Below, one piece after another: positions 1 through 43,649 of a DNA stretch of 43,649 nucleotides (position 1 is the first letter of the stretch; each line of letters starts with the position of its first letter). This DNA is from a candidate division Zixibacteria bacterium RBG_16_53_22 (GTDB lineage: Bacteria; Zixibacteria; MSB-5A5; UBA10806), in assembly GCA_001775395.1 (NCBI GenBank), contig MEWP01000102.1, positions 1 to 43,649 of the forward strand. The letters are read 5' to 3'. The notes under the pieces are model-generated. The model saw only the letters and a list, made by a program, of their open reading frames with translations, had not been told where the DNA came from and searched no databases. The position numbers and the translations under genes were made by a program.

Positions 1-1
1 T

Positions 2-1306
2 GTGATACAGACCATGACCTCCGACCGTCCAAGTTCTCTCGATATTGTCGAATCCGCGCCGGCCGGTGTAACAAGAGTATCGACTGCGAACGTGAAACTC
101 CTGTCGGGCTTCCATCCCGCCGATTTCATTGATCCGCCTGCCACATTGGATGTCGGAGGGCCGGACGATTTCGGTCACATCTGGATCGACTCCGATGAGC
201 CTGACGGCCCCAACTATTATTGGCTCGATATCACCACTGTGGGAACCGAGGTTACATGGGACCACGGAAATTCTGATGACGGCCACACGGAGCCAATCCC
301 GATGGGCATGGTTTTCAGCTACTATGGCGCAAATTACGATAGCATTGTCATTTCAAGTAATGGTTGGGTGTCTTTCATGCGGGCGCCTGACTATGCCCTG
401 GCTTTCGTTGAAAACAATCCCCTGCCCGCCGTCAATGAGCTTCTCACCACCCTGGCGGTTGACTGGGATAATCTCGACGGTGGGATTTCGGGCCATTGCT
501 ATTATTATCATGATGAGGCCGGCAACTCATTTGTCGTCTCCTGGGTCAACTGGTCGCATAAACCGGCGCCCACCAATCAGCACAGTTTCCAGCTTATCCT
601 CAATGCCACCGACGGCACGGTGCTATTCCAGTACGGAAGCGGCACTTATCAGGACGATATCACCATCGGGATCGAAAACGAGGCCGGCGACGACGGCCTG
701 ATGGTCACTTTCAATCAGCCTTATGTTCATAGTGACCTGGCCATTCTGTTTTCACCGCCCATCTTCTGGCTGTCGACCGACTTGGCAAATGGCGTCCTTC
801 CCCCATTGAGCGGCCCAATACCGTTCAACATATTCATGTATGCCCGTGATCTCCCTACCGGCACATATAATGGGGCGATAATTCTGACAAGCAATGATGT
901 CGACCAGCCGGTCGGCCTTATCAACGTGCAATTTGAAATCGAAGGAGTTTGCGCTTATATTCCTGGCGATGTCAACAGCTCCGGGGCGCCCAATGGCATT
1001 GATGTCACCTTCATGGTTAACTACTTCAAAGGTGGTGACCCCCCGCACGAGGAATGCCTGCCCTGTTCCTCGTTCGGGGTCAACATGCTGTACCCGCAGG
1101 GCGATGTCAACGGCAATTGCGCCTGGAACGGTATCGACGTCACCTACTTCGTGGCCTATCTCAAGGGAATCGGACAGCCGATTCGGTATTGCGATAACTG
1201 CGCCCCGGCAGGCGGGGGCGGCCTTATCGAGCGCGATCCCGTCATCCCATCGTTGGTTCCCGCTATCATTCGAAGGAATAACCCTTCAAGAATGCAGGCA
1301 CGGTAG
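2..1306 (+). CDS. C-terminal part of a secreted beta-rich protein with doubled dockerin-like tail (5' end outside window)
   Basis: The frame is open from the window edge, so the N-terminus and any signal peptide are missing; the GTG at base 2 is not a credible start. About residues 45-250 form a beta-rich module with the signature GGPDDFGHIWIDSDEP and a later ISSNGWVSF strand. The same module recurs in the downstream C25 protein. An Ig-like stretch with SNDVDQP follows (about 255-315). The last ~85 residues hold two dockerin-like repeats, each with a DVN..G..NGIDVT calcium-loop pattern and an FKG/LKG ending, separated by a Cys-containing linker. The architecture indicates an extracellular, probably surface-attached protein; no catalytic domain is visible in this part. 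A rho-independent terminator follows at 1333. It is separated from the next gene by its own terminator and a possible promoter. Function is unknown. Confidence 0.8.
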   Translation: MIQTMTSDRPSSLDIVESAPAGVTRVSTANVKLLSGFHPADFIDPPATLDVGGPDDFGHIWIDSDEPDGPNYYWLDITTVGTEVTWDHGNSDDGHTEPIPMGMVFSYYGANYDSIVISSNGWVSFMRAPDYALAFVENNPLPAVNELLTTLAVDWDNLDGGISGHCYYYHDEAGNSFVVSWVNWSHKPAPTNQHSFQLILNATDGTVLFQYGSGTYQDDITIGIENEAGDDGLMVTFNQPYVHSDLAILFSPPIFWLSTDLANGVLPPLSGPIPFNIFMYARDLPTGTYNGAIILTSNDVDQPVGLINVQFEIEGVCAYIPGDVNSSGAPNGIDVTFMVNYFKGGDPPHEECLPCSSFGVNMLYPQGDVNGNCAWNGIDVTYFVAYLKGIGQPIRYCDNCAPAGGGGLIERDPVIPSLVPAIIRRNNPSRMQAR

Positions 1307-1332
1307 CTAAAATCCCGCTAATATCAGGAAAT

Positions 1333-1369
1333 GAAGGGGCTCGGCAATTTCCGAACCCCTTCTATTTTC
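1333..1369 (+). terminator. Rho-independent terminator after the partial secreted protein
   Basis: GAAGGGG pairs with CCCCTTC and, after one mismatch, TCGG pairs with CCGA around a CAATTT loop. TATTTTC follows. It lies 27 bases after the stop at 1306. Confidence 0.75.
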
Positions 1370-1393
1370 AATTCTCCGGGAAATTTTAATTTA

Positions 1394-1421
1394 TTGCATT
1401 TGGCCTGTCTCATGATATATT
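1394..1421 (+). promoter_or_regulatory. Possible sigma70-type promoter for the C25 gene
   Basis: TTGCAT (1394-1399), a 16-base spacer and TATATT (1416-1421) lie about 100 bases before the chosen start at 1522, just after the upstream terminator. The match is moderate and the region is AT-rich, so chance is possible. Confidence 0.35.
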
Positions 1422-1521
1422 TATCATGCTTGAGATGCGGGTTCAATTTGCTGATTCTTCTTTTGACGTTGCTTCTCTTGTGAGATACCTGAGGGTTTCT
1501 GAGTCAAACTTTGGAGGTCGT

Positions 1522-4500
1522 ATGCGGATTGCTGCTTTGCTGGTCGTGACTTTGTTTGTCCCGCTGGCATATGTTTATGCTGCTGCCGAGAGGATCATAT
1601 TGGGGGACGTCGACATCAATTCGGCGCCCATCGAGAAATTAAATTCGAGCCGCGCCCTGACCGAGCTCGGGTTCAGGATGGCCGGTATCGAGGTCACGCC
1701 GACTGTGGCCGTCAATGGCCAGAGCTTTCAATCGGTCGCACCATTGACTTCGATCCCCGAGCAATTCGGCGAAACCGGCGAAGATGGCCTGCCGGAGCTG
1801 CCCCTCTATTCGCAACTCGTGGCTATACCTGACGAAGCCGCTGTCGTGCTGGAAATAATCTCGGCCGAGTTTGAGACTCTCGGGGGATATGATATCATGC
1901 CCAGCCAGCCGTCAACCATTGAGGGTTCAAGCGAAATACCGGCTTTCACCAGGAACGAGGAATTCTATAAGCAGGACGCATTCTATCCGCCGGAGCCGGT
2001 CACGCTGGGCGAGCCGGCCATATGCCGCGACCTGAGGATGATCCAGACCGTGATTTATCCGGTGCAATACAACCCTGCCACCAGGCAATTGCGCGTCTTC
2101 ACCCATATTGATTACAGGCTTTCATACGAGGGGATCGACATGAGCAACGCCAAGGTGCGCAAGAATGGTCATATTTCGGAAACATTTCTGCCGGTCTACC
2201 GCGCCCTCGTTCCCAATGCCGATGAGATGCTGGCCGACTATCAACCGATCAGGGGCGGGTATCTCATTATCACCCCTAATGCATTCGCCGATACGATCAA
2301 AGTTCTGGAGCGATGGAAGCATCTGAAAGGATATTATACGCAAATCACCCAAGCTACCGATATTGATCCCGATGGGATCCTCGCGCCTGAACAGGTTTTT
2401 GCTTATATTCAAAATGCTTACCTTAATTGGGAGTATCCGCCAGAATTCGTCTGCTTAGTGGGAGACGAGGATTTACAGATACCGGATTATATATTCAACA
2501 ATAATTATGCATCTGACCATCGTTATTCATGCGTCGATGGCTCTGATTATATTTCTGACATCATGGTAACCCGGATGTCAGTATCCAGCGCCATTAGTGA
2601 ATTGCAGGTCGCCATGTACAAGGCAATTAAATACGAAACCGATCCTTATATGGGCGATCCCAATTACTGGACCCGTGGCCTCTCAGTTGCTGGAAACGTC
2701 ACATCGGGTGGAGCTCCGACGGTTTCGCCCAGGCTGGTTACGCTATGGGTTCGTCAACAATTGCTCGAACACGGATTTTCCCAGGTTGATACGTCTTTTC
2801 GCTGGGGAAGCGGGTCTGACCCCTTGCTTCCAGGATATTTTAATAATGGCGTATCCATCATTAGCTATCGAGGTTGGGCGAGTTCATCAGGCTGGTATGT
2901 GCCATCTTTCGATATAAGTAATTTGAACTCGCTTCAAGCAAATAACAAAATGGGTATCATGGCTTCCCTGGTCTGCGGTACCGGTGATTTCGATGATCCA
3001 ACCTATAATCCATGCTTTGGCGAGAAATGGATTCGCATGGGAGTATTGCCTAACCTCCTAAAGGGCGGGCCTTGTTTCTATAGCTCAAGCGATCATGACA
3101 CGAATACTAAATGGAATAATTCAATCATGATCGGCTATTATTGGGCTTTGCTTGAAGAGAATATTCGTAATTTTGCCACCGCGGCGTTTCTCGGGAAAAT
3201 GGAATTATACAGGACGTTCCCCAATTTTTTACAGCCTGGGGCTCGGGTAGAAAGATACTTTTATTCTTATAACACTCTTGGTGATCCGGAACTCGAGGTT
3301 CGTATGGCGATCCCGCGTACCATGACAGCTACTTATCCGGATACTATTCCAGTAGGGACGAGTATCCTCAATGTACATGTTAATGGAATAGGTGGCGGCC
3401 CTCTCGAAGGCGCCTATGTCAACTTGGTGAAGGGATATGGGGTTAGTGAAGAGGTTTTCGTAGGCGGCAGGACCAATACAAGCGGTGATGTGACATTGAA
3501 TTTCTCGACTGCAAATGCCGACACCATGTTTGTTACAGTATCCGCAAATGACTATATCCCTCATAAAGCCTTCACCCTCGTTCAAAATCAAACTGTGGCG
3601 CTTAATGTAAGCGCCATTGCAATGAGTGACGACAGCACCGGCGGCTCAATGGGGAACAACGATGGTAACGTCAACCCCTCGGAGACGGTCGAACTCGCCG
3701 TGACCCTTCGTAATTATGGGACTTCAGTCACGGCCACCAATGTTTCGGCCACGCTGGTTTCGGTCGATCCGGATGTCAACGTCACGATACCAACCCAGAG
3801 TTACCCCAGTATCGCTCCTGGTGCAACAGAGAATGCCGGTCAGTTTGCCGCCCATTTTGCCGCCGATATCCCTCAGGGCGAGCATAGAATTCTTCGCCTC
3901 AACATTACTAGCACTCAGGGGACCTGGACGGCGGCCATCCCGGTTGATGTCAAGTCAATGTCGTTTGCCGTAACCGGCCTCTCCTATCCGGGCAATCCTA
4001 ACAATCGCCTTGATCCCGGTGAAGCATCTCAGTTAGTGGTCAATTTGACTAATCGTGGCGAATTGGGGGGTACATCCATAGTTGGACATCTTTCATCGTC
4101 CGATACGGCGATTGTGATCGCTGATAGTTTGGCCGATTTCGGCAATATCGGAATTGGCGGCAGCGGGTCGAATACGGCCTCCCCCTTTATGGTGCAGGTC
4201 AGATCGGGTGTCTACAACGGTCATAACGTTAACTTTGACTTGGATGCAGAATCGAGCAACGGCTCCATTGCGCGTCGAAGCTTTTCGGCTGTGGTGGGCG
4301 CGGTCAACACCTATGACCCAATAGGTCCCGATAACTATGGATACTACATTTATGATGACACCGATGTTGGCTGCCTGCCCGCTCCCATTTACAATTGGGT
4401 TGAGATTGCCAGCGGCCTTGGTACGCGTGTCAATTTTCCTTTTTCCACGGATGACGACGCGGTTGTTGTGAGCCTGCCCTTCAATTTCGTCTATTATGGC

Positions 4501-6786
4501 CAAACCTTCAATTATGCGTTGGTTTCTATCAATGGATTCGTTGCTTTTGATACGACTCGCTACGACATGCAGGGCCATCATTGGGCTAGTTTCGATAATA
4601 GCCAGATCCCGGAGCCGGGAGCGCCACGAGGTCTGATCGGACCGTTTTGGGATGATCTCGAATACACGGTACCGAACGGAGTTTTTAAATACAACGACAG
4701 CGCCAACCATCGCTTCATAATCGAATGGAAAAGCTGCAATCATCCTAACGCACCTGGGCAGCATCCTGAAACTTTCGAAATGATATTGCATGATCCGTCG
4801 TATTATCCGACTCCCACAGGTGATGCAGAGATTTTATTCCAATACCAGACAGTATATAACGACGATAACGACAACTGGGACGACGATGCTCCTGGATTAT
4901 ATGCCACAGTAGGCATGCAGAGTATCGATAATATGGACGGCCTTCAATACACTTACGACAATCTCTACCACCCGGCTGCCGCCATACTTGCTGCGGGGAG
5001 GGCCATTAAAATAACAACTGCCACAGGTGTTACTCCCCCGCCGGATATCTCATTTGAGCCATCGTCATTTTTCAAAACCGCGCCGGCAGGACAAATTGTC
5101 ACGGACACCCTATCCGTTTCGAACCTGGGAATCGGAAGCCTTGTATTTTCGATATATCCGGTTACGAACGATCGAATCCTGAGTGCGGAAGGATCGGGAA
5201 ATTTTGAATCATCATCTCCTCCAGAAAACATCGATGAAACGCCCATTGTAAAAAAACTCATACTAAGTAATCCCGATAACCCACCGATGCTTTTAAATCA
5301 GGGCGGCCCGGATGCCTTTGGGAATCGCTGGATCGATTCTGATGAACCGGGAGGCCCTCCCGTAACCTGGGTCGATATTTCGAGTTTGGGAGTACAGGTA
5401 ACCCTGGGCGATGATAACTACGTCGGACCGATCAGCATCGGATTCAATTTCCCGTTCTACGAGAATACCTACAGCCAGCTTTATATTGGCTCCAACGGGT
5501 TCCTATCATTCGGCGCCGGATCGGGCATCAACTTTAATGTGCCGATTCCCAATACCAGCGCGCCCAACAATTTCATACTGGCATTCTGGGACGATGTCAA
5601 CCCCAATGCAGGCGGGTCCGTGAGATATTATAATGATACGGCCAATCAACGTTTCATTGTGAGCTTTATTAATGTGCCGCTCTGGAGTTATGGTGGCAGC
5701 CTCAATTTTCAAATGTTGCTGTATCCATCAGGGAGAATCGAATATAATTATGGAACGTTGAATCCCGGCACCGGATCGCTGGCAAGCTGCGCAATAGGAA
5801 TCGAAAACGCAACCGGAACCGATGGGTTACAGGTAGTTAACGACGCCGCCTATTTGCACAGTTACCTTTCAATAGTCTTTTTCCCCCATCCAACCTGGCT
5901 GTATACCAACTTGTATAGCGCCATACTGGGAGGAGGCGCCGACACATTTGCCGTAATTACCTTCGACGCGACGGATCTTGAACCGGGCATTTACACGGGC
6001 CGACTCGATCTGGATTCCAACGACCCCGACGAGGGCTCTATCGATATTCCATTGACATTCACCGTGGGAAGCCAGGGGGCGCCCGATATTGCTTTCTACC
6101 CTGATTCGCTTCTCGATAGCCTTTCCGAGGGTCAAATAGAAACGAAAGTTTTCAAGGTTTATAATCGCGGCACAGCCGATTTGCAGGTCAATCTATCCGC
6201 GGTCGAATTTAACCCGGTAACCGGCGATGACGGGCCGATAGGAAAATTGTCCTCCGATCAAGGGGCCAACGAGATTGTGCAGGATATTCTCAACACCTGG
6301 CTCTTCATCTCCCCCGCCGCCGACACGATTCAGCCCGGCGACAGCCTGGTAGCCACCGTCACATTCGATGCCAGATTCGTCGGATCGGGCAGATATGATG
6401 GCGAGATCAGGATGGCATCGAATGATCCCGATTCCCCCAATTTGGATGCCGGGGCGGTTCTTGTGGTTTTCAGTTCCGGTCCCAACTGCTCATATATCCC
6501 CGGAGACATAAACAATAGTGGGGAGGCCAATGGCATCGATGTTACCTATGGGGTGTCCTACCTCAAAGGCGGTAGCCCGCCGCCATACTCGTGCGACTGC
6601 CCGCCACATGGGGTTTTTTACATATGCGGCGATGTCAACGGCAACTGCTCATTTAACGGCATAGATATCACATATTATGTGGCCTACTTGAAAGGAATGC
6701 AGCCGGCATTGATCTACTGTGAGGACTGCCCACCATCGCGGCAGATACTTGCGCCCAGGCCCGCCTCATCGTCGATCGGGCATTAG
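1522..6786 (+). CDS. Gingipain-like peptidase C25 family protein, multidomain, with dockerin-like tail; expected catalytic His replaced
   Basis: 1754 residues. The start at 1522 is chosen because GGAGG sits at 1513-1517 and it opens directly into a signal peptide (MRIAALLVVTLFVPLAYVYA); the frame is open upstream to 1426, but that extension has no such features. A gingipain-like propeptide region comes first, then the C25 domain (about 260-620) with VGDEDLQIPDY, a YRGW segment at 449-452, Cys485 in SLVCGTGDF, and NPCFGE. In gingipain R the His lies in a YTGHGS context; the aligned residue here is Trp452, while the nucleophile Cys is kept. CARDB/Ig-like domains follow (about 700-920), then two beta modules with INGFVAF (about 933-1167) and SNGFLSF (about 1257-1453), two Ig-like domains, and two dockerin-like repeats (about 1656-1741). 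It is exported and probably surface-bound. Whether it is an active protease is uncertain. Confidence 0.85.
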   Translation: MRIAALLVVTLFVPLAYVYAAAERIILGDVDINSAPIEKLNSSRALTELGFRMAGIEVTPTVAVNGQSFQSVAPLTSIPEQFGETGEDGLPELPLYSQLVAIPDEAAVVLEIISAEFETLGGYDIMPSQPSTIEGSSEIPAFTRNEEFYKQDAFYPPEPVTLGEPAICRDLRMIQTVIYPVQYNPATRQLRVFTHIDYRLSYEGIDMSNAKVRKNGHISETFLPVYRALVPNADEMLADYQPIRGGYLIITPNAFADTIKVLERWKHLKGYYTQITQATDIDPDGILAPEQVFAYIQNAYLNWEYPPEFVCLVGDEDLQIPDYIFNNNYASDHRYSCVDGSDYISDIMVTRMSVSSAISELQVAMYKAIKYETDPYMGDPNYWTRGLSVAGNVTSGGAPTVSPRLVTLWVRQQLLEHGFSQVDTSFRWGSGSDPLLPGYFNNGVSIISYRGWASSSGWYVPSFDISNLNSLQANNKMGIMASLVCGTGDFDDPTYNPCFGEKWIRMGVLPNLLKGGPCFYSSSDHDTNTKWNNSIMIGYYWALLEENIRNFATAAFLGKMELYRTFPNFLQPGARVERYFYSYNTLGDPELEVRMAIPRTMTATYPDTIPVGTSILNVHVNGIGGGPLEGAYVNLVKGYGVSEEVFVGGRTNTSGDVTLNFSTANADTMFVTVSANDYIPHKAFTLVQNQTVALNVSAIAMSDDSTGGSMGNNDGNVNPSETVELAVTLRNYGTSVTATNVSATLVSVDPDVNVTIPTQSYPSIAPGATENAGQFAAHFAADIPQGEHRILRLNITSTQGTWTAAIPVDVKSMSFAVTGLSYPGNPNNRLDPGEASQLVVNLTNRGELGGTSIVGHLSSSDTAIVIADSLADFGNIGIGGSGSNTASPFMVQVRSGVYNGHNVNFDLDAESSNGSIARRSFSAVVGAVNTYDPIGPDNYGYYIYDDTDVGCLPAPIYNWVEIASGLGTRVNFPFSTDDDAVVVSLPFNFVYYGQTFNYALVSINGFVAFDTTRYDMQGHHWASFDNSQIPEPGAPRGLIGPFWDDLEYTVPNGVFKYNDSANHRFIIEWKSCNHPNAPGQHPETFEMILHDPSYYPTPTGDAEILFQYQTVYNDDNDNWDDDAPGLYATVGMQSIDNMDGLQYTYDNLYHPAAAILAAGRAIKITTATGVTPPPDISFEPSSFFKTAPAGQIVTDTLSVSNLGIGSLVFSIYPVTNDRILSAEGSGNFESSSPPENIDETPIVKKLILSNPDNPPMLLNQGGPDAFGNRWIDSDEPGGPPVTWVDISSLGVQVTLGDDNYVGPISIGFNFPFYENTYSQLYIGSNGFLSFGAGSGINFNVPIPNTSAPNNFILAFWDDVNPNAGGSVRYYNDTANQRFIVSFINVPLWSYGGSLNFQMLLYPSGRIEYNYGTLNPGTGSLASCAIGIENATGTDGLQVVNDAAYLHSYLSIVFFPHPTWLYTNLYSAILGGGADTFAVITFDATDLEPGIYTGRLDLDSNDPDEGSIDIPLTFTVGSQGAPDIAFYPDSLLDSLSEGQIETKVFKVYNRGTADLQVNLSAVEFNPVTGDDGPIGKLSSDQGANEIVQDILNTWLFISPAADTIQPGDSLVATVTFDARFVGSGRYDGEIRMASNDPDSPNLDAGAVLVVFSSGPNCSYIPGDINNSGEANGIDVTYGVSYLKGGSPPPYSCDCPPHGVFYICGDVNGNCSFNGIDITYYVAYLKGMQPALIYCEDCPPSRQILAPRPASSSIGH

Positions 6787-6810
6787 GCCGCATCGCATTA
6801 ACTGGAAAAG

Positions 6811-6841
6811 GCCTCCCCGCGCAATTTCGGGGAGGCTTTTT
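6811..6841 (+). terminator. Rho-independent terminator after the C25 gene
   Basis: A 9-bp stem (GCCTCCCCG with CGGGGAGGC) around an 8-base loop is followed by TTTTT, 24 bases after the stop. It is a strong, textbook-shaped hairpin. Confidence 0.88.
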
Positions 6842-6950
6842 GACGCCGGGCCCGGCAGTTGGTCCTTGCAGATGTCATTAAATTTTTTCAAAACGCCGGT
6901 ATTTGTATTATATTGATGCTCGAGACAAGACTGATGGCGGGAATAAGGTA

Positions 6951-9161
6951 ATGAAAAATGAATTAGTATCGCTCTTGATAGTCGTCGCCGGCTGGGCTGC
7001 CGCGCCGGCGGCAACATCGCAGAGGCCGATGTTAATCCGGGTCGATCTCAAGAATTATGGGGCGTTTGATAAATTGAGTCGTTTCAAATTCGACGTTGTA
7101 TTCGTGAGCAGGAGCGGCCTCGCGGACATTGTCGGCCCATACGAGGACTATCAGGAGCTTGCCGGTCTCGGCCTGAGGCCTATCGTGATCCACGATGATT
7201 TGGTTTCATTTTATCAATCGCGCTTTCCGGCGACAACGACGATGGGCGGATTTCGAACTTTCTCCGAGGCTATCGCCTACCTGGATACGATCCATGCCCT
7301 ATTTCCCGCAATCACCACCGCTCGAAGCTCGATCGGAAACTCGTACGAGGGCCGGCCCCTCTGGATGATGAAAATTTCCGATAATCCCGATATCGACGAA
7401 GATGAGCCCGAATTCCTGGTCAATGGATTAATTCACGCCCGCGAGCCGATGGGTATGGAGGCCACCTTACGATTCATGCGCCATCTCTGCGATAATTATG
7501 GCAGCAATCCCGAGGTCACTTATCTTGTCGATAACCGCGAATTCTATTTCATCCCTGTTGTCAATCCCGACGGTTACGAATACAACCGCTCGACAGATCC
7601 GAGCGGCGGCGGCATGTGGCGCAAGAATCGCCGGGGAAGCGGTATCGACCTGAATCGAAACTGGGGCTACATGTGGGGATACGATGACGACGGCTCCTCC
7701 CCGTACCCGTCCGATGAGACATATCGCGGAACCGGACCTTTTTCGGAGCCGGAGACTCAGGCGTTACGCCAGTTCATAAATCAACGCGATTTCAGCCTTG
7801 CCATGAATTTTCATACTTATGGAGATTACTTTCTATATCCGTGGGGATACGATGAGATCCCTGCCCCCGATCTGTCCATCTTCACCATCATCGCAGATTC
7901 CTCGACCTCGTCCAATGGCTATGCAGCCGGTACTCCCTGGGAACTGCTTTACAATACCAACGGCGACGCCAACGATTGGCAATATGGCGAGCTGACCGAA
8001 AAGCCCAGGATATTCGCGTTCACAATGGAGATTGGCGGGCAATTCGATGGTTTTTGGCCGGACCCTTACCGCATTCCCGCTCTCTGGCAGGACGTGTTGC
8101 CGTCGCTTTTGTATCTTTCTCGGGTCGCCGATAATCCCTCGGCGGCCGGCCCGCCGGTAGCGCCGATCCTGGCCAATATCGGCGTTGTTCCGGGCGATTT
8201 CACTGCTTACTGGCAACATCACGACCAGGCCAACCCGGCCACCGCGTTTGAGCTTGTCGAGCAGACCGGGCTTTCGAGATTTGTCGATAATTTTGATACG
8301 GGCATGGCCAACTGGGTTCTAAACGGCTTTTCCAGGGTTAGCAACAGACATCACTCCGGCGCTTATGCCATATATTCCGGTTCGGACAATTTTTACGATG
8401 GCTCTATCGCGGCGATAAATCCGATTCAGGTTGGCCCAACTGATACGCTCACCTTCTGGGCATGGTACGCCATCGAACTCGATTATGATTACGCCTACGC
8501 CCGGATCTCCAGCGATGGCGGAGCGACATATAATAATCTCGCCGGGAATATTACAACCAATTACAACCCCAACGGAAATAATTTGGGCAACGGCATCACG
8601 GGCAACTCCGGGGCCTGGATCTTGGCCAAATTCCCATTGAATTCATACGCCGGTCAATCAGTCATGCTGGGCCTGCGTTATCGCACCGATGCCGGCGTGC
8701 TGGAGGAAGGTTTCTACGCCGATGACTTTTATCCTGTTGAGATCTTTTCGCAACGGACCACAGTAGGCTCGGCCATCACCGATACCTTTTACACATTCGA
8801 TAACCATCCCGAAGGTGAATATTACTACCATGTCAGGGCTTGTGATGCCCAGGGCCAATGGTCGGGGCAATCCAACAGGCAGATGGCCACAGTGGAACCG
8901 GGCGGCGCATGCGTCTTTGCTCCGGGCGATATCAATGGTGATGGGACATTCAATGGCATTGATGTTACGTTCGGTGTCAGTTATCTCAAGGGGCAGGGGA
9001 ACCCGCCCCCGATCTCCTGCGATTGTCCTCCGCATGGGACATTATATCCCGCGGCCGATGTTAACGGGAATTGCCAATTCAATGGTATCGATATAGTCTA
9101 TGCAGTAGGTTTCCTTAAAGGCATAGGAGCGCCGCCGGCGTCATGCCCGGATTGCCTTTAA
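6951..9161 (+). CDS. Secreted M14 zinc carboxypeptidase with dockerin-like tail
   Basis: 736 residues. ATG 6951 is preferred over the upstream in-frame ATG at 6903 because it begins a signal peptide (MKNELVSLLIVVAGWAAAPA) and has a weak TAAGG just before it. The peptidase M14 domain (about 100-395) has all the expected residues: zinc ligands His162 and Glu165 (HAREP) and His288 (NFHTYGD), substrate-binding Arg236 in LNRNW, the Y..NGDANDW segment, and catalytic Glu360 in FTMEIG. It should release C-terminal residues from peptides outside the cell. A jelly-roll/MAM-like domain (about 420-590) and a fibronectin-like segment follow. The end has two dockerin-like repeats with a CDCPPHG linker almost identical to that in the C25 protein upstream. 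It is transcribed separately from the C25 gene, since a strong terminator lies between them. Confidence 0.92.
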   Translation: MKNELVSLLIVVAGWAAAPAATSQRPMLIRVDLKNYGAFDKLSRFKFDVVFVSRSGLADIVGPYEDYQELAGLGLRPIVIHDDLVSFYQSRFPATTTMGGFRTFSEAIAYLDTIHALFPAITTARSSIGNSYEGRPLWMMKISDNPDIDEDEPEFLVNGLIHAREPMGMEATLRFMRHLCDNYGSNPEVTYLVDNREFYFIPVVNPDGYEYNRSTDPSGGGMWRKNRRGSGIDLNRNWGYMWGYDDDGSSPYPSDETYRGTGPFSEPETQALRQFINQRDFSLAMNFHTYGDYFLYPWGYDEIPAPDLSIFTIIADSSTSSNGYAAGTPWELLYNTNGDANDWQYGELTEKPRIFAFTMEIGGQFDGFWPDPYRIPALWQDVLPSLLYLSRVADNPSAAGPPVAPILANIGVVPGDFTAYWQHHDQANPATAFELVEQTGLSRFVDNFDTGMANWVLNGFSRVSNRHHSGAYAIYSGSDNFYDGSIAAINPIQVGPTDTLTFWAWYAIELDYDYAYARISSDGGATYNNLAGNITTNYNPNGNNLGNGITGNSGAWILAKFPLNSYAGQSVMLGLRYRTDAGVLEEGFYADDFYPVEIFSQRTTVGSAITDTFYTFDNHPEGEYYYHVRACDAQGQWSGQSNRQMATVEPGGACVFAPGDINGDGTFNGIDVTFGVSYLKGQGNPPPISCDCPPHGTLYPAADVNGNCQFNGIDIVYAVGFLKGIGAPPASCPDCL

Positions 9162-9269
9162 AATGCGCAAGGCCACCCTGGAGGCGCAATTGTTGTATAT
9201 CGTCAAGATCCTAAGAGATTTCTAAATTTGCAGCATTTTCTGATTTGAGGGGTTTGGGGCAAAAACATA

Positions 9270-9342
<73 letters not shown>

Positions 9343-9480
9343 ACGATATAACTCAACACACTATGTGGCCTTTACCAGACCATATATTTCAAAGAGCATT
9401 TCGGCCCAAATATGGTCAACAGGTCCGAATATACCTCGGGTGAACATCAAGTCAAGCTAATTCTTCGAGAGGCGCGACGG

Positions 9481-9909
9481 TCAGTCCGTGCCCTGGCAAT
9501 CGTCACAAAGGCCGTAGAATTCCAGCCTGTAGTCAACCACCTTCATCTTGCGGCCGCCAACCTCCACGCCGCTGGTGGAGACCGCCAGAGGCTCATCGAC
9601 ATCGAGCACGCGACAACACTTGGTGCACGTGAAATGCTGATGATTTTCGGTGCTGGCCTCGAATCGCGAGTAGCATTTTCCAAAATTCAGCTCCCTCACC
9701 ATGCCCAATTCCTGGAGGAGCTTCAAGCATCTATATACGGTTCCAAACGAAATATGAGGCATGCGTTTCCTGACCATTTGGTAAATCTCATCGGCCTTAG
9801 GATGATCCTTAGATTTGGAAAGCTCCTCGAGAACTACAGCCCTCTGGCGAGTCATCCTATAACCCTGTTGCTTGATCTTTTGGTTAAGGACTTTAGCTGT
9901 GCCTTTCAT
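9481..9909 (-). CDS. Fur-family metalloregulator, PerR-like
   Basis: 142 residues. An N-terminal winged helix (about 15-80, with SFGTVYRCLKLL as recognition helix region) is followed by the dimerisation and metal domain. The structural zinc site Cys95-x2-Cys98 and Cys135-x2-Cys138 is present. Compared with Bacillus PerR the alignment runs at a constant offset of one: His36, His90, His92 and Asp103 match the regulatory metal ligands, but the Asp of SRFD is Glu84 here (SRFE). The ending RLEFYGLCDDC resembles PerR more than Fur. It is a DNA-binding repressor that should respond to iron/manganese and perhaps peroxide. AAGGGTGG precedes the ATG. No catalase or iron-uptake gene is adjacent, so its targets cannot be read from context. 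Fur versus PerR is not settled. Confidence 0.9.
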   Translation of the reverse strand: MKGTAKVLNQKIKQQGYRMTRQRAVVLEELSKSKDHPKADEIYQMVRKRMPHISFGTVYRCLKLLQELGMVRELNFGKCYSRFEASTENHQHFTCTKCCRVLDVDEPLAVSTSGVEVGGRKMKVVDYRLEFYGLCDDCQGTD

Positions 9910-9947
9910 AGGTAACCACCCTTCTTCTTATCTACCACACCCTCCAC

Positions 9948-9976
9948 ATTGTATAAGATTGTGAAAAAAATGTCAA
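9948..9976 (-). promoter_or_regulatory. Sigma70-type promoter of the Fur/PerR-like gene
   Basis: On the minus strand, TTGACA (9976-9971), a 17-base spacer and TACAAT (9953-9948) predict a transcript start near 9941 and a leader of about 32 bases. A 5-1-5 dyad (ATTAT-G-ATAAT, 9993-10003) lies just upstream of the -35 box and could be a weak Fur/PerR-type operator. The spacer contains the sequence TTGTGAA on the opposite strand. Confidence 0.65.
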
Positions 9977-10080
9977 GCAAAAAGTGATAAATATTATGAT
10001 AATTACTAAGAATACTACCCGCCGCATTGCTATAAAATTGATATCTTATTGTATAGAATACAGATACGACGGCGCCGGCG

Positions 10081-11529
10081 TCAAGGAAGCCAGTTGAAAT
10101 TTATGCCCGCAAGGTTGGCCAATTCCAACCATTTTTCTGGATATAACCCTAATTGAAGAGTCCCGAAAAGGGAAATGAATATTGCTATCATCAAAGTGGT
10201 CGATAACGGAAATTCAACCCTCGGTTGAGTCTCGGGCGTCATATACATCGCGACCACCACACCGATATAATACCATACGGAAATAAGGCTGTTCACGACC
10301 CCTATTACGGCCAGCCAGATGAAACCGGAATTGATTGCGGCGGTGAAGATTTTATATTTTCCCATGAATCCGGCGGTTGACGGGACACCTGCCAGAGACA
10401 GCATGAATATTGTCATGGCTATCCCGGCCAACGGGTATCTGGCGCCGAATCCGGAGTAGTCTTTGATGTTCTCGAGCTTCTCTCCCCTGCCGGCGAACAA
10501 TATGACGATAGCAAAGGCCCCGATATTCATCAGCGTGTAGGCCAATAGATAAAATACGCCGGCCGAGAGTCCCGTCTGTCCTCCCACCACCAGCGCAATC
10601 ATGACATAACCGGCGTGGGCGATCGACGAGTAGGCCAGCATCCGCTTGATATTTTTCTGGGCGACTGCCAGGATATTGCCCCAGGTCATCGTGACCACCG
10701 CCAATATCCAGAGGATGGTCGTGAAATTATCGCTGACCACGGGGGCGAACAGAGCGAATATCCTGAACATCGCTGCGAATGCCGCAGCCTTTGGGCCGGC
10801 CGACATGAATGCAGTTACCGGTGCTATCGAGCCTTCATAAACGTCGGGTATCCACATATGGAACGGCGCCAGGCCGACCTTGAAGCCCAGGCCGACGAGG
10901 ATGAATATCAGGCCCACGCTGGATAGGATTTGGCTATAGTTGGAGCCGATATTCAGTCTGTGGCTGATCTCGATCAGATTGGTGGTGCCATAAGCGCCGA
11001 AAAGGAGCGCGATACCGTATAGCAGAAAGGCCGACGCGAAAGCCCCCATCAGGAAATATTTCATCGATGCCTCGCGGGAGCGGGGCCGATCGCGATTGAT
11101 GCCGGCCAGCACGAAAAGCGGTATGCTCATGACCTCGAGCCCGAGAAAGATAGTGATCAGGTCGGCCGTCGATGCCATGACCATCATGCCGAAGGTGGCG
11201 ATAAAAATCATGACATAGTATTCGCCTATCCCCCGCATTTCCGTTTTGACGTAGCTCGATGACGCAAAAATCGTCAACAGCGTCCCCAGGCAGAAGATGA
11301 TCTTGAAATAAAATGATATATAATCATTGATGACGATATTCGAGATGCCGGCGCCAAAGAGGTTGAAATTGCTCGTGGCCAGAATAATGGCGATAATTGT
11401 GCCGGCCAGGCTGAGCCCTGTCAGGATGACATTTCTGCCCCGGCGCAAGATCAGGTCGGCCAGGAGGAGGACGAAGGCTGTTCCTAATATAGCTATTTCG
11501 GGGGATATGATCTGCCAATTAAAATTCAT
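10081..11529 (-). CDS. nuoN: NADH-quinone oxidoreductase subunit N
   Basis: 482 residues, the usual length for this antiporter-like membrane subunit of complex I, which takes part in proton pumping. The sequence is hydrophobic throughout, consistent with about 14 membrane helices. Family landmarks include GLEVMSIPLFVLAG (the helix-5 Glu), GLGFKVGLAPFHMWIPDVYEG and KRMLAYSSIAHAGY. It is the last gene of the operon; its ATG overlaps the nuoM stop (ATGA). No convincing terminator hairpin with a T-run was seen after the stop; a GC-rich imperfect dyad is present at about 10068-10082. Confidence 0.97.
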   Translation of the reverse strand: MNFNWQIISPEIAILGTAFVLLLADLILRRGRNVILTGLSLAGTIIAIILATSNFNLFGAGISNIVINDYISFYFKIIFCLGTLLTIFASSSYVKTEMRGIGEYYVMIFIATFGMMVMASTADLITIFLGLEVMSIPLFVLAGINRDRPRSREASMKYFLMGAFASAFLLYGIALLFGAYGTTNLIEISHRLNIGSNYSQILSSVGLIFILVGLGFKVGLAPFHMWIPDVYEGSIAPVTAFMSAGPKAAAFAAMFRIFALFAPVVSDNFTTILWILAVVTMTWGNILAVAQKNIKRMLAYSSIAHAGYVMIALVVGGQTGLSAGVFYLLAYTLMNIGAFAIVILFAGRGEKLENIKDYSGFGARYPLAGIAMTIFMLSLAGVPSTAGFMGKYKIFTAAINSGFIWLAVIGVVNSLISVWYYIGVVVAMYMTPETQPRVEFPLSTTLMIAIFISLFGTLQLGLYPEKWLELANLAGINFNWLP

Positions 11530-13106
11530 CTCAAATCACCCTCGGGATTTCCGGGCTGAACTTTGTCGACATTGGCAGACTGGGCGTCATCAGGCGCTTC
11601 CTGGCGCAACGCCTGGTCGCGTTTCTGTTCCACCGTCTGCACCAGATTCCTTACCGATGGCTCAATCTTACCGATGAAAGTTTGCGGATAGATCCCTATC
11701 CAAAATACCATTATTATCAGCGGAAGCGTGATCAGCCTCTCTCTCCAATTGATATCGCGCAGTTGACGGTTCTCGTCTTTGGTTATTTCGCCGAAAAATA
11801 CCCGCTGAACCATCCACAGCATATAAACCGCGGCCAACACTATGCCGAAAGTCCCGATGACCGCATACGTGACATTGGTGCGAAACGTGCCAAGCAATAT
11901 CAGAAATTCGCCTACGAATCCATTCGTCCCCGGCAGGCCGATCGATGCCAGCGTCATAATCAGGAATATCGCGGCGAAAACCGGCATGACATGGGCCAGA
12001 CCGCCGAATTCATCGATAAGCCTGGTATGCCGACGTTCATATATCATTCCCACCAGGAGAAACAGGGCCCCCGTTGTGATACCATGATTTATCATTTGAA
12101 TTATGGAGCCGGTCAGACCTGTGACAGTCAACGCAAACATCCCTAACATGACAAATCCGAGGTGGGCAACCGAGGAGTATGCCACCAACGATTTGACATC
12201 CTTCTGCACCATGGCCACCAGCGCGCCATATGTGATTCCGATCAACGCCAGGATTGATATAAGGGGCATCAGCTGGGTGGTGGCATTCGGGAAAATTGGC
12301 AGACAGAATCTGAGGAATCCATAAGTGCCCATCTTGAGCAGGACACCGGCCAGGATAATCGATCCTGCCGTTGGCGCCTCGACATGAGCATCGGGAAGCC
12401 ACGTATGAAATGGAAATAACGGCACCTTGATGGCAAACGCCAGAGCAAAAGCCAGGAAGAGCCAGAATTGGAGCTCAGGCGTGATCTGCAGGTTCAGTAC
12501 GGCCATCAAGTCGGTAGTTCGGCTAGCCGGGTCGGTGGATGTCATGAGATAGAGCTTGATTATCCCCAGAAGCATGAGAAGAGAACCAAACATCGTAAAG
12601 AGCACGAACTTTACCGCGGCATAGATTTTCCTGGGCCCTCCCCAGATTCCTATTAAGAAATACATCGGGAAAAGCATGACCTCCCAGAATATGTAGAACA
12701 GGAAAAGGTCCGTTGCCGTGAATACGCCCAGCATGCCGGTCTGGAGTAACATCATCGAGATAACGAATCCCTTGACCTTCTCTTTGATGGCGTCCCAGGC
12801 GGAGGCCAGCGCGATGGCGCTCAAAAACGGTGTCAATAGCACCAGAAGGATAGAGATGCCATCGACCCCCAGGCTGAACGTGACGCCCATCGATCGGATC
12901 CAAATCAGGGGACCCTCGCGAAACTGCATGCCGGCCCTGGAACCATCGAATTGTGCGAATAGCACAACTGTCAGGACAAAATCAAGGATCGTGAAGAGCA
13001 ATGCTGTCCACTTAAGCGCGCTATGTGACCGGTGATTAATGAATAGCAAGACCAGGACCGAAAACAGCGGCAGGAAAACTATCCATGATAAAATCGGAAA
13101 ATCCAT
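11526..13106 (-). CDS. nuoM: NADH-quinone oxidoreductase subunit M
   Basis: 526 residues. This is the second antiporter-like proton-pumping subunit of complex I. Diagnostic stretches are FYIFWEVMLFPMYFLIGIWGG (helix-5 Glu), AIKVPLFPFHTWLPDAHVEAPTAGS (split below family length here only by citation) and VKSLVAYSSVAHLGFVMLG. The C-terminal ~40 residues after the last helix are charged and Gln/Asp-rich, longer than in many homologues. It sits 25 bases after nuoL, and its stop overlaps the nuoN start. Confidence 0.97.
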   Translation of the reverse strand: MDFPILSWIVFLPLFSVLVLLFINHRSHSALKWTALLFTILDFVLTVVLFAQFDGSRAGMQFREGPLIWIRSMGVTFSLGVDGISILLVLLTPFLSAIALASAWDAIKEKVKGFVISMMLLQTGMLGVFTATDLFLFYIFWEVMLFPMYFLIGIWGGPRKIYAAVKFVLFTMFGSLLMLLGIIKLYLMTSTDPASRTTDLMAVLNLQITPELQFWLFLAFALAFAIKVPLFPFHTWLPDAHVEAPTAGSIILAGVLLKMGTYGFLRFCLPIFPNATTQLMPLISILALIGITYGALVAMVQKDVKSLVAYSSVAHLGFVMLGMFALTVTGLTGSIIQMINHGITTGALFLLVGMIYERRHTRLIDEFGGLAHVMPVFAAIFLIMTLASIGLPGTNGFVGEFLILLGTFRTNVTYAVIGTFGIVLAAVYMLWMVQRVFFGEITKDENRQLRDINWRERLITLPLIIMVFWIGIYPQTFIGKIEPSVRNLVQTVEQKRDQALRQEAPDDAQSANVDKVQPGNPEGDLR

Positions 13107-13131
13107 TTCGTTGGACCCTCGTAGACCTTTC

Positions 13132-15093
13132 TTACCTCAAAAGCACGAACCCCATCAGGAAAACCACGCCGATCACAAACAGCAACGCATAGTTTCGGAC
13201 CAGGCCTGTCTGAACGAACCGGAATTTATCGGAAAACCAGCCAATCATTCCTGCCAGCCCATTGGCGGCGGCATCCACACCGCGGATGTCAGTTATTTTC
13301 CAGAAAAATAGCGCGGCAATAATCAGGGGCTGGACTACCACAGCATTATAAAACTCGTCGATGTAATATTTATTGAGAACGGTGTTATACAGGCCGTTGA
13401 ACCTCTCGGCCAGGCGTTTGGGCCGCTCAGGATTGGCGATATAAAAATTGTAAGCGATTAATATCCCGATTGCCGCGGCTATTATCGACGATACCAGGAG
13501 CAAGTATTCGGTCGCGTGCGAGATATGTGTTGCCTCTGCGGCTGCGGCGTGTTCTCCGGCAAAGACCGGCGCCAGAAAATGCTCGAACCAATTTCCACCG
13601 CCCAGGGCCATGGGCAGGCCGATATATCCGCCAATCAGCGCCAGAAAGGCCAATATTAATAGTGGAACAGTCATAACCCGGGGCGATTCGTGGGCGTGAT
13701 GTTCAACCTCTGGATCCATGCGGGATTTGCCAAAGAATGTCATGAATAGCAATCTGAACATATAGAAAGCGGTTAATATGGCCGCCAGGATGCCGGCTCC
13801 CCAGAGGATTGGGCTGCCGTGCGGCGATGTAAACGCCTTGAATAATATTTCGTCTTTCGAAAAGAACCCCGAGAGCAGCGGCACGCCCGAGATCGCCAGC
13901 GTTCCGATAAACATTGTCGCAAAAGTGGCCGGCATATACTTCCTGGCACCGCCCATCTTGCGCAGGTCGAGTTCTCCCGCCAGGGCATGCATGACAGAGC
14001 CGGCGCCAAGAAAAAGAAGAGCCTTGAAAAAGGCATGTGTCATAAGATGGAAAATGCCTGATGCAAAAGCGCCGACGCCACATGCCAGGAACATATACCC
14101 GAGCTGGCTTATGGTGGAATAGGCGAGAACTCTCTTTATATCGTTCTGCACGGTTCCGATAGAGGCCGCATAAAGCGCGGTCGCCGCCCCAATAATCGCC
14201 ACCACGGCCATCGATATCGGCGCCAAAACATAAAGGGCGGAAAGGCGACTGACCATGTAGACCCCGGCGGTCACCATCGTGGCGGCATGGATCAGGGCCG
14301 AAACCGGCGTCGGCCCTTCCATCGCGTCCGGAAGCCATACATATAGCGGTATCTGTGCCGATTTGCCGGTCGCGCCCAGAAAGAGCAGAAGTGTAATAAC
14401 GGTCACCACGCCGGTGCCACCCAGAATTTCCGGCGCCAGATGGCTGATTTCCAGAAGGTTTATGGTCGGATGACCTGCGCCCGCCAATGTCCAGAAAAGG
14501 AGCATGATACCGAGCGCGAAACCGAAATCGCCGATACGATTGACAATGAAAGCTTTCTTGCCGGCGTCGGCGGCGCTCTTCTTATGAAACCAAAATCCTA
14601 TCAATAGATAACTGCAAAGCCCAACTCCTTCCCATCCGAGGTAAAGGAGCAAAAGGTTGTTGGCCATCACCAGGGCCAGCATCGAGAACGTGAACAGGTT
14701 TAGATATGAAAAATATCGCGAGACACCGCCATCGCCGTGCATATAGCCGATCGAATAGACATGAATCAGAAATCCAACCCCGGTCACCACCAGCATCATG
14801 ACCGCCGACAGCGGGTCATAAAGAAATGAGAACGAGGCCGAGAAAGGCCCGGCGATTATCCAGTCGAACCAGGTCGCCTGCACTGCGCGAGCCTCGACCG
14901 GGAGACCCTTCAGGAGGAAGAAGGCCCACAGCGAGAGAACAAAAGAGGCAAACACGCACAGCGACGCCAGCCAACCAGCGACCTTTTCCGGCATTCTCTT
15001 GTTGAAAAGCCCATTCAATAGAAATCCCAGCAGCGGGAATAGCGGCACGAGCTTGATTAGCGATTGAATCTGTGCGATACCCTGATCTTCCAT
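13132..15093 (-). CDS. nuoL: NADH-quinone oxidoreductase subunit L
   Basis: 653 residues. This is the distal proton-pumping subunit of complex I, with the long lateral helix expected at the C-terminus. Landmarks are LYLGWEGVGLCSYLLIGFW, AQIPLYVWLPDAMEGPTPVS, ALIHAATMVTAGVYM and VLAYSTISQLGYMFLA. A His-rich loop (VEHHAHESP) lies around residue 465 and a C-terminal membrane helix is present. It starts one base after the nuoK stop codon, so the two are tightly coupled. Confidence 0.97.
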   Translation of the reverse strand: MEDQGIAQIQSLIKLVPLFPLLGFLLNGLFNKRMPEKVAGWLASLCVFASFVLSLWAFFLLKGLPVEARAVQATWFDWIIAGPFSASFSFLYDPLSAVMMLVVTGVGFLIHVYSIGYMHGDGGVSRYFSYLNLFTFSMLALVMANNLLLLYLGWEGVGLCSYLLIGFWFHKKSAADAGKKAFIVNRIGDFGFALGIMLLFWTLAGAGHPTINLLEISHLAPEILGGTGVVTVITLLLFLGATGKSAQIPLYVWLPDAMEGPTPVSALIHAATMVTAGVYMVSRLSALYVLAPISMAVVAIIGAATALYAASIGTVQNDIKRVLAYSTISQLGYMFLACGVGAFASGIFHLMTHAFFKALLFLGAGSVMHALAGELDLRKMGGARKYMPATFATMFIGTLAISGVPLLSGFFSKDEILFKAFTSPHGSPILWGAGILAAILTAFYMFRLLFMTFFGKSRMDPEVEHHAHESPRVMTVPLLILAFLALIGGYIGLPMALGGGNWFEHFLAPVFAGEHAAAAEATHISHATEYLLLVSSIIAAAIGILIAYNFYIANPERPKRLAERFNGLYNTVLNKYYIDEFYNAVVVQPLIIAALFFWKITDIRGVDAAANGLAGMIGWFSDKFRFVQTGLVRNYALLFVIGVVFLMGFVLLR

Positions 15094-15094
15094 A

Positions 15095-15463
15095 TCACCA
15101 CTTCATGATGTTGACGTCATCGACATTGACCGAATCTTTCAAGCGATAAATCGAAATAATGATAGCCAGCCCCACGGCCGCCTCGGCGGCGGCTACGGTC
15201 ATTACCAGGAATACCAGCACCTGCCCGGAGGCCATGGCCGATCCGATGATGTCGGCCGCCTCGGCCGGCGACACGGCCTGCACAAAGCGCGTCAAAATCT
15301 GACGCATATTGCTGGAAAAAGCGATCAGCGCCAGGTTGACAGCGTTGAGCATGAGCTCTATCGCCATGAATATGACTATTGCGTTCCTCGATCTGAGCAC
15401 GCCCCAGACCCCTATCGAGAATAGGATGGAGGAAAGGACAATGAAATATCCAAGCGGTACCAT
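15095..15463 (-). CDS. nuoK: NADH-quinone oxidoreductase subunit K, with an enlarged loop
   Basis: 122 residues, against about 100 in E. coli. Three membrane helices carry the two buried glutamates used in proton transfer, Glu36 (AIELMLN) and Glu94 ([10 protein letters not shown]). The extra 22 residues all fall between helix 2 and helix 3 (about 54-79, including [15 protein letters not shown]). The ATG directly follows the nuoJ TAA and is preceded by GGAAGGG. Confidence 0.96.
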
Positions 15464-16024
15464 TTACCCTTCCTCGTTTTCGATGTCCGGCAGGCGTTTC
15501 TTGCGCGCTATGACGACCGCCCCAATCATGGCCGCCAGGAGAAGAATCGAGGTCACCTCGAAAGGATAAGCGTACTTGGTGAAAAGGGTACGCGCCACCC
15601 AATAAGCGCTGTTGTAGTCAACGGCCGGCCCGGCGCCCGGCGTGCCCTCCGTCGAGACCAGAGAGGAAGCCGCGGAATAGTCTTTCATCGCCCAGCCGAT
15701 AATCACAATACCCTGCACGAGGATTACCGCGACAAGCACAAAACCGAGATATTTCTGAATAATGTGCGAATCATGCCCATATTCGTCGCGGCGGAGATTC
15801 AATAGCATGATCACAAACAGGAACAACACCATGATGGCGCCGGCATAGACTATAATCTGCAACGCCGCCAGGAACAGCGCGCCCAGCAGGACGAAAAGCC
15901 CGGCCAGGGAGCACATCACCAGGATAAGATAGAGCGCCGATGATACCGGGCTCTTGGTGGTTATGACCATCACCGCGGCGCCAACCGCTATGATGGCCAG
16001 TATGAAAAATATCGCGAAACTCAC
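15464..16024 (-). CDS. nuoJ: NADH-quinone oxidoreductase subunit J
   Basis: 186 residues; membrane subunit of complex I with five predicted helices. LQIIVYAGAIMVLFLFVIMLLN is split here as LQIIVYAGAIMVLF plus LFVIMLL, and is the hallmark helix-3 region with its pi-bulge Tyr/Gly. The start is GTG at 16024. The start codon lies 63 bases after the nuoI stop, one of the largest gaps inside the operon, and the SD-like GAGGG is unusually close to it. Confidence 0.95.
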   Translation of the reverse strand: MSFAIFFILAIIAVGAAVMVITTKSPVSSALYLILVMCSLAGLFVLLGALFLAALQIIVYAGAIMVLFLFVIMLLNLRRDEYGHDSHIIQKYLGFVLVAVILVQGIVIIGWAMKDYSAASSLVSTEGTPGAGPAVDYNSAYWVARTLFTKYAYPFEVTSILLLAAMIGAVVIARKKRLPDIENEEG

Positions 16025-16087
16025 CCTCTAACCCCTGTGCTCCTGATCAATTCCAATTGCGTGATAACGATGTCCATTCGCTCGCAT

Positions 16088-16618
16088 CTAATGTCCGATC
16101 GGCGCGGCCGGCTTCTTAAATTGAAACCGCTCCTGGCGAATCATCGGCTTAATCCGTTTGGCCACTCGCTCCTTCTCGATCTTGTCATAGTTGGCGAGCA
16201 GCATTTCTTTGGTATAAATGAAATCGTCGCGATCTCCGGATGAAAACTCGAATTCGTGCCCCAGGAAAATGGCCTCCTCCGGGCAGGCCTCCTCGCACAT
16301 GCCGCAGAATATGCATCGAAGCTCGTTTATCTCGTAAATCCTGGCATATCGAATACCTGAGGGGGTCTCGGCGCACTCCATATAGATACAATCCGCCGGG
16401 CAGGCGGCGGCGCAGAGGCCGCAGCAGACGCACCGCTCGCTGCCGTCGGAATATCGTGTCAGGTAGTGCAACCCTCGGTAACGATCCTCGAATTTGGGGC
16501 GAACCTTTGGGTACTGCTCGGTCACGGGCTTCCGAAACAGGTATCTGAATGTAATCGATAGCCCCGTGGGTATCGCAATGAAAACCGATTTGAATGTCTG
16601 CCACATATCTATATTCAT
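16088..16618 (-). CDS. nuoI: NADH-quinone oxidoreductase subunit I, 2x[4Fe-4S]
   Basis: 176 residues. It carries the two ferredoxin-type clusters N6a and N6b that pass electrons from NuoG towards NuoB. Both motifs are complete: CVCCGLCAAACP and CIFCGMCEEACP, about 40 residues apart. The N-terminal helix associates with the membrane arm. GAGGGG precedes the ATG, 6 bases after the nuoH stop. Confidence 0.97.
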   Translation of the reverse strand: MNIDMWQTFKSVFIAIPTGLSITFRYLFRKPVTEQYPKVRPKFEDRYRGLHYLTRYSDGSERCVCCGLCAAACPADCIYMECAETPSGIRYARIYEINELRCIFCGMCEEACPEEAIFLGHEFEFSSGDRDDFIYTKEMLLANYDKIEKERVAKRIKPMIRQERFQFKKPAAPIGH

Positions 16619-16624
16619 GCCCCT

Positions 16625-17617
16625 CTAACTCTTCATTACCAGGATCAATGCCGTTATGATTAAATTGGCCAGTCCCAGTGGGAACATGACCTTCCACCCG
16701 AACCTCATCAGCTGATCATATCGGAACCTGGGCAGCGTGCCTCTTATCCAGACGTAGATAAATAGGAAAATCACGACCTTGATTACAAACCAGAGTACCG
16801 GCGGCAGTATCGGCCCATTCCATCCGCCGAAAAAAAGGCTGGCGGCTATAGCCGAGACCGTTATCATATTGGCGTACTCGCTCAGGTAGAAGATGCCGAA
16901 TCGCATCCCGGAATACTCCGTATGGTAACCTGCTACGAGCTCCGATTCGGCCTCGGGCAGGTCGAATGGCGAGCGGTTGGTTTCGGCGATGGCTGAAATG
17001 AAATAGACGAAAAACGCTATCGGCTGTTTGAAGAAATACCAATTGAATATCGAACCCGATTGCTGCCGGACTATCTCGGCTACGGACAGCGTCTGACTCA
17101 GCAAAAGAACTCCGATAATCCCCAATCCCAGCGACACCTCATAGCTGATCATCTGGGCGGTCGATCTGATTCCGCCCAATAGCGAATATTTCGAGTTCGA
17201 CGACCATCCCGCCAACACTATGCCGTAGACACCCAGCGATGACATGGCGAAAATATAAAGAATCCCTATGTTGATATCCGAGATGAGCAGTTCGATTCTC
17301 TTGCCGCCTATCTCGAGCCAATTGCCGACCGGTATAACCGCAATAGTCATGCAGGCGGTGATGAAAGACAGCATCGGCGCGATAGTATAGAAGAACTGAT
17401 CGGCCTTGGCGGGCTTGATTTCCTCCTTGAAAAGCAGCTTGACAGCATCGGCCACCGGTTGCAGCAAACCAAACGGGCCGACGATATTTGGCCCGATGCG
17501 GTGCTGAATGTGGGCCACCACCTTGCGCTCCAGGTAGGTCGTATATGCGATAGTGGTCAGGAGAGCGACAAAGATCACGCCCACCTTAAGGAGTATTATC
17601 ACCACCTCGATTAACAT
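16625..17617 (-). CDS. nuoH: NADH-quinone oxidoreductase subunit H
   Basis: 330 residues. This membrane subunit forms much of the quinone chamber where the arms of complex I meet. Landmarks are AYTTYLERKVVAHIQHRIGPN, ETNRSPFDLPEAESELVAGY and the C-terminal RGTLPRFRYDQLM, each a family signature. The start is set at ATG 17617, which overlaps the nuoG stop as TGATG; a TTG one codon upstream is also open but less likely. Confidence 0.97.
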   Translation of the reverse strand: MLIEVVIILLKVGVIFVALLTTIAYTTYLERKVVAHIQHRIGPNIVGPFGLLQPVADAVKLLFKEEIKPAKADQFFYTIAPMLSFITACMTIAVIPVGNWLEIGGKRIELLISDINIGILYIFAMSSLGVYGIVLAGWSSNSKYSLLGGIRSTAQMISYEVSLGLGIIGVLLLSQTLSVAEIVRQQSGSIFNWYFFKQPIAFFVYFISAIAETNRSPFDLPEAESELVAGYHTEYSGMRFGIFYLSEYANMITVSAIAASLFFGGWNGPILPPVLWFVIKVVIFLFIYVWIRGTLPRFRYDQLMRFGWKVMFPLGLANLIITALILVMKS

Positions 17618-20040
17618 CAAATGCCCTTTACGCTGACATAAGTTATCGAACTGTCTCTGCTCATCAGTTTATTGGCAGGCTGACCAGTGAAAGAATTAAC
17701 GAGCAGCGCCTCTCCCCTGTTGACATGAGTCGTTATCCTGGCGGTGACCGTGATCGACTCATCGCTATTCGAAACCGTTACGGCCTGGTTTTCGACTATC
17801 CCATCTCTGGCGGCATCCTCCGGGTGGATCAATATAGCCTCCCGGCCGGATATTCGCATGAGATTATTTGATTTCTCTGTCAACCACCCCTGATGGTGAA
17901 CCGACTGCGCGAATTGCAGAATATATGAATGCTCATTTTTCCGCGCGGGAAGAGTCTTTAAGTTAACCGGCCTGGTTTCCAGTTCCTCCTGGCTTCTGAA
18001 CGGGAAAAGGAAACCGTCGGAGGGCATATGCGCCAACACGGCCATGCCTTTAAGTTGTCGCGCTATCTCGTCGCGGATCTCCCTGTCATGATACCATATT
18101 CGTCCCAGGTTGATAAGGTCCGCAATTTCGCCCAGGATTCCCCAGGCCGGTCTCACCGCCACATGTGGTCTGTCAGACATCGGCTCAAAGAGTTGGATCC
18201 TGCCCTCGATATTGGTAAATGTGCCGCCGTAATCCGGAAGCATGGCTTGCGGAAAGACTGCTCCGGCTAACGATGCGGTCGGGTGCATGAATGGCGCAAC
18301 GACCACCAGGAATTCCAGTTTTTTCAATGTATCCAGAACAAACTTGCGGTCGGGAAATTCGTCAACGGGATTAGAACCGAAAACGAATAGGGTCTTTATT
18401 TCGCCGGAATCGATTCTTTCCAGTATTTTATTGAACGAGTGATCGACATCGCCAAAAAGACCGAAATGCGAAACGCCGATGAAGTTACTTTGTGGAGGCA
18501 ATATCGAAAGCCTGGCATTCGCCAGCTTGCGAAGCCTCAGCATGGCCGCCAGGAATCCGGCGCGGTCGGGATGGTTGAAAAAATTTCGTCCGGCGATTAT
18601 GTGAACCCTCTCGCCTTTTCTGGCAAGCTCCTCAATCTCATTCAAGGCCTCTTCATTAAGCCGGATATCGTCCGAGGCCGCCTTATTCTCCAGCCTGTTG
18701 GAAATATGCTCCAGCGCATGCCCCTCGGCGCCATATGGTATTCTAATATTGGTGATCGGAAAATGGCCCAGGCGCTTGTCGTAGGAGCCGATGAATATCG
18801 CTCGGGCATTGCGAATCGAGACCGCCTTCTTAATCAAAAGAGTTGCCACCGGTTGCTCGACAGCCGGATCGGCCCCGACGATAACGAACACGGTGTCGCG
18901 CTCGAGGTCCCTTATTGCGCCGTCGAGGCCAACCAAATCTATGATGCCCGATTCCACTGGATGGGCCATATCGGTTTGGAAGTCGATTTCAGGGGTCTTG
19001 ATTACATCATCGAAAAAGTGCCGGATGGCATAGGCCTCCTCGTTCGATAGCGTGGGCGATCCCACGGCCGCGACCTGCATCCCAAGATTCTGATCGATGA
19101 TTTTCCTGAGATGCTTGGAGACAACTATCAAGGCCTCATCGAAACCGCATGGTTCGAGGGTCGAGCCGCGCCTGATGTGCGGCTTGAAAAGGCGATCGGC
19201 GGCGCTGAATATATCGAAACCATATCGCCCCCGATCGCACAACCAGCCGTCATCGACTTCCCTGTTTCTGCGCGACATATGACGGTAAACTCTACCCGCC
19301 GACCATTCCACGTTCATGTTGCAGCCCACCGGGCAAAGATTGCATACCGATGTCGCTTTCTTGAGAAGCCATTCTCTTATCGAGTATCTGTAGGAGCGCG
19401 ATAGGAGAGCTCCCACGGGGCAGTATTCGACCGTGTTGCCGGAGAACTCATCGGCGTAAGCGACTTCATTCAAGTTGCTGATGTTAGTGAACGCTCCTCG
19501 CTTGAAAACACCGAGGTCGGCCTCGCCGGCCAGATCCCGGACAATCCTCACGCATTTATAGCACATGATACAGCGATTGCGATTGAGAATAATCTCTGGC
19601 CCCAGCGGCTTGTCATCGAACTTCTGATTGATATCCTCGATGAAACGAATCTTGTTTTCCCGGTAACGCGAAACCGCGGGCCCGTGGGCGTAAGTCAGGT
19701 CCTGCAGCGGACACTCCCCGCCCTTGTCGCAGGTCGGGCAATCGAGCGGGTGATTGATGAGCAGGAACTCGAGCACTCCTTCGCGGGCCTTAATGACCCT
19801 GTCGTTTTTGGTGTGCACCACCATGCTCGGGGCAACCGGTGTGGCGCAGGATGCCACCAACTTCGGCATCTTCTCCACCTCGACCAGGCACATCCTGCAG
19901 GCGCCGACCGAACGTAACCGCTCATCGTAGCAGAAGGTCGGTATCGTTATGCCAAGCCTCTGGGCCGCCTCGACTATAAGAGTCCCGGGCGGGACTTCCA
20001 CCATTTTTCCATCTATTGTTAATGTAATATTATCGGCCAT
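17617..20040 (-). CDS. nuoG: NADH-quinone oxidoreductase subunit G
   Basis: 807 residues. This is the largest subunit of the peripheral arm. The N-terminus holds the [2Fe-2S] N1b Cys set (CYDERLRSVGACRMC and ASCATPV), then the His/Cys3 N5 motif HPLDCPTCDKGGEC, then N4 (CIMCYKC plus the Cys of EYCPVGA). The additional N7 set, CNLCPVGC and a later WLCDRG, is also present, as in a subset of bacteria. The remaining ~550 residues are the molybdopterin-oxidoreductase-like domain, here without a cofactor role. The ATG follows the nuoF TAA directly. Confidence 0.97.
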   Translation of the reverse strand: MADNITLTIDGKMVEVPPGTLIVEAAQRLGITIPTFCYDERLRSVGACRMCLVEVEKMPKLVASCATPVAPSMVVHTKNDRVIKAREGVLEFLLINHPLDCPTCDKGGECPLQDLTYAHGPAVSRYRENKIRFIEDINQKFDDKPLGPEIILNRNRCIMCYKCVRIVRDLAGEADLGVFKRGAFTNISNLNEVAYADEFSGNTVEYCPVGALLSRSYRYSIREWLLKKATSVCNLCPVGCNMNVEWSAGRVYRHMSRRNREVDDGWLCDRGRYGFDIFSAADRLFKPHIRRGSTLEPCGFDEALIVVSKHLRKIIDQNLGMQVAAVGSPTLSNEEAYAIRHFFDDVIKTPEIDFQTDMAHPVESGIIDLVGLDGAIRDLERDTVFVIVGADPAVEQPVATLLIKKAVSIRNARAIFIGSYDKRLGHFPITNIRIPYGAEGHALEHISNRLENKAASDDIRLNEEALNEIEELARKGERVHIIAGRNFFNHPDRAGFLAAMLRLRKLANARLSILPPQSNFIGVSHFGLFGDVDHSFNKILERIDSGEIKTLFVFGSNPVDEFPDRKFVLDTLKKLEFLVVVAPFMHPTASLAGAVFPQAMLPDYGGTFTNIEGRIQLFEPMSDRPHVAVRPAWGILGEIADLINLGRIWYHDREIRDEIARQLKGMAVLAHMPSDGFLFPFRSQEELETRPVNLKTLPARKNEHSYILQFAQSVHHQGWLTEKSNNLMRISGREAILIHPEDAARDGIVENQAVTVSNSDESITVTARITTHVNRGEALLVNSFTGQPANKLMSRDSSITYVSVKGI

Positions 20041-21333
20041 TTATTCAAACCTCGGGGCAGTCGTACCGGGAAGACAGGCCTTATTGGTGATATGATACTC
20101 GTACTCGTCCCGGAATTGTTTGATAGTAGATCTCACGGATGGAACGGCGGCATCGCCCAGCGGGCAGATGGTGTTTCCCTCGATATTGTCGCAGATATCG
20201 AGGAGCGTGTCGAGGTCTTCCATCCGGCCCTCGCCGTGCTCGATCCGATTAAGAATCACCAGCATCCAGTAGGTGCCTTGACGGCAGGGTGTGCACTGGC
20301 CGCATGACTCATGCTGGTAAAATTGAGCCAGGTTCAGCGCCGCGCGGACCATGCACATTGTCTCGTCAATGACTATTACGCCCGCCGAACCGAGCATCGA
20401 TCCCGCCTCGGCCAGCGATTCGAAATCCATATGGACATCGATCTTGTCCGCGGTCAGGACCGGCACCGATGAGCCGCCGGGTATGACAGCTTTCAAATTA
20501 TGGCCGTCCTTGATACCGCCGCCATAGTCGTACAACACCTCTCTCAGCGGTACGCCCATCGGAAGCTCGTAATTTCCGGGCTTATTGATATGCCCCGATA
20601 GGCAGAATATCTTCGTGCCGGTGGATTTGGGCGTGCCGATGGAGGCGAACCATTCAGCTCCCCGATTGATGATATGAGGCAAATTAGCGAGCGTTTCCAC
20701 GTTGTTGATAATTGTCGGGCAGCCGTAAAGCCCTGCCACCGCCGGGAAAGGAGGCTTGACTCTGGGGTAACCCATGCCGCCCTCAAGCGATGTTAGAAGC
20801 GCAGTTTCCTCGCCGCAGATATAGGCTCCGCCCCCCCGATGAACGACTATATCGATGTCAATTCCCTTGCCTGATATATTTTTCCCGACAAATCCCTTAG
20901 CCCGAGCCTCCTCGATCGCCCTGGTCAACTGCCGCGCGGCGAAAGTGAATTCTCCCCTGATATAGATGAAAGCGATCTTGCATTTTATGGCATAGGCCGC
21001 AATCAGGGTACCTTCGATAACCATGTGCGGATCTTTTTCCATGAGTTCGCGATCTTTGAAGGTACCCGGTTCGGATTCGTCAGCATTGACTGTCAGATAG
21101 ACGGGCTTGCCTGTCCCTTTGGGGAGAAACGACCACTTACGCCCGGCCGGAAATCCGGCGCCGCCGCGGCCACGAAGGCCGGACTTGATAACAACGTCGG
21201 TAACCTCCTCGGGAGTCATCGTGGTGACTGCCTTGCGGAAAGCGGCATATCCACCGTTTTTCATGTAGGTGTCGATCCGATCCTGCTCGGGAAAATCTAT
21301 GTATTTGAAAAGTATCTTCTCAAATTCAGCCAT
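20041..21333 (-). CDS. nuoF: NADH-quinone oxidoreductase subunit F, NADH and FMN binding
   Basis: 430 residues. It binds NADH and FMN and carries [4Fe-4S] cluster N3, so it is the electron entry point of complex I. GLRGRGGAGFPAGRKW is the nucleotide-binding signature, EDRELM/HMVIEG follows, and the cluster motif is SCGQCTPCRQGT plus a distal Cys in NTICPLGD. It overlaps the end of nuoE by a few bases, and AAAGGTCC precedes the ATG. Confidence 0.98.
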   Translation of the reverse strand: MAEFEKILFKYIDFPEQDRIDTYMKNGGYAAFRKAVTTMTPEEVTDVVIKSGLRGRGGAGFPAGRKWSFLPKGTGKPVYLTVNADESEPGTFKDRELMEKDPHMVIEGTLIAAYAIKCKIAFIYIRGEFTFAARQLTRAIEEARAKGFVGKNISGKGIDIDIVVHRGGGAYICGEETALLTSLEGGMGYPRVKPPFPAVAGLYGCPTIINNVETLANLPHIINRGAEWFASIGTPKSTGTKIFCLSGHINKPGNYELPMGVPLREVLYDYGGGIKDGHNLKAVIPGGSSVPVLTADKIDVHMDFESLAEAGSMLGSAGVIVIDETMCMVRAALNLAQFYQHESCGQCTPCRQGTYWMLVILNRIEHGEGRMEDLDTLLDICDNIEGNTICPLGDAAVPSVRSTIKQFRDEYEYHITNKACLPGTTAPRFE

Positions 21334-21829
21334 TTCGGACCTTTGTTTTCAACTCATCTAATATGGAAATAATCCTCGAACGGGTCAGGTTCTCGTAATA
21401 GGCGTCATTTATCTGCATCATGGGGGCAGTGCCGCAGGAGCCGAGACATTCAACTTCCGCCAGCGAAAACAATCCATCCGATGTCACCTCGCCGACGCCG
21501 ATACCCAGATGCTCACGAAGCATATCGACCAGTTCCTTGGCCCCGCGCAGATGACATGATAGTGTTCGACAGACCTGGATATGGTATTTTCCCACAGGCT
21601 GGTTGGGGAAAAGGGTATAGAAACTGGCCGCTTGCTCAAAATCGACCAGGGGCAGTTCCATCAGCTCGGCCGCCTGGGACAGCGCCTCGCGATCTATGTA
21701 ACCATATTGATCGAAAACTACATGAAGCACCATCAATATGGCCGATTTTCGATGCGGGTAGGCTGCCTTGAGCCGAAGTATTTCAGTTATGGAGTCTTTT
21801 GAAAGTTGCCCTTTTGTCGTTTGTTCCAA
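21326..21829 (-). CDS. nuoE: NADH-quinone oxidoreductase subunit E, [2Fe-2S]
   Basis: 167 residues. It has a thioredoxin-like fold carrying [2Fe-2S] cluster N1a; the four ligands are in CRTLSC and CLGSC. The N-terminal helical part with FYTLFPNQPVGKYHIQVC matches the family. The start is TTG at 21829, with GGGAG eight bases upstream. It lies between nuoD and nuoF in the standard order. Confidence 0.96.
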   Translation of the reverse strand: MEQTTKGQLSKDSITEILRLKAAYPHRKSAILMVLHVVFDQYGYIDREALSQAAELMELPLVDFEQAASFYTLFPNQPVGKYHIQVCRTLSCHLRGAKELVDMLREHLGIGVGEVTSDGLFSLAEVECLGSCGTAPMMQINDAYYENLTRSRIISILDELKTKVRNG

Positions 21830-21844
21830 CTTATTACTCCCGAA

Positions 21845-23017
21845 TCACCTGTCAATCTCGCCCAGCACGATATCGATCGAACCTATGCATGCGATGACAT
21901 CTGCGATCATGCGGCCCGCCACCAGTTTATTGAACGCCGATATATTCACGAATGATGGCGGCCTGAAATGAACCCTGTATGGCTTCTTGGAGCCGTCAGA
22001 TACCAGGTAGCACCCGATCTCCCCTTTTGGCGATTCGATCGAATGGTAAATATCCCCAACCGGCGGCTGAAAACCATGAACCACCAATTTGAAATGGTGA
22101 ATGAGCTGCTCCATCCCGGTCAAAACCTCGTATTTGGCGGGCGGGGAGATTTTTCCATCCGATGACTTGGTTGGCCCTTCCGGCAGTCCGTCAAGCGCCT
22201 GCCTGATTATGCGAAGCGATTGCCTCATTTCCTCCAGGCGCACCAGGTAGCGGTCGTAGCAGTCGCCATTTTTCCCCACCGGGACAATGAAATCGAATTT
22301 GTCGTAGATGGAGTAAGGCTTTGACTTGCGAAGATCCCAGGCCACGCCGCTTCCGCGCAGATTCGGCCCGGAGAGCCCGGCATCGATCGCGTCCTCCGCC
22401 GATATAACCCCGACACCGATTGTCCGATTGCGCCAAATTTTGTTATCAGTCAGAAGCCCCTCATACTCGTCAATGTGGGCCGGGAATGTATCGAGTATAT
22501 CTTTAACGCGCTCCTCGAAACCATCCGGTACATCGTCGGTTAATCCTCCCACCCGGAAGTAAGATGCCATCATCCGAACGCCCGAGACGAATTCATACAT
22601 CTGCGTGATCTTCTCGCGCTCGCGGAAGCAATATAAGAGCATCGACATGGCGCCGATATCAAGAGCATGGGTCCCTAGCCAGACAAGATGGGAATTCAGT
22701 CTCGTTAACTCGGTCATGATAATCCGGATATACTCGGCTCGGATCGGAACCTCGACCTCCATCAGCTTCTCAATCGCCTGGACATAGACCAGGTTGTTGG
22801 AAAGAGGCGCCAGGTAATCCATGCGGTCTGTCATGGTCAGAGCCTGCGTGTATGTCTTGGCCTCCATGTTTTTTTCGATTCCGGTGTGAAGGTAGCCTAC
22901 GATCGGGCGGGCTTCGATAACGGTCTCCCCCTCGAGATCGAGTTCGATACGCAATACGCCGTGGGTTGCAGGATGCTGCGGGCCCATGTTGAGAGTCATG
23001 GTTTCTCGGTCGGCCAT
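21845..23017 (-). CDS. nuoD: NADH-quinone oxidoreductase subunit D
   Basis: 390 residues. This 49-kDa-type subunit forms the quinone-reduction site with NuoB and derives from [NiFe]-hydrogenase large subunits. Signatures are [32 protein letters not shown] and [15 protein letters not shown]. The quinone-site His (in PQHPATHG) is present. ATG 23017 (MADRETM) is chosen because GAGAGGAG precedes it; an in-frame ATG five codons upstream is also open. It overlaps the end of nuoC by 22 bases. NuoC and NuoD are separate genes, not fused as in E. coli. Confidence 0.97.
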
Positions 23018-23535
23018 TCGTCTCCTCTCCACGGCGCCACGCGGCGATAGTCATGCTCATCCTTGTTGAAACTGAAATTCGGAACCTCGTATGTCAGAGG
23101 GAAATCCTTGCGCTGAGGATACCCTACCCAGTCGTCGTCCATCAAAATTCTCTTGAGATTGGGATGCCCCGAAAATTTCAGCCCGAACATGTCGAAAACC
23201 TCGCGCTCCTGCCAGTTTGCGGTTCCCCAGAGCGAGGTCAACGTCGGAATCTCCTCATTCTCGTTGACTCGGGTCTTGAGAATCACCCGGAAATTATTAG
23301 GTATCGAAAAAAGCACGTAGACAACTTCGAATCGCTTCTCTCTCTGTTCCAGGTAATCGGCAGCGGTAATGCAGGAGAGGAAATTATATTTCAATTCGGG
23401 CTCGGTTTTCAGGAAACGGCATATTTCCGGCATATCCTGAGGTTGGACAACGACATTGAGGTCGCCCCTGAAGATTAACATCTCGACAATCTTATCGGAA
23501 TATGATGTCTTGAGTTTCTGCTCGGTTATGCTCAT
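22996..23535 (-). CDS. nuoC: NADH-quinone oxidoreductase subunit C
   Basis: 179 residues; 30-kDa-type peripheral subunit. The signature [20 protein letters not shown] and the ending [14 protein letters not shown] are clear. It contains no redox centre. Its ATG overlaps the nuoB stop (ATGA), with AGGAAG upstream. Confidence 0.96.
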
Positions 23536-24026
23536 GCTTCCTGCTTGGTCGGTTCGACTTTCAATCTCTGGCTATCTATCTTGGCCCGAAGTTTCATGAT
23601 ACCATCGATTAGCTGTTCCGGCCTGGGCGGGCATCCCGGCACATAAATATCGACTGGAAGAATCTTGTCGACACCCTGGACAATGGCGTAGTTGTTGAAA
23701 ATGCCGCCGGTCGACGCGCAGGCACCCATCGAAATGCAATATTTAGGATTGGGCATCTGCTCCCAGAGTTGACGAATCACCGGCGCCATTCTGGTGGAGA
23801 CACGCCCGGCCACTATCATGAGATCGGCCTGCCTCGGCGATGGCCTCATTATTTCCATTCCGAACCGGGCCAGGTCGTATCGCGAGGCAAAAGTCGACAT
23901 CATCTCTATGGCACAACACGCCAGGCCGAATCCCAACGGCCAGAGCGACGATTTGCGTGACCAATTGACGGCCTTTTCCACGGTCGTCAGGAGTATTCCA
24001 TCGGGCAGATATTTCTCTATTCCCAT
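23532..24026 (-). CDS. nuoB: NADH-quinone oxidoreductase subunit B, cluster N2
   Basis: 164 residues. It holds [4Fe-4S] cluster N2, the last cluster before quinone. The adjacent cysteines in [10 protein letters not shown] and those in CISMGAC and VPGCPPRPE are the ligands. ATG 24026 is chosen (AGAAAGGGGG upstream); an in-frame upstream ATG at 24110 would lie inside nuoA and add an unrelated 28 residues. It overlaps the end of nuoA by 10 bases. Confidence 0.97.
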
Positions 24027-24373
24027 TTTAGCGCCCCCTTTCTGATTATATAAAGGTAACCCAGCAGCAAAATGCCGATGAAAATCAGCATCTCGATAAA
24101 TGCAAACCACCGGAGTTCCTTGAGTATCAGCGCCCAGGGATAAAGGAAGACGATTTCCAGGTCAAAAACGATAAACAGGATCGCGATCATATAAAATTTT
24201 ACCGGCAATTTACCCCTGGCATCGGTCTCCGGAATGATACCACTTTCATACGGCAGGAATTTTCTTCTCGTTTTCGCCTTGGGCGCCAGCAGTTCCGGCA
24301 GATAAATCATTATTAGCGCGACAGCGACAACGAATATGAACAGGATAAATATCGGGAAAAATGTTCCGAACAT
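24017..24373 (-). CDS. nuoA: NADH-quinone oxidoreductase subunit A, first gene of the complex I operon
   Basis: 118 residues; three membrane helices. [18 protein letters not shown] (loop that gates the quinone chamber, with the conserved Cys replaced by Ser in the usual YECG segment) and [21 protein letters not shown] identify it. TTGAGGTG precedes the ATG. It opens the operon nuoABCDEFGHIJKLMN, in which nearly every junction overlaps or is within 25 bases, so all 14 subunits are likely made from one transcript starting near 24481. Confidence 0.96.
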
Positions 24374-24487
24374 CGAATCTGCACCTCAAGAGATTTTTTT
24401 CACAATTGAGTTCCCAAGAAAATACCAATCAAGAGCCTGTTTGCCATGAACTTAAAGTATCAAGCCCCTCTCTCGGGAAGTTTGCGC

Positions 24488-24516
24488 ATTATATTCCTGC
24501 CGGTAAATTTTGTCAA
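24488..24516 (-). promoter_or_regulatory. Near-perfect sigma70-type promoter of the nuo operon
   Basis: On the minus strand, TTGACA (24516-24511), a 17-base spacer and TATAAT (24493-24488) match the consensus exactly. The predicted start is near 24481, giving a leader of about 108 bases before nuoA. The TGA stop of mtaB (24515-24513) lies inside the -35 hexamer. The leader contains TTGTGAA followed by an A-tract (24393-24406). Confidence 0.85.
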
Positions 24517-25820
24517 CTGCTTTTTGCATATGACGCATTAATTTTGACAATCGCTGTCAATTTGCCATCAATTATGTTTTCTGGAATAACCTTGACTATA
24601 CTGCCTTTTAACATCGCCGGGCCGGAAATGTTCACCCTCAAGTAGTTTTCGGAAAGCCCGGTAAGCGAGGTCTCTGTTGCGGCCACACGCTTCTCGACCA
24701 GAACATGCAGCGGCAAGCCTATGAATCGAGCCATATGTTTCATCTTCTTATCCCGCCCCAGGCGTCGAAGCCTCTCTGCTCTATGTTCTTTTATTTCGTG
24801 CGGGATTTTGTCGCCCATAAACTCAGCCATCGTCCCCGGTCTGTCCGAATATGGAAAGACATGCAGGTGATGGAACGCGTTTTCGTCGACAAGTCGGAAA
24901 GTGTTTTCGTAATTACGATCCGTCTCCCCCGGGAAGCCCACGATGAAGTCGGCCCCAATTGTTATCGAGGGCACTGCTAAGGTTAGCCGCCGGATTGCAT
25001 CGACAATGTCGTCCCGGCCATATCTGCGGCCCATGACCCGAAGAACTTCGTCGTCACCTGACTGTGCTGAAAGATGAGTATGGGGGCATAATCGCGAATT
25101 CGAGGCCAATATCCGCACCATCTTATCGCTTATTTCGGTTGGATTCAACGATGACAGCCTGATACGCTCGATTGATGTTTCCTCCAGAAGCCTTTCGAGC
25201 AGGCCCTCTAAATCGAATCCATCATTGCTATATTTTCCAATATGAACGCCGGTCAGGACTATTTCTTTGAAATTATTTTCGGATAGCGCATTAATCTCTC
25301 GAATGATGGAGCTTCCCGGCCGGGATTGGACCGGCCCGCGCGCGCTCCAGATTGCGCAAAAGGCGCATTGCTCGTCACATCCATCCTGGATCTTGACGAA
25401 TGCCCGGGTCATGCCGTCCATGCCCGATATGATCGAATCGCTATCGCGAACGGACTGGTCTCGAAGCATGTCCATCGGTATACTGAACAGGCTTAAGACC
25501 GCTTCCGGCAACCTATCTTTGTCGCGATTCGATATGATCCGGTCGATCCGGAGTTCTGCTATCGCCTCGGGTCGAAGTTGAGCGTAGCAACCTGTGACAA
25601 CGATCTTGGCCTGCGGCGAACGCCGTCTGGCCCGTCTGATCAACTGCCTCGATGATAGGTCGGCGTCGGACGTGACCGTGCACGTATTGACCACGTAGCA
25701 ATCGGCCGGCTGATTGAAAGGCACGGTCTGAAATCCATGCGGGGCCAGACGTTCCGACATGAGTTGGATCTCATATCGGTTCAACTTGCAGCCAACCGAT
25801 GTGAATGCGATAGTCGGCAT
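24513..25820 (-). CDS. mtaB: tRNA (t6A37) methylthiotransferase, MtaB-type radical SAM enzyme
   Basis: 435 residues. It converts t6A to ms2t6A at position 37 of ANN-decoding tRNAs. The N-terminal UPF0004 domain has its three cluster cysteines in SVGCKLNRYE, VNTCTVT and VTGCYAQ. The radical-SAM motif is CDEQCAFC, preceded by KIQDG as in MtaB. A C-terminal TRAM-like RNA-binding segment (about 370-430) closes it. The start at ATG 25820 overlaps the upstream stop as TGATG, so it is translationally coupled to the phosphatase gene; a longer in-frame start at 25859 exists inside that gene and is less likely. MtaB is preferred over MiaB because of VGCKLNRYE and the CDEQCAFC context. Confidence 0.9.
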   Translation of the reverse strand: MPTIAFTSVGCKLNRYEIQLMSERLAPHGFQTVPFNQPADCYVVNTCTVTSDADLSSRQLIRRARRRSPQAKIVVTGCYAQLRPEAIAELRIDRIISNRDKDRLPEAVLSLFSIPMDMLRDQSVRDSDSIISGMDGMTRAFVKIQDGCDEQCAFCAIWSARGPVQSRPGSSIIREINALSENNFKEIVLTGVHIGKYSNDGFDLEGLLERLLEETSIERIRLSSLNPTEISDKMVRILASNSRLCPHTHLSAQSGDDEVLRVMGRRYGRDDIVDAIRRLTLAVPSITIGADFIVGFPGETDRNYENTFRLVDENAFHHLHVFPYSDRPGTMAEFMGDKIPHEIKEHRAERLRRLGRDKKMKHMARFIGLPLHVLVEKRVAATETSLTGLSENYLRVNISGPAMLKGSIVKVIPENIIDGKLTAIVKINASYAKSS

Positions 25821-26794
25821 CACTCGAACACGGTCCCTGACGGATGCCTGGATCGCCACCAGGAATCAATCTTCGGCCCGAAGAAGAACGCCGTTATGCC
25901 AAGCGCGAATCCCGCCAGTAGGTCGATGACATAATGGTGGCGCAGATAAATTGTGGACAGTAACAGGCCGGCGCAAAATGGCAACATGATCCAAAAGAGC
26001 CACCTGACATATTTGAAAGCGAACATCAGGGAAAGGAGCGTCACGGCCGAATGAAGCGATGGAAAGGCGGCCCGGGAATCGGATGGCAGAGCGGCGACCA
26101 TCAGGAGCGCGGCGTCGGCTATGGGAGTGCCTTTGAAAGTGAGCGTATACATGTCCTTAAGCATTATTCTGGGCGGGACCGCCGGAAATATCAGATAAAG
26201 AATATAGCCGGCATAAAAACAGAGTATCACTGAAACCAGCGTGTTGCGAAATTCGGCTTTCCTGCCCTGGAGATATAGAGTCAGCGCTACGGCCGGCGCG
26301 AAAAGGAAAAAAATCATGTAGCAGAATGAGAAAAACTCGGTCAAGGCCGGATGAATAAAGCGCTCCGCCCAGACCGATGGCTGAACGCCGAACATCCAGG
26401 CGTCAATCGCGATCAAGGTGTTATGGATATCGTGAGGATTGGCGAAATGGATCGTGTCGTGCAAATTCGTATAAATTGCCAGGCAAAATGCGAATGGCAG
26501 GCTATCCCTCAGGAATTTCCATTGCGGCCTGTGCCTCGCTATCAGGATTAGAGCTCCGATAACCACCACCACGGCGAAGACCCGCTGCACGTCGCCCATA
26601 AACACCCTCGGCACTTCCCCCTGGGCTTTGAAAAAGAGATAAGCTTTCAGTGTCAGAAAGACCATCGGACCGAAAAAGACAAGCGCCACAAATTCCTCGA
26701 TGCGCAGCTTGAATATCGGCGAATACCACGGGACAGGTGCCCGGACTGCAGGGGTTTGCCTGGCTTTTAATCTCTCTATGGCGTCTTCGCTCAT
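25820..26794 (-). CDS. PAP2/Aur1-type integral membrane phosphatase or phosphotransferase
   Basis: 324 residues with about six or more membrane helices. The PAP2 motifs C2 (AAFPSLHSA, His248) and C3 (YLRHHYVIDLLAG, His287 and Asp291) are complete. The long hydrophobic N-terminus and the PPRIML region before C2 resemble the inositol-phosphorylceramide-synthase (Aur1/Ipt1) branch of the superfamily rather than small undecaprenyl-diphosphate phosphatases. It probably acts on a lipid phosphate or transfers a polar head group at the membrane; the substrate cannot be read from sequence. It is the first gene of a two-gene unit with mtaB, an unexpected pairing. Confidence 0.82.
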   Translation of the reverse strand: MSEDAIERLKARQTPAVRAPVPWYSPIFKLRIEEFVALVFFGPMVFLTLKAYLFFKAQGEVPRVFMGDVQRVFAVVVVIGALILIARHRPQWKFLRDSLPFAFCLAIYTNLHDTIHFANPHDIHNTLIAIDAWMFGVQPSVWAERFIHPALTEFFSFCYMIFFLFAPAVALTLYLQGRKAEFRNTLVSVILCFYAGYILYLIFPAVPPRIMLKDMYTLTFKGTPIADAALLMVAALPSDSRAAFPSLHSAVTLLSLMFAFKYVRWLFWIMLPFCAGLLLSTIYLRHHYVIDLLAGFALGITAFFFGPKIDSWWRSRHPSGTVFE

Positions 26795-26990
26795 GCGACC
26801 CTATATAAATAAAATCCATGATTGCGACAACCTCTTTTCTCCGCTCCGGCATCAGCAGGACGTTCCCCGGAAATTCCGGGTAATTTCTTAGAACCTTAAT
26901 TTTGATATGGGATTAACTTTTTTCGGGAGTGGAAATCATGGTTTTAAAAAAACGGGGAGACTCCAGGCCTTTTCCTGTCTTCAGGATGTT

Positions 26991-27038
26991 CAGCCAGTTC
27001 GTAGTCCCGACGTGAAATGTCGGGGCGTGAACTGGCTG
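26991..27038. repeat. Palindromic element 1
   Basis: The outer arms CAGCCAGTTC (26991-27000) and GAACTGGCTG (27029-27038) are perfectly complementary, and the inner arms CCCGAC (27006-27011) and GTCGGG (27019-27024) add a second stem. Its arms resemble those of the next two elements (core G-C/T-CAG-T/G-TC). Confidence 0.75.
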
Positions 27039-27055
27039 TTCAGGAGTGTATATGG

Positions 27056-27091
27056 GTGCCAGGTCACGGGCTACGCCCTACGACCTGGCAC
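27056..27091. repeat. Palindromic element 2
   Basis: The outer arms GTGCCAGGTC (27056-27065) and GACCTGGCAC (27082-27091) pair perfectly, and an inner GGGC/GCCC stem sits at 27068-27078. It lies 17 bases after element 1. Confidence 0.75.
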
Positions 27092-27168
27092 AACAAAGTT
27101 GCACTGTCGAATGATATGACCTGCATACAAGAGAAAATTTTCGGGGAAACTCATCCTGGCATCAGTCC

Positions 27169-27197
27169 TTGACATGAATAGTGAGCCGTTATAGACT
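27169..27197 (+). promoter_or_regulatory. Promoter of the EamA gene, positioned for a leaderless transcript
   Basis: TTGACA (27169-27174), a 17-base spacer and TAGACT (27192-27197) are followed by seven bases and then ATG 27205. Transcription would begin at or next to the start codon. No Shine-Dalgarno sequence is visible before this ATG or before the GTG at 27181. Confidence 0.55.
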
Positions 27198-27204
27198 TAT
27201 CGCA

Positions 27205-28062
27205 ATGTTTCTGGCGCGCGCGCTTCTTATAATGGCCGCCCTGATCTGGGGATCGACCTTCGTGGCTACCAAGGTTTGCCTGCGATATATCAGCCCCATA
27301 GAGCTGATGGCGTTCAGGTTTGCCATAGCTCTGCCCGTGCTCTTAGTCCTCATATTGGTGAACAGGGCCAGCTTCAACCTGGGTGGTCACAGGGGACGAC
27401 TACCCCTGTCTTCAGGTGTCATTGCCGCCCACTTTCTTATCCAGATCACTGGTATAAAATATACCACGGCCACCAATACCGGCTGGATAATAGCGCTGAC
27501 TCCGTTGGTGGTGGCAGTCCTGGCTGCGATTTTCCTGCGAGAAAAGGTGACCGGCAAGATCATCATTGGAATTTCCATAGCGTCGGTGGGTATCCTGCTG
27601 CTGATTTCAAAAGGCCGGCTCGGGGAGCTTTCATGGCTATCATCGTATGGTGATTGGCTGGTGCTGGCCTCGGCCCATACCTGGGCGATATATACAATTC
27701 TGACACGAGACATTTCCCGAACTCTCAATCCGCTGGTGGTGACGTTTGTTCTGCTGATGCCATCGGCGACAATTTCCCTCGCCTCGGTGGGTTTGTTCTC
27801 CGATTGGAGCAAGTTTGCGACTCTGCCGGCCGAGGCTGTCGTGTCGCTCTTGTTTCTCGGAGTCCTGGGCACCGCCCTGGGGCATTGGTTCTGGCAGCTT
27901 GGGATTTCGCGGATCGGGGCCTCGCGGGCCGGCACTTTTCTGTACCTTGAGCCGATCGCTACGACCGCGGTGGCAATCCCGTATCTTCACGAACCGCTGG
28001 GTGTATTCACTCTGATTGGCGGCCTGGCTGTGCTCTTGGGTGTTTGGATATCGCAAAAGTAA
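27205..28062 (+). CDS. EamA/DMT-family membrane transporter
   Basis: 285 residues in two EamA repeats of five membrane helices each. AALIWGSTFVATKVCLRYISP and ELMAFRFAIALPVLL in repeat 1, and GVLGTALGHWFWQLGISRIGASRAGTFLYLEPIATT in repeat 2, are family hallmarks (cited in pieces: GTALGHWFWQLG, YLEPIATT). Members export or import small metabolites; the substrate is unknown. ATG 27205 is chosen because the promoter spacer covers the GTG start at 27181. The gene stands alone between repeat-bearing intergenic regions, which hints at a mobile or recombined segment. Confidence 0.88.
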   Translation: MFLARALLIMAALIWGSTFVATKVCLRYISPIELMAFRFAIALPVLLVLILVNRASFNLGGHRGRLPLSSGVIAAHFLIQITGIKYTTATNTGWIIALTPLVVAVLAAIFLREKVTGKIIIGISIASVGILLLISKGRLGELSWLSSYGDWLVLASAHTWAIYTILTRDISRTLNPLVVTFVLLMPSATISLASVGLFSDWSKFATLPAEAVVSLLFLGVLGTALGHWFWQLGISRIGASRAGTFLYLEPIATTAVAIPYLHEPLGVFTLIGGLAVLLGVWISQK

Positions 28063-28429
28063 TTTATCTTGTTCATGGCAACACTCAAATTTGACCCGAT
28101 GGTACGAAATATCATGCCTCTACCTATCGGGGGTTGCCAAAGAAAATGCATTTTGTACATTCAATTGGGTTTGGATTGCGAAATCAACCTATGAAAGTGC
28201 ATCAAATTGGGGGGAATTGGGGGTTTTCTGAAAATGTTCACGTCTAATGCCGGAATGTGTCAGGTCTGAAGACCTGACACCACCTAAATACCAGTTGATA
28301 ACAATGACACGGATTCTCCCATATGCCATAATTTGTCGCTTTGGAGCTTTTGGGATTCTGACCGCAGACATTATGCCGTCGGGCCAGGTCACCCGGTGGC
28401 GCGGATTTTCCATCACTTTGACGAATGGT
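28063..28429. other. Intergenic region between convergent EamA and S9 peptidase genes
   Basis: No credible gene was found. It holds palindromic element 3 (28257-28280), a run of G-rich repeats near 28208-28223, and a partial match to the element-2 arm (GCCAGGTCAC at 28383-28392). Neither neighbouring gene has a clear T-tailed terminator here; element 3 could serve as one for folding but lacks a T-run. Confidence 0.55.
28257..28280. repeat. Palindromic element 3
   Basis: GTGTCAGGTC (28257-28266) and GACCTGACAC (28271-28280) form a perfect 10-bp stem with a TGAA loop. The arms differ from element 2 by one compensated base pair, so the two are related. Confidence 0.8.
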
Positions 28430-30382
28430 TCAGGAGATCGGCGGAGTTTTTTCTTCCTCGAATCGTCCGCCGAGATGCTTGGCCAGAAATTTCTCGGCCG
28501 CGGCGTAGAATTTGAGCCTGTTCTCGGGCTTTACGAAACCATGTCCCTCATCGTGGAAAAGCAGATACTCGTAATCGGTCCCCTTCTCTTTCATGGCGGC
28601 CACGATCTGCTCCGATTCGGCCTGCTTGACACGCGGGTCGTTGGCGCCCTGCGCGATCAGCATCGGAATCTTGATCTGGTCGACCCTGGTGATCGGCGAG
28701 CGGGACATTAGAAAATCGGGCTCCGTGTCCGGATTGCCGATCCTCTTATAGAAAATATCCTTCATCGAGGACCAGTAAGGCGGGATGGTGGTGATCCAGG
28801 TCATCAGGTTGCTGGGCCCGACAACATCAACGGCGCAGGCGAAAATGTCGGGAGTGAAGGTTGCCCCAATCAGGGCCGCATACCCGCCATAGGAGCCGCC
28901 GTAAATGGCGACCTTCCTGGGGTCGGCATATCCCTGTCCAACCGCCCAATTGACCGCGTCGATGAGATCTTGATGCATTTTTCCGCCCCATTCACGATTG
29001 GCGGCATTGATGTAATCCTTGCCGTAACCGGTCGATCCGCGGAAATTGACCTGCAAGCAGACATAGCCGCGGTTGGCCAGCCACTGGGTCTCCGGGTTAT
29101 AGCCCCACGTATCGCGAAACCAGGGGCCGCCGTGCACGTTGAGGACCAGCGGCAGGTTCTTGCGCTCCTCGGCGGCGATATCGGGCGGGAAAGTGATATA
29201 GCCATGTATGGTCATGCCATCGGAGGCCTTAAAGGAGATCGGCTCCATGTTGGCGAGCTTGTATTCCCTGAGGGCTGGACGGTTATCAAACAGAAAGGCC
29301 CCCTGCCTGGTGTTGCGGTCGAAAGCATAAAATGATATCGGGCCGTCGTCCGATTCAAATCCGACAATCCAGGTATCGTCGGCATTATCGCGATCATTGA
29401 TTGAAAAATCACCATGCTGAAGTTTGGCGATAGACTCGAAATCGGTTCTGATAGATTCGTCGAGCACGAACCACTCGGTGCGCTCGCGGGTAAATGACAC
29501 CGCCTGGACCTCGCGAGAATCGGGGTGAACAACCGCGCCGCTGACATCATACTTGGGATCCTCGGCGATTACCCGAGCTTTGCCAGTGGCCAGATCCGTC
29601 TTGACCAGGCGGGCGCTGTTGGCATTGCGCGAATCGATCAGATAGAGCGAATTGCCATCCCCGGTGAAACCGATTGGGCCGCTCGTGAGAGCATCCTCGG
29701 CGTTCCAGGAAATTATTTTCTGCCACGCCGAGTTTTCGTCTTTGCGTATCATGAGATCGCATCCGCCCTCTGGAGTGGCCGCCAGAGAGCCCCTGATTTT
29801 CAAATTGACGTCGCTAACCCAGCCGAGGAAATTGCCCGGATTCTTAGCCACCAGTCTCGATTCCCCGGTGATCAAATCGAGATGATAGATATCATGCGCT
29901 GTCGGATTCTCTTTGTTCATGGCTATCAGCATCTCGTTGGGATAATTCTTGTTGTGTTCGATTATTTGAACCTGGACACTATCGAAAGGCGTAAAATCCC
30001 TGATCTCGGCGCTTTCCAAATTGACACCGTAGAGCCTCCAGTTCTCGTTGCCGTCGACATCCTGCAGATACATGATCTGTTTGTTATCCTGCGACCAGAA
30101 GTAGTTTTGGATACCGCGCCCTTTGTCGCGGGTCACCGGCCTGTCATCGTCGGAGCCAATCGTCCTCACCCAGACATTAAGGACTCCCTCAACTGGGGCC
30201 AAATAAGCCATGCGGGTGCCGTCGGGGGAAATATGCGGCGCCGTTCTGACCGGATTGCCGAAAATGATGTCGCGGGGGATTAATTGCGTCTGATTCTTAG
30301 GAGTAGAGCACGCCATTGCCATAATTAGCCCTCCAGCTATGGCCAGCGACAGAAATGCCCGCCGGCCGAAATAATTAATCAT
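28430..30382 (-). CDS. S9-family prolyl-oligopeptidase-like peptidase, predicted lipoprotein
   Basis: 650 residues. ATG 30382 is chosen because AAGG lies seven bases upstream; an ATG two codons earlier is also possible. The N-terminus is a lipoprotein-type signal (FLSLAIAGGLIMAMAC-S), so it is probably tethered to a membrane with its body in the periplasm or outside. A beta-propeller (about 40-380, with PHISPDGTRMAYLAP blade motifs) precedes the alpha/beta-hydrolase domain. The catalytic triad is Ser497 (GGSYGGY), Asp582 (GANDPR) and His614 (DEGHGF). It should cleave short peptides, possibly as an acylaminoacyl or dipeptidyl peptidase. It is transcribed divergently from the respiratory module and could share its regulatory region. 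Confidence 0.93.
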   Translation of the reverse strand: MINYFGRRAFLSLAIAGGLIMAMACSTPKNQTQLIPRDIIFGNPVRTAPHISPDGTRMAYLAPVEGVLNVWVRTIGSDDDRPVTRDKGRGIQNYFWSQDNKQIMYLQDVDGNENWRLYGVNLESAEIRDFTPFDSVQVQIIEHNKNYPNEMLIAMNKENPTAHDIYHLDLITGESRLVAKNPGNFLGWVSDVNLKIRGSLAATPEGGCDLMIRKDENSAWQKIISWNAEDALTSGPIGFTGDGNSLYLIDSRNANSARLVKTDLATGKARVIAEDPKYDVSGAVVHPDSREVQAVSFTRERTEWFVLDESIRTDFESIAKLQHGDFSINDRDNADDTWIVGFESDDGPISFYAFDRNTRQGAFLFDNRPALREYKLANMEPISFKASDGMTIHGYITFPPDIAAEERKNLPLVLNVHGGPWFRDTWGYNPETQWLANRGYVCLQVNFRGSTGYGKDYINAANREWGGKMHQDLIDAVNWAVGQGYADPRKVAIYGGSYGGYAALIGATFTPDIFACAVDVVGPSNLMTWITTIPPYWSSMKDIFYKRIGNPDTEPDFLMSRSPITRVDQIKIPMLIAQGANDPRVKQAESEQIVAAMKEKGTDYEYLLFHDEGHGFVKPENRLKFYAAAEKFLAKHLGGRFEEEKTPPIS

Positions 30383-30565
30383 CACCATACCTTATCCATC
30401 CTCTTAATAAATGCAACAATCAAGTGAATACCCTGGATAGTTTATACAAAGGTATCGTTGATGTCAGGCGATTTTCAATCCGCAGGTATAAACCACAATG
30501 GTCAATTACGTTAGACAATGCGCAAATGTTGCACAAATGGGGCGGATGGCAAATGCGTTGTCGTA

Positions 30566-30586
30566 TATAGACCAAATTGGTCTATA
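30566..30586. promoter_or_regulatory. Perfect 10-1-10 dyad, operator candidate
   Basis: The arms TATAGACCAA and TTGGTCTATA flank a single A. TetR/AcrR-type operators often contain GACC/GGTC half-sites like these, but the binding protein is unknown. Confidence 0.6.
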
Positions 30587-30618
30587 AATAGCCTGAAAAG
30601 CCGCTAATTTTTTAAATA

Positions 30619-30636
30619 TTGTGAATTAAATCACTT
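30619..30636. promoter_or_regulatory. CRP/FNR/Rex-type site 1
   Basis: TTGTGAA-TTAA-ATCACTT keeps TGTGA-N6-TCAC; 11 of 14 fixed positions of the Rex operator match. Confidence 0.45.
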
Positions 30637-30716
30637 GACATTTAGGTAATCGCAACCGATATTATTATCAAATAGTATAATAATAGAGCTAATCCCGCGC
30701 AGGTTGGATTAGATTG

Positions 30717-30734
30717 GTGTGAACGAATTCACAA
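30717..30734. promoter_or_regulatory. Rex-like (or CRP/HcpR-like) operator, site 2
   Basis: GTGTGAA-CGAA-TTCACAA matches the Rex pattern TTGTGAA-N4-TTCACAA at 13 of 14 fixed positions and also fits TGTGA-N6-TCACA. It lies about 50 bases before the first gene of the respiratory module. Confidence 0.6.
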
Positions 30735-30786
30735 TAAATGATAACAACAGCCGATTGATGGCGCAGGGATCAGCTTTCGGAGCCAT

Positions 30787-31689
30787 ATGAATCGACGTGA
30801 TTTCTTAAAGATAACCGCGACCGCCTCCGGCGCTCTGATGACCGGCGAGGCGCTGGCATCGGGAGGCAAAGCGCATGTTGACGATAGCAAGGCGCTCGGT
30901 GTCCTGGTCGATACTACGACGTGTATCGGCTGCCGCAAATGCGAATGGGCCTGCAATCAAGCCAACAAGCTGCCCTCCCAGGATATTAAGGCGTTTGACG
31001 ACAAATCCGTGTTCAATGGCCACAGGCGTCCGACAGATGGCGCCTACACGGTAGTCAACACCTATCCCGACCCCGAAATTCCAGACAGGCAGCGCTACCT
31101 GAAAGTGCAATGCATGCATTGCAACGATCCCGCTTGCGTCTCGGCCTGCATTGTCGGGGCGTTCAAAAAGACCGAGCTTGGGCCGGTGACATATGACGCC
31201 TGGAAATGCATGGGATGCCGTTACTGCATGCTCGCCTGCCCTTTCCAGGTGCCGGCCTACGAATACAGCAACGCCCTGACACCCAGGGTGGTCAAATGCT
31301 CATTCTGTCTTGAAAGAATCACCAGGGAAAACAAGGTTCCCGCCTGTGTTGAAATCTGCCCCAACGAGGCGCTGACATTCGGCACCAGGAAAGGCATATT
31401 GGAATTGGCGCATGCCCGCATCATTCAATTCCCGGGACGATACAACGAACATATTTATGGAGAGCATGAGGTCGGCGGCACAAGCTGGTTATATCTGGCC
31501 GGTGAGGATTTCTCGGTAACCGAGCTCCCCAAACTCGACGAACGTCCAATTCCGGAGTACACTGAGTCGATCCAGCATGGCGTCTTCAAGTCATTCGTTC
31601 CGCCCATTGCGCTGTACGGGCTATTGGCGCTGGCCATGCATTCATTCAAGAACAAGGGGTCGAACGGAGGGAATCATGAGCGCTCATGA
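30787..31689 (+). CDS. Tat-exported HybA/HmcB-like protein with four [4Fe-4S] clusters
   Basis: 300 residues. The start has a twin-arginine signal (NRRDFLKITATASGALMTG), so it is folded and then exported to the periplasmic side. Four cluster motifs are complete: CIGCRKCEWAC, CMHCNDPACVSAC, CMGCRYCMLAC and CSFC...ACVEIC. A single C-terminal helix (about 272-290, PPIALYGLLALAMH) anchors it to the membrane, as in HybA. It should pass electrons between the NrfD-like quinone protein and the cytochrome encoded next. CGGAG lies seven bases before the ATG. It overlaps the next gene by 14 bases. Confidence 0.92.
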   Translation: MNRRDFLKITATASGALMTGEALASGGKAHVDDSKALGVLVDTTTCIGCRKCEWACNQANKLPSQDIKAFDDKSVFNGHRRPTDGAYTVVNTYPDPEIPDRQRYLKVQCMHCNDPACVSACIVGAFKKTELGPVTYDAWKCMGCRYCMLACPFQVPAYEYSNALTPRVVKCSFCLERITRENKVPACVEICPNEALTFGTRKGILELAHARIIQFPGRYNEHIYGEHEVGGTSWLYLAGEDFSVTELPKLDERPIPEYTESIQHGVFKSFVPPIALYGLLALAMHSFKNKGSNGGNHERS

Positions 31690-32941
31690 AATGGCGGCTC
31701 CCATCAGACAGCCTTTCCTGACCAGGGGCACCAAGATACTATTGGCCATTGCCGGTATCGGAGCCATCGCATATATCTACCGCCTCTTATTCGGCCTGGA
31801 GGCCGCGACCAATCTCGACAATCAATACCCCTGGGGCATATGGATATCGATCGACGTTGCCACCGGCGTGGCCCTGGCCGCCGGCGGATTCACAACCGCA
31901 GCTCTGGCCCATATATTTCATCGCGAGAAGTATCATGCCATAGTTCGCCCGGCCCTCCTGACCGCCATGCTGGGGTATACCTTCGTCGTTATCGGCCTCC
32001 TGGCCGATCTCGGCAGATACTACAATGTCTGGCATCCGATGTTTCCCTCCATGTGGCAGGGAAATTCCGTGCTGTTCGAGGTCGGCATGTGTGTCATGAT
32101 CTACCTGACCGTGCTCTACATAGAATTTGTGCCGATCGTGGCGGAACGATTCAAGGGGCGGGTGAGCCTTCCAGGTCCTCTGGCGCCGTTCAATCGGCCG
32201 GCCGAATGGCTGATAAATCTCTCCGAAAGGACGTTAGGCCGTTTTATATCGGTATTCATCATCCTGGGCGTGGTGCTGTCCTGCTTACATCAATCGTCGC
32301 TGGGCACCTTGATGGTGATCGCCCCGACGAAAGTTCACCCACTTTGGTATACGCCGATTTCGCCTCTGCTCTTTCTCATGTCCGCCATCGCGGTCGGTTT
32401 CCCGATGGTCATCTTCGAATCGCTGCTGGCGGCCCGCTCGTTCAAGCTGGAGCCGGAGCGCCATGTCCTATCTTCGTTGGCAGCCTACATCCCGGTTTTA
32501 CTTGGGGCCTACCTGGCCGTCAAGGTGGTCGACCTCACGCTAAGAGAGGCCTGGCCGTATGTGCTTGAGGGCAGCCTGCAATCGACCATGTGGCTGATAG
32601 AAATGATGGTGGGCATAGTCGTTCCCATCGTCATTCTGTCCGTCAAACGGCTTCGCCGCTCGATGACGGCCCTATTCGTGGCGGCATCGCTGGTAGTTGT
32701 ATTTGGAGTCGCGCTTAACAGGATTAACATGTTTTTGATTGCCTACAAGCCGCTTTATCCTGTCAAGAGCTATTTCCCATCGATATTCGAAATATCCGTA
32801 ACGATCGGCCTGACCGCCGCGCTGGTGCTGGTCTACCGCGCGGTTGTGATGATATTTCCCGTGATAGCCGCGCCCCATAAGGAAAGGCCGGCGGGATATT
32901 TCGCCAATGTCGATGCCCTGGCGCAGGTAAAAAGAGGATAA
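31676..32941 (+). CDS. HybB/NrfD-like membrane quinone-interacting protein
   Basis: 421 residues. ATG 31676 is chosen because GGAGG precedes it and the upstream extension to 31577 is only a shadow of the previous gene. About ten membrane helices are seen, starting with a helix around 22-40; the segment NQYPWGIWISIDVATGVALAAGG (in pieces NQYPWGIWISID, GVALAAGGF) is the NrfD/PsrC-family signature. It would oxidise or reduce menaquinol without its own redox cofactor. In HmcC, CbcU and HybB the same protein type partners a ferredoxin-like subunit, as here. Confidence 0.93.
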   Translation: MSAHEMAAPIRQPFLTRGTKILLAIAGIGAIAYIYRLLFGLEAATNLDNQYPWGIWISIDVATGVALAAGGFTTAALAHIFHREKYHAIVRPALLTAMLGYTFVVIGLLADLGRYYNVWHPMFPSMWQGNSVLFEVGMCVMIYLTVLYIEFVPIVAERFKGRVSLPGPLAPFNRPAEWLINLSERTLGRFISVFIILGVVLSCLHQSSLGTLMVIAPTKVHPLWYTPISPLLFLMSAIAVGFPMVIFESLLAARSFKLEPERHVLSSLAAYIPVLLGAYLAVKVVDLTLREAWPYVLEGSLQSTMWLIEMMVGIVVPIVILSVKRLRRSMTALFVAASLVVVFGVALNRINMFLIAYKPLYPVKSYFPSIFEISVTIGLTAALVLVYRAVVMIFPVIAAPHKERPAGYFANVDALAQVKRG

Positions 32942-32946
32942 GGGAT

Positions 32947-34083
32947 ATGAATAAATTCAAATTGCTCATCTTTTCGATGATGACATATGGGGCATTAACC
33001 TTCGCAGCAGCCGACTCGCAGGATAATCATCTTTCCAAAACCGAGAAACTGGATTGCAGCCAGTGCCATACCTGCGATCAACCGACCGCCACCGACCCGT
33101 GCCTTAAGCCATGCCCAACCAGTTCTTGGGCCCAGCAAACGTCGAAGCATTCCTTAATCGAGGCCCCGGACTCGATGCTCCTCGACAAGCTGGTAAATGA
33201 ATATAGCGCCGTGCATTTCAATCACAGGGTTCACGCCGACATGTCGGACATGGGCAAAGGTTGTGAAACCTGCCATCATTTCAGCCCGCGGGGACACATT
33301 CCACCTTGCAGCGAATGCCACGGACAGGCCAATTCCTCCAATCTCGGGCAGCCAAGCCTCAAGGGGGCTTATCACAGGCAGTGCTTGAGTTGTCACCGTG
33401 AATGGAGCCATGACACGCAGTGTTTCGTGTGTCATTATCCGATGGATGGCAAAGTGGTTCAAAACACCAACCACGATCCGACCGACATCATGGGCAAATC
33501 CCACCCCATAATCACTGTGCCGAGCAAAAAAATTTACTACACACCGTACAAGGCCGGCCCCACCGTGACATTTTACCATCAGGAGCATATCGATCTCTTC
33601 GGATTGCGCTGTGTCAACTGCCACAGCCAGGAGAACTGCTCCTATTGTCACGATATCGACAAGCCGGCCCGACCGGCCAAGTCGCAGGAGGAGGTGCACG
33701 CCGTCTGCTCCGGCTGCCATAAGACCGATGCTTGTCGCAAGTGTCATGGCACAAGAGAAAAAGCGGCCTTTACCCACGCCTCCACCGGCTGGCCCTTAAA
33801 CCGATATCATGTTGATCTGGCCTGCCGGGCCTGTCATCCGACCGGTAAACAGATCGCCAAACTCAGCAACGAATGCACCGCCTGCCATAAGTGGAATAAC
33901 GAGACATTCCAGCACGCCGTGACCGGCCTGCAATTAGATGACACCCACGCCGAAATGGATTGCGTGGATTGTCATGCCGGCAACAAATACGGCGCTGTGC
34001 CGGATTGCTCCTCCTGCCATGATGACAACAGGTCGCACAAGGCCAACCCTCCCGGAAAATATATCAAGGTGGCGTCGAGGTAG
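32947..34083 (+). CDS. Periplasmic multihaem cytochrome c with 13 CxxCH motifs
   Basis: 378 residues with signal peptide MNKFKLLIFSMMTYGALTFA. I count thirteen CxxCH haem-attachment motifs: CSQCH, CETCH, CSECH, CLSCH, CFVCH, CVNCH, CSYCH, CSGCH, CRKCH, CRACH, CTACH, CVDCH and CSSCH. Many additional His residues could be distal ligands. Between haems 1 and 2 lies a Cys/Pro-rich insert (CDQPTATDPCLKPCP) that is not a haem motif. The start is five bases after the previous stop, with AGAGGATAAGGG upstream. With the two genes before it, it forms a quinone-to-cytochrome transfer module of the Hmc / Geobacter Cbc type; no dedicated dehydrogenase or terminal reductase subunit is encoded alongside. 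Confidence 0.93.
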   Translation: MNKFKLLIFSMMTYGALTFAAADSQDNHLSKTEKLDCSQCHTCDQPTATDPCLKPCPTSSWAQQTSKHSLIEAPDSMLLDKLVNEYSAVHFNHRVHADMSDMGKGCETCHHFSPRGHIPPCSECHGQANSSNLGQPSLKGAYHRQCLSCHREWSHDTQCFVCHYPMDGKVVQNTNHDPTDIMGKSHPIITVPSKKIYYTPYKAGPTVTFYHQEHIDLFGLRCVNCHSQENCSYCHDIDKPARPAKSQEEVHAVCSGCHKTDACRKCHGTREKAAFTHASTGWPLNRYHVDLACRACHPTGKQIAKLSNECTACHKWNNETFQHAVTGLQLDDTHAEMDCVDCHAGNKYGAVPDCSSCHDDNRSHKANPPGKYIKVASR

Positions 34084-34138
34084 CTGATAAACGTTTGGGG
34101 GATGATATCTCCGCAGCCTTCTCTTCGAGGATTTCAGG

Positions 34139-34168
34139 AAGCCGCCGTGCCAACAGCAGGCGGCTTTT
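34139..34168 (+). terminator. Rho-independent terminator after the respiratory module
   Basis: AAGCCGCC (34139-34146) pairs with GGCGGCTT (34159-34166), loop of 12, followed by TT. It lies 55 bases after the cytochrome stop. Confidence 0.8.
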
Positions 34169-34287
34169 CCTATTTGCCGCACCGGACTGCCTCCAGCCGG
34201 GCTAAATTTGCCCGTCCCACAAAAATGCCGGGGTCACCGTTGCGCCCCGGCCACAGATTAGCCCTCGAATTCATAAGAATCCGCTAT

Positions 34288-36753
34288 TTATCCGCAATCT
34301 CCCCGGAAAGGCGGCGTGCCGATGCCCTTGAGGTAGCTGACCAGATAGACCACGTCGATTCCGTTCACTCCACAATCGCCGTTGGCGTCACCCGCCAGGA
34401 GAGGATCAGGGAGCGAACCCATGCCTTTCAGATAACTCACCAGGAAGGTCACGTCGATGCCGTTCACAATGCCATCATTATTGGCGTCACCAGGAATATA
34501 TTGGATTATGGTGGTATCGACATAAGTGGTCGCCTCGGCCACCGACAATCTCAACTCGGTATTGCCGGCTATATCGATATTGAGCGCCTCGAAATGATAA
34601 GTATGGCCATGCGAGCCGCTATAGAAAAAGCTGGTATCGGGCAAATCGTTCCTGATCTGGCTCCAACCCCCGTTATCGACTCTTGCCCAAACATCGAAAA
34701 TATTAGCCAGCCCCGAGCCGCCGGCATCCGTCCCTCGCGAAATTCTGACAGGGATATTTCCGCTGTTCGACGTATCGGGCGCGAAAGCAAGGCAGCCCGT
34801 GGGCCGGGTGGCATCATAATTCAACACCACCGACGTCGCGTTCGCATGATTGGCGTTCCCGGCGTTGTCCAGAAGCCAGACATGCATTGTAATACCACCC
34901 TGGGTTGAGATAGTGACATTCCTTGGAGATGATGCCATCGAGCCGGTCGTATCGAATGCCGAGGTCGGGGCCGCCCCGAGCTTATAAAGCGCCTTCTGAA
35001 TTCCGCTCGGATCCGATGGATTTGTCCAGGTGATCGTGAATATTGAATTGTTTCTCCAGGGGCTGGGATTCGAGCCATTGGCCAGAAGGTTAATCGGCTC
35101 CCCCGGTGGAGTCGCGTCGATCAGGATTGTCCAGATAGTTGACCAGGGCGACCAATTGGTTCCATTCCCGGCCCGGGCATGCCAGTAAAGAGTGTCTTCG
35201 GGCAGATTACTCGAAGGGGTGTACTGGGAGGCGCTCAAGTTACTCACATTGAACAATGGCGATGAGAAATCAGCGTCATTATCTATCTGAAAATGGTAAA
35301 CTGTCGCGCCTGTGGGGCTGGAGAAATCGAACAATGGCCGCCTGGCACTTGTCGCCGAACCATTCGCCGGCAAGAGAAGGGTCGGCGCCATTGGGGCATT
35401 TCTTACTGCCAGGTCGGCGGTCATGACCTGACCATTATTTGAAATACTTGTTACCGCTACGTATGTAGTATTGGCATTATAATCTTTCGAGTTGGGGGTG
35501 CTGGTATTGTTGAATGCATGATTGTTGGTCGATCCCGGATAAGGATCTCCCGAATCTCCCGAATTAATATCTTGCTCCAGGTCCCAGTCACCGTCAGCCT
35601 GCTCGAGCGCCACCTCGTAGTGCCCATTTGACGTGTATCCGGGATACCATTGGTCGTTGTTGCCGCTGACACCTTCATCGACGTGATAGAGCATCAGGCC
35701 TTCCGATGGCAGATAAGCATCAAAACCTGTTTGTTGCCTGTTTTCGGCCAGAAAATACTGATTGCCCTGTTGGCCATCGGTCCAGAGCCGATATACGACC
35801 CCGGTATCCTCAACCGCCGGAAATGAAGCCGCTGTTATACTGTTGCTCACGATTATGGCATCGGCAAACCCCAGGAAAACCCTGCTATAGGCGTCGAAAT
35901 GAGCCGGCGAATCGCCCCGGGGCCCGTTCCAGCTTCCACCGGCCATCACCGACCAGCTCCCCAGGCCGCGCGAGTCGTAATCATAATCATAGAAATCGGG
36001 CAGGCCGAAAACATGGCCGAGCTCGTGCGAATAGACGCCGCACGTCATATCGCCGGCCGACGACCAGTATTCCGGTTCCATCGAATATGAGTTTACCCAA
36101 ACGCCATCCACGTAAGGATCCAAGAAACATGACCAGGCGTGCGACCAAATGTCATTGACATTCCCGGTCCATTCCGCGCCGGGTCCGGTATGTATTACAA
36201 AAAGGGCGTCAACATAGCCATCGTTGTCATTATCATATTGAGAGAAATCGACATAGGGATTTGCGGCGGCAACGGCGTCCTCGGTTAGCTTCTGGGCATT
36301 ATTGGGCCAGGCGCCGAATCCATACTCGCCATCGACATAATATGCATAGGTTTGAGGCATCTGGAGCCAACCGGTAGACGAAGGCAGATTGACTGTAATT
36401 ATGTCCAGAGTTCCATACGAGGTCTCTTGATAGTAGTCCTTAACAGTGTTTCCCGTGGAGCCGAAAATAAGATTGTCGAAATAGGCCGGAGCGACCTGGC
36501 TGGGGTGGTCGGTGAAGCGCACCAGAATCGCGATTGCCTTAAATGGTCCCGAGGGCTGGTCCAGGGCGGCCAGCCTTCTTGATTTCCCCTGATTTATCCC
36601 CTTTTCCCTGAAGAAATTCGGATTGCTCATGAACACCGGTCTGGCAATCTCCCCGGATTTTATCATCTGCAGAACCCTTTCGTTCGGGGGCATGGCCGAT
36701 GTCGCTGTGACCATAGCCAACAAAGCTGCGAGTACCAGAGTGGCGAACGTCAT
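34288..36753 (-). CDS. Secreted M6-family (immune inhibitor A-like) metallopeptidase with dockerin-like tail
   Basis: 821 residues. ATG 36753 is chosen because AGGGAG sits six bases upstream and the signal peptide (MTFATLVLAALLAMVTATSA) starts there. The M6 catalytic domain (about 65-310) has YGTLDI, the zinc motif HELGHVFGLPD (243-253; His243, Glu244, His247) and the downstream SWSVMAGGSW Met-turn. A beta-rich middle follows with fibronectin-like (PANGSATSARRPLFDFSSP) and Ig-like domains. The last ~70 residues are two dockerin-like repeats (GDANNDGIVNGIDVTF and GDANGDCGVNGIDVVY), with a shorter linker than in the three proteins at the start of the window. It is an extracellular protease, far from the other tail-bearing genes, so the tail is not local duplication only. 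Confidence 0.92.
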   Translation of the reverse strand: MTFATLVLAALLAMVTATSAMPPNERVLQMIKSGEIARPVFMSNPNFFREKGINQGKSRRLAALDQPSGPFKAIAILVRFTDHPSQVAPAYFDNLIFGSTGNTVKDYYQETSYGTLDIITVNLPSSTGWLQMPQTYAYYVDGEYGFGAWPNNAQKLTEDAVAAANPYVDFSQYDNDNDGYVDALFVIHTGPGAEWTGNVNDIWSHAWSCFLDPYVDGVWVNSYSMEPEYWSSAGDMTCGVYSHELGHVFGLPDFYDYDYDSRGLGSWSVMAGGSWNGPRGDSPAHFDAYSRVFLGFADAIIVSNSITAASFPAVEDTGVVYRLWTDGQQGNQYFLAENRQQTGFDAYLPSEGLMLYHVDEGVSGNNDQWYPGYTSNGHYEVALEQADGDWDLEQDINSGDSGDPYPGSTNNHAFNNTSTPNSKDYNANTTYVAVTSISNNGQVMTADLAVRNAPMAPTLLLPANGSATSARRPLFDFSSPTGATVYHFQIDNDADFSSPLFNVSNLSASQYTPSSNLPEDTLYWHARAGNGTNWSPWSTIWTILIDATPPGEPINLLANGSNPSPWRNNSIFTITWTNPSDPSGIQKALYKLGAAPTSAFDTTGSMASSPRNVTISTQGGITMHVWLLDNAGNANHANATSVVLNYDATRPTGCLAFAPDTSNSGNIPVRISRGTDAGGSGLANIFDVWARVDNGGWSQIRNDLPDTSFFYSGSHGHTYHFEALNIDIAGNTELRLSVAEATTYVDTTIIQYIPGDANNDGIVNGIDVTFLVSYLKGMGSLPDPLLAGDANGDCGVNGIDVVYLVSYLKGIGTPPFRGDCG

Positions 36754-36914
36754 TTGCATCTCCCTGATTGTCGTATTGCTGAGCAACCGAGTCGTAGGCG
36801 GCTAAATCCGCATCCCAAATCAATTTATCATATCGATTAAAAACGTCAAGCGGAAAGCGCCTCGAATTGAAAGATGGGCGGCATATCAGGAAAAATTCGA
36901 TATAAAAAGGGCGA

Positions 36915-38003
36915 TTAATGGCCGCCGGTCAAAAGCCGCGCGATATCGTTGTAGGTCACGAATACCATCAATAACAGAAGGAGCCCCATCCCCACTTGCT
37001 GCCAGAATAGTCGCTTCTTAAAGGGTATCGGCCTTCGTCTGATAGCCTCAACCGTGAGAAACACGAGGTGCCCACCGTCAAGAACGGGAATCGGCAATAT
37101 GTTCAGGATCGCCAGATTTATCGAGAGAAAGGCGGCCAGGTTAACCAGATAAGGCAGGCCGCGTTTGAGGGCTTTGCCGGCCTGGTCGGCTATCATCACG
37201 GGACCACCGAGTTTTTTAATGGATTCCTGCCGCGTGACCAATTTCCATAGGAAATCGAGCGTTACCCCGGAAACGAAAAATGCTCCCTGAAATCCGCCTT
37301 TGATTCCCTCTCCCAGCGAGGTTGGAAAGAAATCATAGACCGGTTCGATACCGATCCGACCCTCGGCGCGCGTGACACCCAATGAATCCGTGAATTTGAT
37401 TTTCAGGGTGCGAAGCGTGAGCAGGTTGCTATGACCGTTGCGACTGTATTTGATGACCAGGTCCTGGTCCGGTTTCGTCTTGGTATATCCGACCAACTCA
37501 TTGAAATCCCTGAAGAACCGCCCGTCGATCGCGATTATTTCGTCGCCATCTCTCAGGCCGGCCGAGGCGGCCGGGGTATCCGGCATGACCGCGCCAATCT
37601 CGGTGGTATTGGGACGGTATACCGGGTCGCCCCAGGCCCATATCCAAATAATGAAAAGGAATATCGCAGTTAAGAAGTTCATCACCGGCCCAGCCGAGAT
37701 GACGGCGGCCCGTTTCCAGATCGGGGCCGATAGGAATTCCCCCGGTTCGCCGCTCGGTTGGGTGTCGTCATTGGCGAAATCGGGGATATCCCCTTTCATC
37801 TTGACGAAACCGCCCAGGGGAATAATCCCGATGCAATATTCGGTTTCCCCGATCTTTTTGGAAAATATATTCGGCGGGAAGCCCAACGAAAATTTCTCGA
37901 CAATGATCCCTGACCGCTTGGCGGCAATGAAATGCCCCAGCTCGTGGACAAAAATGAGAAGCCCTAAAATTGCTACAAATGGTATTATCCAGGTAAACAT
38001 CAT
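36915..38003 (-). CDS. rseP: RIP site-2 metalloprotease RseP
   Basis: 362 residues. This inner-membrane zinc protease cleaves anti-sigma factors and signal-peptide remnants within the membrane. The zinc motif HELGH lies at 20-24 in the first helix and the second ligand region is NILPIPVLDGGH (about 315-326). One PDZ domain is visible (about 135-195, PAASAGLRDGDEIIAIDG), where E. coli has two. AGGAAAG precedes the ATG. It follows dxr by about 70 bases in the order common in bacteria. Confidence 0.95.
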   Translation of the reverse strand: MMFTWIIPFVAILGLLIFVHELGHFIAAKRSGIIVEKFSLGFPPNIFSKKIGETEYCIGIIPLGGFVKMKGDIPDFANDDTQPSGEPGEFLSAPIWKRAAVISAGPVMNFLTAIFLFIIWIWAWGDPVYRPNTTEIGAVMPDTPAASAGLRDGDEIIAIDGRFFRDFNELVGYTKTKPDQDLVIKYSRNGHSNLLTLRTLKIKFTDSLGVTRAEGRIGIEPVYDFFPTSLGEGIKGGFQGAFFVSGVTLDFLWKLVTRQESIKKLGGPVMIADQAGKALKRGLPYLVNLAAFLSINLAILNILPIPVLDGGHLVFLTVEAIRRRPIPFKKRLFWQQVGMGLLLLLMVFVTYNDIARLLTGGH

Positions 38004-38074
38004 GCTTTCCTAATCCCGCATATGATAAATCGCCCGAGGCCGGCAAAGTTCCCTTCAATAATAATTTGGGTCAT

Positions 38075-39235
38075 TCAAACGCTTCGCGCCAGCACAAACT
38101 TCCGGACAGCGTCTCTGCCGTATTGATCGGCCTGCGTAATCTTTTCAACACTGTCGCATTCAATTAACCGCGCAAGATTTAAGGCATCTTCCACGGCGCT
38201 AAAGATATCCGGAAACTGAATTCGCCGGCTCAGGAAAGCATCAACGGCGGCCTCATTGGCGCCATTGAAAATCGCCGGGGCCGCGCCGCCGGCCGCCAGA
38301 GCCTGACGGGCCAACCGAAGGCTTGCGAACCTGGTCTCGTCCGGCGGCTCGAAATCGAGGGAAAGGGAATTTTTCAGATCGAGATCCGCAACCGATATCC
38401 CTCGCCGCTCCGGGTAAAATAGCGCATATTCGATCGGCAGGCGCATATCGGGTTTCGACATCTGCGCCACTATCGACCCATCGACAAATTCCACCATAGA
38501 ATGAATGATTGATTGCGGATGAATCACAACATCGATTTTCTCGGCAGGCATTCCAAACAGATGAACCGCCTCGATTATCTCCAGCCCCTTGTTCATGAGC
38601 GTAGCCGAATCTACGGTGATTTTCCGGCCCATTTTCCAGGTGGGATGTTGGAGGGCCTGGTCGACAGTGATCCCGGCAAATTTCGCGCGCGGGTAGTTTC
38701 TGAAAGGGCCACCTGATGATGTCAAGATAAGGCGCCTGACATCCTGATCTCGGCCGGCCTTCAAGCATTGGAAAATGGCTGAATGTTCCGAGTCGACCGG
38801 TATGATCTCTCCTCCGCCATCGCGCAGGGCCTTGTTGACAAGCTCGCCGCCTGCCACCATCGATTCCTTGTTGGCCAGGGCGATCCTCTTCCCCGCCCCG
38901 GCGGCGGCCAATGTCGAGCGCAAGCCGGTAACACCGACAATGGCATTCAGCACAATGTCAACTTCCGGAGCGGAGCAAATCGATTCCAGGCCGTCCTGGC
39001 CAGATAAGACCTCCACGCCGAGTCGAGCCGCGTCCGACCGAAACATGCCGGCTGCCTTGTCGTCTACAATACAGACGATACCGGGATGGTACTTCTCTAC
39101 CTGGGATTTTAGCGCCTGGATATTAGAGCCGACAGCCAGGCCGAAAATATTTAGCTCCTCCGGGAATTGGTCAACCACCCAGAGGGCGTTCTGGCCGATT
39201 GAACCGGAGGAGCCGAGTATTACTAAATTGCCCAA
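38075..39235 (-). CDS. dxr: 1-deoxy-D-xylulose 5-phosphate reductoisomerase
   Basis: 386 residues. It makes 2-C-methyl-D-erythritol 4-phosphate with NADPH, the committed step of the MEP isoprenoid pathway. The NADPH site GSSGSIGQ (8-15), ALANKESMV, PVDSEHSAIFQ with its metal-binding Asp/Glu, and HPTWKMGRKITVDSATLMNK (cited as HPTWKMG and TVDSATLMNKG) are all present. The start is TTG at 39235; AGGA upstream overlaps the stop codon of the cyclophilin gene, so the two are coupled. Confidence 0.96.
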   Translation of the reverse strand: MGNLVILGSSGSIGQNALWVVDQFPEELNIFGLAVGSNIQALKSQVEKYHPGIVCIVDDKAAGMFRSDAARLGVEVLSGQDGLESICSAPEVDIVLNAIVGVTGLRSTLAAAGAGKRIALANKESMVAGGELVNKALRDGGGEIIPVDSEHSAIFQCLKAGRDQDVRRLILTSSGGPFRNYPRAKFAGITVDQALQHPTWKMGRKITVDSATLMNKGLEIIEAVHLFGMPAEKIDVVIHPQSIIHSMVEFVDGSIVAQMSKPDMRLPIEYALFYPERRGISVADLDLKNSLSLDFEPPDETRFASLRLARQALAAGGAAPAIFNGANEAAVDAFLSRRIQFPDIFSAVEDALNLARLIECDSVEKITQADQYGRDAVRKFVLARSV

Positions 39236-39240
39236 AATTC

Positions 39241-39870
39241 CTATTTCTGCGAAGGTGTGTCTTTCACCTGTTTGGCTTTTTCGGCGGCTGGGACCTTGTC
39301 GACCCTTGTCAGCTTCAACATGACTACAGGCTCGAGAGGCTTGTCGCCGGGGCCGGTCTTGACGGCGCTGATCTTATCGACGATATCCATACCGTGCACG
39401 ACTTTGGCAAAGGACGTGAAGTTCTGCTGATCCAGGCGGGTGCTATTTCCGAGATTAATATAAAACTGGCAGTTCGAGGCGCCGGCAGACGACCGCGCCA
39501 TAGCCACTGTTCCGCGCACCTGCGGAGGGCATTTCGTAGTTTCGTCGGCAAGGCGGTCGGGACCCATGCTGCCGGTACCGGTGCCGGTGGGGTCGCCACC
39601 CTGGATCACGAAACCGGGAATTATCCGATGAAATGTCAGGCTGTCATATTTGCCGGAATCGACCTTGGCGAGGAAATTGGCGGAGTGAATGGGGGCTTCC
39701 TTTTCGAATATTTCGAGATAATAATTCCCGAGATTTGTCTGAACCTCGACGATCGGATTCCTGGCTTCCATCTTCTTCTCTGCTTTCTGGTCAGTGGCTT
39801 TTTCCTGGGCGATTGCCAGGCCAAATGACATTGTTGCGGCAAGTAACACTGCTGCGAATTTGCTTAACAC
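39241..39870 (-). CDS. Exported cyclophilin-type peptidyl-prolyl isomerase
   Basis: 209 residues. The start is GTG 39870, supported by AAGGAGG five bases upstream; the frame is open to an ATG at 39915 but that would bury the signal peptide. The signal (LSKFAAVLLAATMSFGLAIA) is followed by a cyclophilin domain (about 35-190) with SLTFHRIIPGFVIQGGD, GTVAMARSSAGASNCQFYI and FGKV-like FAKVVHGMDIVD. It assists folding of exported proteins. In this operon it stands where uppS/cdsA usually precede dxr and rseP. Confidence 0.93.
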   Translation of the reverse strand: MLSKFAAVLLAATMSFGLAIAQEKATDQKAEKKMEARNPIVEVQTNLGNYYLEIFEKEAPIHSANFLAKVDSGKYDSLTFHRIIPGFVIQGGDPTGTGTGSMGPDRLADETTKCPPQVRGTVAMARSSAGASNCQFYINLGNSTRLDQQNFTSFAKVVHGMDIVDKISAVKTGPGDKPLEPVVMLKLTRVDKVPAAEKAKQVKDTPSQK

Positions 39871-40042
39871 ATTATCCTCCTTAGGATTTGATTCCCTCTC
39901 GAATCTATTTTTCAATAACGATTATACTGCCCCGTCGCCGTCATGTTTCAAGCTGATACGCCAATCCGGCATCATCAATTACGAAAAAACGGGGCCGATG
40001 TCCAGCGAATTATTGCGCCTTTCATGGAATGTTTTTTGATAT

Positions 40043-40070
40043 TTGACTTAATGAAAATGATAATTATATT
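40043..40070 (+). promoter_or_regulatory. Possible promoter of the endonuclease/phosphatase gene
   Basis: TTGACT (40043-40048), a 16-base spacer and TATATT (40065-40070) give a start near 40077, only about eight bases before the ATG. No Shine-Dalgarno is visible before the gene. Confidence 0.45.
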
Positions 40071-40084
40071 GGCTATATAGCTAT

Positions 40085-41260
40085 ATGAGAAAAGCAGATA
40101 AATACACAGTTATGGCAATGACCGCGATGGTATCAATATGCGCCTATACCAGCGCCTATTCCCTTGTCGCCCCACGTGGTACGGATACCACTTTCGAGGT
40201 CTTGACCTGGAACGTGCACGAATTTCCGGGATCCGGGTTTCGAACGATCGACACCCTGGCGATCCTCATAAGCGACCTCGATATCGACATGATCGCATTC
40301 CAGGAAATAGCCGACACGGCCGCTTTTCGCGGGCTCTTGACGAGGCTTCCCGGATGGACCGGGATCTACGCGCCATACGATTACCCCACAACACCATATA
40401 TCAAGACCGCCGTCATATGGCGAACAGATCGGGCCACTGTCAATTACATCGAACAGCTTTTTGTCGGCTATTCATACCAGTTCCCTCGCCCGCCTATCCA
40501 TGTCTTCGCCACCGTTAATTGCGGCGGAGGCCAGTTCGATTTCCACCTGATAGACATGCATCTCAAGGCATTGAGCGACCAGGAAAGCCAGGACCGCCGC
40601 CGCGCGGCGATACTGATGCTCAAGGCGTACCTCGATATCAATGTGCCGGCCGCGCCGGACCATGATTGGTTGGTGGTCGGCGATTGGAACGATGAGCTCG
40701 AGGACCCCCAGAGCGAAAATGTCTTCTGGCCCCTCTTGATTGATTCACTCGATTATCGATTCCTGACATTACCGATGGCGGGGATTCCATATTGGGCGTC
40801 ATACCCGTCTCTCGGATCGCTGATCGATCATATTATGATTGCCAGCGACGCCAACGTGGAATATGACAGCGGCACGACTATCACGTTGCGTCTCGACGAT
40901 GAATATTCTAACTACGCAAATCGCATCTCCGACCATCGGCCGGTCATGTCGATGTTTGCGGGGCGGCCGATATCGGCCGTGGACGAGCCCCTGCCTAATC
41001 GTCCAGAGCTATTGACAATCTATCCGAACCCTTTCAACGGCTCGACGAATATCAACGTGGAATTACCTTACGCCTCGCGTTTCAGAATCGATATATTCGA
41101 TATCCTGGGAAGAAATCGCGGGGTGGTCGCCGAGGGCAATTACCGGCCGGGACATTATCGCTTCTCGGTCGCGGCGGACCACTGGTCGAGCGGCGTATAT
41201 TTTGCAGTCCTGCAGACGGAAAACTCCCGATCAATTGCCAGAATGACGTTGCTCAAATAA
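40085..41260 (+). CDS. Secreted endonuclease/exonuclease/phosphatase-family protein with T9SS-like sorting tail
   Basis: 391 residues with a signal peptide (about 1-25, VMAMTAMVSICAYTSAYS). The EEP domain (about 37-292) keeps the expected residues: Asn43 (TWNVHEF), Glu74 (IAFQEIAD), Asp200 and Asn202 (VVGDWND), Asp248 (LIDHIM), and Asp283-His284 (SDHRPV). It should hydrolyse phosphodiesters, possibly extracellular nucleic acid. The last ~80 residues (TIYPNPFNGSTNI ... GVYFAVLQT ... MTLLK) match the Por/T9SS type-A sorting domain or the related FlgD-like Ig fold, different from the dockerin-like tail on the other exported proteins here. The gene stands alone, convergent with gdhA. Confidence 0.88.
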   Translation: MRKADKYTVMAMTAMVSICAYTSAYSLVAPRGTDTTFEVLTWNVHEFPGSGFRTIDTLAILISDLDIDMIAFQEIADTAAFRGLLTRLPGWTGIYAPYDYPTTPYIKTAVIWRTDRATVNYIEQLFVGYSYQFPRPPIHVFATVNCGGGQFDFHLIDMHLKALSDQESQDRRRAAILMLKAYLDINVPAAPDHDWLVVGDWNDELEDPQSENVFWPLLIDSLDYRFLTLPMAGIPYWASYPSLGSLIDHIMIASDANVEYDSGTTITLRLDDEYSNYANRISDHRPVMSMFAGRPISAVDEPLPNRPELLTIYPNPFNGSTNINVELPYASRFRIDIFDILGRNRGVVAEGNYRPGHYRFSVAADHWSSGVYFAVLQTENSRSIARMTLLK

Positions 41261-41590
41261 GCCGTATCGCCGATCGAGCCCTGGCGTGATTCGACAGGAT
41301 ATCAAGGCATTATTGTCCGATGCTGACATATCAGCCGTCTATTGAATTAAATTGGCTTCCATTAGAATTTTATAGACAGGTATTTTAGGGCGAATGGCGC
41401 TCGGCGCGCACGCCCGTCGAAATTTTCCCGGCGCCTGGGACTTAGAATCCGAGTTCTGGCTCGCGAAGTTTTCTTAGGTGACGATCCCCGGTCGCAAAGC
41501 AGGAAGGCGGGCCTCGTAAAGACCCGCCTTTCGCGGTACCCACAAGAATCCAAAATTACATCAGGTTACCATCGAAACCCGAAAGTCATT
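41261..41590. other. Intergenic region between convergent genes
   Basis: No supported gene. The only clear structure is the shared hairpin at 41504-41533. A GC-rich stretch with GGCGC-type inverted repeats lies at about 41397-41436, with no identifiable RNA family. Confidence 0.5.
41504..41533. terminator. Bidirectional hairpin between the endonuclease/phosphatase gene and gdhA
   Basis: AAGGCGGG (41504-41511) pairs with CCCGCCTT (41523-41530) around an 11-base loop. The T-runs on both sides are short, so termination strength is uncertain. It lies 58 bases after the gdhA stop. Confidence 0.6.
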
Positions 41591-42949
41591 TTATACCAGG
41601 CCCTGATCGATCATGGCGTTGGCAACCTTCATGAATCCGGCGATATTGGCTCCGTTGACATAATTGACAAAGTTGCCGTTCTTGCCGTATTCCACGCACT
41701 GTCTATGGATCGCTTTCATGATGCCGTGCAGGCGCTGGTCGACCTCTTCGCGTGTCCAGGATAGCCGGAGGCTGTTCTGCGACATTTCGAGGCCGGAGGT
41801 GGCCACGCCGCCGGCGTTGGCCGCCTTGCCGGGGCCATAGAGAATCTTGTGATCGATATAGACGTTGATGGCATCGGGAGTAGAGGGCATGTTAGCGCCC
41901 TCGCTGACCACATAAACGCCGTTCTTCACAAGGTTCTCGGCATCTTTGCCGTTGATCTCATTTTGCGTGGCGCTCGGGAAGGCGCAGTGGGCCTTGTTGT
42001 CCCAAAGCGGATTGCAGTTGGCCCTGGGATCGAGCGGCACGTAGACAGCCGATCTGTATTTATCGGTATATTCCTTGATTCTGCCGCGGCGATTGTTTTT
42101 CAGATCGAGGACGAAGGCCAGCTTTTCGCGATCGATACCGGCCTCGTCGAGGATATAGCCGTTGGAATCGGACATAGTTAGCGGCTTGGCGCCCATATCG
42201 AGCAGCTTCTCGCAGGTGTACTGCGAGACGTTACCGGATCCGGAAACCAGGCATGTTTTCCCCTGCAGCGATTCGCCCCGCGTGGAGAGCATCTCGGCGG
42301 CAAAATAGACCGCGCCGTAACCGGTGGCCTCGGGCCGAATCAGGCTTCCGCCCCAATTCAATCCTTTGCCGGTCAGGACACCCGTGAACTCGTTGCGAAG
42401 CTTTCGGTACATTCCGAACAGGAATCCGATCTCTCGTCCGCCGACACCGATATCGCCGGCCGGCACGTCGGTATCGGGTCCGATATGGCGGAACAGCTCG
42501 CTCATGAAAGTTTGGCAGAAACGCATGACCTCGTTATCCGATTTGCCCTTGGGATCGAAATCCGAACCTCCCTTGCCGCCCCCCATCGGCAGAGTGGTCA
42601 GGCTATTTTTGAAAACCTGCTCGAATGCGAGGAATTTGAGGATACCGAGATTGACCGTGGGGTGGAAGCGAAGCCCGCCCTTATATGGGCCGATAGCGCT
42701 GTTCATTTCAATGCGGAATCCGCGATTGACCTGGACCTCACCCTTGTCGTCCATCCAGGGGACCCTGAACATGATAATTCTCTCCGGTTCGGCGATTCTC
42801 TCCAATATTTTGGCCTTGCGAAACACTGGATTCTTGTCGATGACCGGCATTAATGATTCGGCTACTTCCTGAACTGCCTGGTGAAATTCCTTTTCACCGG
42901 GGTTTTTTGCGATCAGGTGTTCCATGAACTCTGTGACTCTGCTTGGCAT
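41591..42949 (-). CDS. gdhA: NADP-type glutamate dehydrogenase
   Basis: 452 residues, typical of the hexameric GDH family. It interconverts 2-oxoglutarate plus ammonium with glutamate. Signatures are GPYKGGLRFHPTVNL, PMGGGKGGSDFDPKGKSD with the catalytic Lys, and DVPAGDIGVGGREIGFL; the Rossmann part has SGSGNVSQY. Gly-x-Gly-x-x-x and the SDSNG ending of beta-2 point to NADP(H) use, an inference from the family. ATG 42949 is chosen because AAGGAG lies six bases upstream; an ATG at 42955 is immediately next to that SD. Three related palindromes upstream suggest dedicated regulation. Confidence 0.95.
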   Translation of the reverse strand: MPSRVTEFMEHLIAKNPGEKEFHQAVQEVAESLMPVIDKNPVFRKAKILERIAEPERIIMFRVPWMDDKGEVQVNRGFRIEMNSAIGPYKGGLRFHPTVNLGILKFLAFEQVFKNSLTTLPMGGGKGGSDFDPKGKSDNEVMRFCQTFMSELFRHIGPDTDVPAGDIGVGGREIGFLFGMYRKLRNEFTGVLTGKGLNWGGSLIRPEATGYGAVYFAAEMLSTRGESLQGKTCLVSGSGNVSQYTCEKLLDMGAKPLTMSDSNGYILDEAGIDREKLAFVLDLKNNRRGRIKEYTDKYRSAVYVPLDPRANCNPLWDNKAHCAFPSATQNEINGKDAENLVKNGVYVVSEGANMPSTPDAINVYIDHKILYGPGKAANAGGVATSGLEMSQNSLRLSWTREEVDQRLHGIMKAIHRQCVEYGKNGNFVNYVNGANIAGFMKVANAMIDQGLV

Positions 42950-43429
42950 TAACATCTCCTTGCCACTGATGTTAAGTTTGAACGGAGCCTGGTGGGGTAA
43001 TATTTCCCGCTTCAGGCAGTATTAATGATCAATAAGAACGTCAAATTGAACATGCCCTTGTTCAATTTTTCACAAAACTGGACTGAAAATACCGGTCCTA
43101 TTCGGATAGTCAAGCGAAAAAGGATGAAAAATAACGCTCGTTGAAAAATATTTTTCTGCGGGTAATTATTACCCACAAAGCAATGACCACCAAAAAAGCC
43201 CTTGAATAATAATGGATTAATCTCTGGAAAAATTCTGTCGACTGGGGAATTATTCCCCGCTTAGATTTTGTAAATTTCACGCCGAGTTTCGAGGCTTTCG
43301 ACGTATTTCTGGGGCCATGTTTCCAAGATATGCCTTAGTTTTGCCGATCAAGGCAACTTGTCGTGGTAAGGGAAAACAAAAAGGCCATCTCCCGCTTAAG
43401 AGATGGGCAGTGAAGTCTGGCGGATATTA
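42950..43429. promoter_or_regulatory. gdhA upstream region with three related 7-1-7 palindromes
   Basis: Copies at 42994-43010 (GGGGTAATATTTCCC, imperfect), 43160-43174 (GGGTAAT-T-ATTACCC, perfect) and 43244-43258 (GGGGAAT-T-ATTCCCC, perfect). A 9-bp inverted repeat AAATTGAAC/GTTCAATTT lies at 43043-43068. A possible gdhA promoter on the minus strand is TTGACT-16-TATTTT, between the first and second palindromes. No gene was seen. Confidence 0.6.
43373..43406 (-). terminator. Rho-independent terminator after tRNA-Pro
   Basis: On the minus strand CCATCTC (43406-43400) pairs with GAGATGG (43391-43385), followed by CC and TTTTTGTTTT. It lies about 24 bases after the tRNA. Confidence 0.82.
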
Positions 43430-43503
43430 TCGGGGCGAGAGGATTTGAACCTCCGACACCCTGGTCCCGAACCAGGTGCGCTACCAGGCTGCGCTACGCC
43501 CCG
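43430..43503 (-). tRNA. tRNA-Pro (anticodon CGG)
   Basis: On the minus strand the acceptor CGGGGCG pairs with CGCCCCG, the anticodon stem CCTGG/CCAGG encloses loop TTCGGGA with anticodon CGG, and the T arm has GGTTCAAATCC. Discriminator A; CCA is not encoded. Confidence 0.95.
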
Positions 43504-43539
43504 GACAGATGTATGGCCGGTATATTCTGCCGGCACCGC

Positions 43540-43567
43540 ATAATATTATAATTGGATGAAATGTCAA
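43540..43567 (-). promoter_or_regulatory. Promoter of tRNA-Pro
   Basis: On the minus strand TTGACA (43567-43562), a 16-base spacer and TATTAT (43545-43540) predict a start near 43533, 30 bases before the mature tRNA. A CCGG-based inverted repeat lies in the leader. Confidence 0.65.
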
Positions 43568-43649
43568 TATCAATCTTGGCTGACTATGTGCGCATGATAT
43601 CCGAGATTCAATACAAATTATCAGTAAGCCGCCTTCAGAAGATGTTATG

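Follow-up and report, generated by a model that had tools for sequence, protein, structure and literature searches.

A doubled dockerin tail on exported proteins of a Zixibacteria bacterium alternates with the type IX secretion sorting domain

About 60 exported proteins in the genome of candidate division Zixibacteria bacterium RBG_16_53_22 end in the same kind of doubled tail. The tail is interchangeable with the sorting domain of the type IX secretion system (T9SS) in protease homologues. It is likely that the tailed proteins dock onto cohesins delivered by the T9SS, through a predicted binding and a putative route across the outer membrane, and that the tail is used throughout the genome as a C-terminal tag for attachment. 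Type IX secretion would then be linked to a dockerin-cohesin pair, in a phylum that has no model organism.

The tail and its identity as a dockerin

The window, which is the whole stretch of 43,649 nucleotides that was analysed, is contig C102, position 1 of the window being base 1 of the contig; the genome measures 3.86 Mb and is 96% complete. Four tailed proteins are encoded in the window. The first (2..1306, plus strand) is cut at its 5' end by the contig edge, so its N-terminus is missing from the contig; it has a NIDO-like domain in common with the next protein, a gingipain-like C25 peptidase (1426..6786, plus strand) made up of propeptide, C25 and NIDO-like domains and the C-terminal tail. 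The third is an M14 zinc carboxypeptidase with an InhA-like MAM domain (6903..9161, plus strand) and the fourth an M6 (immune inhibitor A-like) metalloprotease (34288..36786, minus strand), both again with the tail at the C-terminus. An earlier note, made from the sequence of the window, had placed doubled tails at the ends of these four proteins, and the tail profile recovered all of them with scores far above chance (112–157 bits, E 1e-31 to 4e-46). They lie at 950..1201 in the first protein (plus strand, 152 bits), 6487..6729 in the C25 protein (plus strand, 157 bits), 8910..9155 in the M14 protein (plus strand, 149 bits) and 34294..34506 in the M6 protein (minus strand, 112 bits), and the first of them is 54–60% identical to the other three. 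The Cys linkers are also as the note described them: the C25 and M14 proteins share CDCPPHG, the first protein has a different Cys linker (C...CLPC...C...CDNC), and the M6 protein has a short tail with no Cys linker and a final RGDCG. The loop pattern D-x-N-x-x-G given in the note is correct for loop 1 but fails for loop 2, where position 6 is Cys and not Gly in all four tails.

The number of carriers is far larger than the four then recognised. A genome-wide search with a profile of the four window tails gave 77 matches, of which 58 are C-terminal tails with two intact, recognisable loops. The tail is almost strictly C-terminal, most copies being followed by a stop codon within about 50 residues, and by a crude test an N-terminal hydrophobic segment is present in 40 of 43 full-length tailed ORFs. 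Positions 9-12 of the loops read N-G-I/L-D in the tails of this genome, and position 6 of loop 2 is Cys in 56 of the 58. The tails fall into two sub-types: the Cys type, usually with six Cys, contains a linker rich in Cys, and the short type lacks a linker and ends in R-G-D-C. The same profile found 31–99 tails in each of eight other genomes of the order. In the rest of the class its matches are weak (E 1e-4 to 1e-13) or absent, and ordinary dockerins are common there instead. Among the 58 class genomes sampled, the strict tail is confined to the order, and a partner co-occurs with it; the note had considered that it might be spread over many unrelated phyla with no such partner.

By its sequence the tail is a dockerin, of a type-I-like kind that its Cys residues suggest to be rich in disulphides. 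It is called so because of its matches to Pfam Dockerin_1, to solved dockerins at the profile level and to dockerin folds. Pfam Dockerin_1 (PF00404) matches at 24 places in the genome, and the genome scan placed it above the cut-off at 34330-34494 and at 8922-9095 (24.4 bits for the latter). Against the Pfam cut-off of 22.9 the protein at 34288 scored 31.9 bits, while in hmmscan two window proteins stayed below it with 20.8–21.0 bits (21.0 for the protein ending at 1306) and the C25 protein gave no Dockerin_1 match. The tail profile matched solved dockerins in the PDB with a best E of 1.8e-5. All 58 tails have two loops of the form D-x-N-x-x-(G/C)-x-x-N-G-(I/L)-D with a helix-like segment after each. 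Structure prediction of the tail alone, a check that the note had proposed, was carried out for 8910..9155 from an alignment of 4 sequences; the model is of low confidence (pLDDT 54), as are its predicted helices at 18-28 and 61-71. When this model was used in Foldseek, all 32 PDB matches were dockerin or cohesin-dockerin entries, with weak E values of 0.05 and up. The T9SS sorting domain TIGR04183 gave no match in the four window proteins.

Exchange with the T9SS sorting domain and the cohesin locus

Among 51 M14 homologues from the class the C-terminus is a doubled dockerin in 35 and a T9SS domain in 16, at the same junction; the dockerin label here means a row without a T9SS domain, checked by eye, and eight of these rows have degenerate loops that fail the strict pattern. 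On the tree of the M14 heads the tail label changes at least five times, and all of these changes are forced by supported branches. Both states exist in the genome itself: the M14 copy of the window ends in the dockerin, and its paralogue on contig C72, which is 61% identical to it, ends in the T9SS sorting domain. The M6 proteases behave similarly: 38 of 48 homologues, a set that omits two proteins running off their contigs, carry the T9SS domain and 10 the dockerin, with three changes on the tree, two of them forced. The earlier note had raised the possibility that the tail belongs to the domain before it; this is ruled out, since the tail is a module exchanged at a constant position in one and the same protease. 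The same protease with either a dockerin or a T9SS domain, after several switches, amounts to a natural experiment which suggests that the two do the same job.

No cohesin-like gene is present in the window, as had been observed before; a cohesin locus sits on another contig, C137, where four genes side by side encode five cohesin domains between them. One of these genes encodes a 259-aa protein with one cohesin and a doubled tail. The 736-aa and 286-aa proteins are cohesin proteins with a C-terminal T9SS sorting domain, and the 707-aa protein has two cohesins, an internal ordinary dockerin and a C-terminal T9SS sorting domain. Two domains of the cluster exceed the cut-off of Pfam cohesin (PF00963), and a cohesin profile matched 30 PDB sequences, all of them cohesin or scaffoldin entries (best E 1.4e-10). 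The T9SS machinery is represented in the genome by SprA (1990 aa) and PorV, and there are at least 82 T9SS sorting domains. The cluster is kept in members G001-G005 and G008 of the order, and related clusters are found elsewhere in the class. In a wider contig scan with the cohesin protein, most matches were to T9SS domains from other phyla, and no more than a few were cohesin clusters (L223, L224 and L232). The majority of the cohesin genes sampled across the class encode a C-terminal T9SS sorting domain, and each cohesin protein contains one to three cohesins, two to three being counted in one of them. In the sampled ORFs a cohesin with a T9SS domain was seen 90 times, a dockerin alone 96 times, a cohesin with a dockerin 8 times and all three 3 times, and a dockerin with a T9SS domain but no cohesin was not seen at all; since the ORFs were picked by cohesin or tail matches, the class counts are not genome frequencies.

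The earlier note had asked for cohesin genes that co-occur with the tail, and such genes were found. Dockerins and cohesins are both present in 51 of the 58 class genomes (own genome included) and are jointly missing in six; one genome has dockerins only and none has cohesins only. Fisher's test gave p 1.7e-7 with the genomes treated as independent despite their relatedness. The six genomes counted as having neither, one of which has a single dockerin match, all belong to families f4 and f5, and because the dockerin-free genomes fall in these two families the co-occurrence rests on few independent events.

These observations can be put together most economically as follows. About 60 Sec-exported proteins would be tagged at the C-terminus with a dockerin, whose predicted partners are the cohesin modules of the C137 cluster. 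The cohesin proteins would be sent outside by type IX secretion, for which they have a C-terminal sorting domain themselves. A dockerin-tagged protein could then reach the same place as one with a T9SS domain, though indirectly, by plugging into a T9SS-delivered cohesin, and it would therefore be possible for dockerin and T9SS domain to replace each other on one protease. The plug probably fastens the proteins to sockets that the secretion system has placed on what we take, by inference, to be the cell surface. The note had suggested one shared partner on the cell surface. Recognition positions that are uniform despite near-random synonymous codons, family-specific codes, the co-occurrence of cohesins and the T9SS domains on cohesins lend good, if indirect, support to this putative partnership; what the note had missed is the cohesin locus on another contig and the alternation of the tail with the T9SS sorting domain.

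Some observations count against docking. There are 7 cohesin domains in the whole genome against about 60 tails, so many tails would be unfilled unless the cohesin proteins are abundant. Two genomes of one family, 82–89% complete, have dockerins with hardly any cohesin (G046 with 30 dockerins and 0 cohesins, G054 with 18 and 1). To our knowledge the tail alone has no way across the outer membrane, which also speaks against docking. It could be, although this is rather unlikely, that tailed proteins travel through the outer membrane as passengers of a cohesin protein that has a T9SS domain and to which they have bound in the periplasm, so that the dockerin would act as an indirect T9SS export signal. 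Passenger export would explain the gene-by-gene replacement of the sorting domain by the dockerin, and docking before export, if true, would be a new mode of export.

The chief alternative needs no cohesins: the T9SS, for instance through a PorV-like shuttle, or some other outer-membrane machine would recognise the tail directly as a signal for secretion or sorting. The alternation at the same junction, the almost strictly C-terminal position, the excess of tails over cohesins and the persistence of the tail in the two genomes with 0–1 cohesins are all what such a signal would give. It is nevertheless an unlikely reading, as both the profile and the fold matches identify the tail as a dockerin, cohesins come and go together with it, and its conserved positions 10-11 are known positions of cohesin contact (PMC8063739).

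Uniformity of the recognition positions

Positions 10-11 of the dockerin loop are established positions of cohesin recognition and contact (PMC8063739). At these positions identity is 74% among the 58 tails of the genome, compared with 22% for M14 orthologues of other families. The statement of the earlier note that the tail is stricter than general dockerins is borne out by N-G-I/L-D at loop positions 9-12, which include the positions of cohesin specificity. It was further observed that the residues at the loop positions preceding the last Asp form a code particular to each sampled genome, for example N-G-L-D in G002 and G004, M-G-N-D followed by x-G-S-D in G006, N-x-S-D in G044 and N-P-V-D in G051. 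Agreement at the core positions between tails on different heads of one genome is 0.64–0.78 (0.48 in G051, from two tails only), compared with 0.36 for M14 tails of different families; outside the order the tails were sampled by best Dockerin_1 score, which may inflate the likeness within a genome.

The tail could also be a calcium- and disulphide-stabilised cap or spacer with no dedicated partner. The number of Cys is even in 56 of 65 tails and is six in 37, which suggests a rigid, stapled fold. A cap or spacer would however not require some 60 unrelated proteins to be identical at the non-calcium positions 9-11, nor would it call for family-specific codes or alternation with a sorting domain, and this explanation is quite improbable.

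Still less probable as the source of the uniformity is that one tail has recently been duplicated or spread by gene conversion, in which case the likeness would be silent on any common partner. Tails of one genome do resemble each other more closely than orthologues do, and same-codon use at the N-G-x-D positions is slightly above expectation (0.46–0.48 observed, 0.38–0.40 expected). But these codons are nearly random, the mean identity of the core DNA between tails is 0.65, and it exceeds 0.9 in 5 of 1711 pairs. Recent copying is thus unsupported by the codon-use and DNA-identity tests, and near-random synonymous codons together with so few near-identical pairs indicate that selection at the protein level keeps the tails alike.

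Relation to known dockerin and sorting systems

Dockerin and cohesin modules outside the producers of cellulosomes have long been known, mainly from sequence surveys. Noncellulosomal dockerins and cohesins were reportedly treated by Peer et al. in 2009, a paper that PMC8542988 cites. Such dockerins have appeared in lists for years, and we know of no clear role for them. The link to the T9SS and the exchange of tails are what the present data add to these modules.

The nearest system is that of Ca. Stygibacter (Cloacimonadota), for which a putative T9SS-anchored cellulosome-like complex was proposed from genomes only (Williams et al. 2021, PMC8542988). In both, proteins with signal peptides, a C25 gingipain-like peptidase among them, carry dockerins at the C-terminus, and a cohesin protein, there a scaffoldin, has a T9SS-type C-terminal domain (PMC8542988). 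In Ca. Stygibacter, however, there is a single scaffoldin of 3755 aa with tandem cohesins and carbohydrate-binding modules (PMC8542988), whereas here a cluster of smaller proteins has one to three cohesins each. Unlike in Ca. Stygibacter, there are here some 60 tails, a Cys-rich dockerin, the N-G-I-D code and the alternation with the T9SS domain. In the literature searched, outside which most subscription journals lay, nothing was found on Zixibacteria with dockerins or type IX secretion, nor on a tagged set of this size, a code specific to the lineage, a cluster of small cohesin proteins or repeated T9SS exchange. The general design was already proposed for Ca. Stygibacter, and the chief novelty here, as far as that literature goes, is that tail and T9SS domain have been exchanged repeatedly. 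Particular cohesin genes can now be put to the test, and the way in which proteins that lack a T9SS domain get out becomes a testable question.

Like the T9SS type A sorting domain (TIGR04183, Por_Secre_tail), the tail is a C-terminal tag on dozens of exported proteins at the same junction; it has no sequence match to that domain and a different fold. With the type I dockerin-cohesin pair of clostridial cellulosomes it shares two calcium-loop/helix repeats, specificity positions 10-11 and the matched solved structures. It differs in G-I or G-L at 10-11, in Cys at position 6 of loop 2 and in a usually Cys-rich linker, and the system differs in that its commonest cargo is not cellulases and its cohesins bear T9SS domains. 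A conventional cellulosome, in which polysaccharide-degrading enzymes dock on a carbohydrate-binding scaffoldin, is hardly credible. Dockerins and cohesins do occur, as does an adaptor-like protein that combines the two, but the cargo list of the 62 tail carriers weakens this reading, with no glycoside hydrolase in the 25 commonest of 57 families and peptidases, beta-propellers and Ig/repeat domains as the commonest heads, as do the T9SS domains and the one to three cohesins of each cohesin protein.

Distribution of the dockerin-cohesin pair

Dockerins were absent, with one match at most, from six genomes of families f4 and f5 (G010, G011, G019, G020, G026 and G033), and cohesins were not found there by the lineage profile. 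T9SS domains are nevertheless plentiful in these genomes, with at least 82 in five of the six. The pair is jointly lost or absent in these genomes. Co-occurrence of dockerins and cohesins is weakest in the family f16 genomes G046 and G054, which have 0–1 cohesins versus 18–30 dockerins; either these genomes are incomplete or the receptor is of another kind.

Tail architecture and a stand-alone dockerin

In the tails of G006 (loci L365–L370), loop 2 carries G-S-D in all six and loop 1 carries G-N-D in five of six. Because the two loops differ consistently, their sequences suggest a single binding mode. On contig C131 of the own genome, a 113-aa protein (L096:811-1149, minus strand) has a signal peptide, the tail and little else, and would be a stand-alone secreted dockerin, perhaps serving as a plug or competitor for cohesins.

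Neighbouring and other genes

The cohesin cluster is adjoined in several genomes by giant proteins with 'VNEGARLDIRVTATDPD'-type repeats (L115:5735-6310 and L116:1-5201). A 943-aa ORF on contig C130 of the own genome (84335-86602) contains two pieces of the PorV profile and exceeds the usual PorV in length; several further PorV-like proteins are encoded elsewhere. The window also holds an ordinary complex I (nuo) gene run (10081-23032, minus strand).
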